From Gluconobacter wancherniae NBRC 103581 (GTDB lineage Bacteria; Pseudomonadota; Alphaproteobacteria; Acetobacterales; Acetobacteraceae): a stretch of 64,000 nucleotides of DNA. Below the pieces are notes generated by a model. It did not search any database and was not told where the DNA came from. It worked only from the letters and a program-made list of their open reading frames with translations. A program made the translations under genes and the position numbers. Positions 1-64,000 of this stretch are shown here, piece after piece. The stretch lies in NCBI RefSeq assembly GCF_007988885.1, contig NZ_BJUZ01000001.1, forward strand, positions 1,116,001 to 1,180,000. The letters are read 5' to 3'. Position 1 is the first letter of the stretch. The number at the start of each line of letters is the position of its first letter.

Positions 1-269
1 CGTAGTTCAACGGGCGTAATGGGAAAAATGGCAACTGCCGGGATTCCGAGCTCGACGGCGGGACGGACGTGCTCAACCAGCATATCGAGGCTAACGCGCT
101 CAACGCCCGGCATGGAGGTCACCTTCTGGCACTGCTTCTCACCTTCGCAGACGAAGATGGGCCAGATCAGATCATCGACATGCAGGCGATGCTCGGTAAC
201 CATACGGCGGGTGAAATCATCGTGGCGATTGCGCCGCGGACGGGAGAGGGGGAATGCAGAGTTCGTCAT
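1..269 (-). CDS. hemB: Porphobilinogen synthase (delta-aminolevulinate dehydratase), 5' part only
   Basis: HemB joins two 5-aminolevulinate molecules into porphobilinogen, the second common step of haem synthesis, in the cytosol. Only the first 89 codons are inside the window; the gene runs off the left edge. The N-terminus has an RPRRNR segment and the family's LIWPIFVCEGE, SMPGVERVS and ELGIPAVAIFP stretches, in the usual order and spacing. The start is the ATG at 269-267. It lies 16 nt behind the amino-acid permease gene on the same strand, so the two are probably cotranscribed. The zinc and active-site lysine region is outside the window and cannot be judged. Confidence 0.9.
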   Translation of the reverse strand, partial: MTNSAFPLSRPRRNRHDDFTRRMVTEHRLHVDDLIWPIFVCEGEKQCQKVTSMPGVERVSLDMLVEHVRPAVELGIPAVAIFPITPVEL

Positions 270-285
270 TCCCCGGATCATGCTC

Positions 286-1728
286 CTATCTTTTCGACAT
301 GGCCAGACGGCTGTGGCGAATGCCGTAGAAGAAATAAACAACCAGTCCGACCGCGAGCCATACTACGAGCCGGAGCCATGTGAGAATGTCGAGAGACACC
401 ATGACTGCGCCGCAGGACAGTATTCCAAGGACCGGTATTATAGCGCCTCCCGGAACACGGAACCGTCTTGGCAGTTCGGGTGCGCGATGACGCAGGAACA
501 TGACGCCCACACAAACGATCACGAACGCCAGCAGGGTGCCAATGGAGGTCATGTTCCCAAGCTCGGCAATTGGCAAAACTGCTGCCAGCAGGCTGCTGGT
601 CAAGGCTGAAATGACATGGGACGTCCACGGAGTTCGTGTCCGTTGGTTGAGCTTTGCAAACGCCCCTGGAAGCAGCCCGTCCTGTGACATGGCCATGAAC
701 ACGCGCGCCTGACCGAGCAGCAACCCGAACAGGACCGAGATGTATCCAGCGGTAATGCCGAGTTTCACAAAACTGCTAAGCCAGGAAATATGTGCAACGT
801 CGATAGCTGTCGCCACGGGGCTCGGATCGTTTGCCATCGAGCGGTAATCGACCACACCCGTCAGGACGAGAGAGAAAGTCACGTATGTCAGCGAACAGAT
901 GATGAGCGTGCCGATGATACCCAACGGGATGTCACGTCGCGGGTTCCGGCTGTCCTGAGCCGCCGTCGAGATGATGTCGAACCCTAAATAGGCAAAAAAC
1001 GCCATTCCCGCAGCACGCATCACACCGCTGACACCGAAATGGCCGAACTCACCCGTATTAGCCGGAAGGAACGGGTGATACCTTTCCAAGCGTATATGAG
1101 GCGCACACAGTACAATCACGAGCGCCACGACGGTGACTTTGATCGCCACGATCACAGCATTCACACGCGCCGATTCGCTCATACCCCGCATCAGAAGGGC
1201 AGAAACGATCCAGATTCCGAAAACGGCCGGGGCATTAAACCATGCGTTGACCACTGATCCATCGGGCAGCGTCACGGGGGTCATGGGCGTTGCAAGAAGT
1301 CTGGGATCAATATTGATCCCCCAGCCCGCCAGCAGAGACGCGACATACCCCGACCAGCTTGCCGCAACAGTTGCGGCACCCACTGTGTATTCCAGCACCA
1401 GATCCCAACCGATGATCCATGCCACCAGCTCGCCCATTGAGGCATATGCATAGGAATAGGCTGAGCCACCGGAGGGTATCATGCCTGCGAGTTCGGAATA
1501 GCAGAGGCCAGCAAAACCACATGCTATGGCAGCGACCATGAATGAGATCGCGACAGCGGGTCCTGCGTTCTGACCGGCCGCGACCCCTGTAAGCGAGAAC
1601 AGGCCTGCACCGATGGTCACGCCGACGCCAAGGGCAATGAGTTGCCACGGCCCAAGCACACGCCTGAGCCCACCCTTGGTATCGGCTTCCGGGGACACGG
1701 GTTTGGTCCGCCAGAGCGAAGTGATCAT
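286..1728 (-). CDS. APC-superfamily amino acid permease
   Basis: A 480-residue integral inner-membrane transporter of the amino acid-polyamine-organocation superfamily, close in pattern to the cationic amino acid transporter/YfnA group. The first helix has the family substrate-binding glycine motif GVTIGAGLFSLTG (about residues 36-48), and about a dozen hydrophobic segments follow, with a short basic C-terminus. The SGGSAYSYAYASMGELVAW segment is typical of CAT-like members. It is likely an amino acid:proton symporter, but the substrate cannot be read from sequence. It sits 16 nt upstream of hemB and is divergent from glyA, which suggests, without proof, a role in amino acid supply (for example glycine) to haem synthesis. 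Confidence 0.85.
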   Translation of the reverse strand: MITSLWRTKPVSPEADTKGGLRRVLGPWQLIALGVGVTIGAGLFSLTGVAAGQNAGPAVAISFMVAAIACGFAGLCYSELAGMIPSGGSAYSYAYASMGELVAWIIGWDLVLEYTVGAATVAASWSGYVASLLAGWGINIDPRLLATPMTPVTLPDGSVVNAWFNAPAVFGIWIVSALLMRGMSESARVNAVIVAIKVTVVALVIVLCAPHIRLERYHPFLPANTGEFGHFGVSGVMRAAGMAFFAYLGFDIISTAAQDSRNPRRDIPLGIIGTLIICSLTYVTFSLVLTGVVDYRSMANDPSPVATAIDVAHISWLSSFVKLGITAGYISVLFGLLLGQARVFMAMSQDGLLPGAFAKLNQRTRTPWTSHVISALTSSLLAAVLPIAELGNMTSIGTLLAFVIVCVGVMFLRHRAPELPRRFRVPGGAIIPVLGILSCGAVMVSLDILTWLRLVVWLAVGLVVYFFYGIRHSRLAMSKR

Positions 1729-1837
1729 GAAAGTTCCTTGCTGGGAAATTAAGGCTGGAAAAGAGCGGATTGTTTTTGCTGATACGGGCGTTCTGCGATA
1801 GTGACGACCCCGAATTCATTTTGGAGAATGGACCACG

Positions 1838-3142
1838 ATGTCAGAACACGCCAGCCAGTCCGAACTGAAGCGTTTTTTTCATGCCCCTCTCGCAGAAGTC
1901 GATTCCGAAGTTTCGGCCATTCTCAATGACGAACTGACACGCCAGCAGGACGGCATCGAGCTGATTGCTTCCGAAAACATGGCCTCCTTCGCCGTGATGG
2001 AAGCTCAGGGCTCTGTTCTGACCAACAAATATGCCGAGGGCCTTCCGGGCAAGCGTTATTATGGCGGTTGCGCAGATGTGGATCGCGTCGAAACGCTTGC
2101 CATCGAGCGCCTCAAGAAGCTCTTTGGTGCAGAATTCGCCAATGTCCAGCCGCATTCTGGCGCCAACGCGAACCAGGCTGCTTTCATGGCGTTGGGTAAG
2201 CCTGGCGATACCGTTCTGGGCATGAGCCTTGCTGCCGGTGGACACCTGACCCACGGCGCTGCACCGAATTACTCCGGCAAGTGGTTTAACGCTGTTCAGT
2301 ACGGTGTGCGTGGCGAAGACGGCATTCTCGACTACGAAGAGATGGAGCGTCTGGCACGCGAGCATAAGCCGCGCATCATTGTTGCTGGTGGCTCTGCCTA
2401 TCCGCGTGTCATTGATTTCGCACGCTTTCGGAAGATTGCGGACGAAGTTGGCGCCTCTCTGATGGTGGATATGGCGCATTTTGCCGGTCTGGTTGCAGCA
2501 GGTCTCTATCCAAGCCCGGTGCCATTTGCAGACATCACAACGTCCACAACCCACAAGACACTCCGTGGGCCACGTGGCGGTATTGTGCTGACCAACAACC
2601 CCGACATTGCCAAGAAGATCAATTCTGCGGTTTTCCCTGGACTGCAGGGCGGCCCGCTGATGCACGTGATCGCAGGCAAGGCCGTAGCATTCGGCGAGGC
2701 TCTGAAAGACGAGTTCCGTGAGTATCAGCAGCGAGTGAAAGCTAATGCAGCAGCACTTGCTGATGAACTTCAGAATCGTGGCTTCAACATCGTCACAGGC
2801 GGCACAGACAGCCATCTGATCCTTGTTGATCTTCGCCCAAAGAAGGTCACAGGCAAGCTTGCCGAAGCCATCCTTGAAAAGGCAGGCATCACGGCCAACA
2901 AGAACGCAATTCCGTTCGACCCAGAGAAGCCTTTCGTAACGTCTGGCATCCGTCTGGGCAGCCCTGCAGCAACTGCACGCGGGTTTGGTGAGGCTGAGTT
3001 CCGCGAAGTCGGTCGTATGATCGATGAAGTTCTGACTGCAGCGCTCGAAGACGAAAATGCCGAAGCTGTTGCACAGCGCGTGCATGAAGAAGTGAAGGCT
3101 CTCTGCCGCCGCTTCCCGATTTATGACCGCGCTTCCGCCTGA
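1838..3142 (+). CDS. glyA: Serine hydroxymethyltransferase
   Basis: PLP-dependent cytosolic enzyme that interconverts serine plus tetrahydrofolate with glycine plus 5,10-methylene-THF, the main source of one-carbon units and glycine. It has 434 residues, the usual length. The PLP-binding lysine lies in [13 protein letters not shown] (Lys240). [25 protein letters not shown] and [14 protein letters not shown] give further family signatures. An SD-like TTTTGGAGAA precedes the ATG by about 10 nt. It is divergent from the permease-hemB unit and convergent with the aspartoacylase-like gene, sharing a hairpin at its 3' end. No riboswitch is apparent in the 109-nt leader region. Confidence 0.97.
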
Positions 3143-3146
3143 GTAA

Positions 3147-4193
3147 TCAGGACTGGCTGGCGGTGCATATCCTCGCGAGGCGCACCGCCAGTTGCCCACG
3201 TCTGGGGCGATGATTGGGCATGATCAGGAGGCAGTTGTCATACGGCGTGCAGATCAGATCATCACCGTCACGCGCAATGACACTCCCTGCGTGGGGGATA
3301 TTTTTTCCTCCCACCCAAGGCTCCACAAACGTAAAGTCACTACTGCGCGCCAGAACGTTGTCTGTGACGATCGCCGTCACTGCAGGATGATCTAGTTCTG
3401 ACGATTTTCCGGCTAAGTGAATATTTTCGGCCTGCTCAAGAAGGCGCAGGATTGCAGCCTCAGCCACTGTAACCGTGTTTTTCTCCCAATGCTGACCTGC
3501 CTCCAGAAGACAGCTTCTCCCGGTTCCGCCTGCGGACATGAAGTGTCCTTCCTCGATCAGACGGGGGCCACCATTATGTCCGAGATCGGTCAGTACAAGC
3601 GCAGGAAGTTCCTTGCCCGAGGCCAAAGCGCAGGCTAGTTCCACTGACCGCGGACGGGGCGGGACAATGAACAATGGCTCAGATGGCCAGAGCGTGGAGT
3701 GAATATCCAGCAAAAGATCCGCGCGCTGGATGAAGGGTCTAATCCGCCTTGCACGATCAAGCTCCAGCGAATGCTCATGACCAGACAATCTGCCCGGATG
3801 CCAGACTCGGTTCAGGTCTTCATCGCAGTATCGGGAATGTAGAGGGCGTGTACGATCGAAAGCGTTGAAGGCAGAAAGATTCGCAAGAATGAGGGTCAGT
3901 CGGCCTGATCTGGGAACAGGATTGGTCTGTCGCAATCGTTCCAGAGCACATGCTCCGGCGTACTCATTTCCGTGGACAAGAGCCGAGACCACGATCTCCG
4001 GACCAGCGGTCCCTGAATCGAAAATACACACGCCCGGAATATCATGTGCTCCTCCCTGCCATGCAGACAGGTCCGGAAGCGGCAGATCGATTTTGAAAAT
4101 TTCGGCAGGACGCCCTGTACCCGGAAGCTGTTCCGTCAACTGCGGCTGACGGATACGGATCGGATGGTGACGCAACCCTGCCTTACAACTCAT
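3147..4193 (-). CDS. Succinylglutamate desuccinylase/aspartoacylase-family hydrolase
   Basis: A zinc-dependent amidohydrolase of the M14-like AstE/ASPA family, which removes acyl groups from N-acyl amino acids. Visible zinc ligands are His74 and Glu77 in VHGNEYAG and His165 in DIHST; the DLNRVW motif (residues 126-131) is the usual substrate-binding arginine region. The start is the ATG at 4193, which overlaps the stop of the upstream M20 gene as ATGA; the reading frame is open 48 nt further upstream, but that part lies inside argE. The translational coupling to an ArgE-like deacylase suggests both act on N-acylated amino acids. The exact substrate (succinylglutamate, N-acetylaspartate or another) is not readable; no ast operon genes are near. 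Confidence 0.82.
   Translation of the reverse strand: MSCKAGLRHHPIRIRQPQLTEQLPGTGRPAEIFKIDLPLPDLSAWQGGAHDIPGVCIFDSGTAGPEIVVSALVHGNEYAGACALERLRQTNPVPRSGRLTLILANLSAFNAFDRTRPLHSRYCDEDLNRVWHPGRLSGHEHSLELDRARRIRPFIQRADLLLDIHSTLWPSEPLFIVPPRPRSVELACALASGKELPALVLTDLGHNGGPRLIEEGHFMSAGGTGRSCLLEAGQHWEKNTVTVAEAAILRLLEQAENIHLAGKSSELDHPAVTAIVTDNVLARSSDFTFVEPWVGGKNIPHAGSVIARDGDDLICTPYDNCLLIMPNHRPRRGQLAVRLARICTASQS
3157..3191. terminator. Hairpin between convergent glyA and aspartoacylase-like gene
   Basis: Ten-bp perfect arms CTGGCGGTGC and GCACCGCCAG around a 15-nt loop, 15 nt after the glyA stop. No clear U-tract follows on the plus strand. The hairpin overlaps the last codons of the leftward gene, so it could act on both transcripts. 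Confidence 0.5.
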
Positions 4194-5365
4194 GGCGTAG
4201 CGCTGATACGTCGTGCGAAAGTGCGAATGGCGCGGTCGCATCGTTGCAACTGTTCAATGGCAATGAACTCGTCCGGACGATGGGCCTGAGCAATATCACC
4301 CGGCCCGCAGACGATGCTCTCCATACCGCCACGCTGATAGATACCGGCCTCTGTTCCGTAAGAAACATACCCGGTTGTGTTGCTCCCGGTGATCTGTCGG
4401 GTCACGTCCGTCAGGAGATGCTCCTCAGAGAGGGACAGCGGAGGAAGATCCACCAGCATTTCATATGTGATGCCGCCTTGAGGATTATCGTTGCGCAGAA
4501 CGGCATCCAGAGGGGCTAGTGCGCTTTGCAAATGCTCCAGTGCCTGCGGCCCTTCATCACCGGGCACGTTACGCCATTCCACATCAAACCATGCATGCTC
4601 GGGAATGATGTTCAAAATGGCGCCACCAGCCGCAAGCCCAACCTGCATTGACGTATATGGCGGGTCAAATCCCTCCACACGCCGGCCTTGCGTTGCGAAC
4701 CATTCTGCCTGATCCGCACAAATAGCAATCGCGCGGCCCATCGCGTGAAGGGCATTGCGCCCATGCTGTGGACCCGACGAATGACCCGACTTCCCGGTCA
4801 ATTTCACACGGACGGCAAAACGGCCTTTATGAGCAATGATCGGGGTCATGAGGCTGGGTTCGCCAACGACACACAGGGCCGGGACCTGACCAGCCTTTTG
4901 CAGATCTGCAATCAGCTCACGTGCGCCATTACACGTAATTTCTTCATCGCATGTGAAGAGCAGGTGAACGGGTCGCGACAGCTCCATCGCCTGAATATCC
5001 GGTATTGCGGCGAGCATGCAGGCAACGTAACCCTTCATGTCTGCAGCGCCACGCCCATACAGACGGCCATTTTCTTCCCTTAGGATAAAGGGATCGGACG
5101 TCCAGTCCTGACCGTCTACAGGGACGGTATCCAGATGGCCTGAGAAGGCAATTCCGCCTGCTTCATCCGGCCCGATAGATGCATGCAGATTCCACTTTCC
5201 ATCGTCACCACCAGGATAACGCGTAAAGCGCACTCCGTGATGCTCAAGATATTCTTCTATCCATTCCACCAGTGGTAGATTGGAATTTCGGCTCGTCGTA
5301 TCAAAAGACACAAGCGCGGAGAGAATCGCCACACTATCGGCGGGAATGGAGCGGGGGTCTGTCAT
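4190..5365 (-). CDS. argE: M20-family deacylase, acetylornithine deacetylase (ArgE)-like
   Basis: A dinuclear metallohydrolase of family M20A; ArgE releases acetate from N-acetylornithine in arginine synthesis. Metal ligands are visible: SGHLDTVPVDG (His77, Asp79), GRGAADMKG (Asp109), the catalytic glutamate pair in TCDEEITCNG (Glu141-Glu142) and VGEPS. At 391 residues it has the normal length. The C-terminal CGPGDIAQAHRPDEF carries the last ligand. It is the first gene of a two-gene leftward unit with a 4-nt overlap. Close homologues act on other N-acyl substrates, so the ArgE label is the best guess; alphaproteobacteria often use ArgJ instead. Confidence 0.8.
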   Translation of the reverse strand: MTDPRSIPADSVAILSALVSFDTTSRNSNLPLVEWIEEYLEHHGVRFTRYPGGDDGKWNLHASIGPDEAGGIAFSGHLDTVPVDGQDWTSDPFILREENGRLYGRGAADMKGYVACMLAAIPDIQAMELSRPVHLLFTCDEEITCNGARELIADLQKAGQVPALCVVGEPSLMTPIIAHKGRFAVRVKLTGKSGHSSGPQHGRNALHAMGRAIAICADQAEWFATQGRRVEGFDPPYTSMQVGLAAGGAILNIIPEHAWFDVEWRNVPGDEGPQALEHLQSALAPLDAVLRNDNPQGGITYEMLVDLPPLSLSEEHLLTDVTRQITGSNTTGYVSYGTEAGIYQRGGMESIVCGPGDIAQAHRPDEFIAIEQLQRCDRAIRTFARRISATP

Positions 5366-5433
5366 ACCCCCACTCTAATCACGTTCCGGGATGTCGCCAA
5401 AGTCTTCACATCGCGAGCAACCCACGACGCAGA

Positions 5434-6600
5434 TCAACGGTCCAGAATGTCATCAGTCGTGATACGAACGCGGTAGCCGATATGCTGCTCGATTTCGCGC
5501 AGGCGCAGACGCTCGTCAGCATCAATCAGAGAGAACGCCACCCCCTTTTTTCCAGCACGCGCAGTACGGCCGATACGATGCACGTAGGCTTCGGGAGTGT
5601 CTGGCATGTCCAGATTGATGATGAGTTCGACATCCTGAATATCAAGTCCACGGGACGCGATATCAGTGGTCACAAGAACCCGCACACGACCGCGGCGAAA
5701 GTTGTCCAAAGCCTTGTTACGCGCCCCCTGGGACCGATCGCCATGCAGCGTCTCGCATTTCACGTCGCTCTGACGGAGGAGCTTGCCAAGCGCATCTACA
5801 TTATTCTTCGTACGAGCGAAAACGATACAGCGTCCTTCGACGGCATTGAGCATCTTCAGCACCACACCGGGCTTGTCTGTCCTGTCCACGAACAGAGCGC
5901 GCTGACGGATACGCTTGGGGGTAAAGGTCTCTTCCGAAACCTCAACACGCACAGGATCGCGGGTAACGCGCTTTGCGAGCGCCATAACAGGCTCAGGTAG
6001 CGTCGCGGAACAGAAAACTGTCTGCGGGTGTTCCGGGAGATAGGGGACGAGCGCGTTCATGCTCTCCGAGAAATCTTCATCCAGAAGGCGATCAGCCTCA
6101 TCCAGCACAAGGAAGCTGATATATTCGAGAACCAGATCACCCTGCATGACGAGATCCAGCAGACGCCCGTGCGTTGCAACGACGATATCTACGCCATCTG
6201 CGAGGGATTTAAGCTGCTGTTCACGCGATGTTCCACCACAGACCACTCGGGTACGTAGTGAAAGCTGACGCCCCAGCATCCGGCAGACGGCCGCAGTCTG
6301 TGCGGCAAGCTCACGGGTTGGCTCGAGAATCAATGCACGTGGCCCATGGGCGCGCTTTGTCTGGGAGAGTTTTTGCAGGATAGGCAAAGCGAACGCAGCC
6401 GTCTTTCCGCTTCCTGTCTGAGAGGCGACAAGAACATCACGTCCTTCAAGCAGAGGCGGGATAGCCTGTTGCTGGATGGCGCTGGGTCGTTTGTGGCCGG
6501 CTTGCTGAAGCGCGGCGAGCAGGGGCGAAATAAGCCCGAGCGCATCGAAGCTTTCAGGATTCGCGGGAGGCAGGTCTGCTGGCATATCGGGCGTTGTCAT
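5434..6600 (-). CDS. DEAD-box ATP-dependent RNA helicase
   Basis: An RNA-unwinding ATPase acting in ribosome assembly or mRNA turnover. All core motifs are present: Q-motif around SAIQQQAIP, Walker A SQTGSGKT (about 60-67), PTRELAAQT, DEAD (167-170), SAT (about 198-200), and HRIGRTARAG near residue 340. The protein is only 388 residues and stops soon after the second RecA domain, so it lacks the basic tail of RhlE or CsdA. It is divergent from the ELM1-like gene, with a 72-nt gap. Which helicase orthologue it is cannot be settled by eye. Confidence 0.9.
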   Translation of the reverse strand: MTTPDMPADLPPANPESFDALGLISPLLAALQQAGHKRPSAIQQQAIPPLLEGRDVLVASQTGSGKTAAFALPILQKLSQTKRAHGPRALILEPTRELAAQTAAVCRMLGRQLSLRTRVVCGGTSREQQLKSLADGVDIVVATHGRLLDLVMQGDLVLEYISFLVLDEADRLLDEDFSESMNALVPYLPEHPQTVFCSATLPEPVMALAKRVTRDPVRVEVSEETFTPKRIRQRALFVDRTDKPGVVLKMLNAVEGRCIVFARTKNNVDALGKLLRQSDVKCETLHGDRSQGARNKALDNFRRGRVRVLVTTDIASRGLDIQDVELIINLDMPDTPEAYVHRIGRTARAGKKGVAFSLIDADERLRLREIEQHIGYRVRITTDDILDR

Positions 6601-6672
6601 TTGCGCTTCTTGCCAAATTTCCGGCAGTTCGGGAAATACCTTCCTTCATCAGTCATTTTTCGGAGCTCCGTC

Positions 6673-7605
6673 ATGAAAGCACTCATCATCGCCGAGGACT
6701 TTGCCGGGATGCGTGCACAGGGCGCGGGACTTGCGGAAAAAGCGGGATTTGACTGGGAATTCAGGGCAGTCCGCATTCACTCTCCATGGAATCACATGCC
6801 TGCTCGCTTCTGGCCATCTCCGTTAAGGCGCATCGATCATATCGATTGCCCCGATGATACTGACGTGTTGATCAGCATTGGCGGGACAGGAGGCATCATA
6901 GGAGCCGCACTTAGCAGAAAACATAACATTCCTGTGGTGCAGATCCAGAACCCGAGAGCCTCTCTCTCCCGCTTCGATATCGTTGTCGCCAATACGCATG
7001 ACGGCATTTCTGGCTCCAACGTGCTGGTGTCACGCAATGCCCTTCATCCCGTAACGCCAGAGAAGCTTGCATTAGCGCGCAGTGAATGGAATTCGCGCCT
7101 CAAGCTCGATCAGCGCCCATTACTGAGTGTCCTGACGGGAGGGGCTAATGGGCGCTTTTCATTTGATCCTGCCGATGCGGAGCAGATCGCAACATTGTTG
7201 CTCGAATTTATGCAACGGCATGACCATCAGGTTGTCCTGACTCCATCAAGGCGCACCGGGGTTGAAGCCCTCGACGTTCTACACAGGAAACTCATACCTG
7301 CGGGAGTTCGCATCCTGACGGGGGCAGGGGCCGAAAATCCTTACATGGGTATGCTGGCCTGTGCGGACATGATCGCCGTCACGACAGATAGCGTTTCCAT
7401 GATCTCTGAAGCCGCGGCCACGACTGCACCGGTGCTGATCCTGCCTTTGCCGGGGCGTTCTGCACGGATCGGACGCTTCATCGATACCCTTGAGAAAGCT
7501 GGGCGTATCCGCCCGTTCAGCTCCGATGTGGAACCCTGGTCTGCGCAGCCGCTTGACGACACACCATCTGCGGCGAGAGAAATGCGCCAACGTCTGAAGC
7601 TCTGA
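6673..7605 (+). CDS. Mitochondrial fission ELM1-family protein
   Basis: A 310-residue protein of the ELM1/DUF1022 family, named after the plant mitochondrial fission factor but widespread in alphaproteobacteria, where the function is unknown. GGTGGIIGA near the middle of the N-terminal half, VQIQNPR, and the C-terminal VTTDSVSMISEA plus LILPLPG stretches are recognisable and recall GT-B glycosyltransferase folds. The ATG at 6673 is chosen because it starts the conserved MKALIIAEDFAG; the frame stays open upstream only across the helicase gene. Twelve nucleotides separate it from the next gene, so the two probably form an operon. Confidence 0.75.
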   Translation: MKALIIAEDFAGMRAQGAGLAEKAGFDWEFRAVRIHSPWNHMPARFWPSPLRRIDHIDCPDDTDVLISIGGTGGIIGAALSRKHNIPVVQIQNPRASLSRFDIVVANTHDGISGSNVLVSRNALHPVTPEKLALARSEWNSRLKLDQRPLLSVLTGGANGRFSFDPADAEQIATLLLEFMQRHDHQVVLTPSRRTGVEALDVLHRKLIPAGVRILTGAGAENPYMGMLACADMIAVTTDSVSMISEAAATTAPVLILPLPGRSARIGRFIDTLEKAGRIRPFSSDVEPWSAQPLDDTPSAAREMRQRLKL

Positions 7606-7617
7606 AGGGGGCCATAC

Positions 7618-9492
7618 ATGCTCGATATCCGTACTTTCGGCCCTCAGGGTGGAAATGTGCTCTACAAGGCGCTGGCACATCCGGTTGCGGCAAACGCGCT
7701 GGTTGCGATGGAGCAGGCATTCGCGGGGCAAACTCTCGCGGTATATGATCCCGATGACACTGCCCGAACGCTCGCGGCCCTGTATCCCGGGCTACGCCCG
7801 GCATGCATCTACGTGCATGATACCGAGCAGGTTGGACTTCCGGACGGATTTGGCGGAACAAAACGCGCACTGGTGGATCTTCCACACACTGAAGCGGATC
7901 TGGTGCTTGCGCTTTCGTTTGAAGACGAAAAAATGCGCACACGTCTTGACGGGCTACTGAGAAGCAGAACGCTTCATACTCTTGCACCGGCACGACTGCC
8001 GGATAGTATGATTGTTACAGGTCGTCCGTACCTTGATCGTCTCAACTTCGCGACGAACTTCTCTTTTTTCCGCGATGATGACCGCTTCGCCACGCGTCTG
8101 GTGACGGCCAATTACTGGTCCAGCTATGGAGCTGAAAATCTCCGTTACTGGATGCAGCTCTACGATCACACTGGCCAGATCATCGCGAACTGGGAACAGA
8201 AAGTCGAAGATCCGGCATCTGGTATCATTGTGGACAGCTCCGAGGTACGTACCCGCTTCGACCTCCCAGCTTTCACGGGACAGCTTTTCATTCATGTCCT
8301 CGGTGCACGCGGGCATGACGTGGTAAAATATGCTCTGGATACCTGGGGAAAGAACGGCGACCAGAGCCTATCAGTCACGCATGACGCGAATGCGTGGCCA
8401 TCCGTGCGGTACGCAACGCTCCCCGCTCCTGAAGGGGATGAGAAACTGCGTGTGTGGATACAGAACAGCCACGCGACTGTAATTCCCAAAGGCGCCATCA
8501 CGTTCAACCCAATGGGCCACGAAGATCATCGCGGGGTAGATCGCGAAATAGGCCCCTTTGAAACCTATGCCGTAGACGTTAACGCCCTGTTTCCGGACCT
8601 GACATGGCCAGCTCAGCTTGAGATGCGCTCAGGACGCCACCTTGTGCGACCACGTTATGAAATCGAGCAGCGTGGGCGGACACGCATCGCGCATCTGAAT
8701 GTTGAGCGGGATAATCTGCGTCCAGATCCAGCGATAAAAGCTTTTCCACCATCTCTAGGCCGTGGTTTTCTGCTGCCTTTCCCAATCCTGGATCCGAAGC
8801 ATTTCGAAAGCTTTATACAGCCTAACCCCATGTCTGAATCTCTGGAGACACTTCCAGTCCGTCTGGACATCTTCGATGAAAACGGCATGCAGACGGCATC
8901 ACACTTTCTGGGAAACCTTCCGAGAGATCATTCGACTGCGATTGCTCTTCATGATCTGACAGACCGTCCGGGCCATGCCGATCTTGTTTATGACTTTCGC
9001 GATGGCGGAGAAGGCGACGGCTGGTTGCATGCCCTCATGCGGTATCGCAACCGTGAAAGTGATCATGCAGCAGAAACAAGCTTCGGGGCACACATCTTCA
9101 ATACACTCATGACATGGCGTTCGGAGCCACAGTCATATTCAGGCCCACCGCCGGGACTGACAACGCGCCTGTTCCTCAAGCTCGGCCATTCAGAACTACG
9201 CAGCTTCTGCTGCCTGATTCACCCTGCCTCCATTGAGGGAACTTCAAAATCCGAAACAGTTCTTCTCCTGCATGGGGCAGATGGCAGCCTGATCGCTGAG
9301 ACCACAATCCATATCGCTCCGTCCGGTTCGTTTACGGTGCGACCTCACGAACTCTTTGATGGTGCCCATCTAAAACGGGCAGGAGAGGGTGGATACGTGC
9401 TGATCCGTGACCTTACCTGCCGCCTGTTTGGTTATCATGGGCTGGACAACGGGCATGGAGGATTTTCGCTGGACCACATGTTTGGTTTTTAA
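7618..9492 (+). CDS. Large conserved-looking protein of unknown function
   Basis: I do not recognise a family. It is a 624-residue soluble protein with no signal peptide or membrane segment. The first 130 residues look alpha/beta (GGNVLYKALAHPVAANALVA, then LAVYDPDD and ACIYVHD strands); the rest is rich in predicted beta strands, aromatic residues and histidine, such as ENLRYWMQLYDHTGQII and GYVLIRDLTCRLFGYHGL. It begins 12 nt after the ELM1-like gene and has matching codon use, so the pair may act together, perhaps in envelope glycan work; that is inference from context only. Its stop overlaps the 3' end of the decayed acyltransferase on the other strand. Confidence 0.75.
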   Translation: MLDIRTFGPQGGNVLYKALAHPVAANALVAMEQAFAGQTLAVYDPDDTARTLAALYPGLRPACIYVHDTEQVGLPDGFGGTKRALVDLPHTEADLVLALSFEDEKMRTRLDGLLRSRTLHTLAPARLPDSMIVTGRPYLDRLNFATNFSFFRDDDRFATRLVTANYWSSYGAENLRYWMQLYDHTGQIIANWEQKVEDPASGIIVDSSEVRTRFDLPAFTGQLFIHVLGARGHDVVKYALDTWGKNGDQSLSVTHDANAWPSVRYATLPAPEGDEKLRVWIQNSHATVIPKGAITFNPMGHEDHRGVDREIGPFETYAVDVNALFPDLTWPAQLEMRSGRHLVRPRYEIEQRGRTRIAHLNVERDNLRPDPAIKAFPPSLGRGFLLPFPILDPKHFESFIQPNPMSESLETLPVRLDIFDENGMQTASHFLGNLPRDHSTAIALHDLTDRPGHADLVYDFRDGGEGDGWLHALMRYRNRESDHAAETSFGAHIFNTLMTWRSEPQSYSGPPPGLTTRLFLKLGHSELRSFCCLIHPASIEGTSKSETVLLLHGADGSLIAETTIHIAPSGSFTVRPHELFDGAHLKRAGEGGYVLIRDLTCRLFGYHGLDNGHGGFSLDHMFGF

Positions 9493-10597
9493 ACAGAAAC
9501 TGGACCAGCATCAGATTTACGAAGACGAACGAAATGCTGGTCCAAAAATGCTGCCACAGGGCGTGAAAACAGGCGGAAAATTGCTTCGCCCAGTAACCAG
9601 ATCAAGACAAGGCAGATTGGATAAACCATCCATCCCTGAGCCAAGGGCAAGTCATGGGCCCTGAACAGTCGGACTGCTGCCATAACAACAAACATATGGG
9701 TCAGGTATATTTCATAGGAAAGCTGCCCCATCCTTCGCAGCCACCACGATCTGACACCGCCAACCATCGGTAGCCAATGACATGCCATAACCAGCATAGC
9801 TGTGCCCATGATCAGCATGGCGAACATCGTATCACCCACGGCGTGCCACCACGCCGCTGGAGCTAATATTTCAGCGAGCATCAGGCATGCACCTCCAGTA
9901 CCGATCATGATCGAAACAGATCTGGAGGGTTGGAGCGATGATTGCTGCGAGAACACCCATTGCGATGGTCCCAAAGCCCGTCAGTGTGGCCTGCTCTCGC
10001 CAGATTTCATTGCCATGAAGCTGTGAGTGATACAGTGGATCAATGACTGAAAGTAACGCTAGAATGGCAACTAAAATACGCTTTGGCACACGGCATAGCG
10101 AAGGAAAGCCCAAGTAAAACAGTTCTTCAATCGAGAGAGACCAGAGAACTGTTATCCCTGCCACACTCCATCCGTGATTAGCCTGCCAGACGTTAAAATA
10201 TAGCCCCAAAGCTGCAGTAGCAGCCCCAAGAAAACTCTGTCCGGGCTTGGTGAAGGAGTAATCCTTGAAACCCATCCAGTCCAAAATACCGATTACGGCC
10301 AAAAGCCCCAGAAGGCAGGGCAAGATACGTGCGCCACGATGAAGAATAAAAGGTACTGCCTGAATATTATCCAGTGATCCGCCAGCACTGCATGACGCGC
10401 GTTGCAATAAGGAAGCCAGACAGCACAAAGAAAATCGTGACGCCTTCACCACCATTATAATTCAGCGCCATCAACAACTAATGAGGAAGAACATTGGCCA
10501 GAGCAGTATCAGCAAGGCCAATACGGATACCAAGATGATTCCCAATCACCAGAAGGATTGCCAATCCTCTCAGACAGTCCAACCCGGGATTACGCAT
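9489..10597 (-). pseudogene. Decayed acyltransferase-3 family membrane protein
   Basis: Read in three frames, this is an acyltransferase-3/OafA-like membrane O-acyltransferase of about 370 residues. The first frame from the ATG at 10597 gives LDCLRGLAILLVIGNHLG, with the family's R of the DxLRG start, then an in-frame TAG at 10480-10478. Reading through gives TIFFVLSGFLIATR, typical of the second helix. A frameshift near 10385 leads to the segment with VLWSLSIEELFYLGFP, and another near 9900-9930 leads to GQLSYEIYLTHMF at the end. One stop plus two frameshifts make a functional product unlikely. Such enzymes acetylate surface polysaccharides or lipids. Confidence 0.85.
9501..9544. terminator. 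Perfect 11-bp inverted repeat between convergent genes
   Basis: Arms TGGACCAGCAT (9501-9511) and ATGCTGGTCCA (9534-9544) flank a 22-nt loop, just after the stop of the 624-residue gene. AAAAA follows on the plus strand. It lies inside the 3' end of the acyltransferase pseudogene and could terminate the rightward unit. Confidence 0.45.
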
Positions 10598-10724
10598 TAT
10601 AACTGACCTCAAAGTTATAAATTACGATCTGCCCTCAGAATGAGTTTGAAGAAAGGCCTGTGCATGTCGAAAAAGCGACTTGTCATATCAAAATCCCCCT
10701 GATAGAAGCCGCCGAAGATCAGAT

Positions 10725-10799
10725 GGGCGCGTAGCTCAGCGGTAGAGCACTGCCTTCACACGGCAGGGGTCACAGGTTCAATCCCTGTCGCGCCCACCA
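10725..10799 (+). tRNA. tRNA-Val (CAC)
   Basis: A 75-nt cloverleaf with encoded CCA. Acceptor GGGCGCG pairs with CGCGCCC, the D-arm is GCTCAGCGGTAGAGC, the anticodon stem is CTGCC/GGCAG with loop TTCACAC (anticodon CAC), and the T-arm is CACAGGTTCAATCCCTGT-like. A palindromic run TGGC-T8-GCCA just downstream (10807-10822) may end the transcript. Confidence 0.96.
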
Positions 10800-11198
10800 T
10801 CTGAAATGGCTTTTTTTTGCCATATTCCCACAGTTTTTATCAAATATTATCAAGCTAATGCGCTCAATTAATTTAGTTTATTCGAAAGTAAAACAGCCTC
10901 AAGCAAGACACAGTGAATGCTGGCGGACGGGTGTTATGATACTAACTGGTTCAAGGGTGCCCTAAAGAAAAAAAGAGACAGCCCCTGCATTCCGAAAAAA
11001 AGATCTCGTAAAAAAACAGTAAAATGCCACTAGCGAAAATACAAAAGACGCAACCGCATCGAGATCATATTTGCCCGCCCCACAGACTGGCGGCACCGTT
11101 CTCTTCTCAGCCATCTGCCTCGCTGCAAGCGTAATATTCTGGCTATAAAGCCTGAGTTCAGTACAAGGGAAGGCGTCTTTAACAACGAAAATAGTCGC
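10800..11198. other. Gene-free stretch after tRNA-Val
   Basis: About 400 nt with no convincing coding frame. It holds the T8 run flanked by TGGC/GCCA right after the tRNA and A-rich tracts around 10970-11040. I see no repeat, tRNA or known RNA. Confidence 0.5.
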
Positions 11199-11591
11199 TT
11201 GAGCGCCGCTCTATTTCTGCTCTACGCTCGCACGATGAACGCGCAACAGCCAGCTTCGCCACCTCCCAAAACGTTAGTTGGATGCTTGCGTGATTTAAGG
11301 TTCTGGGGCGGGTTAGCGGTTACAATTATCGCCGTAATTGGTACGTATCCTATATGGGGCATGTTCCTTATGGGGATCTCCTTGGCGCTGGGAGATGACT
11401 TTCCAAACAGCCTGTGGGGAAGCTCTACAGGGTATGAAATCATGCTTTCTGTCCCTATGGGATCTGGCGTTATCGCAGGAGCGCTCATAGGCATTGCGCT
11501 TTGTCAGGATCGCTCGCGATTACTGTTTGTGGGTGTCGCTCTTCCTGTTGTGGCTTTCATCATAGAAATAACCGTCTTGTTCATGGTTTAA
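11199..11591 (+). CDS. Small predicted membrane protein
   Basis: A protein of up to 130 residues, not recognised. Three hydrophobic stretches are visible: about residues 36-63 (FWGGLAVTIIAVIGTYPIW onward), 79-101 and 107-129, with a cytosolic-looking start QQPASPPPKTLVGCL. The longest frame begins at a TTG (11199); an ATG at 11235 (MNAQQP) is an alternative. Neither has a strong ribosome-binding site. It stands alone between a gene-free stretch and a leftward regulator, so context gives no role. Confidence 0.45.
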   Translation: MSAALFLLYARTMNAQQPASPPPKTLVGCLRDLRFWGGLAVTIIAVIGTYPIWGMFLMGISLALGDDFPNSLWGSSTGYEIMLSVPMGSGVIAGALIGIALCQDRSRLLFVGVALPVVAFIIEITVLFMV

Positions 11592-11687
11592 CGCAGCGCG
11601 TCTGAGCCTTAGCCTCCAGCTTTCTGCTGTTGAACAGCATCCAAAAGGATTTGTCTGTAAAGAGGCAATGAGGCCTTCTCTCCAAAA

Positions 11688-12536
11688 TCAAAGAGATACT
11701 TCTTCCGCAGTTATGCGGGCTTCGATGAAAGATTGTACCCGGAGGGCTTGCTGGCGTGTTGCTGGATGATACGTCGTCATTGTCAGGTCTGAGCGACCTT
11801 CAATGCCAAAATGGGAAAATTCCAGCTCCAGAGTTCCCAGAGCAGGATGATGAAGTCGTTTGATCCCATCCCCTTGGCCCACGACGTCATTATCACGCCA
11901 GAGCTTCTCAAACTCCGGACTTTCCGCTGAAAGTTCTGCAACCAACCGCGTGATTTCACGAGAGGCACCGGCACGAATTGCATCTGCACGAAACGACGCC
12001 ACCACATAACGTGCAACAGCCATCCAGTCTTCCTGTGCGGACCGAACACGTGCTTCACAGAAAATCAGTCGCAGAATATTACGCTGCTCGGGTGGAAGCT
12101 TGCCGTAGTCAGTCAGCAATATGGTTGCAGCCCTGTTCCAGGCGATAACATCCCATGTTGCCGTTCTCACTGTAGCGGGCGTGAACGGCATTGCATCCAG
12201 AACATGCTGCAGGCGCGCCGTGATGCCACGATGTTCCTTGTATCGGGTTTCCGGCGGGTGCCCAAGCGCAAGAATGAAAAGATGTTCACGCTCGACCTCA
12301 GTCAACATAAGACCTGTCGCCAAGCGCTCGAGCACATCTTTCGAGGGCGCACCCCCGCGCCCCTGTTCGAGCCACGTATACCAAGTTGGGGATATGTTTG
12401 AGCGCTGCGCAACTTCTTCACGACGAAGCCCGGGTGTGCGTCTACGTTCTGTTTTTAGACCGAACACCACAGGATCAAGGCGTGTCCGGCGCTCTCTCAG
12501 AAAATCGCCCAGAGCATTGCCACCATCAGAGCTCAT
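11688..12536 (-). CDS. XRE-family regulator with MmyB-like ligand domain
   Basis: A 282-residue transcription regulator. The N-terminal HTH contains TPGLRREEVAQRSNISPTWYTWLEQGR (given here only as landmarks LRREEVA and SPTWYTWLEQG, about residues 34-59), the hallmark of the MmyB-like branch of XRE proteins, whose C-terminal PAS-like domain binds a lipid-type ligand. WDVIAWNRAA, near the start of the second domain, fits this. The gene is divergent from the neighbouring NAD(P)-dependent reductase, a common pairing in which the regulator controls the SDR gene from the shared 99-nt region. Confidence 0.85.
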   Translation of the reverse strand: MSSDGGNALGDFLRERRTRLDPVVFGLKTERRRTPGLRREEVAQRSNISPTWYTWLEQGRGGAPSKDVLERLATGLMLTEVEREHLFILALGHPPETRYKEHRGITARLQHVLDAMPFTPATVRTATWDVIAWNRAATILLTDYGKLPPEQRNILRLIFCEARVRSAQEDWMAVARYVVASFRADAIRAGASREITRLVAELSAESPEFEKLWRDNDVVGQGDGIKRLHHPALGTLELEFSHFGIEGRSDLTMTTYHPATRQQALRVQSFIEARITAEEVSL

Positions 12537-12635
12537 ATTGATCCTGTTGAAGATTATACCATGATAAAATCACTACTTTAACAGGACAGATTTTAGGGCA
12601 CGGTATCGTCTCCGACAATCCAGAGAGACATTTCC

Positions 12636-13541
12636 ATGCGGATATTTCTAACAGGCGCAACCGGATTTATTGGCGCACGTATCCTGGACGAACTTCTGTC
12701 TTCCGGACATGAAGTGCTGGGCCTGACGCGCTCGGACTCAGGCGCGCAATGGCTTAGGGCGAAAGGTGCTGAAGTCCATCGTGGCACCCTCGAAGAGCCC
12801 GAAAGCCTGAGTGCGGGCGCAGCAGAAGTGGATGCAGTAATACACACAGCCTTCGATCATGATTTTTCGCGTTTTGTCGAAAATTGCGAAAAGGATCGAC
12901 GGGTAATCGAAGCGCTCGGGTCACAACTAAGTGGCTCTAACCGGCCATTAATCATCACCTCGGGCACAGGGATGGGGAGCGCGCTTCCGGGTGAGAAAGC
13001 AATAGAGAATGTATTTAACGAACATAGCCCCAACCCGCGCGTAGCCTCCGAACTTGCGGGCAGAAAACTCCTGGAGCAAGGCGTCAATGTCTCGGTCGTC
13101 CGTCTGCCGCAGGTACATGACACCATGCGTCAGGGTCTTTTAACACCTTATATCGCGCTTGCTCGGCAGAAAGGCGCATTGGCATATCTCGATGACGGCA
13201 TGAACCGCGTTGCAGCTGCACATGTTCTGGATGTGGCAGCACTGTATCGCCTTGCACTAAGCAAAGCAGAAACTGGAGCATGCTATCATGCTGTTGCTGA
13301 AGAAGGGGTGCCAGTTCGCAAAATAGCTGAGACCTTGGGGGCGAGGCTCTCCTTACCCGTCATTTCGTTGCCACGTGAAAAGGCGACTGAGCATTTTGGA
13401 TGGCTGGGAATGTTCATTGGCCTGGATCTAACCGCATCCAGCGCGCTCACACGCGAACGTCTGGGTTGGCAACCCGTTGGGCCAGAGCTGCTCACAGATC
13501 TCAAACGGCTTGATATATCACCTGATGAAACACTCCCCTAA
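12636..13541 (+). CDS. SDR-family NAD(P)-dependent oxidoreductase/epimerase
   Basis: A 301-residue extended/atypical short-chain dehydrogenase. The Rossmann motif TGATGFIG (residues 6-13) starts the protein, followed by LTRSDSGAQWLRAKGAEVHRG, which suits NADP, and the AVIHTAFDHDF segment common to the plant-cinnamyl-reductase-like bacterial branch. The usual YxxxK is not obvious, as in many NmrA-like or atypical members. It is probably induced through the divergent XRE regulator. The substrate is unknown. Confidence 0.83.
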   Translation: MRIFLTGATGFIGARILDELLSSGHEVLGLTRSDSGAQWLRAKGAEVHRGTLEEPESLSAGAAEVDAVIHTAFDHDFSRFVENCEKDRRVIEALGSQLSGSNRPLIITSGTGMGSALPGEKAIENVFNEHSPNPRVASELAGRKLLEQGVNVSVVRLPQVHDTMRQGLLTPYIALARQKGALAYLDDGMNRVAAAHVLDVAALYRLALSKAETGACYHAVAEEGVPVRKIAETLGARLSLPVISLPREKATEHFGWLGMFIGLDLTASSALTRERLGWQPVGPELLTDLKRLDISPDETLP

Positions 13542-13602
13542 AGAGCGGAAGACAAGTGTGAACTGGAAAGCGGGTCATTATGCATCGACCCGCAATCAGC
13601 CT

Positions 13603-14736
13603 TCATCCAGCCCGCAGATGAAAGCGCGTAATTTCGGATGGTTTGCCCAGACGAAGGGCAAATCCCGGCCAAAGTCCCGTGCCGTTGCTCACATAGAGGG
13701 TCATGTTGCCCAGGTCGTACCGCCCAGAGACAAAGCCTTCATTACCTCGGGCAACCAAGCGATCAAGACCTAGGATCATGCCACCATGGGTATGGCCCGA
13801 AAGCTGAAGAGCAACGCTGCGCTCCGCAGCTGTTCGGGCGTTCCGGGGCTGATGATCCAGCAGGATAACAGGTGCGGAAGCGGGAATACCCGCAAGTGCA
13901 GCTCCAAGATCAGGTCCAACCTGACCATGACGGGCCGCAGAAAGGTCTGTCACACCTGCCACAACGAGATGATCGCTCCCACGCGTTAGCACATTATGGG
14001 TATTCAGGAGCATCGTGATACCCAGACTTTCAAGGTGCTCGATCCAGCTTTCATAATCGAAATAATATTCATGATTGCCGGGTACAGCGAAGATGCCATC
14101 TGGCGCGTGCAGTTCCTTCAAGGGCGCAATATCTCGGCGCCGCATGTCCACTGAACCGTCAATGAAATCGCCTGTAACGACGATCAGGTCAGCATCAGCC
14201 GCATTGGCTCTCGTCACGACGGATCGTGCCCAGGCTTCAGGAAAAAGACGGGTTAGATGCAGATCCGTCAATTGTAACACCCGATAACCATCAAACGATG
14301 CGGAAAGGTTGGAGATGGTGACGGTCACCTCCCTTATCGTGGGAAGCTTGATTGCATTGGCAACCCCGATTGCCGCCAACAAGGTAGAGCAAGCCCCGAT
14401 TATTACGCGGGCAATGACTGGAATAGACACCCACCGCCACTGCACAACTGCGACCAGTAACACTCCCAGATCAAGAGCAAGTTGGAACAGAGCGAGGAAT
14501 GCAATCGCACTGAAAGCCCAGTTAAACAGAATGATCAGAGGGCGTGGAAACTCCGGAAGGAGTGGTGAGCCAGAAGAAAGGCGTGCCCAGTAATGATACT
14601 GCGATCCAATGAAAAGGAAGCCAGTGGCCAGAATTTTTGTGACAGGGGAGAGCGGCAAAGGCCAGAGCCAGTTCAAAACGACCAGCAGGCATGGCAGCAC
14701 GAAAATCAGGCGCACAGAGGCGAGATCCTTGTCCAA
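13603..14736 (-). CDS. Membrane-anchored metallophosphoesterase
   Basis: A 377-residue protein with four hydrophobic segments in the first 140 residues, then a calcineurin-like phosphoesterase domain. Metal-binding motifs run in order: LQLTDLHLT (D-x-H), VVTGDFIDG (GD), VPGNHEYY (GNHE), LDHQP, and LSGHTHGG (GHTH). This layout matches the YkuE/YaeI-type phosphodiesterases that hydrolyse lipid or nucleotide phosphodiesters at the membrane. It is monocistronic as far as I can see; the 195 nt upstream, before hutG, hold no gene. Confidence 0.88.
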   Translation of the reverse strand: MDKDLASVRLIFVLPCLLVVLNWLWPLPLSPVTKILATGFLFIGSQYHYWARLSSGSPLLPEFPRPLIILFNWAFSAIAFLALFQLALDLGVLLVAVVQWRWVSIPVIARVIIGACSTLLAAIGVANAIKLPTIREVTVTISNLSASFDGYRVLQLTDLHLTRLFPEAWARSVVTRANAADADLIVVTGDFIDGSVDMRRRDIAPLKELHAPDGIFAVPGNHEYYFDYESWIEHLESLGITMLLNTHNVLTRGSDHLVVAGVTDLSAARHGQVGPDLGAALAGIPASAPVILLDHQPRNARTAAERSVALQLSGHTHGGMILGLDRLVARGNEGFVSGRYDLGNMTLYVSNGTGLWPGFALRLGKPSEITRFHLRAG

Positions 14737-14931
14737 AATTCAGCAGGCAGAAAGCCCTTTGAATATGACAGACTGGCACGAGCTGAAAATGGACTCCAGT
14801 AAGTCCCTGCGAAACAGGTGTGGGATGATCATCCGGAACGAAATCGCGTGCGAGTATGAGCGGAGCAGGGCAAGCATACGCCCGCCGCCGCCACACTCCA
14901 GATTTATATCATGCGACTGTGCGCCTGCTAC

Positions 14932-15735
14932 TCAGCCTTCTGGCCTCCACAGAACAGCCTGTCGTAATAAGGCTCCAATTGTCTCCCTGATTTTCTTTGT
15001 TTTTCTTTCATCTATCGGCCATGGCGCGTCCTCACTCTCAAGATAGACACTTTGGGCTTTCTCTAACTGTATTGCGTGGATGCCATGCTGAGGTTGTCCA
15101 TAATGTCGGGTTGTATAACCGCCTTTGAAACGGCCATTCAGGATTGTGGAATAACTGTTCCCAAGCTCGGGTACGTCCATCACGGATTTGATTAGAGTAC
15201 CCGCGCAGGAGACCCCATCATTGGTGCCGAAGTTCAGATCCGGGAGCTTTCCTTCAAAAAGCCGCGGAACCTCGGTCTTGATGGAATGCCCATCCCACAG
15301 AATGGCCCAGCCCCATCGTTTTTTCAGGCGATCAAGTTCTTCCTGAACAGCGTCATGGTATGGCTGCCAGTAAAGACGCCGACGCTCGGCAATTTCTTCT
15401 TCATCTGGCGCATGACCTTCATTGTAAATTGCCTTACCATCGAATGTCAGGTCTGGTACCAGCCCGGTTTTGGGTCTGCCTGGATACAGGGTTGCATCAT
15501 CGGCGCCTCTGTTCAGATCGACGACATAACGGGAATAATTCGCGCGGATCATCCCGATATCGAGGTCCACGCAGCTGCTGTAGAGCTTCTCCATATACCA
15601 GTCGGTATCGGGCAGTGTAACACCCAGTTCGGTCATCCGGCTTACCATGCCCGGCGCAAGCGCTGTGCCAGCATGCGGAATAGTTACCAGAACAGGGGCG
15701 TTGCCAGCCGCAAAACTAAAAATAGGGATCGTCAT
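14932..15735 (-). CDS. hutG: N-formylglutamate deformylase
   Basis: The last enzyme of the five-step histidine pathway, hydrolysing N-formyl-L-glutamate to glutamate and formate. The family landmarks are VTIPHAGTAL, DTDWYMEKLY, SRYVVDLNRG, LWDGHSIKTEVPRLFEGKLPD and GGYTTRHYGQPQHGIHAIQLE, with histidines and aspartates placed as metal ligands. It has 267 residues, normal for HutG. It starts 17 nt after the hutF stop, so hutF and hutG form a leftward two-gene operon, probably controlled by the operator between hutF and hutI. Confidence 0.95.
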   Translation of the reverse strand: MTIPIFSFAAGNAPVLVTIPHAGTALAPGMVSRMTELGVTLPDTDWYMEKLYSSCVDLDIGMIRANYSRYVVDLNRGADDATLYPGRPKTGLVPDLTFDGKAIYNEGHAPDEEEIAERRRLYWQPYHDAVQEELDRLKKRWGWAILWDGHSIKTEVPRLFEGKLPDLNFGTNDGVSCAGTLIKSVMDVPELGNSYSTILNGRFKGGYTTRHYGQPQHGIHAIQLEKAQSVYLESEDAPWPIDERKTKKIRETIGALLRQAVLWRPEG

Positions 15736-15752
15736 CAGTTTCTCCTGATCAC

Positions 15753-17135
15753 TTAAGATCTCAGGGTGGTTATTGCTTTTTGATATGCCCGGCTGATTGC
15801 AGCTTCATGAATATGGCGCCCATCGCGGATCACCCATTTTCCTGCACACAACACATGATGAACCGGCAACGACGGACAGGCGAAAATCAGACTATCCAGC
15901 ATGTCCATGATCTCAAGATCAGGGAAAGAGAGGTCCTGGCGCCTGATACTCAATGCGTCCGCACGCTGACCGACTGCCAGCCGTCCCCCCCCATGCGCGC
16001 ATGCCTGTGAGCCACCATGTAAGGCCTGCTGATAAAGCCAGTCTCCCACAGAGCCTGTCGCTTCAGAAGGAAGGGAGCGGCACCGTTTGCGAGAAAACAG
16101 GCGTTGCCCGTATTCAAGCGTTCGTAACTCTTCCATCGCACTCAAAAGAACATTGCTGTCGGTGCCGATACCGAATTTTCCACCTTCGTCGATGTATTTG
16201 GAAAGTGGGAAAATGCCATCTCCCAGATTTGCCTCGGTAATCGGACAAAGCCCAGCAACCGCACCTGAACGGGCCAATCGGACCGTTTCCCTGTCGTCCA
16301 GATGTGTAGCGTGCACAAGGCACCATCGGTGGTCGACGGGAAACTCATCCAGCAGCCACTGCACTGGCCTGCGCCCAAGTGCAGACAGGCAATCCTCCAC
16401 CTCGCGTACCTGCTCCGCAATATGAATATGGACGGGCACTTTGTCCGACACGAGAGCGAGCATCTTATGGATATCATCGCCGCTGGCCGCCCGCAGGGAA
16501 TGGATCGCCATACCCGCAGTCACCAGAAGGTTTCCGCTGTATTTGCTGCCAATATTCGAAATTACCTGAGCTATAAACTCAGGTGTGCTTCCAAAGCGTT
16601 TCTGCCCCTCTGCAAGCTTCTGCCCAAAACCTGCATGGCAATAAAGGGTAGGGAGGATCGTCATTCCGATCCCTGCCTGCAACGCTCCTTCCACGACGCT
16701 TTGGGACATCTCGGCAGGATTTTCGTATTGCGTGCCATCGGGGGCATGGTGGAGATAATGAAATTCAGCCACCTGCGTGAAACCGGATTTCAGCATTTCC
16801 ATATATAATTGCGCTGAAATCGCCTGAAGTGCTTCAGGGTCGACACGAGCTGCCAGCCGGTACATCTGATCGCGCCACGTCCAGAAAGAATCCGCAGGAT
16901 CCAAACGCTTTTCCGTCAATCCAGCCATGGCCCGCTGAAAAGCATGCGAATGGAGGCTCGGAAGTGGTGGCATCAGAACGTCAACATGCTCACTGCCTGC
17001 CACAGGTACACTATCTGGCAGGACGGCCGTAAAACAGCCATTGGCATCAAATTCCAATCTTACATTTTTCCTCCAGCCATCCGGTAGGAGAGCCTGCTTG
17101 GCAAAAATGCTACTGGAATGCACAGGAAGCCCCAT
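15753..17135 (-). CDS. hutF: Formimidoylglutamate deiminase
   Basis: An amidohydrolase-superfamily zinc enzyme that deaminates N-formimino-glutamate to N-formylglutamate and ammonia. This defines the HutF/HutG branch rather than direct HutG-type formimidase. Landmarks are PSLHSHAFQRAMAG (the HxH pair), VHIHIAEQ, CLVHATHLDD, LCPITEANLGDG and GIGTDSNV (final aspartate). It has 460 residues, the usual length. The C-terminal part is intact through VLCAGKWVIRDGRH. It is the first gene of the hutFG unit, divergent from hutI. Confidence 0.95.
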   Translation of the reverse strand: MGLPVHSSSIFAKQALLPDGWRKNVRLEFDANGCFTAVLPDSVPVAGSEHVDVLMPPLPSLHSHAFQRAMAGLTEKRLDPADSFWTWRDQMYRLAARVDPEALQAISAQLYMEMLKSGFTQVAEFHYLHHAPDGTQYENPAEMSQSVVEGALQAGIGMTILPTLYCHAGFGQKLAEGQKRFGSTPEFIAQVISNIGSKYSGNLLVTAGMAIHSLRAASGDDIHKMLALVSDKVPVHIHIAEQVREVEDCLSALGRRPVQWLLDEFPVDHRWCLVHATHLDDRETVRLARSGAVAGLCPITEANLGDGIFPLSKYIDEGGKFGIGTDSNVLLSAMEELRTLEYGQRLFSRKRCRSLPSEATGSVGDWLYQQALHGGSQACAHGGGRLAVGQRADALSIRRQDLSFPDLEIMDMLDSLIFACPSLPVHHVLCAGKWVIRDGRHIHEAAISRAYQKAITTLRS

Positions 17136-17183
17136 GGAACCGTCACCCTGATTGTCGTTGTATTACGAAAATACGTGAACTAG

Positions 17184-17197
17184 ACATGTATAGATGT
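17184..17197. promoter_or_regulatory. HutC-type operator candidate between hutF and hutI
   Basis: ACATGTATAGATGT is an imperfect palindrome sharing the TGTATA core with the better site before hutU. HutC repressors of other proteobacteria bind TTGTATNTACAA-like sites. Its place in the divergent hutF/hutI promoter region fits control of both units. Confidence 0.5.
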
Positions 17198-17222
17198 TTA
17201 AGGTCAAGCCGAGGTTTGGAGA

Positions 17223-18461
17223 GTGCCCATGTGGGATCGTTTATGGATCGACGTTCATCTGGCAACGGACGCAAGCGGCACGGGTCAACCTAGGGGCGAT
17301 ACCTTTGGCGAAATACGTAATGCTGCGATCGCAGCTAAAAATGGTCTGATTGTCTGGACCGGAAAACAGGCTGACCTTCCAGACGCGCCACATAAACTCG
17401 CCCACGAAGTCATATCCTGCGGGGGACAGTGGCTGACAGCCGGGCTTGTCGACCCCCATACACATCTTGTTTTCGCAGGAGACCGGAGTGCAGAATTTGC
17501 AGAGCGTCTGCAGGGTGTTTCCTATGCCGAGATCGCACAACGCGGGGGAGGGATTCTTTCTACCGTTCGCGCAACACGCGAGGCAAGCGAAGAGGAACTT
17601 CTGGAAATAACGCTCAAGCGTGCCCGACGTCTCGTTGAGAATGGCGTCACGACAGTTGAAATAAAATCTGGCTATGGGCTGACCCTGCACGACGAACTCA
17701 AGCAGCTCCGTGTGGCACGCGCCGTAGGGCATGCGCTCCCGCTGCGCGTGCATACAACCTTTCTGGGAGCGCACGCACTTGCCCCCGAATATCGTGGAAA
17801 GCAGTCGGAGTACGTTAGGCATATTTGTGAAGAGATGCTTCCGGCCGTGGCTGAGGCTAATCTCGCGGATAGTGTCGATGCCTTTTGTGAGGGCATCGCT
17901 TTTCAACCGGCTGAAGTTGAACGTATCTTCGATGCAGCCAACCGCTACGGGCTGCCAGTACGCCTTCACGCTGACCAGATGTCAGATCTTGGGGGCAGCC
18001 TGTTGGCCGCAAACTGGAACGCGCTTTCCGCTGACCATGTCGAGTATGCCAATGAACAAAGCGTGCGCGCCATGGCAGCCGCAGGAACCGTTGCAATACT
18101 GCTTCCAGGTGCATTTTATTTCGTACGTGAAGAAAAATTACCCCCGATAGCACTGTTTCGAAAACATGGCGTTTCCATGGGGCTCGCAACGGATTGTAAC
18201 CCTGGAACTTCGCCAGTCCTCTCGCCCACAGCTGTTATGAATATGGCCTGTACGCTGTTCAGGCTAACGCCGGGGGAGGCGCTTGCCGGTCACACTCACA
18301 TCGCAGCCAAAGCACTCGGGCTCGAGAAAACTATTGGTCGCCTTGAGGTTGGGATGGCCGCAGATATGGTTCTCTGGGACATCGAAGGACCGCATGAGCT
18401 GTCGTATTGGATTGGCGGAGTGAAACCTTCATCCCGTATTTTTGGCGGAAATCCGGATTAA
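17223..18461 (+). CDS. hutI: Imidazolonepropionase
   Basis: It hydrolyses 4-imidazolone-5-propionate to N-formimino-L-glutamate, the third step of histidine degradation. It is an amidohydrolase with the metal motif LVDPHTHLVFAGDR, then KSGYGL, HADQMSDLGG, LLPGAFYFVREEKLPP and ATDCNPGTSP, all standard for HutI. The longest frame starts at GTG 17223; the ATG at 17229 has GGAG about 8 nt upstream and is an equally good start. Length is about 410 residues. It leads a rightward unit followed by the broken hutC. Confidence 0.95.
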   Translation: MPMWDRLWIDVHLATDASGTGQPRGDTFGEIRNAAIAAKNGLIVWTGKQADLPDAPHKLAHEVISCGGQWLTAGLVDPHTHLVFAGDRSAEFAERLQGVSYAEIAQRGGGILSTVRATREASEEELLEITLKRARRLVENGVTTVEIKSGYGLTLHDELKQLRVARAVGHALPLRVHTTFLGAHALAPEYRGKQSEYVRHICEEMLPAVAEANLADSVDAFCEGIAFQPAEVERIFDAANRYGLPVRLHADQMSDLGGSLLAANWNALSADHVEYANEQSVRAMAAAGTVAILLPGAFYFVREEKLPPIALFRKHGVSMGLATDCNPGTSPVLSPTAVMNMACTLFRLTPGEALAGHTHIAAKALGLEKTIGRLEVGMAADMVLWDIEGPHELSYWIGGVKPSSRIFGGNPD

Positions 18462-18539
18462 AAAGCATTTCCGAAGGTGGAACAGGCATACTCGCTTATG
18501 CCAGTATAGACCAATCAGATCCGGATAAGGTGAAAGCAC

Positions 18540-19258
18540 GTGTCACTCGTCTTAGGAAAAGACAAACCCACCGCGCGTTAAGAGCAGGTCAAAGCGTACA
18601 TCACCGAGTGCATAGAAAGTGGGGCATCAGGCATCGCCTGCCATCTGAAAGTGAACTTGTAGAACTTCTCAGCGTATCGCGCATGACCGTCCACCGCGCA
18701 TTGCGAGAACTGACGAGCGAGGGTGTCGTCACGCGGGCACAGGGCGTGGGAACATTCGTGGCAGAACCTGCTCAACGTGTTGAACTACTGGAATTGTGCG
18801 ATATTGCAGATGACATCGTTTCCAATGGCCATATCCACACAACGAAAATTATTTCGCTGGATGTGATCCGTGCAGACAGCAACCTCGCTACAGCATTTGA
18901 GCAACGCCCGGGTGCGCGCCTGTTTCATTCTATTATCGTTCATTTTGAGGATGATACACCCCTTCAGTCAGAAGAACGTTTCGTCTCTCCTCATTTTGCA
19001 CCCGACTACATGGAGCAGGATTTTTCGGCGACACACCCCCATCGCCACCTCTCCTCCATCGCCAGGCCGGAAGAAATCGAACACGTTGTTTTCGCCGTAA
19101 CTCCGAGCGTGGATATCTGCACGCTTCTCGATCTGGACGAGCCAGAAGCATGCCTCCAACTCATGCGCCGCACATGGGTTGATGGGCGAGTCGTCATGAA
19201 AGGTGTCTTCACGTATTCGGGCAGTCGATACAGTTTTGTTGGTCGTTACCGCCCCTGA
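18540..19258 (+). pseudogene. hutC: Histidine-utilisation repressor, broken
   Basis: A GntR-family (HutC) repressor that normally blocks hut genes until urocanate accumulates. From the GTG at 18540 the frame reads VSLVLGKDKPTA, then hits TAA at 18579-18581, where relatives have a tyrosine or similar in the ALYEQVK segment. It continues as EQVKAYITECIESGASGI and then loses frame near 18630; the correct continuation RLPSESELVELLSVSRMTVH is one frame over and stays open to 19258. The wHTH recognition helix and the UTRA ligand domain are otherwise well kept, so the damage looks recent. A second open frame runs through from 18407, but it replaces the first DNA-binding helix with unrelated sequence. 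Confidence 0.8.
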
Positions 19259-19335
19259 AATCCATCATAGGAATATAGCCATGAGGGTCATTACGATTTC
19301 ACGTTGACAGAGATGCTTTCGGTGCGCCACATGAA

Positions 19336-19345
19336 TGTATATACA
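19336..19345. promoter_or_regulatory. HutC-type operator before hutU
   Basis: The perfect palindrome TGTATATACA lies within AATGTATATACAAG, 20 nt before the hutU start. It matches the known HutC operator pattern of other proteobacteria, and its place implies control of hutUH. Confidence 0.6.
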
Positions 19346-19365
19346 AGTACAGTCAAGGTGACGTC

Positions 19366-21051
19366 ATGAGCAATCCGACTTCGTCCCGCCTTTCCAATGA
19401 CCGTATCATCCGTGCGGCACATGGTCCAGAAATCACGGCAAAGAACTGGCAGGCAGAAGCCGCCATGCGCATGCTGATGAACAACCTCGACCCAGATGTC
19501 GCTGAAAAGCCATCCGAACTGGTTGTTTATGGAGGCATCGGTCGTGCTGCCCGCAATTGGGAATGCTACGACCAGATCGTTCAGAGCCTTCTTGATCTTG
19601 AATCGGATCAGACACTTCTGGTGCAGTCCGGGAAGCCGGTAGGTGTGTTCCGCACGCACGAGAACGCTCCCCGTGTGCTGATAGCGAATTCCAACCTTGT
19701 TCCGCACTGGGCTAACTGGGACAAATTCAATGAACTCGATCGTGCTGGCCTGATGATGTACGGCCAGATGACGGCTGGATCATGGATCTATATCGGTAGC
19801 CAGGGAATTGTTCAGGGGACCTATGAGACGTTCGTTGAAATGGGGCGTCAGTATTATGGAGGCGACCTGACCGGACGCTGGATCCTGACAGGCGGTCTAG
19901 GTGGCATGAGTGGTGCGCAGCCCTTGGCGGCAGTCATGGCGGGCGCCTCGATGCTTGCAGTGGAATGTGAGCCGGGCCGTATCGAGAAACGCCTGCAAAC
20001 GGGTTATCTTGATCGCCGCGCAAATACGCTGGACGAGGCTTTGGAAATCATTGATGCCGCATGTAAAAGCGGCAAACCTGTCTCCGTCGGACTGCTTGGC
20101 AATGCGGCAGAAGTCTTTCCCGAGCTTGTACGCCGCGGTATCCGCCCGGATGGCGTAACCGACCAGACTTCTGCACATGATCCACTAAACGGGTATCTGC
20201 CCGCTGGCTGGTCACTCGATCATGCCGAGAAGATGCGCATCACAGACCCGGCCACAGTGGAAAAAGCAGCAAAAGAGTCCATGAAGCTGCATGTTGAAGC
20301 CATGGTTGCATTCCATCGCATGGGAATTCCAACCTTTGATTACGGCAACAACATCCGTCAGATGGCCTTGGAAGTCGGCTGTGAGGAAGCCTTTGCGTTT
20401 CCAGGCTTCGTGCCAGCCTATATCCGCCCACTTTTCTGCAAGGGAATAGGACCATTCCGTTGGGCTGCGCTTTCAGGTGATCCTGAGGATATTTTCAAGA
20501 CAGATGCCAAAGTCAAGGAACTGCTGCCTGACGATAAGCACCTTCATAACTGGCTCGATATGGCACGTGAGAAAATCCATTTTCAGGGCCTGCCTTCACG
20601 CATCTGCTGGGTTGGCCTGGGCGACCGGCACCGCTTGGGGCTTGCGTTCAACGAGATGGTTGCCAGCGGAGAACTGAAAGCACCCATCGTGATCGGGCGC
20701 GATCATCTCGACAGTGGCTCGGTCGCGAGCCCAAATCGAGAGACCGAGGCGATGCGTGACGGCTCCGACGCCGTTTCCGACTGGCCGCTGCTTAATGCAT
20801 TGCTTAACACAGCATCCGGCGCGACCTGGGTGTCACTCCATCATGGCGGCGGCGTAGGCATGGGGTTCTCCCAGCATTCCGGGATGGTGATCGTTGCCGA
20901 TGGCACCGAGGATGCTACCAACAGACTTAAGCGTGTTCTGTGGAACGATCCGGCAACGGGCGTGATGCGCCATGCTGACGCTGGATACGATATCGCAATA
21001 GATTGTGCCCACGAGAAGGGTCTAGATCTTCCAATGGTTAAAAAGGCCTGA
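19366..21051 (+). CDS. hutU: Urocanate hydratase
   Basis: An NAD-dependent cytosolic enzyme that converts urocanate to imidazolonepropionate. Family landmarks are [33 protein letters not shown] (NAD contact), [30 protein letters not shown] and [18 protein letters not shown]. It has 561 residues, close to the usual 550-560. The stop overlaps the next start as TGATG, so hutU and hutH are translationally coupled. The HutC-type palindrome lies just upstream. Confidence 0.97.
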
Positions 21052-22604
21052 TGCACATGTCTGGTAATTTCATCCTCGACCCAGGCAAGCTTGATCTTCC
21101 TGCTCTTCGTCGTTTTGTATTTGACAGCCCCCGTGTGAGCCTCAGCCAGGACGCTAAAAACGTGCTTGCTGACGCTGCCCGATCGGTTGATCGCATCGTT
21201 GCCAGCGGAGCAGCGGTCTATGGCGTGAATACGGGCTTTGGAAAGCTGGCCAAGACACGCATCCCCGATGACAGGCTGCGCGATCTTCAGCGAAACCTCG
21301 TGCTTAGTCATGCAGCGGGGATCGGCCAGCCAATGCCAGACCGGGTCGTGCGACTGATCTTGCTTCTAAAGGCAAATGGCCTTAGCCGAGGATTTTCGGG
21401 CGTTCACCCAAGAGTAGTACAACTTCTGATCGATATGCTTGATCGCGGCGTGATCCCGGTCATTCCAGAAAAGGGCTCTGTCGGCGCCTCAGGTGATCTT
21501 GCGCCACTCGCCCATATGTCTGCGGTCGTTATCGGAGAGGGTGAGGCATTCTTTGAGGGTCAACGCATGTCCGGGGCCGCCGCACTGGAAGCCGCAGGCC
21601 TGGCACCGGTAGTACTGGGGCCAAAAGAAGGCCTGGCTTTATTGAATGGTACCCAGGCCTCCACAGCACTTGCTCTTGTTGCGCTGTTTGATGCCGAGCG
21701 TCTGTTTCAGGCAGCCCTCATCACAGGCTCCCTCACGCTGGATGCCGCGCGTGGAACAGACGCCCCCTTCGATCCCCGGCTGCATGCACTACGTGGACAG
21801 GTGGGGCAGATCGAATGTGCCGCTGTCTATCGCAAGCTGATGGAAGGCTCAGCCATCCGCGCATCTCATCGGATCGACGATGAACGCGTTCAGGATCCAT
21901 ACTGCCTGCGCTGTCAGCCTCAGGTCATGGGCGCCGCACTCGACAGCCTTCGACATGCAGCAAAAGTGCTGCTGATTGAAGCAAATGCCGTCTCCGACAA
22001 TCCAATTCATTTCCCCGATACCGACGAAATGATTTCTGGTGGCAATTTCCACGCCGAACCCGTGGCGATCGCTGCGGATCTTATGGCAATCGCAATTTCT
22101 GAAGTTGGAGCGATTGCAGAGCGTCGGCTGGCCCTGTTGGTGGACCCGAGTATGAGTGGGCTTCCTCCATTTCTCGTCAATGACAGTGGTGTCAATTCCG
22201 GCTTCATGATAGCTCAGGTAACGGCGGCAGCACTAGCTTCAGAAAACAAGACACTTGCCCATCCAGCATCCGTGGACAGTCTTCCCACATCGGCAAATCA
22301 GGAAGATCATGTATCGATGGCCACCTTTGCGGCACGTCGGGTGGGGGACATCAATGCCAATGTTCGGGTAATTATCGGGATTGAGTACCTGGCGGCCGTT
22401 CAGGGGCTGGATTTCCTAGCCCCTCTCGCATCTTCGGAGCCTCTGGCTCAGGTTGCACAAGTCCTGCGCGCAAAGGTACCATTTTTCGAGCAGGACAGAC
22501 TGTTCACGCCGGATATCGAGGCCGCAGATGCGCTCATTGCAGCAGGCTTACTGACGGATGCAGTATCCGAAACCCTGACGCTTCCTACCTTCGAGGCAGC
22601 ATGA
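21051..22604 (+). CDS. hutH: Histidine ammonia-lyase
   Basis: It removes ammonia from L-histidine to give trans-urocanate, the entry step of the pathway. The MIO cofactor forms from the Ala-Ser-Gly triad in [15 protein letters not shown] (residues 146-148). [20 protein letters not shown] and [11 protein letters not shown] are further signatures. It has 517 residues. The start overlaps the hutU stop by one base; the second ATG (21057) is an alternative. A truncated receptor gene begins at its 3' end. Confidence 0.97.
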
Positions 22605-23847
22605 GTGATGACGGTGCGTTCAGTAGTTTTTCCACGACAGCGCGCCGTCGCCTGCCAGCGCTTTTCGCAGATTATCTGGGTGGGCTCAAGGCCCATATCG
22701 TCCTAAGCGATCGCCTGACATGGGATACCAGCGCTTACGGACATGGCGAAACCACCCAGTCAACATGGACAACGCCATATTACCCGTCCCCCAATGTTTC
22801 TCCACTCTCTGAGCTTCGTAAGGCTCCCGGTATTCGACGCTTCGGTGTCCTGTCTCAGGTGCACTATGACATTGCCCATAACCAGCTCGGAGCAGGTGTA
22901 TGGTATGAGAACAACAGCTATCAGTCTCCCGAATACGATTTTCAGATGCCTAACATCGTCAATGGGAAGCTGACAGAACCTCTACCGAACCCCCTGAACT
23001 ATTGGACCAACCCTTTCGCCAAGATATACAATCAGGATTACAGCACGAACTGTTCTTCGATATTTCGGAGAATGTTCACACCTATGCCCAGCGCGGGTAC
23101 AAACTTTGTGCCTCTCCATTTGCCGTAACACAGACTGCATTTGATCAGGGACGTTCCTCTTTCCGTCCTGAAACAGACTGGACCTACGCTGCAGGCTACC
23201 GCTACTCAAGCCAGTTCGCAGGCGTTTCAGTCTACGGATATCGCACAAACTTTAATAACCGGCTCCAGCAGATCACATCAGGTTCGGCTGTCAATCCGAT
23301 CTCAACTGTCGCAAACGTTGGCGGTGTCACTATGAACGGCGTGGATGCGGCTCTGACCGTTATGCCAATCCGTAATCTGACATTTACCAATAGCTTCAGC
23401 TACGATCACGCAACATACGATCAGAACCTTACAGAAGCAGGCACCGTCTATCACACAAAGGGTGCACAGATCGTCAATTACCCGCGGTTTATGTACAAAA
23501 CCCGGCTTTCATATGCTTGGAAAGGCATGACTGCCTATATAGATGCGAATTTTAACAGCCACCGTAATTATAGTTACGTCGGAGATGTAAAGGTTCCATC
23601 ATACTGGTTGGCGAACCTTGGCTTGCAGTACAACCTGAGCAAGCTTACTTACGTGAAAAAACACACCGGAGGCGTTAAAGACATTACGCTCTCGTTTAGT
23701 GTAACAAATCTTCAAAACACTCATTACATTTCCACAATGGGTGAAAATGGAAATCCGGTCAGTATAGGGCAGGGCGCTCTAGCGTATCAGTCATTCCTGA
23801 TTGGAGCACCCCGTATGTTCTTTGGATCAGTAAGCGCCAATTTCTAA
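22601..23847 (+). pseudogene. Truncated, frameshifted TonB-dependent receptor
   Basis: The C-terminal beta-barrel part of an outer-membrane TonB-dependent receptor. The first frame (to about 23040) reads AHIVLSDRLTWDTSAYGH, TTPYYPSPNVSPLSELR and GVLSQVHYDIAHNQLGAGVW; a shift near 23040-23060 leads to FFDISENVHTYAQRGY and then to ETDWTYAAGYRYSSQFAGV, with a typical barrel end GAPRMFFGSVSANF. The signal peptide, TonB box and plug domain are missing: the 5' part has been deleted up to the end of hutH. Before decay it may have imported a hut-related substrate; that is inference from position. A strong terminator follows. Confidence 0.85.
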
Positions 23848-23851
23848 TGAA

Positions 23852-23892
23852 AATTCCACCTCATCATTTCTGAAAATTGATGAGGTGGAATT
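23852..23892 (+). terminator. Strong hairpin after the receptor remnant
   Basis: Fifteen-bp perfect arms AATTCCACCTCATCA and TGATGAGGTGGAATT around an 11-nt loop, 5 nt after the stop. An AT-rich stretch follows. It probably ends the hutUH transcript. Confidence 0.75.
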
Positions 23893-24024
23893 GATAATAT
23901 TGTAAAATAACTCCTTATTGATCTAATATTAAAAAATAAATTATCATTCGGAATATTCTCCCGATACTTATTTTTTAATAATCGAATCGCATATGAAACC
24001 TGTTTTTTCTAAAGGTTACATATT

Positions 24025-24464
24025 ATGAAGATTATTCATACTCTATTACTATGTTGTGCACTTGTTCAACTGGATGGCTGCGCCACAATTTTGGAGGGAA
24101 CAAAGCAGACCATCGAGATCAACAGCGAACCTGCAGGCGCACTTTGTGATATGCATCGCGCAGGTAGGTTGATGGCTAATTTCTACACACCGGGCACTTT
24201 TACAGTCGGAAAAGCCATAATAATCTCGTAGTAAGATGTCAAAAACCGCATTATTCTCCAGTAACTGGGATGGACGAGCGTCATTTTAATGAATGGATAT
24301 TTGGGAATATTATTTTCGGAGGCGGAATATGTGAAATTGTAGATCTTACTACTGCGTCAGACGAATTATATAGCGAGTCCATACATATAATGCTTCCCGA
24401 AAACAATCCCCACAACAAGACAATTGATAGCACCTATCAGACCATAAATTTCGAAGCTAATTAG
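24025..24464 (+). pseudogene. Frameshifted outer-membrane lipoprotein
   Basis: The first frame gives a lipoprotein signal with lipobox LDGC (cleavage before Cys19) and then ATILEGTKQTIEINSEPAGALC, ending at a stop at 24229-24231. One frame over, starting at the AAAA run near 24202, the sequence continues as SHNNLVVRCQKPHYSP and HFNEWIFGNIIFGGGI to 24464. Together they match the pattern of small lipoproteins with a GCATIxxGT start and a WxxGNIxFGG middle. One indel in the A-run separates the halves. It could also be phase variation or a sequencing error. Confidence 0.65.
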
Positions 24465-24710
24465 TTTCTATAAAGAGGTTGGTTCAATGAATATTACTCC
24501 AACCCCTTTATATATTTAGATTGAATCGAAGGTAATAACGACGAATTTTCGCTTGCAGAAAATATTCTTTCACAAAATTTCCAGAGTTAACCCAATAGCG
24601 TGATCTCTCTCAAAAAGAGATCTTTTTCCTGATTTTAACCATCATTTTAGAAATATAATTACCAAATAAATAGACAAATAGAAATAAATGACCTTATAAG
24701 ACCCGTTGCC

Positions 24711-26069
24711 GTGCTCCGGATTATCAACCGGACCCTTCACCTATGCGTAGGGATCGTTTTTTTCATGTCATCCTGTCTGGAAGTTTCTCGTGCTTCCCTG
24801 AGCCTTTCGCAACTTCGCATTCTGGCTCTCGCCTCTCTTGGGGGAGCGCTGGAATTTTACGATTTTGTCATTTTTGCTTTTCTGGCCAAGCTTATTGCTG
24901 CTCATTTCTTTCCAGCCAGTCAGGCAGAGTGGCTCCGTCAGGCCGAAGCATTTGGCCTGTTTGGCGCTGGATACCTCGCGCGCCCTCTGGGCGGTATCGT
25001 GATGGCACATTTTGGTGATACGTCCGGCCGAAAAAAAATTTTTACGCTCAGCGTGCTGCTCATGGCAGTTCCCACACTAATGATGGGCCTGCTTCCAAGC
25101 TATCAAACACTTGGAGTAAGCGCGCCCCTGATCCTGCTTCTCCTGCGCATCATGCAAGGCGCAGCAATCGGGGGGGAAGCTCCGGGAGGATGGGTATTTG
25201 TTTCTGAACACGCACCACGAGGACGTATAGGTCTTGCAACGGGCCTGCTCACCGGAGGCCTAACAGGAGGCATCTTTCTCGGGTCCGTCGTCATTCTGAC
25301 AATGCATTCAATTATGAAGCCGGACGACGTTGCCGCCTGGGGATGGCGTATTCCCTTTATTTTGGGAGGTATTTTTGGCTTTGCGGCTATGTTTCTGCGC
25401 CGCTGGCTCGATGAAACCCCCATTTTTCGTGAAATGCAGGAAAAGGCTAAAACTGCATCTACCCTGCCGGCCAAAATCCTTATTAGGGATCATCGGCGTA
25501 GCATTCTGTGCTCGATGATGATGACATGGACGCTTACCGCTGCAATCGTGGTCCTTATTCTAATGATGCCCCCGATGATGCAGACACTCCACAATATTTC
25601 GTCTTCTGAAACGATGCTGGCCAGCCTCGCCGCAACGTTGTGCCTGACACTTTCGGTCGTGGCTGCCAGTGCCTTGACTGATACTGTGTCACTGAAAACA
25701 CTCAGCGCCATATGTGGGGTAGGGCTGGCCATTGGCGCAATGGGTCTTTACAGCGTTTCACCGCTATTTCCACATACACTAGTATTCTGGGCGGCCTTCA
25801 GTGGGTTGTGTTGTGGGTTTGTAGGGTTGGTACCTATCGGAATGCTCCGTGCTTTTCCTGCAATGGTACGTTTTTCAGGCGTTTCTCTGTCTTATAATAT
25901 CTCATATGCCGTATTCGGTGGCCTGACCCCGGCCATAATATCAACCCTGACTCCCCAGACACCTGTCGCACCAGCGATTTACGTCGCCTTTACCGCTATC
26001 ATCGGCTGTATTGCTCTGTATTTTTCACCCACGGAAGATAGTGCTTCCCGAAAAAACAAGGTCAGGTAA
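24711..26069 (+). CDS. MFS transporter, metabolite:proton symporter type
   Basis: A 12-helix transporter of the major facilitator superfamily, metabolite:H+ symporter branch (as in ProP, KgtP and ShiA). ASLGGALEFYDFVIFAF in helix 1 and YLARPLGGIVMAHFGDTSGRKK in the loop 2-3 motif are hallmarks of that branch. It has up to 452 residues from GTG 24711; the ATG at 24765 (MSSCLEV) is a possible later start. The substrate cannot be told, but members move carboxylates or amino acids. It stands alone, with a terminator right at its 3' end. Confidence 0.85.
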   Translation: MLRIINRTLHLCVGIVFFMSSCLEVSRASLSLSQLRILALASLGGALEFYDFVIFAFLAKLIAAHFFPASQAEWLRQAEAFGLFGAGYLARPLGGIVMAHFGDTSGRKKIFTLSVLLMAVPTLMMGLLPSYQTLGVSAPLILLLLRIMQGAAIGGEAPGGWVFVSEHAPRGRIGLATGLLTGGLTGGIFLGSVVILTMHSIMKPDDVAAWGWRIPFILGGIFGFAAMFLRRWLDETPIFREMQEKAKTASTLPAKILIRDHRRSILCSMMMTWTLTAAIVVLILMMPPMMQTLHNISSSETMLASLAATLCLTLSVVAASALTDTVSLKTLSAICGVGLAIGAMGLYSVSPLFPHTLVFWAAFSGLCCGFVGLVPIGMLRAFPAMVRFSGVSLSYNISYAVFGGLTPAIISTLTPQTPVAPAIYVAFTAIIGCIALYFSPTEDSASRKNKVR

Positions 26070-26090
26070 CCTGCACTGATTACCTGACCT
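26059..26090 (+). terminator. Terminator of the MFS transporter gene
   Basis: Eleven-bp perfect arms AGGTCAGGTAA and TTACCTGACCT around a 10-nt loop. The left arm contains the stop codon of the transporter. CTATAT follows. Confidence 0.65.
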
Positions 26091-26211
26091 CTATATCACA
26101 AACTATAAGGCCCAGACTGGAGACAATAAGATTACCATGATTCCTTTAGGGCCAACAAAACCAGGCGCCGCCAGACGCAATGCATAGGAGATGCCTCACT
26201 TGATGGGCGTA

Positions 26212-27444
26212 TCAGGACGGAGCAAACCCTTGTGTACCAACCTGAAGAACGAAGAGGGAATTCGCAGCGCACATGAAAAGGTGATCCCGCTTTGGACCGC
26301 CAAATGTCAGATTTGAGCATCCTTGAGGAAGGCGCAGCCTACCGATCAGCTTCCCAGCCGGATTAAAGACAAACACACCACACAGGCCGAGCGGACCTGA
26401 CGCGCCGCACCAAAGATTTCCAAATACGTCCACACGAATGCCGTCAGGGTTCATCTGCACGCCATTCAGCCGCATATCTGCAAAAACCTGCCCCGGCCCA
26501 AGTGTCGAACCATTCACGTCATATACATGAATCGCCTGATCTCCCCCAATGCTCTGACCCGGACCTTTGGGCGTCGAGACAATATAGAGTTTTTTGTAAT
26601 CAGGAGAAAAGCAGAGGCCATTCGGATCATGAAGGTCCACCTCCTGCAATACAGCCTTGACGCTTCCATCAGGATCAATCCGAAAAACATGGTCAGATTG
26701 ACGTTTTGTTCCCCCGATTTCTCCGATCAGTTCACGCCCTATGTTCCAGCGCAGACGACCGTCACGGTTCGCAGGCCCTCCAGGCGCATCTGCATGGCCC
26801 TCGGTAATGTTGTCGCCATATCCTGGGTCGGTAAACCACAGACTTCCGTCCGGGTGAGGGACGATATCGTTTGGTGAGTTCAAACCTTTCCCATCAAAAC
26901 TGTCCGCAAGAACCTTCACGCTGCCATCGTGTTCCCAGCGTACAACCCGCCGGAAAAAATCTTCGCAAACGACCAGTCGGCCGTCAAAATCAAAGCAGTT
27001 ACCGTTGGCTGCATACCCCTCAGGGCGAAACTGGGTGATTTCCCCTGTTTCCCAGATGTAGCGAAGTGCCTTGGACTGAATAACGTCGCTCAAAACCAAA
27101 AAACGGCCTTCACTGCTCCATGCTGGCCCCTCCAGCCAACCTCCCTGGTCCCACAAACGACGAATTGGCGCCGCAAAATATGTTAGATCATGAAATGACG
27201 GATCAAGAACAATGACGTCCGGGTCCGGAAGATAAGCCGGAGGCGCCCCAGCGCCCCACTGTCGCGCGGGCTGACTCACGACACTCGCTGGCGAAACACT
27301 GCCAGACGGTGTCGCAGTTGCAGCCGCAGAAGCATTCCGGCGCATCAGACAGGCGAAACCAAAACCAGTAGCAATCGCGGCTCTTCTGGAGAGTACCAGA
27401 GGAGAGACCTCTGCATCGTCAAAGAGCGGCATCTGAGCAGACAT
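26212..27444 (-). CDS. Exported SMP-30/gluconolactonase-family protein
   Basis: A six-bladed propeller lactonase-type protein. The N-terminus has a twin-arginine signal (LSRRAAIATGFGFACLM), so it is probably Tat-exported to the periplasm. Core landmarks are EGPAWSSEGRFLVLSDV, NGNCFDFDGRLVVCED, LNSPNDIVPHPDGSLWFTDP and DPNGLCFSPDYKKLYIV, with the acidic and Asn metal ligands of gluconolactonases. The start at ATG 27444 (MSAQMP) has GGAG nine bases upstream; ATG 27453 and a longer frame to 27531 are open too. A sugar lactone is the likely substrate, in keeping with periplasmic sugar oxidation in acetic acid bacteria. Confidence 0.82.
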   Translation of the reverse strand: MSAQMPLFDDAEVSPLVLSRRAAIATGFGFACLMRRNASAAATATPSGSVSPASVVSQPARQWGAGAPPAYLPDPDVIVLDPSFHDLTYFAAPIRRLWDQGGWLEGPAWSSEGRFLVLSDVIQSKALRYIWETGEITQFRPEGYAANGNCFDFDGRLVVCEDFFRRVVRWEHDGSVKVLADSFDGKGLNSPNDIVPHPDGSLWFTDPGYGDNITEGHADAPGGPANRDGRLRWNIGRELIGEIGGTKRQSDHVFRIDPDGSVKAVLQEVDLHDPNGLCFSPDYKKLYIVSTPKGPGQSIGGDQAIHVYDVNGSTLGPGQVFADMRLNGVQMNPDGIRVDVFGNLWCGASGPLGLCGVFVFNPAGKLIGRLRLPQGCSNLTFGGPKRDHLFMCAANSLFVLQVGTQGFAPS

Positions 27445-27552
27445 TGTAATCATCTCCGGAGGTAGGCCTCCCCAATTTGCATCTCCCTTTTTCGGAAGCA
27501 AAATCAATATCGTGTCACTGACTGCGAACAAAAAAATGAACCACAGAGCAGC

Positions 27553-27789
27553 TTACTTTCCCCCACAATCCACCGTGAGTTTCATCCTGTTTTTACCGTC
27601 ATCAATCGCAATCGGGGTGTACCCTGCCGGACAGAACTTACGCGCCTTCTCAGCACATTGATGGATGGTATCCGTGTTTTTACAGTCAACCACCCGATAA
27701 ACTCCGCCACCCGGGCGTAGGGATGTCTGATACCCCGCACAAGCAGAACACAAAACGAGTAGCGAAAGTGACAGATACCGCACCAACAT
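27553..27789 (-). CDS. Small lipoprotein
   Basis: A 78-residue protein with a lipoprotein signal, LSLSLLVLCSAC, cleaved before Cys17. The mature part has four further cysteines (VDCKNTD, HQCAEK, KFCPAGYTP, TVDCGGK), which suggests two disulfides. The CPxGYxPI stretch recalls small surface lipoproteins of unknown role. I do not recognise a named family. It sits between the SMP-30 gene and the second formylglutamate hydrolase gene, on the same strand. Confidence 0.6.
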   Translation of the reverse strand: MLVRYLSLSLLVLCSACAGYQTSLRPGGGVYRVVDCKNTDTIHQCAEKARKFCPAGYTPIAIDDGKNRMKLTVDCGGK

Positions 27790-27865
27790 GAAAAAATCCC
27801 TGAAACAACGTCTCTGATTACCCTACGGAGACTAACGTGATGTTGACAGGAGATTTTTCGACTTC

Positions 27866-28714
27866 TCAGATTTTCTCCGAAAAAGCGAATGCAAGATCTC
27901 CCATAATGTGCGTCAGATCTTCTCGTACTTTTATAAACATGCGGCTCGGTTCAAGCGTAGCTGTGTTCATATATAGGGAGCGACACAGCTCAATCTGGAT
28001 GGCATGCACGCCTTGCAGTGGGCGTCCATAGTTACGTGTGATGTATCCACCCGCATAAGGTACGTTTCTCTGCGTGCTATATCCCCGCGAATGGAAATTT
28101 TCTTCAAGAAATCCAATAATTTTGGATGAGCAGGAGTGTCCGTGCGCATCTCCAAAGACTACATTACACTCTCTGTATTGTTCCAGACGCGGCATTGAAT
28201 GCACGTCAACAAGTAGCGCATAGCCGAACTTTGTTTTCACATCAAAGATTAATTCTGACAGGGCTTGGTGATAGGGAAGCCAGCATGAAGAAATGCGACG
28301 TTCCACTTCTTCTGGAGCAAGACAATGCGAATAGATCGCACGCCCCTGAGACGCACATCGCGGGATAACACCGAACCCGGCACGAACTTTCGGCGTACGA
28401 AGCAGAGCAGTTGAGGGCAGGGGCGGCTTAAACATCCTCGCGTCCAGTTCTCGCCTGTCACGATTGACGTCACACCAGACCCGGGGAAAAGCGGCACGCA
28501 GAAACGTAGCGCCAATTTCAGGGGCTGCATCGAACAACTTATCAACAAAGCGATCTTCTGCTTTCTGAAGATCGTGAATCGACAAGCGAGCCGCTTGAAG
28601 AAAATCTGTGGGATAATCCTGCCCCGAATGTGGAGAGGAAACTATAAGAGGAACAGCCGTTTTCTCAGGAAAAGATAGTAGATACGGGGGGTTGGAAGAT
28701 TGAAAAGACATCAC
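27866..28714 (-). CDS. N-formylglutamate amidohydrolase-family protein (second HutG-like)
   Basis: A 282-residue member of the same family as HutG. VSSPHSGQDYP, AEDRFVDKLFDAAP, VWCDVNRDRRELDARMF, LVDVHSMP and GGYITRNYGRPLQGVHAIQIE align with the HutG landmarks. It is more distant from the hutG at 14.9 kb than a recent duplicate would be. It probably hydrolyses formylglutamate or a related N-acyl amino acid. The gene ends just before the tRNA-Val used by the integrated element and has no obvious operon partner. Confidence 0.85.
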   Translation of the reverse strand: MMSFQSSNPPYLLSFPEKTAVPLIVSSPHSGQDYPTDFLQAARLSIHDLQKAEDRFVDKLFDAAPEIGATFLRAAFPRVWCDVNRDRRELDARMFKPPLPSTALLRTPKVRAGFGVIPRCASQGRAIYSHCLAPEEVERRISSCWLPYHQALSELIFDVKTKFGYALLVDVHSMPRLEQYRECNVVFGDAHGHSCSSKIIGFLEENFHSRGYSTQRNVPYAGGYITRNYGRPLQGVHAIQIELCRSLYMNTATLEPSRMFIKVREDLTHIMGDLAFAFSEKI

Positions 28715-28790
28715 CTGAATGCATTTTTTTCATTTTTATGGGTTGTCAGCCCCATCGAACGTCGGTAAACAGCGCCTCACCGGACCGGAT

Positions 28791-28865
28791 GGGCGCATAG
28801 CTCAGCGGTAGAGCACTACCTTGACATGGTAGGGGTCACAGGTTCAATCCCTGTTGCGCCCACCA
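28791..28865 (+). tRNA. tRNA-Val (GAC), attachment target
   Basis: A 75-nt cloverleaf with encoded CCA. Acceptor GGGCGCA pairs with TGCGCCC, the anticodon stem is CTACC/GGTAG and the loop TTGACAT (anticodon GAC). Its last 45 nt recur exactly at 46397-46441, so it is the attachment site of the integrated element. The body differs from the CAC isoacceptor at 10725 mainly in the anticodon arm. Confidence 0.96.
28821..28865. repeat. attL: 3' half of tRNA-Val
   Basis: These 45 bp (from the anticodon loop TTGACAT to CCA) are identical to 46397-46441. After one mismatch, TCGGTCCGG also matches on both sides. Confidence 0.9.
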
Positions 28866-28875
28866 CTCGGTCCGG

Positions 28876-28896
28876 CAGAAAACCAACGGTTTTCTG
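28876..28896. terminator. Hairpin between tRNA-Val and integrase
   Basis: Nine-bp perfect arms CAGAAAACC and GGTTTTCTG around AAC. It sits just after attL and could stop transcription from the tRNA into the integrase gene, or the reverse. Confidence 0.5.
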
Positions 28897-28945
28897 AGAC
28901 TTATGCATTGGACTGCCATCCTTTGCTGTTGAGTCTAACACGCTA

Positions 28946-30040
28946 CTAGCACGCAAATTGAGATTTTACCATTGATCGGGCTGCCACCCGGTCAATGGTG
29001 CTTGCGACCTCGTCAATAGCCTGTTTGGCATTCGCGAGAAAGTCTGGACGTACGTGTACGTAACGACCCGTCGTCCTAAGATTCGGCATGGCGTGCCCCA
29101 TTAGGGAAGCAACCTCAATTTCAGGGACACCACGGGTGATAAGCTCGGTCGCCATCGTATGACGAACCGTGTAAGGTACAATCTCTTGTGAAAGGCATGC
29201 GGCTTCGCGCGCAGCTCGCCATGCGCCATTAATCTTAAGTATCGGTTTGCTCTTATATGTTACGAGATGACCAATCGGCACATCTTCAATCCATGACTTC
29301 AAAAAATTAGGGATTGGAATGCGCGGGCGTCTCTTTTTGGTTCGCATACGTCCTGTAGGATTGAGGTCTATGACACCATGACGCAAATCACACTGCTCAC
29401 GCGTGAGCTGTAAGAGAGCCTCCGGACGAGACGCAGTTCCAATAAGAAGCGCGAGAAACATGCGGAGATGCGGTGGCATATCTACCTCCCAAAGACGAGC
29501 CATCTCTTCAATCGTCATTATTCGTTCGCGTCCACTACCTTCGGGGGGCAACACAATCGGAATTTGACGGTCAATTTCGCCATTCTTCCAAGCCCAATTC
29601 ACCCCCGCAGCAGCGATACCCATGACACGTCGCGTGTAGCCAGCAGAATACCCTTTTCTGCGCAAACATGTCGCAATCCTACGCTGCTCAGCCACGGTAT
29701 AGCTAGCAACAGACGCGCCTGGATCCACATGGTCGAGCATAAGCTCCAATGCCCGTCTATTGGGGCCTGCACTTCGCGTTTTCTCACTATGATTTTTGAA
29801 ATAACGCATAAAAACCGAAGCTAAACTCACCTCAGATGTTGGTTCATTCTTCCTCTTCGCGTTTCCTGTCACATATTCTGCAAGCTTTAGCTGCGCTTCT
29901 TGAAAAACATCTGTGCCAAGAGATGCTCGTTTTGTTTGTCTGGTTTTCGAATCATACCAGCAGGCACACCATGCCTTTGAGTTAGGGCGTTTTCCGAGAA
30001 AGAATTGCCCAATTCGGAAGACGGTATCGGCCTCGGGCAT
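28946..30040 (-). CDS. int: Tyrosine-type site-specific integrase
   Basis: It catalyses recombination between the element's attP and the tRNA-Val attB. It has 364 residues: an arm-type DNA-binding start (AWCACWYDSKTRQTKRASLG), a core-binding domain, then the catalytic domain. Catalytic residues can be seen: Arg in IGTASRPEALLQL, the VRHTMATEL box, His in SLMGHAM, and the tyrosine in TTGRYVHV near the end. The usual first His of the HxxR box is Tyr (PYTVRHT). It lies beside attL and reads toward it. It overlaps the upstream HTH gene by 154 nt in another frame. Confidence 0.93.
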   Translation of the reverse strand: MPEADTVFRIGQFFLGKRPNSKAWCACWYDSKTRQTKRASLGTDVFQEAQLKLAEYVTGNAKRKNEPTSEVSLASVFMRYFKNHSEKTRSAGPNRRALELMLDHVDPGASVASYTVAEQRRIATCLRRKGYSAGYTRRVMGIAAAGVNWAWKNGEIDRQIPIVLPPEGSGRERIMTIEEMARLWEVDMPPHLRMFLALLIGTASRPEALLQLTREQCDLRHGVIDLNPTGRMRTKKRRPRIPIPNFLKSWIEDVPIGHLVTYKSKPILKINGAWRAAREAACLSQEIVPYTVRHTMATELITRGVPEIEVASLMGHAMPNLRTTGRYVHVRPDFLANAKQAIDEVASTIDRVAARSMVKSQFAC

Positions 30041-30213
30041 CTTTCATTCCTTGCAAGATAATCCGTTAGATGAACTTCAGAATAACGTACACGGGCGCGA
30101 ATTTTTAGATAGCCGATCCGGCCTTCATGCCTCTCACGTCGCAGAGTAATGGTAGAGACGCCTAGACGAGATGCTGCCTCACTTTCTGTAAACAAAATAT
30201 AACTCGGCATCAT
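29887..30213 (-). CDS. MerR/excisionase-like HTH protein
   Basis: A 108-residue protein whose first 60 residues form a MerR-type winged HTH: FTESEAASRLGVSTITLRRE, then GRIGYLKIRARVRYSEVHLTDYL. Such proteins next to integrases act as excision factors or regulators of integrase direction. The last 50 residues are encoded in the 154 nt shared with the integrase start and look less conserved, so they may be a by-product of the overlap. The upstream small gene overlaps its start by 4 nt, so three genes form one leftward unit. Confidence 0.65.
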   Translation of the reverse strand: MMPSYILFTESEAASRLGVSTITLRRERHEGRIGYLKIRARVRYSEVHLTDYLARNERCPRPIPSSELGNSFSENALTQRHGVPAGMIRKPDKQNEHLLAQMFFKKRS

Positions 30214-30482
30214 TCGAGGTTTACTCGTAACGCCGCCTCTAAAAGCTTTGCTTCTTTGCCCAGCTCTTTTTGAAGAACGCGCCTTGCTCGTTCGCGAAAA
30301 ACTTGCAGCGACATAGAGAAGACTTCACCATAGCATTCCAAGAATGCCTCATGGATGGACTCATAAGACCATTCTTCTTCACGCAAGCGTCGTAATTCAT
30401 TGGCGTGACGCACAAGAAGCGATCGGGAAGCACGTGCACCTTTCGGAATAGGTAGATCTGGATTTTTCTTAAGAACACACAT
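30210..30482 (-). CDS. Small HTH-like protein of the integrase operon
   Basis: A 90-residue basic protein, not assigned. ELRRLREEEWSYESIHEAFLE, then FSMSLQVFRERARR, reads like the resolvase-type or TraK-like HTH in which a short basic helix scans DNA. Its stop overlaps the start of the excisionase-like gene (ATGA-type), which supports it as real and as first gene of the int operon. It may regulate the unit; the direct and inverted repeats upstream are candidate targets. Confidence 0.55.
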   Translation of the reverse strand: MCVLKKNPDLPIPKGARASRSLLVRHANELRRLREEEWSYESIHEAFLECYGEVFSMSLQVFRERARRVLQKELGKEAKLLEAALRVNLE

Positions 30483-31087
30483 CTCGTTTCTATTTCTTAT
30501 AAGATGTAATCCGCATAACGAGATAATACGTTATAGTTAGTTTTTAATCGTGTAAAGTATATATTATTTCTTTACTTAAAGAATACTTCCCTTCTTCCCT
30601 CATCGTCAGGAGATAATACGCTGCGATCCTGCCTGGGAGATGACTTAATCGTGCTTCCATTATGGATATCGGGGGTCATGATTCGCCGGAAAGAGGTTTA
30701 GCAAAGGCTACTCGTCTTGTTTGCCAAAAGCATGCTAACGCAAGCGGCTTTCTGCAGCAGCCATGGTTTCAGCTCCAGCGGCTGATCAGGGGGGAGAGCA
30801 GAACGTCTGCTCTCGGAAGACGATAATTAGGAGAGCTGCCTTCCCGTACCCGTCATTCATGAGAGTTACGCGCCCTACGCAGTCATTATTGACCTGACAA
30901 CACAATCCAAGGAGGAGACATTGAGGTAAGTAGAGTTTCCATATACTTGAGTCAATGATGTCTGTTTGCCAACTTCTGTGCTAGTCTCCGGCAGCGGGAT
31001 TACTTCTTGACGATCCCAATTGCTCCTTGGGATTTTGACTGTTGTCCAAAAGTCCATGAGGATTGGCAGCTTTAACAGGAGGCTGAT
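30483..31087. other. 605-nt stretch between int operon and protease gene
   Basis: No convincing gene. It contains the GAGATAATACG repeats and, at 30794-30814, a perfect 9-bp hairpin GAGAGCAGA/TCTGCTCTC with a 3-nt loop. A minus-strand open frame (30875-31285) is mostly the shadow of the protease gene. Confidence 0.5.
30515..30620. promoter_or_regulatory. Repeats upstream of the integrase operon
   Basis: An inverted repeat ATAACG/CGTTAT (30515-30534) overlaps one copy of GAGATAATACG (30520-30530); a second exact copy lies at 30610-30620. They sit 33-138 nt before the first gene of the int operon, a plausible place for regulator binding. Confidence 0.35.
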
Positions 31088-31882
31088 TTGAAGGGTGACC
31101 CTAACGAACTGGCGTTGGCTGAAGAACTCACAAGCTTCACTCTGAAGGTCGCCAATCCAATAATCTGGCATGACAGTAAGGCAGGTTGGCCTAGACGTAT
31201 CTACGGTGGCACTTGCTTTTTTCTGCGCTTTGCAGACGGCATTATCGGGGTGACCGCCAGCCATGTGGTCGAATCCCTGCAACACGAGACAGCCCTAAAC
31301 TGTAACATTATCTGCCAAATTCGGACGTCAAAACCAATTGACTTGGCAAGTCTCGTTATTGCCTCCTGCTCTAAGCAAGACATTGCGACTTTCCGAGTTT
31401 CCGATGAACTGGTCGAAGAAATTGGTGCCACAGTCTTGGATTGCAGAGGTGGTTGGCCGCCGCTGGGATCGTTGGAAGGTCGGACTGTGACCTTTTGTGG
31501 TTTCCCAGAAGCCGAACGTACGGCGGCCGAGCCCGGAGCCGTAACTTTGTTCTCATGCGGCGGCTTTGCGATCGTCGATGCGGAAAGTGAAATGGATTTG
31601 AAAGTCACTTATGACCCTGCCAGAGACGAAGAGGCTCCCTGGGCCCCGTGGAAAAAACCATTAGGTTACAATATGTCCGGCTGCTCCGGAGGACCTGTAT
31701 TATCGCACGGAACCCACAACGGCCTGCAAAGATGGTTCGCTATTGCTATGATAATTAGCGGCCCGAGAGGCAAAGGGACCGGCGAAGCTGAGGGGTGGGA
31801 GACTATCACCATGCGCCGCATCAATACTATCAGGCCAGACGGTACCATCAAACACGAGGATTCTGGCTGGCTACCGGGATGA
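31088..31882 (+). CDS. Trypsin-like serine protease domain protein
   Basis: A 264-residue protein with a chymotrypsin-fold catalytic triad in the right order: His59 in GVTASHVV, Asp98 in KQDIATFRV, Ser200 in MSGCSGGPVL. GGTCFFLRFADG is the strand before the histidine. There is no signal peptide, so it is likely cytosolic, unlike Deg-type proteases, and no PDZ domain follows. The start is TTG 31088, since AGGAGG stands 6 nt upstream and no better start is near. In the element it is a lone cargo gene; intracellular trypsin-like proteases occur in phage-defence loci, but a defence role here is inference. Confidence 0.75.
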   Translation: MKGDPNELALAEELTSFTLKVANPIIWHDSKAGWPRRIYGGTCFFLRFADGIIGVTASHVVESLQHETALNCNIICQIRTSKPIDLASLVIASCSKQDIATFRVSDELVEEIGATVLDCRGGWPPLGSLEGRTVTFCGFPEAERTAAEPGAVTLFSCGGFAIVDAESEMDLKVTYDPARDEEAPWAPWKKPLGYNMSGCSGGPVLSHGTHNGLQRWFAIAMIISGPRGKGTGEAEGWETITMRRINTIRPDGTIKHEDSGWLPG

Positions 31883-31950
31883 ATGAGGAAAGATCTATAC
31901 TAGTTTTGCATGAGGTAACTTTGTTGTAAGCATCTGGTATGAGGGCGGGA

Positions 31951-31990
31951 GCTGCCTGTTCCACTTGTTACTGCAAGTGGAACAGGCAGC
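31951..31990. terminator. 17-bp perfect hairpin between protease and P-loop genes
   Basis: Arms GCTGCCTGTTCCACTTG and CAAGTGGAACAGGCAGC around the 6-nt loop TTACTG. It lies between the convergent protease and P-loop genes. There is no U-tract, but the stem is strong enough to act in both directions. Confidence 0.6.
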
Positions 31991-32069
31991 ACAGTCACGG
32001 TTATTTGCCAGGCAAACTGCGAGCAAATGAAGAACAGCTTATGTTCCGGTTTGTACTCGGTTTGCGCTA

Positions 32070-32627
32070 TCAGACGTCCGAATAAAGACGGTATGGGCGT
32101 GAGCGTTTCAAACCATTAACACGGTAAAAATCGTCCAATGCTTTGGTAGAAGTGAGTTCTAACTTTGGCAGACTGATACCGCCAAACAGACGCTTGTTCC
32201 GGTCACGATTGGACCGAGTGACTCCGATAATGTGACGGATCATGCCCCATTTCACGCTGTCGCGGCTACCCTCTAGCCCACCTAGCCGAACCCCCTTAAT
32301 CCAACAGCGCCTTAGATAGCGATAAAGACTGACAGCAGTGGGAACATCAAGAAGGATAAATCCAGTTGCTCGTTCCAATCGTTGTGGGAGCAGAGAAGAA
32401 TAATTACCCTCAATAACCCAAAATGAACCTAAAATTTCCGCGTCATGAAGCGCCTTGAACTCTTCTGAGCTTCTAGAGAGCCAGTCGGTGTGAGGAAGGT
32501 GGCTCAATTGATCGAGATTTACGGTTTTTAGGCCGCGTGCCCGTGATATCGCGTCCGCCAACGTGGACTTCCCGCTGTTGGACGGCCCCATAATGCAAAT
32601 GCGTGGTCCAAGCTTATCAAGCGTCAT
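32070..32627 (-). CDS. P-loop kinase-like protein (adenylate kinase/topology-modulation type)
   Basis: A 185-residue P-loop NTPase. Walker A is MGPSNSGKST (residues 13-22); LDQLSHLPHTDWLSRS is the typical substrate strand after it, and WVIEGNYSSLLPQRL plus ILLDVPTAVSLYRYLRR match the FlaR/DNA topology modulation and adenylate-kinase-related family. These small proteins are thought to phosphorylate small molecules or nucleotides; the substrate is unknown. It is convergent with the protease gene and 163 nt before the VirB5-region genes on the same strand. Cargo of the element. Confidence 0.75.
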   Translation of the reverse strand: MTLDKLGPRICIMGPSNSGKSTLADAISRARGLKTVNLDQLSHLPHTDWLSRSSEEFKALHDAEILGSFWVIEGNYSSLLPQRLERATGFILLDVPTAVSLYRYLRRCWIKGVRLGGLEGSRDSVKWGMIRHIIGVTRSNRDRNKRLFGGISLPKLELTSTKALDDFYRVNGLKRSRPYRLYSDV

Positions 32628-32790
32628 GATTACCCTTCTATGTCTACTTTAGGGAAATCGCAAACTCACCAGAACGGCAACATTGAGGGCGGAAGCAGCC
32701 GTCAATTATGCAATCCTCGAACACTTACCTTCTTGAAAAATTCGCTTCCTTGCGAAAGGTAGCGATAGACAATTATCTTCTTTTCTACCG

Positions 32791-33240
32791 CTATCTGTTC
32801 CCGAATGGCAGAAGCGGCGACATCCCGCCCTTTTCCTCTATCAGCCTGCTCAGATAGCTGACATTACCTTGCTGCATGTCTGCGGTAAGTTCACCAGACA
32901 GAGGATACTCATAACCGTTCAAACGGCGTGCCTGGCTGTACGTCCGGTTGATAGATCGTATCTCTTGGTCAAGCTCCTGAACGCTCTCTCCACCAAATCG
33001 CCGACGCACATAGGGCATCGTGCCTGACACAAGCCCCTTTGCCGTGTAGGTTTCCTGGAGCTGCTCTTGGCACTGAAACTTGCGTGTTAGCGTCATGTGC
33101 CGGCATTGCTTCTGCTCATCGGCTTTTATGGCGGCCTGCGTCGCCCGCCATTCGGGGTCTATGATTTGTGCATGAGCCGTGTGGGGCTCGCCCACACCCA
33201 ACCCGGCCACCACTGTAGCCAACAATAGAACCTGTCTCAT
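32791..33240 (-). CDS. Exported protein of a type IV secretion region
   Basis: A 149-residue protein with a signal peptide (MRQVLLLATVVAGLGVGEP, cleavage after AHA). The mature part QIIDPEWRATQAAIK has three cysteines and many charged residues; LSRLIEEKGGMSPLLPFGNR ends it. I do not recognise a family by name. The start at 33240 lies one base after the stop of the VirB5-like gene, so the two are coupled, which points to a periplasmic partner of the T4SS pilus protein. An open frame reaches 33450, but the upstream part lies in the VirB5 gene. Confidence 0.55.
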   Translation of the reverse strand: MRQVLLLATVVAGLGVGEPHTAHAQIIDPEWRATQAAIKADEQKQCRHMTLTRKFQCQEQLQETYTAKGLVSGTMPYVRRRFGGESVQELDQEIRSINRTYSQARRLNGYEYPLSGELTADMQQGNVSYLSRLIEEKGGMSPLLPFGNR

Positions 33241-33241
33241 G

Positions 33242-34044
33242 TCAGTCACTCGATGCTTCAAAAGCCTGCACCTTTTGCAGATGCTTGAGGTTCTTTTCAG
33301 CAATGTCGTTCTCGATTTCCAGTTGTCGAATATGCTGTTGGAAAGCCATGTCCGCCGTGGTCTGCTGTAACTGCAAGCTGGCGTCGTTCTGATGCAACGC
33401 AGTGGACTGCTCGGCCGCGATGAGCTGCGTGGACGCCCCCACATCATCATCTCCCAAGTCGGCCAGAGCCTCGTCCTGTCGCTGCATCACCTGGGTCGAT
33501 GCCTGACGATACTCGTTCACTGACGCCAGAGATGCAGCCTCCCGCATGGACTGGTTGGTATCACGGGCCGCCCGATCGTATCCGGCATCTGTCGGGCTAG
33601 GCCCATCAGGCTGGCCGCACCTGCCTGGGAGCTGGTGCTTCCCGGTAGATTGTAGGTTCTGGAAAGAACCTCTCTCGCTGCCTGAGAGAAATTCCCACCA
33701 AACCCGTTCAGTGAATAAAGATCACTCAGGTCATCCGTGACGCTCTCAAGGCGGGAAATATCAGAATCCAGTGATCCACCCCCCAATGAAGCGATATTAG
33801 CCAGACCTTTAGCATTCTGTATTTCTTGCGCCGCCTGCTCTAGCTGCGCGTAATACTGCTCTCCCTGCATGTAGTACTGCTGACCTTGTTGCAGGTAGGA
33901 CTTGGCAGCTTCGAGATAGCCCAGGTCGGTACTAACTTCGGTCTTTGGATCGGTCACTATGACCTGCGCTTTTGCATCAACGGATATGCTGCACAGCGCA
34001 AAAATCGTGACTGCCAAAGCACTTTTGAACATATTTACGGTCAT
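33242..34044 (-). pseudogene. VirB5/TrbJ-like T4SS protein, frameshifted
   Basis: The first frame gives a signal peptide (MFKSALAVTIFALCSISVDA) and a long helical region, LEAAKSYLQQGQQYYMQGEQ onward, typical of the minor pilin VirB5/TrbJ, then MGLARQMPD. Near 33590 the sequence shifts to another frame, which continues as YDRAARDTNQSMREAASLAS and a C-terminal coiled coil up to 33242. Both halves together give the length of about 265 residues expected for the family. The start at 34044 has GGAG ten bases upstream; a longer frame to 34110 is open. No other virB/trb gene remains. Confidence 0.7.
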
Positions 34045-34237
34045 ATTTTTTGCACTCCCGCGCATATCCTCAGTCATGTTCATGGCGCGTTTTCTATGTT
34101 CAACCGGCATATTTAAGCGGCAATAAAATACTCACTTAAATACACTTTAACTTTGAGAAAACCGCGCACGAACCGTAACACAGAAATTAAAAAATAAGGT
34201 AGCGTCAAAATACAGATACATTTTTTCAACACCCACC

Positions 34238-34261
34238 ATTAATGTATCGCGATACATTAAT
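34238..34261. promoter_or_regulatory. 24-bp perfect palindrome
   Basis: The half site ATTAATGTATCG is followed directly by its inverse complement, with no spacer. It is about 190 nt before the VirB5-like start and 60 nt before the decamer array. It is a likely dimer-binding operator or part of a replication/partition site. Confidence 0.6.
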
Positions 34262-34320
34262 AATCCTATACTTAATTCGCGCAACACCCCGACGTGAGTG
34301 CGCGGCCAGGACGTGACAGG

Positions 34321-34410
34321 CGTTCAGAAACGTTCGTTTTCGTTCAAATACGTTCGATAACCGTCGATTTCGTTCGGATTCCGTCGATAACCGTCGAAAA
34401 CGTTCGAATT
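34321..34410. repeat. Nine tandem phased 10-bp repeats
   Basis: Nine contiguous units, each exactly 10 bp, start with CGTTCG, CGTTCA or CCGTCG and end with four mostly A/T bases. The unit length equals about one DNA helical turn, so every CGTTCG faces the same side. A related inverted pair CGAACGG-aaag-CCGTTCG lies at 34502-34519. Iteron- or centromere-like in appearance; no spacers as in CRISPR. Confidence 0.85.
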
Positions 34411-34559
34411 TTATATATATTGTTGATTTATAATGGTATTTTTCAAGGAAACTCACCTATCGCGAGGTGGGTTGTATACTTCATATAAAATAAGCGGAAT
34501 ACGAACGGAAAGCCGTTCGAATACTTTATAACTTGAACATCCTATAAAAAATTACTTGA

Positions 34560-36042
34560 TGGGCGGAATCAGGGTGAGGCATCCTGCCCTGGCAGGACCT
34601 CCACGTCCTGCATGCGCGTTGATTGACATACGCGGGGCGGCTGGATGCCGACACCCGATCCTCACATAGAAAGCCGTAATGCGTGCCGGTCGCTGGCACA
34701 CCGAAAGAACCGGCGTTCCGGTTCCTGATTCTGGTCGTCGAAATCGTATCCCTCGTGGTCGATCTTCGATGTCCGCCAAGCATCAGGACCGACCCTCGCC
34801 ATCCTTCCGGTGCTGCACCAACAGCACCCCACCAATCCGGCCCCATGAAAGGAGAGGGCCAGGCTACAAACCACCACCTCAGCACGTCACTTCGTATTGC
34901 CGCCCCAGTCGGGGCACGCCTGCCGTCTAACCATCGGCAAGCAGGGTGCGGCCTAACCAGCCCCACCCGATCTGTTGCTGTAGCCGGATGCCTTTAATCG
35001 GGCTCGTCCGGTTGCAACGGACGCTCGGGGGTGAAACTCCCCCGTTCGATCCAATCCGATCTTTGACATTTCAAGATGAAGATGGGCGACGCGGACACGG
35101 CCACCCCTGCCGGTTTCGGCAAGGGGTGAGCCTGTCAGATGGGAGAAACGGTATCCAGTCCGTTCTACGGGCGGCAAGGGATTGTCGAACGTGTGCCGCG
35201 CAGGTGGGCGACGGCATGGCGGGAAACCGTCATGGGCCTCAGAGGGGAAACCTGGATGAGGCGGTACCAGGGGGCGCAAGCCACTTGGATCGTTGGATAG
35301 CTCAAGCCTGTAACGGCGTTCAGTAGGACGCTGCGCGGAGAGAAAGTGCGAGTGCCGGGGCCTATAGTGTCCCGGTGGGTAAAATTGGAAACCATGATGT
35401 GAGTAAGGGAGGCGCTTTGGATGTTCGGTCCCCCCAAATTGGCCGTGCCCCGGCACGGTCGAAAGGCTCCGAGAGCCTAGCAATCATGGTGAGATGCTCG
35501 CGTACTGCTCGTTAAAATCCGTCTGAATAACGCGGGAAGGTCTAAGGGCTGCTCGGGGTGGTTCCTGAGCGACAGCCTATGACCGGGAGCGGGCTTAGTA
35601 GAGTGAAAATCCCCTTCGCGGTTTATCCGAAGCGTTGGGGAGAGGCAGGGATTTCGAGGGTGGTTCCTCGTCCTGTCAAAGTCTCGAAAGGTCCATGCGA
35701 CAGAGAAGCAATACAGAGGGTGCCTGGCGGCACCCGGTGACGATGTTCCTGGTCCTCGTGGGTGGTACCACGATCGACCGGGGGAAAAGGGAATGTTGGT
35801 CGCATTCCCCTTAAAACTGGCAGTTTTTCAACAATCAGCAATCAATGCACATGCAGCAATAAGGAGATAATCTTATGAGGATGTCGAGTTCTGTACGCCG
35901 GGTAACCGGCAAAACCTGCGGTAAAAGAGGACGCCCCTTTCCTGGGGCCTGGGCGTTGCACAGGTAGTCCTTCGGCTGTCCCGTTGGGAACGGCTGACCG
36001 GTCAACAGGTCCGAGGGAGAAGCATTAATTTGCTTCTCCCTC
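34560..36042 (+). ncRNA. GC-rich hairpin-dense non-coding block, candidate large structured RNA
   Basis: About 1.5 kb, much richer in GC than both flanks and without any frame resembling a protein family. On the plus strand it is packed with local hairpins: TCCTGCC/GGCAGGA near 34582, CACCCCT..AGGGGTG (35102-35128), GGC-GCAA-GCC near 35275, ATGGCGG-GAAA-CCGTCAT near 35216, GGCCGTGC/GCACGGTC (35441-35460), GGCTC/GAGCC (35465-35477), GGGTGCC/GGCACCC (35718-35735), GGGAATG/CATTCCC near 35789. GNRA loops recur. A 12-bp terminator hairpin closes it at 36013-36042. I could not identify a group II domain V or another known class. Confidence 0.4.
36013..36042 (+). terminator. Terminator-like hairpin closing the GC-rich block
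   Basis: Twelve-bp arms GAGGGAGAAGCA and TGCTTCTCCCTC around the loop TTAATT. It marks the switch from the GC-rich block to AT-rich sequence. Confidence 0.6.
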
Positions 36043-36271
36043 TCCAAGCTTGGCTTGCATAACTTCCAATTTTTCCTCCAAGCTATTTATGCCTCCTACA
36101 CGGTTGCACGACGAGGTTCAGGGAGGCCTCCAACTCTCTGAACCTCACCATTTACACGATGATCGTAAGTGCTTTGTGGACGAGCGAGGAGAGGAGTTAC
36201 AGCAGCATTCCATAGCCCTATGCTTCTTAAAGCATTGTAGATGAGAATATTTTTTAGAGTGAGATTTTCGT

Positions 36272-36994
36272 TTGAAATCTAAAAAAGCTCCGAGTAGTAA
36301 AATTGAACCTTCCCCGATGACCCCAGAAAAAATAAAGCAAAATAAAATTAGTAATATTTATCCAAATATAGCGCGATTTTATCTTCGAATTAGTAACAAC
36401 AAGCATGATCAAATAAGGCAGGATAAAATAATAGAGAATATTAGAATGTCAGGATATTATATTGCTGCTATATACAGAGAAAAGCCATCTGGCCCATCTC
36501 CCGATCGACCTGAATTGGGAAGAATGATCTCTGATCTCCAAGCAGGAGAACTAGTAGTCGCAGAAAAAATGAACCGTCTTAGTCACCTTCCATTGGGAGA
36601 AGCAGATAGGCTGGTTCAGGCTATCCGGCAGTATCGAGTTCGGCTTGTCATTCCCGGATTGGTAGATCTATCTGAAGTTCCATCCGAAACTGATGCCGTG
36701 ATATACGGTGACTTAGAAGTCAAACAAGAGATGCTTCTACGACTTGCCCTACAAACCGCGCGGGAAAACTACGAAGAAATGAGGGCGCGTCAAAAACAGG
36801 GTATTGAGCAGGCGAAAGCCTCGGGGCGCTATCGCGGGCGAAAACCAAACCATGAAGTGCACGAGCGCATTATCACTTTGCGCGAAGCAGGAAACAGCAT
36901 CTTGGAAACAGCGCGTTTGATAGACTGCAGCCCGAGCCATGTGAAAAAGGTATGGCTTGAGTATGCGAGCGCAGCGTCTTTAGAAACGGCATAA
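36272..36994 (+). CDS. Diverged serine recombinase (resolvase family)
   Basis: A 240-residue protein. Residues 30-140 match the resolvase catalytic domain: FYLRISNNKHDQ aligns with the ARVSTEDQ motif and keeps the serine, and DRPELGRMISDLQAGELVV matches the central stretch. The arginine motif normally reading DRLGR is NRLSH here, so the second arginine is His. The C-terminal HTH is clear: GRYRGRKPNHEV, ARLIDCSPSHVKKVW. The frame starts at TTG 36272; ATG 36320 is an alternative. It is 145 nt before a typical TnpR on the same strand and is much more AT-rich at its 5' end. Confidence 0.8.
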   Translation: MKSKKAPSSKIEPSPMTPEKIKQNKISNIYPNIARFYLRISNNKHDQIRQDKIIENIRMSGYYIAAIYREKPSGPSPDRPELGRMISDLQAGELVVAEKMNRLSHLPLGEADRLVQAIRQYRVRLVIPGLVDLSEVPSETDAVIYGDLEVKQEMLLRLALQTARENYEEMRARQKQGIEQAKASGRYRGRKPNHEVHERIITLREAGNSILETARLIDCSPSHVKKVWLEYASAASLETA

Positions 36995-37139
36995 GATCAA
37001 GCATTATCGAACCTTATGATTATCACTGTTCATAAAACGGTCATTTTCCGGACACCGCAACAACAACTATTTCCGACTAGCGGAACACTACTTGCTGAGT
37101 TAATATTGCCGTTAAGTTTTCAATGTTCCGGTTTTGTCA

Positions 37140-37712
37140 ATGAATCAGCGTATCGGATATGCACGGGTCTCAACGGAAGACCAGCATCTGCACCTCCAGC
37201 GGGATGCGCTTCAGCAGGCTGGGTGCAGTCTCATCTATGAGGAGGCTGCAAGCGGCAAGAGCACCGTGCGGCCGGAGCTGAAGCAATGCCGGAAGGCTCT
37301 GCGTAGCGGTGACACTCTGGTGGTCTGGCGCTTGGATAGGCTCGGCCGTAGCTTGTCCGACTTGGTGCAGATCGTGGCCGATCTTGAACGCGGCGGTATC
37401 AGTTTTGAAAGTCTCGCTGAGAAAATAGAAACGGGGAGCGCCGCTGGAAAGCTAGTTTTCCACGTCTTTGCCGCCCTAGCTGAATTTGAACGCAACCTGA
37501 TCCGCGAACGAACCCGTGCCGGGCTCGCGGCAGCGCGTGCTCGAGGACGCAGAGGTGGGCGCAAACCCAAGCTGGGGGAGGCGCAGGTTAAAGAAATTAG
37601 GGCTCTCCTGCGTGACCCAGAAATTCAGGTGGCCGACGTGGCGCGTCGCTATGGGGTTTCCAGGACAACGCTGTACAAGCATGTTGGCGTCGTAAAACCA
37701 CGACATCCATGA
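37140..37712 (+). CDS. tnpR: Tn3-type resolvase/invertase
   Basis: A 190-residue serine recombinase. RIGYARVSTEDQ has the catalytic serine, VWRLDRLGRSLSDLV the arginine pair, AEFERNLIRERTRAGLAAAR the E-helix, and GRKPKLGEAQ begins the C-terminal HTH with VARRYGVSRTTLYKH. The ATG at 37140 is chosen since it starts the conserved MNQRIGYARVS. In Tn3-type elements it resolves cointegrates at a res site; the 145 nt before it, with short repeats of TTCCGG, could hold one. No transposase gene is near, so it may serve dimer resolution of an ancestral plasmid. Confidence 0.9.
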   Translation: MNQRIGYARVSTEDQHLHLQRDALQQAGCSLIYEEAASGKSTVRPELKQCRKALRSGDTLVVWRLDRLGRSLSDLVQIVADLERGGISFESLAEKIETGSAAGKLVFHVFAALAEFERNLIRERTRAGLAAARARGRRGGRKPKLGEAQVKEIRALLRDPEIQVADVARRYGVSRTTLYKHVGVVKPRHP

Positions 37713-37858
37713 CTGTGCAAAGCTTTCAGCGCGTCAACGGAAACAGCAACGCTACAAACCCGCAGCAAATATTGAAAATCGTTCCTCTAGCACTGCCAAC
37801 TACACACGGTGCGATTGAGTGCGCAAAAAAGAAGTAAAGACGGTAGGCTATTGTAATT

Positions 37859-40243
37859 ATGAAAAGACACCAAGATCAAAGTCAAATTAAATGGCTATCC
37901 GATTTTATCTGGAACATTGCGGACGATCGGCTGCGTGATGTGTACGTGCGCGGTAAGTACCGCGACGTGATTTTGCCGTTTATCGTGCTGCGACGGCTGG
38001 ATGCTGTGCTTGAACCCACCAAACAGGCAGTGTTGGAGCGCAAGAAGTTTCTCGATGCGAAGGGTATTGCTGAACAGGACGGCGCGTTGCGCATGACGGC
38101 GGGGCAGGCGTTCTACAACACTTCTGAATTCACGCTCGCAAAGCTCAAATCCAGCAGCCAGGGACAACGCTTGCGCGAAGACTTCATTGCTTATCTAGAC
38201 GGCTTTTCGCCAAACGTGCAGGAAATCCTCGCCAAGTTCAAATTCCGCGACCAGATTCAAACGCTGGTGGACGCCCATGTCCTCGGTTATCTGATTGAGG
38301 ACTTCCTTGATCCGGAAATCAATCTTTCGCCCCTGCCGGTGAAGGATGCCGACGGGCGCGTTAAGCTGCCGCCACTGGACAACCACGGTATGGGTACCGT
38401 GTTCGAAGAACTGATCCGCCGCTTCAACGAAGAAAACAACGAGGAAGCAGGCGAGCATTTTACCCCGCGCGATGTGGTCAAGTTTATGGCCAAGCTGCTG
38501 TTCTTGCCCGTAGCCGAGCGCATCAAGTCGGGCACCTATCTGCTGTATGACGGTTCCTGCGGCACCGGCGGCATGCTCACCGTGGCTGAAGAAGCTTTGC
38601 AGGAGCTGGCTGACGAACACGGCAAGGAAGTCTCGATCCACCTGTTCGGGCAGGAGATCAATCCCGAAACTTACGCCATCTGCAAGGCGGATATGTTGTT
38701 GAAAGGCGAAGGCGACGAAGCCGAATACATCGTTGGCGGCGTGGACAAATCCACGCTTTCCGCTGACCAGTTCCGCTCGCGCGAATTCGACTTCATGATC
38801 TCCAACCCGCCCTACGGTAAGAGCTGGAAGACTGATCTGGAGCGCATGGGCGGTAAGGCAGGCTTCAACGATCCGCGCTTCGTCGTCCAGCACGGCGACA
38901 ATCCGGAGTTGAAACTCATCACCCGTTCCAGCGACGGCCAACTCATGTTCCTCGTGAACAAGCTGTCCAAGATGAAGCACAACGTGCCTGCCGACGGCGT
39001 GGGTAGTCGCATTGCCCTTGTCCACAACGGCTCGGCACTCTTCACCGGCGACGCAGGTCAGGGCGAAAGTAACATCCGCCGCTGGGTGCTGGAAAATGAC
39101 TGGCTCGAAGCCATCATCGCCCTACCGCTCAACATCTTCTACAACACCGGCATCGCCACCTACATCTGGGTGTTGTCCAATCGCAAGGCTGCGCATCGTA
39201 AGGGTAAGGTGCAGTTGATTGATGCCAGTCAATGGTTTGCGCCGCTGCGCCGCAACCTAGGCAAGAAGAACTGCGAACTGGCCGAAGCCGACATCCAGCG
39301 CATTCTCGACCTCTACTTGAGCGAAGTGCAGGAAACTGCACAGTCCAAGTGGTTCGACACCGAGGACTTCGGCTACTGGAAAATCACTGTCGAACGCCCG
39401 CTGCGCCTAAAAAGTCAGTTGAAGTCCACCGCCATCGAAACGCTGCGCTTTGTGTCGGGCGATGAGGCCCTGCGCACCGAATTATGGGCTAGGTACGGTG
39501 GTAAGCTCTACACTGATTTCGCCAAGTTGAAGCCGGAGATTGAAGCATGGCTGAAAGGCGACAGCGAGGAGGCGAAGGAGGACGCCGATAGCGGAGACGA
39601 GGGTGGCGAGGATAGTGCGCCGGCCAAGAAAGCCGTGCCGGAAAAACGTCGCAAGAAGCTACTCGATGCCGCGACGTGGAAGCGCGACAAGGCGCTGCTC
39701 GATATGGCACTGCTGATGCAGAAGGATCTTGGAGACGTCGTGTTCGACGATCATAACGTCTTCCGTGCTCAGTTCGACGCAGCGATGAAGGAGCATGACA
39801 AGAAGCTCTCCGCCGCAGACAAGAAGGCTCTCTTCAAGGCCGTGAGCTGGCGCGACGAGGCCGCGCCGCCGGTGATCGCCAAGCGCACGAAGTTGAAGAA
39901 GGGTGATTACTTCGAGCTAGGCTTCGATGGCGCGTATCTGGAAACCGCGGGCAAAGATCGCTTCATTGTCAAGTACGAACCCGACAGCGATCTGCGTGAC
40001 ACCGAGCAGGTGCCGCTTAAGGAACCGGGCGGCATCGAGGCATTCTTTCAGCGGGAGGTGTTGCCGCATGCGGTCGATGCCTGGATCGATGCCGAGAAGA
40101 CCCAGATCGGCTACGAAATCTCCTTCGCCCGCTACTTCTACAAGCCTGCGCCGCTGCGCTCTTTGGCTGAAATCCGCGCCGACATCCTGAAGCTGGAACA
40201 GCAGACTGAAGGCTTGCTGGACAAAGTCATGGGGATGGCGTGA
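37859..40243 (+). CDS. hsdM: Type I restriction-modification DNA methyltransferase subunit
   Basis: An N6-adenine methyltransferase that works with HsdS to protect the host site and with HsdR to restrict unmodified DNA. It has 794 residues. The N-terminal helical HsdM_N domain contains DFIWNIADDRLRDVY, the SAM motif is YDGSCGTGGML (230-240), and the catalytic motif is NPPY (316-319). A long C-terminal extension with an acidic linker (about residues 555-590) makes it longer than the EcoKI type and fits the group of large HsdM proteins. It is more GC-rich than the upstream DNA. It overlaps hsdS by 4 nt (ATGA-type). Confidence 0.96.
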   Translation: MKRHQDQSQIKWLSDFIWNIADDRLRDVYVRGKYRDVILPFIVLRRLDAVLEPTKQAVLERKKFLDAKGIAEQDGALRMTAGQAFYNTSEFTLAKLKSSSQGQRLREDFIAYLDGFSPNVQEILAKFKFRDQIQTLVDAHVLGYLIEDFLDPEINLSPLPVKDADGRVKLPPLDNHGMGTVFEELIRRFNEENNEEAGEHFTPRDVVKFMAKLLFLPVAERIKSGTYLLYDGSCGTGGMLTVAEEALQELADEHGKEVSIHLFGQEINPETYAICKADMLLKGEGDEAEYIVGGVDKSTLSADQFRSREFDFMISNPPYGKSWKTDLERMGGKAGFNDPRFVVQHGDNPELKLITRSSDGQLMFLVNKLSKMKHNVPADGVGSRIALVHNGSALFTGDAGQGESNIRRWVLENDWLEAIIALPLNIFYNTGIATYIWVLSNRKAAHRKGKVQLIDASQWFAPLRRNLGKKNCELAEADIQRILDLYLSEVQETAQSKWFDTEDFGYWKITVERPLRLKSQLKSTAIETLRFVSGDEALRTELWARYGGKLYTDFAKLKPEIEAWLKGDSEEAKEDADSGDEGGEDSAPAKKAVPEKRRKKLLDAATWKRDKALLDMALLMQKDLGDVVFDDHNVFRAQFDAAMKEHDKKLSAADKKALFKAVSWRDEAAPPVIAKRTKLKKGDYFELGFDGAYLETAGKDRFIVKYEPDSDLRDTEQVPLKEPGGIEAFFQREVLPHAVDAWIDAEKTQIGYEISFARYFYKPAPLRSLAEIRADILKLEQQTEGLLDKVMGMA

Positions 40244-41598
40244 TGGTAGAGTATCCGGCCTACCGCGATTCCGGTCTACCATGGGCGGCGAAGGTGCCGG
40301 AGGGATGGCAGGTGCTTCGCAACGGACGGCTGTTCGGCCACCGTGTGGAGACTGGCTATCCCGACCTGCCCATTCTGGAAGTGTCGCTACGCACAGGTGT
40401 GCGCGTGCGAGACATGGAGAACTTGAAACGTAAGCAGGTGATGAATCGCAAGGAGAATTACAAGCGCGCCGTCAAAGGCGACATTGCCTACAACATGATG
40501 CGCATGTGGCAAGGCGCGCTTGGTCCCGCGCCGGTCGATGGTTTGGTCAGCCCGGCCTATGTCGTGGTCAAGCCATTCTCCGAAACCAATAGCGCCTATT
40601 TCAGCTACTTGTTCCGCACTACTGCATATATGCGCGAGGTCAATAAGTTCTCGCGAGGCATCGTGGCTGACCGCAACCGGCTGTATTGGGAATCCTTCAA
40701 GCAGATGCCGTCGCTGGTTCCCCCGCGCGCGGAGCAAGACCAGATCGTCTCCTATCTGCGAGCGCAGGATGCGCACATCGCCCGCTTCATCAAGGCCAAG
40801 CGTGATCTCATCGACCTGCTCATCGAACAGAAGCTGCGTATCATCGATCACGCCGTCACACGCGGGCTCGACTCGAGTGTGAGCCTCAAGCCTTCTGGCA
40901 CCCAATGGCTGGGCGAGGTGCCGGAGCATTGGGAAGTCGTACACATCGGCTCAGCAGTTCAAGTCGTAAACGGTTATCCGTTCGACAGTGGCCTCTTTGA
41001 TGCTGCTGTTGGGCATCCACTAGTGCGTATTCGCGACCTATATCGAACACGCACCGAAGTCCAGTTCAATGGCCCGGAAGTCCTTGAAGCCGTAATCAAC
41101 ACCGGAGATCTCGTCGTCGGAATGGACGGCGATTTTAATGCAGCACGTTGGCTTGGCGGGCGAGCTTTGCTTAACCAGAGAATATGCTGCCTACGCCCAC
41201 ACAAGAAAATCACCACGGAGTATTTGGCGCTCGTCGTCACGAAAGCGCTTAAGTTCATCAATGAACTCACGCCATCTACGACAGTGAAACATCTTTCCTC
41301 CGGTGTCGTGAAGCGACTTCGTTTTCCCATTCCCAGCAAAACCGAGCAATTGCAGATCGTTGCTCATGTTGAGACCGAAACTGCACCAGTCAACGACGCC
41401 ATCTCCCGCACCAAAGATGAAATCAAACTTATCGGCGAATACCGCGATCGCCTGATCGCGGATGCCGTCACCGGCCAGGTTGATCTACGCGGCTGGCAGC
41501 CCGGCCCGGACGATGCCGTCAGCGACGATATGCTCGCCGCACTTGGCGACGATGACAGCAACGAATTCGACGAGGAGGAAGGTAATGGCGAAGACTGA
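40240..41598 (+). CDS. hsdS: Type I restriction-modification specificity subunit
   Basis: It carries the two target-recognition domains that choose the DNA sequence for HsdM and HsdR. It has 452 residues in a duplicated layout: YRDSGLPWAAKVPEGWQVL opens the first half and SLKPSGTQWLGEVPEHWEVV the second, each followed by a TRD and a long conserved spacer helix (QDQIVSYLRAQDAHIARFI and TEQLQIVAHVETETAPVNDA). The two TRDs differ, giving an asymmetric bipartite site that cannot be predicted here. Its start overlaps hsdM, and its last 14 nt overlap hsdR. Confidence 0.95.
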   Translation: MMVEYPAYRDSGLPWAAKVPEGWQVLRNGRLFGHRVETGYPDLPILEVSLRTGVRVRDMENLKRKQVMNRKENYKRAVKGDIAYNMMRMWQGALGPAPVDGLVSPAYVVVKPFSETNSAYFSYLFRTTAYMREVNKFSRGIVADRNRLYWESFKQMPSLVPPRAEQDQIVSYLRAQDAHIARFIKAKRDLIDLLIEQKLRIIDHAVTRGLDSSVSLKPSGTQWLGEVPEHWEVVHIGSAVQVVNGYPFDSGLFDAAVGHPLVRIRDLYRTRTEVQFNGPEVLEAVINTGDLVVGMDGDFNAARWLGGRALLNQRICCLRPHKKITTEYLALVVTKALKFINELTPSTTVKHLSSGVVKRLRFPIPSKTEQLQIVAHVETETAPVNDAISRTKDEIKLIGEYRDRLIADAVTGQVDLRGWQPGPDDAVSDDMLAALGDDDSNEFDEEEGNGED

Positions 41599-44500
41599 CA
41601 CCAGCGAACGCTGGTTCGAGGCGCGCATCGTGCGCGGCCTGACCGGCATTCCCCAACCTGAATACAGCCATGAAACCAAGAATTCTGCCTTCGTCGCCCG
41701 TTCCTGCGGTTATGTGCAGGGGCAAGCGCAGGACTACAACCGCGATGTGGCGCTGGACGTGCCGAAGCTGCTGGCTTTCCTGCAAGCCACCCAGTCTACG
41801 GCAGTGGAAACGCTAAATCTTGCTGCCGATGGTATTCAGCGCACTCAATTCCTGCACCGGCTGCAAGGCGAGATCACCAAGCGCGGGGTGGTGGACGTAT
41901 TGCGCAAGGGGGTAAGCCATGGGCCGGTTCATGTCGATCTGTACCGGCTGCTGCCGACGCCGGGTAATGCTTCCGCTGCCGAAGCCTTTGACAAGAACAT
42001 CTTCAGCGTCACCCGACAGTTGCGCTACAGCAACGATTCCGGCAACGAGCTGGATTTGGTGATTTTCATCAATGGCCTGCCGGTGTTGACCTTCGAGTTG
42101 AAGAACTCCCTGACCAAACAAACGGTAGCGGATGCCATCGTCCAGTACCAGACCACGCGAAGTCCGCAGGAATTACTATTCCAGTCGGGCCGCTGTGTGG
42201 CGCACATGGCGGTGGATGATGCCGAGGTGCGCTTCTGCACCGAGTTGAAGGGTAAGGCGTCGTGGTTCCTGCCGTTCAATCAGGGCTGGAACAGCGGCGC
42301 GGGCAATCCGCTCAACTCCGATGGCCTAAAAACCGACTACCTGTGGAAGCAGGTGCTGGTGAAGGACACGCTGGCTAACATCATCGAAAACTACGCACAG
42401 GTAGTAGAGGAAGAAACGGAAGACGCGAAGGGCAGAAGGCGCAAGACCCGCAAGCCGGTATTCCCGCGCTTCCACCAATTGCGCACGGTGCGTGCCCTCT
42501 TGAAGCGTTCTCGCGCCGACGGTGTGGGCAAACGCTACCTCATCCAGCATTCGGCAGGCAGCGGTAAGAGCAACACTATTGCTTGGCTTGCGCATCAGTT
42601 GGTGGAGCTGAAGACGGCGGCGGACGAAACGCAGGCGCAGTTCGATTCAGTCGTCGTCATCACCGACCGGCGGGCACTGGATACACAGATCGCGCGCACC
42701 ATTAAAGGCTATGATCATGTGGCGAACATCTTCGGCCATTCGGACAGTGCGGACGAGTTGCGGACCTTCCTGCGCCGAGGCAAGAAGATCATCGTCACCA
42801 CGGTGCAGAAGTTCCCGTTCATCCTCGACGAACTGGGCGACCTCGGCGACAAGAAGTTCGCACTGTTGATCGACGAGGCGCATTCCAGCCAAGGCGGCAA
42901 GACCACGGCCAAGATGCACCTGGCGCTTTCCGGTGGTGCAGCTGACGCGGACGATGAAGAAGAAACTGCTGAGGACAAGGTCAACAAGCTGATCGAATCG
43001 CGTAAGATGCTGGCTAACGCCAGCTACTACGCTTTCACCGCCACGCCAAAAACCCGCACGTTGGAATTATTCGGCGAACGGCAGACGTTGGGCGACAAGG
43101 TGCATTACCGCTCTCCTGAGGAACTCACCTATACCACCAAGCAGGCGATACAGGAGGGCTTCATTCTCGATGTGATCGCTAACTACACACCGGTTTCCAG
43201 CTTTTACCACGTGGCCAAGACCATCGAGGACGATCCGCAGGTGGACAAGCTGAAGGCGTTGAAGAAAATCAGGCGCTATGTCGAATCCCACGACAAGGCC
43301 ATCCGCCGCAAGGCCGAGATCATGGTCGATCACTTCACCATGCAGGTGATCGGCGCCAAAAAAATCGGTGGGAAAGCGAGGGCTATGATCGTCTGCAACG
43401 GCATTATGAGAGCCATCGACTATTGGCGAGAGGTGTCGGACTACCTCAAGGAAATCAAAAGCCCGTACAAGGCCATCATCGCGTATTCGGGCGAATCCGA
43501 AGTCGGCGGCGCGAAGAAGACGGAGGCCGATCTGAACGGCTTTCAGAGCAAAGACATTCCCGACAAGCTCAAGCAAGACCCCTATCGTTTCCTGATAGTT
43601 GCGAACAAGTTCGTCACCGGCTTTGACGAGCCGCTCCTGCACACCATGTACGTGGACAAACCGCTGGCGGGCGTGTTGGCCGTGCAGACGCTTTCGCGTT
43701 TGAACCGGGCACATCCACAGAAGGCGGATACCTTTGTGCTTGACTTCGCCGACAACGCCGAAGCCGTGAAGGTGGCGTTTCAGGAGTATTACCGCGCCAC
43801 GATTCAGGAAGGCGAAACCGACCCCAATAAACTGCATGACCTAAAGGCAGAATTGGACGGGCAGCAGGTTTACAGCTCGCAGCAGGTGGACGATCTGGTG
43901 GCGCTGTTTCTCGGTGGAGCAGACCGCGACAAGCTCGATCCCATTCTCGATGCCTGCGTGGCCGAATACAATGACGAGCTCGGCGAAGACGATCAGGTCA
44001 AGTTCAAGGGTAAAGCTAAGGCGTTCGTACGCAACTATAGTTTCCTGGCAGCGATTCTACCTTACGGCCATCCTGGGTGGGAGAAGCTCTCGATTTTTCT
44101 GAACTTCTTGATCCCGAAGCTGCCCGCACCCAAGGAAGAAGACCTCTCTAGGGGCGTGTTGGACGCCATCGATATGGACAGCTACCGTGCGCAGGAACAG
44201 GCGGCGATGAAGATGTCGATGGACGACGCGGATGCCTTTGTCGAACCGCTGCCGCCTAGTGATGGCGGTGGCACGGGCGAGCCGGAACTGGACAGGCTCT
44301 CGAACATTGTGAAGCAGTTCAATGATCTGTTCGGCAACATCGAATGGCACGACGCCGACAAGATCAAGCAGGTTATCACCGAGGAAATCCCGGTGCGCGT
44401 GGCACGTGACAAGGCCTACCAAAACGCACAGGCCAACTCCGGCAAGCAGAACGCGCGGTTGGAGCACGACAAGGCGCTCAATCGCGTGGTGTTGGAATTG

Positions 44501-44626
44501 CTTGACGACCACACTGAACTGTTCAAGCAGTTCAGCGACAACGCAAATTTCAAACGCTGGCTTGCTGGCATGGTATTCGATGCAACTTACCGTTCTGGAG
44601 GAGCGTCGCCTGAACCGACGCTGTAA
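41585..44626 (+). CDS. hsdR: Type I restriction endonuclease motor subunit
   Basis: An ATP-driven DNA translocase-nuclease that cuts DNA lacking the HsdMS methyl mark. It has 1013 residues. The N-terminal PD-(D/E)xK nuclease is seen in NELDLVIFINGLPVLTFELK, Walker A in HSAGSGKSNT, motif II in LIDEAHSSQ, motif III in FTATPKTRT, and the second RecA domain in ANKFVTGFDEPLLHTMYVDK and QTLSRLNRAHP. The start at ATG 41585 (MAKTDTSERW) follows an AGGAAGG site and overlaps hsdS; an open frame reaches 41462 but lies in hsdS. The gene appears intact. Confidence 0.95.
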   Translation: MAKTDTSERWFEARIVRGLTGIPQPEYSHETKNSAFVARSCGYVQGQAQDYNRDVALDVPKLLAFLQATQSTAVETLNLAADGIQRTQFLHRLQGEITKRGVVDVLRKGVSHGPVHVDLYRLLPTPGNASAAEAFDKNIFSVTRQLRYSNDSGNELDLVIFINGLPVLTFELKNSLTKQTVADAIVQYQTTRSPQELLFQSGRCVAHMAVDDAEVRFCTELKGKASWFLPFNQGWNSGAGNPLNSDGLKTDYLWKQVLVKDTLANIIENYAQVVEEETEDAKGRRRKTRKPVFPRFHQLRTVRALLKRSRADGVGKRYLIQHSAGSGKSNTIAWLAHQLVELKTAADETQAQFDSVVVITDRRALDTQIARTIKGYDHVANIFGHSDSADELRTFLRRGKKIIVTTVQKFPFILDELGDLGDKKFALLIDEAHSSQGGKTTAKMHLALSGGAADADDEEETAEDKVNKLIESRKMLANASYYAFTATPKTRTLELFGERQTLGDKVHYRSPEELTYTTKQAIQEGFILDVIANYTPVSSFYHVAKTIEDDPQVDKLKALKKIRRYVESHDKAIRRKAEIMVDHFTMQVIGAKKIGGKARAMIVCNGIMRAIDYWREVSDYLKEIKSPYKAIIAYSGESEVGGAKKTEADLNGFQSKDIPDKLKQDPYRFLIVANKFVTGFDEPLLHTMYVDKPLAGVLAVQTLSRLNRAHPQKADTFVLDFADNAEAVKVAFQEYYRATIQEGETDPNKLHDLKAELDGQQVYSSQQVDDLVALFLGGADRDKLDPILDACVAEYNDELGEDDQVKFKGKAKAFVRNYSFLAAILPYGHPGWEKLSIFLNFLIPKLPAPKEEDLSRGVLDAIDMDSYRAQEQAAMKMSMDDADAFVEPLPPSDGGGTGEPELDRLSNIVKQFNDLFGNIEWHDADKIKQVITEEIPVRVARDKAYQNAQANSGKQNARLEHDKALNRVVLELLDDHTELFKQFSDNANFKRWLAGMVFDATYRSGGASPEPTL

Positions 44627-44951
44627 CTCAAATTTTGTTCCCCCGATCTGTTGGGGCGCCGGGGACTTAGGCTCTCTTGTTCCCTTTATGATCAACGCTC
44701 TAGAGGTATCCGAATTCAGCGACGAAAAACCAAAGCTATGCTTAGGTGACGGCGAGACCATATATTCAGCTAAGCAGAAATTGCATCCTCCATACGAAGG
44801 GTAGATTGGTATTTTTCTTGGTATTTGTGATGGTTGTGACCTTAAGTGATTGATTTAAAATTGAATTTTATCAATGTCTATAATGGAGTGGGAATGATGA
44901 ATTCTATTCATAGTTCCTAATCGGCCTCCTGTAATCGTAAGAACTCTCTAT
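44627..44951. other. Gene-free stretch after hsdR
   Basis: About 325 nt, AT-rich from 44810. A plus-strand frame runs into it to 44804 but begins inside hsdR and resembles nothing. No repeat or RNA gene is seen. Confidence 0.5.
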
Positions 44952-45357
44952 CTACTCGTTCAGGGAACGCCGCCGGAGCCATATCGCAAACGCCTCTTCC
45001 TGCATTGTATTCTGCCAGAGGCAAGTGCCACCATGGCCTCGACCGCGTCCGGGGCGCTGACCTGCACACGCGTTCCATTCAGCCGAAGGGAAAGAACGCA
45101 GCAACTCCAGGTTGTCTGCTTGTTGGCATCATTGAAGGGATGATTACGCGCAATGCCACAAGCGTAGGCAACCGCCAGAGTCGCGATGTCCGGCTTCGGC
45201 GCTTCGACATAGTGCCAACGGTTTTCTGCGCGGCCCAACGCGCTATGCAGCAAATCTTCGCTTTTGAGAGGCCGTGGGTTCCGCCGTATTCCCTCAGAGC
45301 CTGCTCATGCATGAACAGCACTACATCAAGCTCCAGAAACTCAGGCGCATCGTCCAT
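44952..45357 (-). pseudogene. Doc/Fic-family toxin, frameshifted
   Basis: The reading starts as MDDAPEFLELDVVLFMHEQA, typical of Doc (death-on-curing), which phosphorylates EF-Tu. After GGTHGL an extra TC in a CTCTC run (near 45268) breaks the frame; the continuation LLHSALGRAENRWHYVEA, AYACGIARNHPFNDANKQTT lies in a second frame. A further shift near 44990-45000 is needed to reach the expected end EEAFAIWLRRRSLNE. The catalytic motif HPFxxGNKRT appears as HPFNDANKQT, so the last arginine is Gln. It is coupled to the antitoxin gene by a TGATG overlap. Confidence 0.82.
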
Positions 45358-45584
45358 CAGCGCTTAGCCAGTTCCTGCAAAACGTCTGCCTGCTCACGCA
45401 GTATCTCACGCGCCATCTGCATCTGACGATCAAGTTTGAGATTGCGCTTCACGAGCTTGATGCCATCGTCCATTTCGACCAGCGTGAGTTCCTGCCCGAC
45501 TTCCAGACCAAGACGGATACGTGTTTCCGCCGGAAGGGTAACACCAACAGAATTACCCTGTTTGCGAACGACGACGGTTTCCAT
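45357..45584 (-). CDS. AbrB/MazE-type antitoxin
   Basis: A 75-residue protein. The swapped-hairpin DNA-binding fold is evident in VVVRKQGNSVGVTLPAETRI and LGLEVGQELTLVEMDDG, followed by a toxin-binding helix. Such antitoxins bind and repress their own promoter together with the toxin. A 29-bp palindrome 8 nt upstream is the probable operator. Its partner Doc gene is broken, so the antitoxin may persist as a lone regulator. Confidence 0.85.
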   Translation of the reverse strand: METVVVRKQGNSVGVTLPAETRIRLGLEVGQELTLVEMDDGIKLVKRNLKLDRQMQMAREILREQADVLQELAKR

Positions 45585-45591
45585 GAGCTTA

Positions 45592-45620
45592 GCTCCGTAT
45601 TACGTTACGTAATACGGAGC
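45592..45620. promoter_or_regulatory. Palindromic operator of the toxin-antitoxin operon
   Basis: Perfect 14-bp arms GCTCCGTATTACGT and ACGTAATACGGAGC around a single T. It is 8 nt before the antitoxin start, so binding there would block transcription or initiation. It fits autoregulation by the AbrB-type antitoxin. Confidence 0.7.
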
Positions 45621-45686
45621 AGGGCTACGTCAAAGGTGACAAGCCCCAAAAGCCCTTTAGCAGTGCTGCTCAGACAGAATTGCGGG

Positions 45687-46205
45687 TCAGGTAGTTTCCC
45701 AACTTTTGATGATTTCCACCCACTCGCTGGGTGAAAGCTGGCTTGGACCGTGCGGTTCCGGATATCGAGGCCCTGAAAGCAGTCGTTTCTCTTTAATATG
45801 TATATCTATAGACGCCTTCTGCGCCATTCTGTCACTTAGAACCCTCACACCACGGAAAATGGCGCGGGCCATATGTTTTCCTGCTGCGCGAACCTGCTCA
45901 GCGACCTTGATAAGTAGCCTGTAGGTATTGCTGGTTCTTACCCATCGCCCCTCAACCCGCTTGCGCCGGTGAGTTCGCTCGATCAGTCCCAGTTCATAGC
46001 CTCTTTCAAGCGCCCGGATGACCGTTCGCACGGAATACCGGCAAGCCCGAGCGATTGCATCGTGGCTCGGATAGAGCCCATCCGCCCCCAGGAAGGTGGC
46101 GAGCGTCATGAGCACTGACTTTTCGGATGGCTTCAGCTTGTGCTCAAAATAGAGGCTCAGAACCTGCTTGCGGAAAGCCGTCTTGACGGAAGCATGGCGA
46201 CTCAT
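45687..46205 (-). CDS. HTH protein resembling plasmid replication/helix-turn-helix domain proteins
   Basis: A 172-residue protein. LKPSEKSVLMTLATFLGADGLYPS followed by ARACRYSVRTVIRALERGYELGLIERT is a winged HTH of the type found in phage and plasmid replication initiators (RepA/O-like) and in the helix_turn_helix_36 family. WVRTSNTYRLLI ends the wing. The C-terminal third has no visible domain. It may regulate or start replication of the element; no origin-binding proof. It is the last gene before attR. Confidence 0.6.
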   Translation of the reverse strand: MSRHASVKTAFRKQVLSLYFEHKLKPSEKSVLMTLATFLGADGLYPSHDAIARACRYSVRTVIRALERGYELGLIERTHRRKRVEGRWVRTSNTYRLLIKVAEQVRAAGKHMARAIFRGVRVLSDRMAQKASIDIHIKEKRLLSGPRYPEPHGPSQLSPSEWVEIIKSWETT

Positions 46206-46396
46206 CGCTCCGCACTCCCGTTCGAAACCAGAACACTGTGAAAAAAACTTGCCTGAAAGGTCCGGAGATCCGTGACAACAGAGTCAGTTTCTAGTACGCT
46301 GCTCGCACGCATTGCACGATTTTTCCTTGATCGTGCGTGCCGTTTTTGAACGTGTTTGACTCTGTAAGTCTCTGATTTCGTTGGGGTCAGCCGGTT

Positions 46397-46441
46397 TTGA
46401 CATGGTAGGGGTCACAGGTTCAATCCCTGTTGCGCCCACCA
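46397..46441. repeat. attR: exact copy of the tRNA-Val 3' end
   Basis: These 45 bp are identical to 28821-28865 and lack the 5' half of a tRNA, so no functional tRNA is made here. They mark the right end of the element. Confidence 0.9.
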
Positions 46442-46741
46442 TTCGGTCCGGAGAAAAATTCCTTAAAATCAAAATTTTAGATACGTCTTTTTAAGAAAGA
46501 TCTTTTTCTCATAACCAGAAGATTGTTCATAATTCACGCTCAATCTTTAATGCACTGGCCTCAGTGGCCCGGATAAATCTTTTTTCAAGCCTCCTGAATT
46601 TAAGCCTCACCTAAACTCTGTATGAGCTTCCATAGAGGCGAACATGCCAGATCCAAAACCCTACTGGTTTTGGTTGCTTCTGTGTGATTCCATCTCTCAC
46701 CTTGTAATGAGGGAATGGTATGAAGCGGCAAGGTTTCGTTG

Positions 46742-46918
46742 ATGTTAAAAAACGACTTTTCTGATCGATAGAGCTTGGCGACCAACTCGAAGCCTTTTCT
46801 CAGGGTGCGGTTTTCTAAATCTTCCGCCCCGATCTGGAAAAGGCACTTGCCTATTCAGGCGGCAACACGATGGAAGCACAGGCTCCACTGAAGACGCAGC
46901 AGCTGTTGTCAGTCTGAT
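46742..46918 (+). pseudogene. IS5-family transposase remnant
   Basis: Translating across one shift and one stop gives LGDQLEAFSQGAVF, a stop, then IFRPDLEKALAYSGGN, closely like the N-terminal LGDPLExxxxxxDFEIFRPDLExAL of IS5/IS1031-type transposases. The reading breaks off after about 60 codons, and no catalytic DDE part follows. A probable start is MLKNDFSDR at 46742. It lies 300 nt outside attR. Confidence 0.6.
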
Positions 46919-47080
46919 ATGACAGGTGGAATCAGGGCGAATTTTCGCACCCTGAGAGCTTCCAAAAAAAATATCAGGAAACTTTATCGACCGCGCAAGA
47001 ATCGCCTGAGACTTGCGCCATACATTTTTTAGGTTCAAATTTACATTTACGGAGATACATAAATTTAGAAAGTTAATGAG

Positions 47081-47263
47081 ATGAACAAGAAACGCCTGAT
47101 ATGGATTGTTCTTTCCGGCGCGTTGATGACGCTTTTCTTTCTGACAGCCTGCATGACCACGACGATGGATGCAGCAGGTCACGTCCATGCAAACATCTTT
47201 TGGATGGCCGGATTTGTTATTTTCTCACTGGTGCATATCTACTGCACATGCATGTCTCGATAA
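47081..47263 (+). CDS. Small membrane protein
   Basis: A 60-residue protein with two hydrophobic stretches (IWIVLSGALMTLFFLTACM and NIFWMAGFVIFSLVHIYCTC). The LTAC segment could be a lipobox. It has no recognisable family. A GAG-rich stretch 5-8 nt before the ATG could serve as ribosome-binding site. It could be a real small protein or a chance frame. Confidence 0.35.
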   Translation: MNKKRLIWIVLSGALMTLFFLTACMTTTMDAAGHVHANIFWMAGFVIFSLVHIYCTCMSR

Positions 47264-47396
47264 CGTTGAGCCCTATGCATGGCTTTATCACGTACGGCCT
47301 CTGAATGAAGGCAACCACCTATCTAAGCGCACTTAATGAGGAACTGTGTCAGAAGAATTGTTATGAAAAATCATTAATAATGGATACGAAAAAAAA

Positions 47397-47424
47397 TCCA
47401 TGCATCAAAACGATGATGCATGGA
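47397..47424 (-). terminator. Rho-independent terminator of the acidic-protein gene
   Basis: Eleven-bp arms TCCATGCATCA and TGATGCATGGA around a 6-nt loop, followed on the minus strand by eight T. It lies 20 nt after the stop of the leftward acidic-protein gene. Confidence 0.8.
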
Positions 47425-47443
47425 GAAAAGAATAAATTACAAA

Positions 47444-47698
47444 TTATTCTTTATCTTCTTCCTCAACGTCTTCGAAATCTTCATCTTCTTCGTCATCATA
47501 GATAACTTCTTCAACGACGATCAGAAGGGTGTCATCACTGCGCAGCCCCTCGGCGGTCGCCTGCGCATCTTTTTCGTGCTCGTAGAGTTCTGCGTCACCA
47601 GGATCAGCAACCCACTCTTCGGTCACATTCCAAAATTCGTCTTCGCCATTCTCTAGCTCACGACGGATCAGATAGCCTGCGATTTCTTCGTCTGTCAT
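47444..47698 (-). CDS. Small acidic protein of unknown function
   Basis: An 84-residue protein with a strongly acidic C-terminal tail (YDDEEDEDFEDVEEEDKE) and a short N-terminal domain MTDEEIAGYLIRRELENGED. I do not recognise a family. The ATG at 47698 is preferred because AAGGAG is seven bases before it; an ATG six bases earlier is too close to the site. A clear terminator follows. The charge suggests a protein that binds basic partners or metal ions. Confidence 0.6.
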   Translation of the reverse strand: MTDEEIAGYLIRRELENGEDEFWNVTEEWVADPGDAELYEHEKDAQATAEGLRSDDTLLIVVEEVIYDDEEDEDFEDVEEEDKE

Positions 47699-47755
47699 GG
47701 TCATACTCCTTCTGCACGGAGGTGATGCGCATTTGGAGGGCGTGTCAATCGCGAT

Positions 47756-48031
47756 CTATCGGTCCGAGTGCCCAAGATCGCGCTCCGGTTCGATAATATC
47801 CCGAACACGCTGCTTCAGTTCCTTGGCACCGGGAAAACCACCATCCGCTTTACGCTCCCAGATCAAAGTATCATTAACGTGGATTTCAAAGCATCCACCT
47901 GTATCCGGAACGAGTGCAACCTCTCCAAGAGACTGACCAAAAGTCGAGAGTAGTTCCTGAGCCAGCCAGGCGGAACGCAAAAGCCAGTTGCACTGGGTGC
48001 AATACCGTATGGAGATGCGGGGAAAATTCAT
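47756..48031 (-). CDS. SelT/SelW/SelH-like Rdx family protein
   Basis: A 91-residue thioredoxin-like protein. ISIRYCTQCNWLLRSAWLAQELL has the CxxC redox pair of the Rdx family, here with Cys rather than selenocysteine, and DTGGCFEIHVNDTLIWERK is the characteristic second half. KQRVRDIIEPERDLGHSDR ends it, matching the family's exact layout. The start at ATG 48031 (MNFPRIS) removes seven extra residues open upstream. Function in bacteria is unclear, probably redox. Confidence 0.82.
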   Translation of the reverse strand: MNFPRISIRYCTQCNWLLRSAWLAQELLSTFGQSLGEVALVPDTGGCFEIHVNDTLIWERKADGGFPGAKELKQRVRDIIEPERDLGHSDR

Positions 48032-48075
48032 TGTTATAGTGATCTCGCACAAAATATCCGTAAAGAACGTAGCCT

Positions 48076-48321
48076 TTACATGCCCTCAGGCATCAACCCA
48101 GGAGAAATACCGCCAAGCTGGTTTCCACCCGAACCCATCCCCGCACTCATGGACATCTGGCCATGAATCTTGTGAAGATTAGGTGACTGACGCGACGACG
48201 ACTGATCATTATCGACACCCTTCACAGGCCGCAGGAGCGCGGAGCGGCTGTTATCCGCAGGCTGATGGGAACATCCGCCTGCAAAAACAAAGAACGCCGC
48301 AATCATAAAATAACGGTTCAT
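48076..48321 (-). CDS. Small lipoprotein
   Basis: An 81-residue protein with lipoprotein signal MNRYFMIAAFFVFAGGC (cleavage before Cys17). The mature part is Ser-, Met- and Gly-rich, with no recognisable domain. The start at 48321 is preferred since AAGGA lies eight bases upstream and the signal begins there. It is between the Rdx gene and ruvX on the same strand. Confidence 0.55.
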   Translation of the reverse strand: MNRYFMIAAFFVFAGGCSHQPADNSRSALLRPVKGVDNDQSSSRQSPNLHKIHGQMSMSAGMGSGGNQLGGISPGLMPEGM

Positions 48322-48429
48322 GACGGTGGTCCTTTGAAGCTCAAGACTCCTGCACCCTGAACCTTCACATACGAAGAAAACAGACCAACACTGTAAACAT
48401 TCAAGGCACTCTGTAACCAAAGCACTCAA

Positions 48430-48912
48430 TCAGAACTTCGTGGCGCTCTCATTTCTCGTTGCGTCCAGCCAGCCCTGAAGCATGTAAGAGGCGGCCATCT
48501 TGTCCACCACTTCCGCACGGCGACCCCGAGTCATGTCTGCATCCTGAATCAGAAAGCGGTTGACGGCACTGGAGGAGAGGCGCTCGTCCCACATGCACGC
48601 AGGCAGATCGAGACGTTCAGACAACGCTTCCGCCCAGTCCGAAGCTGATCTGGCCGCAGGCCCGAAAGACCCATCCAGCGATAATGGCAACCCCACAACG
48701 AGGCCACCAATCTGCTCACGCCCCATGATGCGCGCGATATCCGCAACATTTTCTCCTAGTTTCCGACGCTTAAGCCCGATCAGCGGCGATGCCAGCATGA
48801 GGGAAACATCAGACAGGGCAACACCGATTGTCTTTGAGCCGGGGTCAATGCCAAGCACGCGATAACCGGACTTGAGAGCATTACGAAGGTCATGTGGATT
48901 GAACAGGGGCAT
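48430..48912 (-). CDS. ruvX: Holliday junction resolvase-like/pre-16S rRNA nuclease
   Basis: A 160-residue YqgF/RuvX protein, an RNase H-fold nuclease that in E. coli helps mature the 5' end of 16S rRNA. Motifs are LGIDPGSKTIGVALSD (first Asp), VGLPLSLDGSFG, MWDERLSSSAVNRFL (Glu) and EVVDKMAASYMLQGWLD (last Asp). Normal length. It is divergent from gatC, with 69 nt between. Confidence 0.93.
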   Translation of the reverse strand: MPLFNPHDLRNALKSGYRVLGIDPGSKTIGVALSDVSLMLASPLIGLKRRKLGENVADIARIMGREQIGGLVVGLPLSLDGSFGPAARSASDWAEALSERLDLPACMWDERLSSSAVNRFLIQDADMTRGRRAEVVDKMAASYMLQGWLDATRNESATKF

Positions 48913-48981
48913 AGCCCGGCGTTATGATCCCACTGAGGGCCGAAAGGCCACCATATATTTGCTCTTTTCTCAGGAATGTTC

Positions 48982-49269
48982 ATGTCGCTCGACGCGAAGA
49001 CGGTCACGCGCATTGCCAGACTGGCCAGAATTGGCCTGGCCCCGGAGGAGGTTAATGCCCTCCGTCAGGATATGGGATCAATCATCGACTGGGTTGAACA
49101 ACTCAACGAGGTCGATGTCACCGATGTCCCGCCGATGATTGGCACCGGACTGGCAAAGCCTCGCCTGCGGGAAGACTGCGTCACAGACGGCAACCGCCGC
49201 GACGATGTCCTCTCCAATGCTCCGGACCGTGAGGGTCCGTTCTACACTGTTCCCAAGGTGGTTGAATAA
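48982..49269 (+). CDS. gatC: Aspartyl/glutamyl-tRNA amidotransferase subunit C
   Basis: The small subunit of GatCAB, which converts Glu-tRNA(Gln) and/or Asp-tRNA(Asn) to the amidated forms. [21 protein letters not shown] and [12 protein letters not shown] are typical. The start at ATG 48982 (MSLDAK) has AGGA seven bases upstream; the ATG at 48976 is only one base from it. It has 95 residues. The stop overlaps gatA as TAATG, so the subunits are coupled. Confidence 0.94.
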
Positions 49270-50759
49270 TGTCCGGGATTCACGATTTTACACTTGCTTC
49301 CGCCCGGGACGCCCTTAAAGCGCGCAAGATTTCAGCCGTCGAGCTGACGAATGCATATATTGATGCAATCGAACGCCTTGATGGACGCCTGAACAGCTTC
49401 ATTACCCGCACCCCAGACCTTGCCCGCGAATCTGCCAAAGCTGCTGATGCAGCTCTTGCAAAGGGTGAGGGGGGAAAGCTGTGTGGTATTCCACTCGGTA
49501 TCAAAGACCTGTTCTGCACCAGGGGTGTCCGTACAACGGCTGCCAGCAAGATTATCGGAAATTTCGTCCCTCCATATGAAAGCACGGTGACCTCGAACCT
49601 GCTCCGTGATGGTGCGGTTTTCCTCGGCAAACTGAACCTTGATGAATTTGCAATGGGTTCGGCCAACCTGACATCGGCTTTCGGCCCAGTCGAAAACCCA
49701 TGGAAGCGTAAGGGCTCTGACGCCAAGCTTGTTCCCGGAGGCTCTTCCGGGGGATCTGCGGCGGCAGTAGCGGCTGGACTTGTTCTGGGAGCGACCGGTA
49801 CGGACACTGGCGGCTCCATTCGTCAGCCTGCTGCTTTCACGGGCATTGCTGGCGTGAAACCGACCTATGGCCGCTGCTCTCGCTTCGGAACAATTGCTTT
49901 CGCAAGCTCCCTTGATCAGGCTGGCCCCATGGCCCGAAACCTTCGGGACTGCGCGATCATGCTGGAATCCATGGCAGGATTCGATGCGCGTGATTCAACA
50001 AGCGTCGATACACCCGTACCCAATTACGAAGCTGCCTTGAGCCGCGGCGTGAAGGGCCTTCGGGTTGGTATTCCGCGTGAATATCATGCTGATGGCATGC
50101 CTGCAGAAATCGAAGCACTCTGGCAGCAGGGCATTGACTGGCTGCGCGCAGCAGGGGCGGAGATTGTCGATATTTCCCTGCCACATACCAAATATGGTCT
50201 GCCAACTTACTACATTGCAGCTCTCGCAGAGGCCTCTTCCAACCTTGCGCGTTATGATGGCGTACGCTTTGGCGAACGCGTCAATCACGGTGGATCGCTG
50301 GACGAGTTGTACGAAGCCACACGCGCTGCAGGCTTTGGCGACGAAGTGAAGCGCCGGATCCTGATTGGCACGCATGTCCTCTCATCCGGATATTATGACG
50401 CCTATTATCTGCGCGCGCAGAAAGTCCGCACATTGATCCAGCGCGATTTCCTGAATGCCTACGAGAACGTAGACGTTATCCTGACACCAACGGCCCCATC
50501 AGGTGCTTTTGCTCAGGACGAAAAGCCTACAGATCCCGTGCAGATGTACCTCAACGACATCTTTACAGTTCCCGCAAGCATGGCTGGCGTACCGGCACTT
50601 TCAGTTCCGGCAGGGCTGGACGCACATGGCGTACCTCTTGGCCTGCAACTGATCGGCAAGTTCTTTGACGAAGAGACGCTTCTCGCAGCCGGTCACGTGA
50701 TTGAGCAGGCAGCATCCTTCAACCATAGACCTACGATCCACGCAGGAGTGTCGGCATGA
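49269..50759 (+). CDS. gatA: Aspartyl/glutamyl-tRNA amidotransferase subunit A
   Basis: The amidase subunit that frees ammonia from glutamine. The Ser-cisSer-Lys triad is visible: Lys in [15 protein letters not shown], and the two serines in [15 protein letters not shown] with [13 protein letters not shown]. It has 496 residues, normal for GatA. It is coupled to gatC (TAATG) and to gatB (ATGA). Confidence 0.97.
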
Positions 50760-52213
50760 GCTATCGTATCACCGGCAACACTGGCGAGTGGGAAATCGTT
50801 GTTGGGCTTGAAGTCCACGCACAGGTCGTCAGCAAGGCTAAGCTGTTTTCCGGAGCATCCGCAGAGTATGGCGGTGAACCGAACACGCATGTCAGTACGA
50901 TTGATGCGGGCTTCCCGGGCATGCTTCCGGTTCTAAATCAGGAATGCGTGGCACAGGCAGTGCGCACAGGTCTCGGCCTGAACGCACAGATCAACCTGTT
51001 CAGCCGTTTTGATCGTAAGAACTATTTTTATGCTGATCTGCCTACAGGCTATCAGATCAGCCAGTTCGCGCACCCTATTGTCGGCACTGGCAAGGTTATC
51101 GTTGATCTGGCCGACGGCAGCACCCGTGAAATCGGAGTGACACGCCTCCACCTTGAGCAGGATGCCGGAAAGTCGATCCACGATCAGGACCCTACACGCT
51201 CGTTCATTGACCTGAACCGTGCCGGTGTCTGCCTGATGGAGATCGTCAGCGAACCAGATATTCGATCACCGGAAGAAGCGGGCGCTTATGTGCGCAAGCT
51301 GCGCCAAATCCTACGCTATCTCGGGACATGTGACGGCAACATGGAAGAAGGTTCCATGCGTGCAGACGTCAACGTATCCGTCCGCAAACCGGGAGAAGAT
51401 GGGTTCCGTACACGCTGCGAAATCAAGAACGTCAACTCGATCCGCTACGTGATGCAATGCATTGAGGTCGAGGCACAGCGTCAGGTTCAGATCTGGGAAG
51501 AGGGGGGCGAGGTCGATCAGGAAACACGCCTGTTTGATCACGTACGCAGCGAGACGCGCTCTCTCCGTAGCAAGGAAGACGCTCATGACTACCGCTATTT
51601 CCCTGACCCTGATCTACTACCACTGATCATTGAGCAGTCATGGGTCGATGAACTCAAAGCCGCACTTCCAGAACTACCGGAAGACAAACGTGATCGCCTT
51701 GAGCGTGAGTATGGCGTCACCCGCTACGAATCTGGCGTTCTGGTGGCCGAGCAGGCGATTGCGGATTTCTATGAAACAGTTGCCAAGGGTGCAGATGCCC
51801 GCCTGGCAACGAACTGGATGCTGGGTGACTTCTTCGCCGCCCTCAACCGTACGGGTCGTTCTATTGAAGACAGCCCGGTAAGTGCATCCTCTCTCCGTGA
51901 GCTTCTGGCACTGATCTCCGATTCCACGATCAACGGAAAGATCGCGAAGGAAGTTCTGGAAGATATGGTCGAAACTGGCGATTCGGCAGCGGCAATCGTG
52001 GAGCGCAAAGGGCTGCGCCAGGTTACAGACACTGGAGCCATCGAAACTGCGATCCGCGAGATCCTTGCGAACAACGCGGATAAAGTTTCGGAATTCAAAT
52101 CCGGAAAAGACAAGCTCTTTGGCTTCTTCGTGGGACAGACGATGAAGGCCATGAAGGGTAAGGGCAATCCGGCGCTCGTCAATGAAATGCTCAAAAAGCT
52201 GCTTGCTGAGTAA
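50756..52213 (+). CDS. gatB: Aspartyl/glutamyl-tRNA amidotransferase subunit B
   Basis: The kinase/tRNA-binding subunit that activates the misacylated aminoacyl-tRNA and channels ammonia from Gat[21 protein letters not shown], the Mg-binding [29 protein letters not shown] and the [12 protein letters not shown] segment are family hallmarks, with a C-terminal YqeY-like tail domain ending in [14 protein letters not shown]. It has 485 residues. It ends the gatCAB operon. Confidence 0.97.
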
Positions 52214-52228
52214 GATAGACTAAAAAAA

Positions 52229-52275
52229 TGCGCTTAGGGGGTTTGACCAACGCACGGTTCCCCCCTAAGAACGCT
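52229..52275 (+). terminator. Hairpin after gatB
   Basis: Arms TTAGGGGG and CCCCCTAA, with flanking GCG/CGC, enclose about 20 nt, 15-20 nt after the gatB stop. There is no U-tract. It may end the gatCAB transcript before the tRNA. Confidence 0.45.
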
Positions 52276-52308
52276 CCTGCAAACGCCGTGTAAACTGCGT
52301 TAAAATGC

Positions 52309-52401
52309 GGAGGGGTGGCCGAGAGGCTGAAGGCGGCGGTTTGCTAAACCGTTATAGGGGGTTGACCCCTATCGTGGGTTCGAATCCCATCCCCTCCGCC
52401 A
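52309..52401 (+). tRNA. tRNA-Ser (GCT)
   Basis: A 93-nt class II tRNA with CCA. Acceptor GGAGGGG pairs with CCCCTCC, the anticodon loop is TTGCTAA (anticodon GCT), the long variable arm is TTATAGGGGGTTGACCCCTA, and the T-arm is GTGGGTTCGAATCCCAT. Confidence 0.95.
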
Positions 52402-53036
52402 GCACGCATTAAAAATAATCTATTGATGCAACGGCATCGCCGTTAATGTCTTTGCTGCACTGCGTGCTTTTGTCAGTTATGAAACTGGCGTGATAACTTC
52501 GATAAATAATTAAAGACCACAGCCTTTACCCGCAAAACAAACACTTATGACAATTCTAGTCACTGAGTGAAATTTGTTAAGTTTATTCAATGCGTAATAC
52601 AAATTTGGAAAGTAATTATATTAAAATAAAGCCGGAAATACTACCACTCGACGAACCTGAGACGTCAGAGTAGATTTGGGGAATTGTCGGCCCCTGACCG
52701 ACAAACTTTACCAAAAAAATATCAAATAAATCGACACCATGGAAATATTCTCTACATCACTCTAATAACGATATATGTATTAATCTTTTTTATATAACCA
52801 TTCTAATGTTAATTAGATAAATTTTTATGTTATTATTCATTTTATCAGATATTTTTAAAATAAAAATCTCAAATCTCCTGAAATAGGTTTGAATTTCTAT
52901 AGAAGCCCCCTTAAGAAGCCTCACCGAAATTACCGATGCCTCACTCAAATTTATGCACTTTCTCTTCGTCCAGAGGCTTCCAACGGTAATCCTTTAGCAA
53001 GCTTCTTCTCTCCTCCCATCAGAGTCCCAGCGTCTT
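52402..53036. other. 635-nt AT-rich gene-free stretch
   Basis: It is markedly AT-rich between about 52500 and 52890. A 7-bp hairpin TTGTCGG/CCGACAA lies at 52684-52704. No coding frame, tRNA or repeat that I can support. Confidence 0.55.
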
Positions 53037-54002
53037 ATGGACACAAAAACCCTCTTCTCCGGAATGGCCTTGGCTTTCGGAGCTTATGCAGCGTTCGCGA
53101 TCAGCGATGCCTTTTCCAAATTGCTCGACGGAAGTCTTGATCCTTTTGAGGTAGCATTTTTCGGAGGAGTTTTCGGTTGCCTCATTCTTCCCTTCATTCG
53201 CAAGCGGCATGAATCCTACTTGGACATCGTTCGTCCAAAATTTCGTGGAATGTGGCTATTGCGGGCCATGTGCGTCTTTGTCGCAACGGCCGCGAGTGTT
53301 GAAGCATTCATGTTGCTCTCGATGCCCGAAGCATTGTCGATAACATTTCTCATGCCGCTCTTCGTCACGATCCTTTCGGTCATCCTCCTCAAGGAAAAAG
53401 TAACAATCTGGGCCTGGCTAGCTGTGGCTCTTGGCTTTGCGGGCGTCCTCATTGTTTTGAGACCCGGAATGCGACCGCTCAATCTTGGCCATCTATGCGC
53501 ATTTCTGGCGGCCTGTGCGAATGCGGGTAGTGTGATTGCCTATCGCCTCGCCAGTAAGGAAACCGTGAGATTATCGCTGTTCGGTTCAAGCCTGATGGGT
53601 GTGCTGGTGGGGAACGGGCTACTAATGATAGCTCACGCCAAATGGCCCGCTCATCCAAAAATCTGGATTTTCCTGTTTGGATATGGATTTCTGACCGCTC
53701 TTGGCCAGCTCTGCATGATGCTCGCAACAGCACGGGCTCCAGCAAACCGCGTAGCATTGCCGCAATATAGTCAGATGGCATGGGGCGTAGCGTTGAGCTA
53801 CCTAGTGTTCAAACAGCCAATCGATCGATGGACTTTCATTGGCATCGCAGTTTTGACGGCATCAGGCCTGCTTAACTGGATCCGCCAGCGCATACGCTAC
53901 GAAAAAATGGCCATGAAAGAGCGTCTTGAACGTCGAAAAGCGCGGAAGATCGCCCATCGAATTCTCAAGGGGACAAAGAAGAGCGCCTTATCCATGCGAT
54001 AG
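53037..54002 (+). CDS. EamA/DMT-superfamily transporter
   Basis: A 321-residue inner-membrane protein with ten hydrophobic segments in the duplicated EamA layout. ALAFGAYAAFAISDAFSKL begins the first half with a negatively charged helix end, and CAFLAACANAGSVIAYRLA the second. SMPEALSITFLMPLFVTILS is typical of helix 4. The C-terminal 35 residues are strongly basic (RLERRKARKIAHRIL). The substrate is unknown; relatives export amino acids or metabolites. It is preceded by a long AT-rich region. Confidence 0.85.
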   Translation: MDTKTLFSGMALAFGAYAAFAISDAFSKLLDGSLDPFEVAFFGGVFGCLILPFIRKRHESYLDIVRPKFRGMWLLRAMCVFVATAASVEAFMLLSMPEALSITFLMPLFVTILSVILLKEKVTIWAWLAVALGFAGVLIVLRPGMRPLNLGHLCAFLAACANAGSVIAYRLASKETVRLSLFGSSLMGVLVGNGLLMIAHAKWPAHPKIWIFLFGYGFLTALGQLCMMLATARAPANRVALPQYSQMAWGVALSYLVFKQPIDRWTFIGIAVLTASGLLNWIRQRIRYEKMAMKERLERRKARKIAHRILKGTKKSALSMR

Positions 54003-54200
54003 GACCGTCTTTATTTCATCACACTGATGGCCTGACAAGGCACTCAGTCCACTCAAGGTCGCTTGGATTGGTGTTAGCGACCTTGAAGAGCGCTCAGCCC
54101 CTGATAAAGATGTAAGCACCAATGTAGAGAACACCATGAACAGCGCCCGTACCTTGAAACGCTGAGCGTTTTCGCGTTGACGCAGTATGGCATCCTCCAT
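53988..54200 (-). CDS. Possible small membrane-anchored protein
   Basis: A frame of 70 codons from ATG 54200, with MEDAILRQRENAQRFKVRAL followed by one hydrophobic stretch, FMVFSTLVLTSLSG, and a soluble tail. GGAAAG lies nine bases upstream. It overlaps the last 15 nt of the DMT transporter gene on the other strand. It contains the inverted repeat AAGGTCGC/GCGACCTT (about 54055-54085), which could instead be the transporter terminator. Weak call. Confidence 0.25.
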   Translation of the reverse strand: MEDAILRQRENAQRFKVRALFMVFSTLVLTSLSGAERSSRSLTPIQATLSGLSALSGHQCDEIKTVLSHG

Positions 54201-54267
54201 AAAAGTCCGCTTTCCATTTTTGCAGAGCCCTTCAAGGCGCAATTTTAGTAAGCGCTGGAGGCGCCTT

Positions 54268-55554
54268 GTGACCATGACAACAACTTTCGCTGATCTTTCT
54301 CTGGCACCCTCGCTTTTACAGGCACTCACTGAAGCGGGTTACGTCCAGCCGACCCCCATTCAGGCTCAATCGATACCTTTCCTGCTTGAAGGCCGCGATC
54401 TTCTGGGAATGGCACAGACCGGGACGGGCAAGACGGCGTCTTTTGCTCTCCCATTGCTACACCGCCTCACTACCACTCCGCGCCCTGCGCCCAAGGGAGG
54501 AGCCCGCGTTCTGGTTCTGGCACCGACACGTGAGCTGGTTTCGCAAATTGCAGATGGTTTTCAAAGCTTTGGTCGTCACCTTAACCTCAATGTGACGACT
54601 ATCTTCGGAGGCGTCAGCCAGTTTCATCAGGTCAATGCCCTCAAGGACGGCGTGGATATCCTCGTTGCAGCACCCGGAAGACTTCTCGACCTGATCGAGC
54701 AGGGCCTCTGTGATCTATCGCAGCTTGAAGCCCTTGTTCTTGATGAGGCCGATCAGATGCTCGATATGGGGTTCGCCAAACCCATCGAGCGTATTGTTGC
54801 GACACTCCCGAAAGACCGCCACACAATCCTGTTCTCGGCTACAATGCCGAAATCCATTACAGCTCTGGTCGACAGTCTTCTTCGTGACCCGGCCAAAGTC
54901 GAAATTGCACCACCTTCAAGCACTGTTGACCGGATCGAACAGTCAGTCATGTTCCTGAATGCCGCCGATAAGAAAGCAGCACTTCTGGCGCAGCTGGAAA
55001 CACCGGGCATGGGTCAGGCAGTGGTCTTCACGTTGCAGAAAAATATCGCCAACAAAGTTTGCGCCTTCATTACTGAAGCAGGCATTACAGCCGAGGCTCT
55101 ACACGGCAACAAGTCGCAAGGACAGCGGGAGAGGGCGCTTAATGCGTTTCGCGATGGGACCGTTCAGGTGCTTGTCGCAACGGATATCGCAGCACGTGGC
55201 ATTGACGTGGACACCGTCACCCATGTCTTCAACCACGATCTTCCAAGCCTTCCTGAAAGTTATGTCCACCGCATTGGCCGTACTGGCCGAGCTGGTCGCA
55301 GTGGCTTTGCTGTCACGCTATGCGACGCTGAACAGCGTGCATGGCTGCATGACGTCGAGCGAGAGATCGGCCGTAGCCTGACCGTTCACACAGATCATCA
55401 GTGGCACTCCGAAGACGCTCGTAACTCCACCATGCGCGCCCCGGTTCTGGGGGGCGGCCCAGCTAAAAAGATCAAACCTCAGAAAGTACGCGTGCGCAAA
55501 ATCTGGACTGAGGAGGAAATCTTAGCCGCCAAAGCTGCTGCCAGAGCATCATGA
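54268..55554 (+). CDS. DEAD-box ATP-dependent RNA helicase
   Basis: An RNA helicase with both RecA domains: Q-motif YVQPTPIQAQSIP, Walker A AQTGTGKT, PTRELVSQIA, DEAD, FSATMP, ATDIAARGIDV and HRIGRTGRAGR. A short basic tail (AKKIKPQKVRVRKIW) suits the RhlE group. The start is GTG 54268, six bases after GGAGG, or ATG 54274 (MTTTFADLSL); the frame reaches 54187 without a site. It has about 426-428 residues. It is distinct from the 388-residue helicase at 5.4 kb. A long perfect hairpin follows. Confidence 0.93.
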   Translation: MTMTTTFADLSLAPSLLQALTEAGYVQPTPIQAQSIPFLLEGRDLLGMAQTGTGKTASFALPLLHRLTTTPRPAPKGGARVLVLAPTRELVSQIADGFQSFGRHLNLNVTTIFGGVSQFHQVNALKDGVDILVAAPGRLLDLIEQGLCDLSQLEALVLDEADQMLDMGFAKPIERIVATLPKDRHTILFSATMPKSITALVDSLLRDPAKVEIAPPSSTVDRIEQSVMFLNAADKKAALLAQLETPGMGQAVVFTLQKNIANKVCAFITEAGITAEALHGNKSQGQRERALNAFRDGTVQVLVATDIAARGIDVDTVTHVFNHDLPSLPESYVHRIGRTGRAGRSGFAVTLCDAEQRAWLHDVEREIGRSLTVHTDHQWHSEDARNSTMRAPVLGGGPAKKIKPQKVRVRKIWTEEEILAAKAAARAS

Positions 55555-55604
55555 GACAAGGGGCTGATTAAAAAACTAAGACCTTTATCTCTCGCATTAC
55601 TTTA

Positions 55605-55650
55605 ATTGAAGCTCTGATCCCTCTTTTACCAGAGGGATCAGAGCTTCAAT
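55605..55650 (+). terminator. 20-bp perfect hairpin after the helicase gene
   Basis: Perfect 20-bp arms (55605-55624 and 55631-55650) around the loop TTTACC, 50 nt after the stop. The arms begin ATTGAAGCTCTG. There is no long U-tract. The length of the stem is striking for a terminator. Confidence 0.7.
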
Positions 55651-55781
55651 CCAGATATACCTGCATATCAATTTATAAATATTTGTTTTTCATTCATAGA
55701 AAAAACGCATTTTCGAAATTTTCTTTTTTTGGGAGATCAATCCCTTCATTAACGACGAGAACAAAATAAGCTAATATCTTC

Positions 55782-56933
55782 ATGTACCTGAGATCCGGTC
55801 CAAGTCAGATCTCTGGCCATGCAGACAAAAATCATTTCGCCTTGAAGGAAAATTTTCTGACCCTACTGACCTCTTATGGCTGGAACGAAGAGACAGCGTC
55901 AGCTTTCCAGGAATATGCCGGGAGTGAGATGCTTGTCGGTCGCGTCGTAGCGCAACAACGCGGCCTGCTGGGTGTCATCACGGAGACAGGTCTCCTTCAG
56001 GCAGATAGCGCGGGTCGACTGCTCCACACGTCAAATCCACTAGACAGGCCTGCGATAGGAGACTGGGTCGTCTGCTTGCCGCGTCTGGATGAGCAACGTG
56101 CAACCATTCATGCAGTGCTACCTCGAGCAACTTGCTTTGTCCGAAAGGAAGTGGGCAAGAGGACACAATTGCAGGTTATCGCCGCTAATATAGACGTCGC
56201 ATATCTTGTTATGACTATGGGAAGCGATTTCAATCTTTCGCGCCTTGAACGTTATCTGGCTCTCACCAAAGAGAGCCGTGCCAAACCCGTCATTGTGCTG
56301 ACCAAAGCAGATCTGTGCGATGATATTACGCCTATCGTGTCCGCAGTCAGAGACTGTGCTCCGTCAATCGATCTGCAAATTGTGTCTTCTCCAAAAGGAC
56401 TTGGCCTTCAGGAAATAGCCTCTTATCTGGACGGGCACCGCACTGGTGTCATGGTGGGAAGTTCTGGTGCAGGTAAGTCCACCTTACTGAATGCCCTGCT
56501 TAAAACGGAGCATGCTGCCACCGGTGCTGTATCAGCTCATGGCGGGCAGGGGCGTCACACTACAACGCACCGAGAACTCGTCTGCCTTCCATCGGGCGGT
56601 CTGCTCATTGACACGCCGGGTATGCGGGAACTGGGCATGGTCAATGCCAGCGAGGGCCTTGCTGCGGCTTTCGGAGATTTTGCTCTTGAAGTTGAGGCTC
56701 TCGCCCAGGATTGTCGCTTCCGGAATTGCCAGCATGAATCGGAGCCTGGATGCGCTGTCCGCGCCGCTTGTGAGGACGGCAGGCTCGATGAACGACGTTG
56801 GAATAACTGGGTGAAGATGACCCGTGAAATCTCTTTGCAGCAGCAGAAGGGAGATCCTGCAATGCAACGGGAAGCTCGCCGTGAACAACTGCGCCTCAAT
56901 CGCCTCTCACGAAAATCAAAAAGAAATACGTAA
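55782..56933 (+). CDS. rsgA: Small ribosomal subunit biogenesis GTPase
   Basis: A circularly permuted GTPase that checks 30S subunit maturation. It has 383 residues: N-terminal OB-fold (VGRVVAQQRGLLGVITETG), then G4 TKAD before G1 GSSGAGKST, as expected for the permuted order, G3 DTPG, and a C-terminal zinc finger seen as CRFRNCQHESEPGC. The start ATG 55782 lacks a clear site; a later start before the OB-fold is possible. It is convergent with the transglycosylase gene. Confidence 0.94.
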   Translation: MYLRSGPSQISGHADKNHFALKENFLTLLTSYGWNEETASAFQEYAGSEMLVGRVVAQQRGLLGVITETGLLQADSAGRLLHTSNPLDRPAIGDWVVCLPRLDEQRATIHAVLPRATCFVRKEVGKRTQLQVIAANIDVAYLVMTMGSDFNLSRLERYLALTKESRAKPVIVLTKADLCDDITPIVSAVRDCAPSIDLQIVSSPKGLGLQEIASYLDGHRTGVMVGSSGAGKSTLLNALLKTEHAATGAVSAHGGQGRHTTTHRELVCLPSGGLLIDTPGMRELGMVNASEGLAAAFGDFALEVEALAQDCRFRNCQHESEPGCAVRAACEDGRLDERRWNNWVKMTREISLQQQKGDPAMQREARREQLRLNRLSRKSKRNT

Positions 56934-56972
56934 CGTTAAGCAGACAATCATCACACCAAGCATAGAAAACTT

Positions 56973-57725
56973 CTACCTCTGCCATGCAAGCCTGACGGTA
57001 GCAGATCGGTATGAGTTCAGATCACGTCCCGAAATAACGTGGGGCAATCCAGAATTTCCGCTGCTAAAATTATGTCTGATGATACGTGCGGGCGCTGCGT
57101 AGCTGACTGCGTTTGGCGCAAATGGGCGGCTCGCATACCCTCCGCCAAACCCACTCGGGACCTGAACAACAGGCAGGGAGTATGGTGTGGCCGCAGAGGT
57201 GCCGTTCCATACAGCAAGAACGTGCCGTGCATAGTCCTCGCCCAGACCAGGCGTGAGAGAATGATAGGCTGCGACAGCGGCTGGCCACGCATGAGACTGC
57301 GAGAAAAGGCTTGTCAGAAACTGTGCCCCATAACGGGCATTGTTCATCGGATCAAAAGCTTCATCCAAGGAAGCAAAAGCGTCTGGATGATGATGGAGGT
57401 TAATTTGCATACACCCCACATCAATCGAGGTGATACCCTGAGCCTGAAATGCACGGGCAGCAATAATGGCTTCTTCCTTGCTATTATAAAAATAGCCTTG
57501 TCCCTGTGCATTGATCGTCCAGGGCCACGCACCAAAATGCCCGCTTAGAGGATCTCTGCGACCACTTTCCACATGACTGATTGAGACCAGAAGGCGCCCG
57601 GGAATTCCGCGCTGCTGCTCTGCAAGGGCAACGGCCTGCTCACATAACGCTTCCGGCTCTACAGCGCTTGCCACAGAAGTTACAGACGCCCCGACAAGCA
57701 TCATCAAGAAGAATTTCCCGGTCAT
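56973..57725 (-). CDS. Lytic transglycosylase (SLT domain)
   Basis: A periplasmic murein-cleaving enzyme. Signal peptide MTGKFFLMMLVGASVTSVASA, then the SLT fold: SISHVESGRRD with the catalytic glutamate, GAWPWTINAQGQGYFY, GITSIDVGCMQINLHHHP, NNARYGAQFL. GAWPWT and DVGCMQINL place it with the T4SS-type or IalA-related transglycosylases common in alphaproteobacteria. It has 250 residues, with a low-complexity C-terminal tail. It is convergent with rsgA, 39 nt away. Confidence 0.88.
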   Translation of the reverse strand: MTGKFFLMMLVGASVTSVASAVEPEALCEQAVALAEQQRGIPGRLLVSISHVESGRRDPLSGHFGAWPWTINAQGQGYFYNSKEEAIIAARAFQAQGITSIDVGCMQINLHHHPDAFASLDEAFDPMNNARYGAQFLTSLFSQSHAWPAAVAAYHSLTPGLGEDYARHVLAVWNGTSAATPYSLPVVQVPSGFGGGYASRPFAPNAVSYAAPARIIRHNFSSGNSGLPHVISGRDLNSYRSATVRLAWQR

Positions 57726-57777
57726 GACGCAATGTATGACCGGGAAAGATAAAGAAAGAGTTTATGCGCGACCCATC

Positions 57778-59559
57778 TTAATGTTTCAGGGGGGCACAGG
57801 CTTTTTCAAGCCAGCTCTGAACATCTGCATCCACATGGGGTGATACACGACGCTGAACTTCAGCGTGGTAGTCGTTAAGCCATTTGAGTTCGACCTCGTC
57901 CAACAGCTCTACATCAATCAGATTTCTATCGATTGGAGTAAAGCTCAGGACTTCAAATTCAAGAAATGGCTTTGCCGACCCGTGTATAGTGCTCTCCTTC
58001 ACAAGCAGAAGGTTTTCAATTCGGATGCCATATTGGCCGAGCTCGTAGTACCCAGGCTCATTGGAGACAATCATTCCGGGCTGAAGCGCCGTCGGGCGGG
58101 GAGCCGGGGAAATATTCTGCGGTCCTTCATGAACGGACAGATAACTGCCAATTCCGTGGCCTGTACCATGATCGTAATCCAGCCCAGCTTCCCATAGAGC
58201 CGAGCGCGCAAGCGCGTCCAGACGGTAGCCTGGGGTACCAACAGGAAACCGCACGCGGGAAAGCGCAATGTTACCCTTAAGAACTCGTGTAAAAGCCTCA
58301 CGGACGTGCTGAGGGGCCGGGTTCCTACCAACCCAGAGCGTCCGCGTAATGTCAGTCGTACCAAATGGATACTGACCACCACTATCAATCAGATAGACAC
58401 TTCCATCTTCCAGAATACGGTCACGCCCAATTTCAGCACGATAATGCGGATAGGCACCGTTCGGTCCTACTGCAGAAATCGCATCGAAACTCTGCCCTCG
58501 ATACTCCGCGGCAAGAGCGCGAACGCCATCGAGCCTGCTGACAAGATCGGTTTCATGCAGTCCCGTTCCGGATTTTTCTACAGATTGCAGGAAGCGGGCA
58601 AGCGCAACACCATCGAGAGCGTGGGCTCGTCTGGCTCCGTCCTGCTCGACACTGTTTTTGATGGCTTTTGGCAATGTGCAGAGATCGCCACCACAGGATA
58701 CCTGTGCACCAGCATTTTCAAGCGTCGTGGAAAACCAGACGGGTGTCGTCGTCGGGTCAACACGTACGGATTTTCCGGAGAGTGCCGCAAGACGCGCTTC
58801 AAGCTCCGATGGGTGCCGGATGGAGACATCTTCGCCAAGGACACCCGAGACAAGAACTGGGACGCGAACCGGATCTACGAAAAGTTCAGCCTTTCCGCTT
58901 GCATGCAAAATACCGTAGCCATGCACGAGTGGCGTCATGGGCACATCACTGCCACGGATGTTGAGCAGCCAGGCAAGGGAGGTGCAATCAGCAATGATCA
59001 TCGCGTCCTGAGCTGCCTGCTTCAAGGCAGAAGCCAGACGCGCCCGTTTGCTCGCGCTGCTCTCTCCAGCCAGATCATCTGGCTGAACCTGCACAGGTCC
59101 CGCAGGGGCGGCAGGACGATCACTCCAGGCGCTGTCGATCGGATTGATCGCCATGGGAACAAGCTCAACATTTGGAGCTTTCCAGGCATTAAGCATGGAC
59201 TGACTGACAAGGCGGGGATCGTAACCGACTTTCTGGCCCTGAGCATGCGCGGAGAGCCAGTCTGATGCAGGCTCCAGAACAACGTGCCGTCGCTCCCACA
59301 GATCTGCCGGAACCTGTTCTTCCATCTGAACCGTGTAACGTCCATCGGAGAAAACGCAGGCCACAGCGGGCAGAATGATCGCCAGCCCGGCACTTCCCGT
59401 GAAACCCGTAAGCCATGCAAGGCGCTCGGAACAAGGGGCGACATATTCACCAAGATATTCATCGCCGCGCGGGATGATAAAGCCCGCAACACCGAGTGTG
59501 ACGCATGCCTTGCGAACGAGAGCAGGGCGCTCATTCAGCGGAATGGAAGAGAGCTTCAT
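57778..59559 (-). CDS. pepP: Xaa-Pro aminopeptidase (M24B)
   Basis: A dimetal peptidase that removes N-terminal residues before proline. It has 593 residues, matching the long three-domain form (two creatinase-like N domains, then the pita-bread fold). Metal ligands are in YLIDSGGQYPFGTTDITRT (two Asp), DHGTGHGIGSYLSVHEGP (His), NEPGYYE and FLEFEVLSF (two Glu). The start overlaps the GNAT stop by 4 nt, so it is the last gene of a coupled leftward run. The gene symbol is by family only. Confidence 0.9.
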   Translation of the reverse strand: MKLSSIPLNERPALVRKACVTLGVAGFIIPRGDEYLGEYVAPCSERLAWLTGFTGSAGLAIILPAVACVFSDGRYTVQMEEQVPADLWERRHVVLEPASDWLSAHAQGQKVGYDPRLVSQSMLNAWKAPNVELVPMAINPIDSAWSDRPAAPAGPVQVQPDDLAGESSASKRARLASALKQAAQDAMIIADCTSLAWLLNIRGSDVPMTPLVHGYGILHASGKAELFVDPVRVPVLVSGVLGEDVSIRHPSELEARLAALSGKSVRVDPTTTPVWFSTTLENAGAQVSCGGDLCTLPKAIKNSVEQDGARRAHALDGVALARFLQSVEKSGTGLHETDLVSRLDGVRALAAEYRGQSFDAISAVGPNGAYPHYRAEIGRDRILEDGSVYLIDSGGQYPFGTTDITRTLWVGRNPAPQHVREAFTRVLKGNIALSRVRFPVGTPGYRLDALARSALWEAGLDYDHGTGHGIGSYLSVHEGPQNISPAPRPTALQPGMIVSNEPGYYELGQYGIRIENLLLVKESTIHGSAKPFLEFEVLSFTPIDRNLIDVELLDEVELKWLNDYHAEVQRRVSPHVDADVQSWLEKACAPLKH

Positions 59560-60086
59560 GAATTGTCCTTTGCCGTTTCAGATTGCGGGTCGAGAGGGAG
59601 ATACATGAGGTTGAGATCAAGCCAGCGGCCGGATTTTCGTCCAACCCGTGGCAACAGGCCGCCATCCAGAAAACCGGCTTTACGATGCATGGCAACCGAG
59701 GCCTCATTGCCAGCAGTGATGGCCGCAACCATCACCTGAAATCCACCAGATTGCGCCTGTGCAATCAGAGCCGAGAGCAGCTTCTGACCTATGCCGAGCC
59801 TTTGGGCCGCGGGCGCAACGTACACGGAATGTTCGATCGTTCTGGAATAGCCCTCATAGGCACGAAAATGCCCGTAAGAGCCAAACCCCAAGACGGACCC
59901 GGCACTATCGCACGCCACCAGTACCGGAAAGCCATCGGCCCGACGACTTTCAAACCAGTTCCTGCGCGCCTCCAGCGTAAAGGGGCTGTTGAGCCATATC
60001 GCGTCGGTATTTTCGATCGCGTGATTAGTGATTGCCAGAATGGAAGGCAGGTCTCCCAGATTGGCGTCACGGATCGAAATGACCAT
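59556..60086 (-). CDS. GNAT N-acetyltransferase, phosphinothricin acetyltransferase-like
   Basis: A 176-residue acetyl-CoA-dependent acetyltransferase. IRDANLGDLPSILAITNHAI opens the fold as in Pat/MddA proteins, and APAAQRLGIGQKLLSALIAQ has the (Q/R)xxGxG/A CoA loop. ITAGNEASVAMHRKAGF is the typical third motif. The start at ATG 60086 is chosen over an open frame to 60155 because it begins the domain. Natural substrates of relatives include methionine derivatives. It is 4 nt after prmA and overlaps pepP. Confidence 0.85.
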   Translation of the reverse strand: MVISIRDANLGDLPSILAITNHAIENTDAIWLNSPFTLEARRNWFESRRADGFPVLVACDSAGSVLGFGSYGHFRAYEGYSRTIEHSVYVAPAAQRLGIGQKLLSALIAQAQSGGFQVMVAAITAGNEASVAMHRKAGFLDGGLLPRVGRKSGRWLDLNLMYLPLDPQSETAKDNS

Positions 60087-60090
60087 GATG

Positions 60091-60999
60091 TCAGCCGCGT
60101 TTACGGATGATAAGTGTTGCCCAGTCGCCTTCGCGTAGCATTCGCTCCAGCACAAGGCCCTGACGGCGATGGGCCGCCATCACCATGCGTGCCTGACTAT
60201 AGAGCAAACCTGCCAGGATAGCCGTGCCATCCTGCGCAAGGTTGAGTGCCAAAGACTGCGCCATCCGACACAGCGGCCGCGCGAGGATGTTGGCAAATAC
60301 CAGATCATATGGCGCTTTGGCACGCACAGTAGTGGTATTCCAACCATTTCCAAAACGACAATCCAGCATATTGCCCTGACCATTCAGCCGGGCATTGGAT
60401 TTCGCCACCCGTACCGACCAGGGTTCGATATCAACCGCCAGAACAGGCCGATGGAGAAGCTTGGCAGCCGCCATAGCCAGAATGCCGGATCCGCAACCCA
60501 TATCGAGAATTTTTTGCGGATTGCGGTACGCAACCATCTCCAGCGCGCGCAGGCATCCACGGGTTGAGCCATGCTCGCCAGACCCAAAGGCAATGCCTGC
60601 ATCCAGCGTAATGGTCAGGCGCGAATTGTCCGGCGCTCCATGAAGATGCGTGCCACGAATGGCGAAACGCTTGCCGACATCCTGCTGGGGAAAGGCTTCA
60701 TAAGTTCGCGCCAACCAACCCTCAGCCTCCGTTGGAGTACGGTGGAGTTCGGCATCACAACCGGTCACCAGACGCGCAAGAGTGAGAGCATTCTCCAGCT
60801 CTTCTTCCTTACGCCCGATGTCCTTTACGCCTTCGATACGCCAGTATTTCTGCTCATCATCAGCCTCGAAAATACCAACCGTCTCACAGACAGCCATCAG
60901 GACCTGCTCGAACAGCGGGACCAGCGGCTCTTCAACCGTGATGGAAAGGGTTTCAAGTGCACTGGCATGGCGCCTGCCAATGCTGCGGGGTGCCATCAC
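60091..60999 (-). CDS. prmA: Ribosomal protein L11 methyltransferase
   Basis: It trimethylates ribosomal protein L11. It has 302 residues: an N-terminal substrate-recognition domain and the SAM fold with ILDMGCGSGILAMAAAKL, VLAVDIEPWSVRVAKSNARL and VFANILARPLCRMA, the last being the PrmA version of motif IV. GIAFGSGEHGSTRGCLRAL precedes it, as expected. The start overlaps the helicase stop by 4 nt; the stop lies 4 nt before the GNAT gene. Confidence 0.93.
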   Translation of the reverse strand: MMAPRSIGRRHASALETLSITVEEPLVPLFEQVLMAVCETVGIFEADDEQKYWRIEGVKDIGRKEEELENALTLARLVTGCDAELHRTPTEAEGWLARTYEAFPQQDVGKRFAIRGTHLHGAPDNSRLTITLDAGIAFGSGEHGSTRGCLRALEMVAYRNPQKILDMGCGSGILAMAAAKLLHRPVLAVDIEPWSVRVAKSNARLNGQGNMLDCRFGNGWNTTTVRAKAPYDLVFANILARPLCRMAQSLALNLAQDGTAILAGLLYSQARMVMAAHRRQGLVLERMLREGDWATLIIRKRG

Positions 61000-63218
61000 G
61001 ATCTGATCTCCACAAAACTCGCCATGACGCGCTTTACGCCGCCATTTTCAAAATTGACTTCAAGCCTATCGCCTTCAGCCCCCGTCACAACACCCTCACC
61101 GAATTTCGGATGAAAGACTGTTGCACCAACACCAATCGAAGGACCGGATTTCAGTGCCGTGACCTTTGGGCGAGGCGGGCGGAAACCGGATGGTCGGCTA
61201 CTGGTCAGCGGCCCCGTAGCGAACATGGAAGGCGCAGCAGAGGCATGCCTGCGATTTTCGCTGGTTTGCCCACTGACCTCCACATATTCGGCGGGGATTT
61301 CTTCGATGAACCTACTCGGCATCGAGGCCTGCCAGTTGGCGTAGATGCGGCGGCTTGCAGCATGAAGGACGATCGCGCGCTTACGGGCGCGTGTAAGGCC
61401 GACATATGCCAACCTGCGTTCTTCCTCAAGCGCGCGGTTTCCTCCTTCGTCCAGTGAGCGCTGGGAGGGAAAAACGCCTTCCTCCCAACCCGGCAGGAAG
61501 ACGGTGTCAAACTCCAGCCCCTTTGAGCCATGCAGTGTCATCAGGCTGACTTTGTCTTCGGACGTGTCGCCTTCCATGTCCATGACAAGTGCCACATGTT
61601 CCAGAAACTCGGGCAAAGTGCCAAATTCGCCAATCGCGCGCAGCAGTTCACGGATGTTGTCCAGACGACCCGGTGCTTCAACCGATCGGTCATCGCGCCA
61701 CATCTGCAGATAGCCGCTGTCTTCCAACAACTGCTCTACCGCAACGACATGCCCCTCGGTTTCCACAACCGCAAAAGCACGGTCAAATGCGTCCATTAGG
61801 CCTGCGAGTGCTTCCCGAGACTTTCCCTTTAAAGCGCCACCAGAAAGCTGCGAACGTACAGCCGCTGTCAGAGGCCCATTCAGAGAACGTGCCTGCACAT
61901 GGAGTTTCTGCACGGCCACAGCGCCCACGCCTCGCTTGGGTACATTGACGATGCGCTCAAACGCCAGATCATCCGATCCCTGCGCGAGGACCCGCATATA
62001 CGCGAGACAGTCGCGTATTTCAGAACGCTCATAGAACCTCTGCCCACCGACAATCCGGTAAGGAAGGCCCATCATCATCAAGCGCTCTTCAAACGGCCGC
62101 GTCTGAAATCCGGCGCGCATAAGGATGGCGATTTCAGAAAGGGCATGCCCGTTCCCACGGAGACGTTCGACCGCACTGGCAACAACGCGAGCTTCCTCAT
62201 CCGAATCGCGAACGCCAATGATCTGGACCCGCTCTCCCTCAGCATCATCGCGGCCGGGACGAAGGGTTTTGCCCAAACGCCCATCGTTATGCGCGATAAG
62301 TCCTGCGGCAGCGGCGAGGATCTGAACAGTAGAGCGGTAATTCCGCTCAAGGCGTACGACCTGAGCGCCGGGAAAATCTTTCTCAAAGCGAAGAATATTT
62401 TCCACCTCAGCACCACGCCAGGAATAAATCGACTGATCGTCGTCTCCCACGCACGCGATGTTGGATGGACCACTTTCCCGCTTTGCCAAAAGCCTCAGCC
62501 AGAGATACTGGATGGTGTTCGTATCCTGATATTCGTCCACCAGAATGTAGCGAAAAATACGGTGGTACTGAGCGAGTACATTGGGCTGTGTCCGTAAAAT
62601 TTCGGTCACATGCAGCATCAGATCACCGAAATCACAGGTATTCAGCGCTGTAAGGCGTTCCTGATAAGCTCGGTAAATTGCAAGGGCGTGCCCATTTGCA
62701 AAATCGCTGTCTTCGGCAGAAGTCACCCGGTCTGGCGTAAGGCCCCGGTCTTTCCAACGCTGAATGACACCCAACAACTGATTGGGGGGCCAGCGCTTGG
62801 TGTCAATTCGCCACGGCTCCATCACCTGCTTGAGGAGGCGAAGCTGGTCATCCGTGTCGAGAATGGTGAATCCGCTATTGAGCCCTACATATTCGGCATG
62901 CCGGCGCAGCATTCGCGCGCAGATGGCATGAAATGTGCCAAGCCACAGACCTTCCGCAGGCTCCCCCAGAATAGCCCCGACACGCTCACGCATTTCACGC
63001 GCAGCTTTATTGGTGAATGTCACCGCCAGTATCTGGCTCGGGTATGCGCGCCCCGTCAGCAGAAGATGGGCAAATCGCGTGGTCAGGACGCGTGTCTTTC
63101 CCGTTCCGGCTCCGGCAAGAATCAGAAGAGGGCCCTCGGTAATTTCGATGGCACGTCTCTGTTCCGGGTTGAGGCGGACGAGATAGTCGGGAGTGGGGAT
63201 CAGAGGGTCTTGCGGCAC
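60996..63218 (-). CDS. UvrD/PcrA/Rep-type DNA helicase
   Basis: A superfamily 1A 3'-5' DNA helicase for repair and fork rescue. It has 740 residues: Q-region LNPEQRRAIEITEGPLLILA, Walker A GAGTGKT, motif II DEYQDTN, motif III GDDDQSIYSWRGA, motif IV LERNYRS, motif V TLHGSKGLEFDTVF, motif VI VGLTRARK. The C-terminal end, GATVFHPKFGEGVVTGAEG, is the Tudor-like PcrA/UvrD tail that binds RNA polymerase. It leads the coupled run prmA-GNAT-pepP and is divergent from radC, with 27 nt between. Confidence 0.95.
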   Translation of the reverse strand: MPQDPLIPTPDYLVRLNPEQRRAIEITEGPLLILAGAGTGKTRVLTTRFAHLLLTGRAYPSQILAVTFTNKAAREMRERVGAILGEPAEGLWLGTFHAICARMLRRHAEYVGLNSGFTILDTDDQLRLLKQVMEPWRIDTKRWPPNQLLGVIQRWKDRGLTPDRVTSAEDSDFANGHALAIYRAYQERLTALNTCDFGDLMLHVTEILRTQPNVLAQYHRIFRYILVDEYQDTNTIQYLWLRLLAKRESGPSNIACVGDDDQSIYSWRGAEVENILRFEKDFPGAQVVRLERNYRSTVQILAAAAGLIAHNDGRLGKTLRPGRDDAEGERVQIIGVRDSDEEARVVASAVERLRGNGHALSEIAILMRAGFQTRPFEERLMMMGLPYRIVGGQRFYERSEIRDCLAYMRVLAQGSDDLAFERIVNVPKRGVGAVAVQKLHVQARSLNGPLTAAVRSQLSGGALKGKSREALAGLMDAFDRAFAVVETEGHVVAVEQLLEDSGYLQMWRDDRSVEAPGRLDNIRELLRAIGEFGTLPEFLEHVALVMDMEGDTSEDKVSLMTLHGSKGLEFDTVFLPGWEEGVFPSQRSLDEGGNRALEEERRLAYVGLTRARKRAIVLHAASRRIYANWQASMPSRFIEEIPAEYVEVSGQTSENRRHASAAPSMFATGPLTSSRPSGFRPPRPKVTALKSGPSIGVGATVFHPKFGEGVVTGAEGDRLEVNFENGGVKRVMASFVEIRS

Positions 63219-63245
63219 ACTCCCGATATAGAGTGAGATGCGCTC

Positions 63246-63935
63246 ATGGCCAACACGTATCCCCAGATTGATCTTTCACGCGGCACCGGACCGCAGGGGC
63301 ATCGTGCCCGAATGCGTAACCGCGTTCTGACAAATGGTGCGAATTCCCTCGCAGATTATGAGCTTCTGGAAATGCTTCTTTTTCTGGGAATTCCTCGCAA
63401 GGACACCAAGCCTCTCGCGAAGGGACTCATTTCACATTTTGGAAGTCTTATTGAGGTTTTTCGTGCCCCAACACAGAGCCTCCGCGCTGCAGGACTCAAC
63501 GATGATACGATCAGAGCCCTCCGTCTGCCCGGAGTTGCAGCCGAGCGCCTCGCCACAGCCGAGTTCCATACACGCCCGGTTCTGGGAAACTGGGAACAGC
63601 TTCTGGCATATCTGGATGCGGCGATGACAGGCGCAATAAATGGCCAGTTCCGCCTTCTGTACCTCGATAATCGCAATCGTCTTTTGGCAGATGAAGCTGC
63701 TCCGGAGCAAACCGAGCAGACCTCCACGAACCGTCAAATCGCCATCAGGGCGCTTGCCCTACACGCTACAGCTCTTATCGGCTTTCACGTGCGCCCGGGA
63801 AAAGCAGCAAAAACATTTTCACAGGATGCAAGGCTGCTGGATTTTGCCATGCGCCCACTTTCTGTAACCCTGCACGACGTCATGATCGTAGGTGAGGGCC
63901 CCCCTGTAAGCCTTAGGCAGGAGCATCTCCTGTGA
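63246..63935 (+). CDS. radC: RadC-family protein lacking a full JAMM metal site
   Basis: A 229-residue RadC (UPF0758) protein. The N-terminal helix-hairpin-helix part is clear: GTGPQGHRARMRNRVLTNGA, SLADYELLEMLLFLGIPRKD. In the C-terminal domain the family normally has the JAMM signature HNHPSGDP...S...D; here the matching segment is ALIGFHVRPGKAAKT, which keeps one His but has Arg for the second and lacks the Ser. LHDVMIVGEG follows as expected. It is therefore unlikely to be a metal-dependent hydrolase. Its stop overlaps the next start as GTGA. Confidence 0.85.
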   Translation: MANTYPQIDLSRGTGPQGHRARMRNRVLTNGANSLADYELLEMLLFLGIPRKDTKPLAKGLISHFGSLIEVFRAPTQSLRAAGLNDDTIRALRLPGVAAERLATAEFHTRPVLGNWEQLLAYLDAAMTGAINGQFRLLYLDNRNRLLADEAAPEQTEQTSTNRQIAIRALALHATALIGFHVRPGKAAKTFSQDARLLDFAMRPLSVTLHDVMIVGEGPPVSLRQEHLL

Positions 63936-64000
63936 GCACTGAACAGATAAATGATGGATTTGAGGACGGGATGCTGATTATCCATCCTCAACCAGAAACA
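63932..64000 (+). CDS. Start of an unidentified gene
   Basis: A frame opens at GTG 63932, with AGGAG eight bases upstream and a 4-nt overlap with radC, and stays open to the edge (23 codons). It reads VSTEQINDGFEDGMLIIHPQ onward; too short to identify. The overlap implies coupling with radC. Confidence 0.55.
   Translation, partial: MSTEQINDGFEDGMLIIHPQPET

Follow-up and report, generated by a model that had tools for sequence, protein, structure and literature searches.

The closest described relatives of the RNA reported here are the circularly permuted (CP) group II ribozymes, also called T-large RNAs, a rare class with a swapped domain order (Roth, Weinberg, Vanderschuren, Murdock and Breaker, 2021; PMC8637638). 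According to the parts of that paper available to us, members of the class back-splice in vitro to give a circle and a branched RNA (five species made products), and they share the splice-site motifs NU and GGGCG and a linker of 15–86 nt, which measures 32 nt in plasmid pPNAP05. The same parts leave the role of these ribozymes open and describe the orphan protein of the class, AcpG, as not universal among its members. The main text of the paper never uses 'secretion' or 'mobiliz', and has 'conjug' and 'relaxase' a single time each, within the title of a reference. A literature search, in which that paper alone was seen in text, found neither a later answer on the role of the class nor another account of AcpG or its association with T4SS genes.

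The window analysed here is a 64,000-nt stretch of Gluconobacter wancherniae NBRC 103581 (NZ_BJUZ01000001.1, positions 1,116,001–1,180,000), and coordinates below refer to it. We put at about 95% the probability that the block at 34560–36042 encodes a CP group II ribozyme capable of the splicing chemistry of the class; the chemistry is attributed to this copy because its conserved anatomy matches that of relatives active in vitro. The RNA is thus a further member of an already described, rare class (Roth et al., 2021). Three observations of a first-pass annotation held: the block is GC-rich between AT-rich flanks (GC 0.589 against 0.378 at 34100–34559 on the left and 0.384 at 36043–36500 on the right), it encodes no protein, and it is structured on the plus strand. 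Comparison with plasmid pGE3 (77% identity, 1.2 kb) revealed no coding signal: mismatches are spread evenly over the codon phases (66/81/79) and 28 of the 34 indels are not multiples of three, because of which the ORFs of at least 100 aa that overlap the block are best read as chance. The plus-strand fold of 34905–35700 beats dinucleotide shuffles with a z-score of −4.68, compared with −1.80 for the minus strand (20 shuffles each).

The same interval, 34905–35700, approximately delimits the ribozyme core, its ends being the last columns that align outside Acetobacteraceae, among the matches listed, in an alignment with nine relatives; all RNA features lie on the plus strand. The fold places two P1/P2-like hairpins at the 5' end, here named a (34918–34942) and b (34944–34968), whose loops carry UAACCA at 34928–34933 and 34954–34959, respectively. 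Domain V (D5), with its AGC triad, lower helix and upper helix, sits at 34982–35013, 5' of domain I (D1). In pBN5 the triad of the corresponding domain (locus L040, 14045–14120) reads AGU, and a second change compensates for this. Domain VI (D6) and the 3' splice site (AAU^C) occupy 35019–35055 and, like D5, were delineated from alignment and covariation. By analogy with the paper, the branch point would be A35049, the seventh base from the splice site, which is invariant in 26 of 26 aligned members. The 28-nt linker at 35056–35083, recognized from the sequence and the linker rule, is the predicted RNA circle; its length falls inside the published range, and the same rule applied to pPNAP05 as a control gave 32 nt by hand count, equal to the published value. 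At 35084–35088 the class motif GGGCG marks the 5' splice site and the start of D1; of 36 loci, 35 have GGGCGAC where it is expected, and the remaining one (L032) is cut by its contig end. D1, delimited by alignments, extends approximately over 35084–35420 and includes AGCUCAAGC at 35299–35307 and GAGUAAGGGAG...GCUUUGGA at 35401–35421. Domains II–IV probably fill 35421–35700, judging from the fold and loop pairs and with their order assumed from the class. The limits of D1–D4 were set by homology, and covariation was counted for D5 and D6. Motifs and alignment of the downstream D1–D4 part are common to pPNAP05 and to relatives in Comamonas and Acinetobacter, two genera also used by Roth et al. 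(2021) in the parts of their paper at hand; the window RNA is directly homologous to that of pPNAP05, a published class member.

Covariation among homologues, a check proposed by the first-pass annotation, bears out D5 and D6. In an alignment of 23 members, the 13 pairs of D5 and proximal D6 are formed in 99.7% of cells, with double-sided changes in 11 of the 13 pairs and 48 double-changed cells. The two D5 helices are formed in 99.3% and 100% of cells and eight of ten D5 pairs are double-changed; the proximal D6 pairs are always formed and all three are double-changed. The third of these is A-U in the window, a double change from the commonest G-C. The distal D6 helix, with six pairs, is formed in all 22 distinct hairpins, and pairing registers that were slid along the alignment left 25–48% of cells paired. 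None of 500 shuffles, which ignore the relatedness of members, scored as high on four of five covariation measures, and 54 of 500 did so on the fifth, the number of further pair types. Two hairpins in 35421–35700 have UGGUU in their loops (35559–35563 and 35661–35665) and can pair with the upstream AACCA loops, a pattern match that suggests possible P2–D2 loop–loop contacts. Several other loci have UGCCA/UGGCA or AGCCA/UGGCU, as judged by eye in 24 loci, seven of which are without a downstream partner by pattern. For EBS1–IBS1, compared in 29 sequences, the best-paired columns beat shuffled partners weakly or not at all.

These results change the first-pass picture of the RNA in several respects. 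No convincing domain V had been recognized, and the covariation-backed candidate at 34982–35013 fills that gap: it did not show up near the 3' end because the ribozyme is circularly permuted, which puts D5 upstream of D1. The suggestion of an ORF-less group II-like intron was right in that the RNA is group II-derived and protein-free, but wrong as to its architecture. In the recommended Rfam/Infernal scan, no family reached the gathering score in the window except for three tRNAs, although at E ≤ 10 there was a weak D5 match (RF04336, 34972–35018, E 3.6) that overlaps the proposed D5. The whole 1.5-kb block had been taken for one RNA, and of this the structured core stands; the stretches 34560–34904 and 35700–36042 align with no members beyond Acetobacteraceae, among the matches listed, and for that reason may be leader and tail rather than parts of the fold. 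The closing stem is real, a perfect hairpin at 36013–36042, but no T run follows it, so that the label 'terminator' is unsupported. Plasmid pKHC110_1 carries a second copy, 73% alike, of the stretch around this 3' hairpin (L006, 1494–1631).

By the chemistry of its relatives, the transcript would fold so that the 5'-lying D5 and D6 dock into the 3'-lying D1–D4. The 2'-OH of A35049 would attack the phosphate before G35084, the 5' splice site, which here lies downstream of D6, and the freed 3' end would then attack the bond after U35055. The 28 nt at 35056–35083 would leave as a circle, and a T-shaped branched RNA with all six domains would remain.

The conserved unit (34423–36046) is 97–98% identical on the Novacetimonas plasmid pKHC110_1, and pGE3 matches 34620–35828 at 77%. 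Copies 99% and 95% identical are present in two related genomes, and a 97% identical one on a small plasmid. Homologues detected by blastn, with no gene listed beneath them, occur in 18 plasmids, in four members of a set of 100 related genomes (one of the four being that of the window) and in 21 of 5426 E. coli genomes, which contribute 22 plasmid records. None was found by blastn in phage records; the first-pass idea of a new phage or plasmid RNA thus survives in its plasmid habitat but neither in its novelty, the class being already described, nor in a phage connection. A pattern from the most conserved stretch retrieved 25 loci in species genomes (24 titled Proteobacteria and one Mycobacterium) and none in viral contigs. 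The Pseudoalteromonas plasmid pMtBL carries both a CP group II RNA by profile (L045, 3112–3595) and AcpG.

In 10 of 37 loci, the stretch examined includes a coupling-protein or VirB11 gene. Five plasmids of four types carry the RNA and AcpG together with T4SS genes and a coupling protein, and no relaxase is annotated in the parts read: pEc631_3 (26 of 30 kb read) and pFHI_NMBU_11_03 of E. coli, pGDIPal5I (21 of 39 kb read, typed MPF_T), pBN5 and Pandoraea pPO70-4, whose RNA is interrupted. In this last plasmid an IS256 element splits the CP RNA (L041, 20928–22905). The coupling protein from E. coli matches TraD weakly, with a score that falls short of the curated cut-off. Four relaxase models had no match in the 10 searchable of 12 requested records; MOBH, MOBC and MOBT were outside this set, and the PF01076 control gave no match over the cut-off. 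MOB-suite assigned as non-mobilizable 18/18, 34/35, 29/31 and 18/18 of the plasmids matching the RNA (strongly overlapping sets, the last three of which contain many short matches, 4–16% of the query), as well as 31/31 and 16/19 of the AcpG plasmids, which overlap with the RNA sets. Mobilizable plasmids were three of the 19 Acinetobacter AcpG plasmids and, in two RNA-match sets, one of 35 and two of 31. MOB-suite may miss unknown relaxases. The best 5000 records for pBN5-like VirB4 comprise 4376 conjugative, 180 mobilizable and 444 non-mobilizable plasmids, and AcpG plasmids are the four best matches among them. One Xanthomonas plasmid, whose T4SS genes are similarly ordered, has a MOBF relaxase and neither CP RNA nor AcpG in 45 of its 77 kb; an E. 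coli RepL plasmid related to the 3-kb CP plasmid has mobA, and the profile found no CP RNA on it. Two plasmids of E. coli FHI_NMBU_11, one of 3 kb and one of 34 kb, have the RNA in common (719 nt, 95.7%), as well as an adjacent gene at 74%; such a pair of small and large CP plasmids is found in one of the 21 genomes of this species. The 3-kb plasmid also has one copy of a 178-bp element (L048, 797–974), and the 34-kb plasmid (L047) has three, at 78–80%.

The AcpG proteins of the relatives have a putative palm and thumb fold by prediction, with 8t2s_D, 8t2r_D and 8fli_B as top structure matches; the finger region is apparently missing, the aligned part of 8t2s_D beginning at residue 104. By this prediction, AcpG would resemble a group II maturase/reverse transcriptase in its fold but be devoid of the catalytic motif: YxDD occurs in two of 16 sequences (L034 and L021) and is not conserved. 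Searches of Pfam at E ≤ 10 with 16 members and of a PDB profile detected no sequence similarity to RVT or GIIM, and hhalign against an alignment of two IEPs gave P 0.14. A structural ancestry of AcpG in the maturase/Prp8 lineage appears likely. In Novacetimonas C110, the window's RNA is on one plasmid and AcpG on another.

The company of the CP RNAs may point to help for plasmids moving between bacteria. Our leading guess, a tentative one, is that the branched RNA and the maturase-like AcpG replace the relaxase in plasmid transfer; put more generally, CP group II ribozymes might, with considerable doubt, supply the RNA half of a system that transfers DNA without a relaxase. We infer here an action of the branched RNA on DNA, assistance by AcpG and transfer as the purpose. 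AcpG, a catalytically dead, Prp8-like relative of maturases, would fold or escort the branched ribozyme, which would cut plasmid DNA by reversing the second splicing step on it. The ribozyme's own 3' end would stay bonded to the DNA 5' end, and a 3'-OH would be left free for replication; both are functions of a relaxase. The RNA–DNA would reach the type IV channel by way of the neighbouring coupling protein, and small plasmids and islands such as the window's would be satellites with the RNA as a mobilization tag. Three leads in this argument look new, namely the maturase-like fold of AcpG, the coupling-protein and VirB11 neighbours, and the nearly constant typing of the plasmids as relaxase-less.

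The strongest counterpoints to transfer are T4SS plasmids that lack both relaxase and RNA, and RNA plasmids that lack an annotated T4SS. Proteus pHJ90-cfr encodes a VirB4 and a T4SS that are related; it is classed as non-mobilizable, and profiles detected neither CP RNA nor AcpG on it. Of 138 other records with VirB4 like that of the E. coli plasmid, 40 are typed non-mobilizable as well. Several CP or AcpG plasmids carry no annotated T4SS (annotation is incomplete, and one record was read in part); of the AcpG plasmids, L039 and L043 have no CP RNA by profile and L044 has a weak match. The small-plasmid part of the case is weak because 100 of 174 RepL plasmids are non-mobilizable anyway; pColZ, which has the RepL backbone, lacks CP RNA as well as any annotated mob gene. 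If the transfer reading is true, a ribozyme and not a protein would start conjugative DNA processing in this natural system, and the locus and its relatives suggest a testable role in conjugation.

The surroundings of the window copy are also those expected if the same ribozyme were a stranded, functionless remnant of a plasmid integrated into the chromosome, which we regard as unlikely. The RNA lies in a 17.6-kb genomic island in tRNA-Val (28821–46458), bounded by 62-nt direct att repeats that are 94% alike (28821–28882 and 46397–46458) and equipped with a tyrosine integrase (28946–30040, minus strand), two resolvases and a type I restriction–modification (R-M) system. A TrbJ-like ORF (33517–34110, minus strand; TIGR02780, E 2e-4, below the curated cut-off) is divergent from the RNA and falls into one cluster with a hypothetical protein whose gene adjoins virB4 in pGDIPal5I. 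It has 197 aa, against 292–341 aa in four of the six clustered ORFs of relatives (the other two have 270 and 134 aa), in line with a remnant. Searches of the window's genome found no VirB4, no MobA/MobL relaxase and no AcpG, the last being a weak empty answer from a search that had no positive control genome. With neither AcpG nor VirB4 found, the window copy would act only with another element's factors or be a stranded passenger. Yet D5, D6, the branch A and the splice motifs are intact, the double change to A-U in proximal D6 preserves pairing, and the close copies in two related genomes and on a small plasmid likewise speak against a dead remnant. At 34321–34400, just upstream of the RNA, 10-bp direct repeats follow one another (three 30-nt copies up to 34380; by eye, about eight units) and resemble a partition or operator site. 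The stretch 31088–31882 (plus strand) has a weak PADLOC similarity to LmuA (E 7e-6).

Less probable still is that the RNA serves plasmid replication, copy number or partition and not transfer. Some plasmids, the smallest of 3 kb, carry the RNA and little besides a rep gene, and in pPNAP05 it lies near an origin (Roth et al., 2021, in the parts available). The RNA, however, accompanies differing replication genes (RepL, TrfA and RepC), two RepL plasmids are without it by profile, and the same source reports that pTT8 replicates with nearly the whole ribozyme deleted, with the caveat of a chromosomal copy. A similarly low probability goes to a regulatory or defence ribozyme, whose branched product would use reverse splicing to cleave nucleic acids, either foreign or of the host. 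This was suggested by Roth et al. (2021), and what we have of their discussion supports it with group II lariat chemistry on RNA and DNA; nevertheless, no defence genes, as judged from annotated-gene similarity, are among the ORF clusters found in at least two of 37 loci, and the type I R-M genes of the window are outside these clusters. A canonical ORF-less group II intron, in which the domains run from D1 to a 3'-terminal D5 and D6, or another ornate RNA, such as the HEARO type that the first-pass annotation proposed, would fit the size and density of structure, but is hardly credible given that D5–D6 lies upstream of D1, the reverse of introns, and that HEARO, GOLLD, ROOL and OLE have no match at the Rfam gathering score.

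Among known systems, group II maturases/reverse transcriptases differ from the AcpG of the relatives (the window has none) in that AcpG shows no detected sequence similarity to them, no conserved YxDD and apparently no fingers; the two may be alike in the predicted palm and thumb fold. A canonical bacterial group II intron resembles the window RNA in having D5, D6 and, by inference, branch chemistry, whereas the window RNA is permuted, with splice sites inside and no intron-encoded protein. From the CP group II RNAs, as far as the available parts of PMC8637638 describe them, the window copy departs in its AACCA/UGGUU possible loop pairs, in the lack of a detected AcpG gene in its genome and in the size of the conserved unit in acetic acid bacteria (∼ 1.6 kb, compared with a class average of ∼ 900 nt). 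It shares with them the order D5–D6–linker–D1, the GGGCG and NU motifs, the branch A, the absence of an internal ORF, the plasmid habitat and a linker within 15–86 nt.
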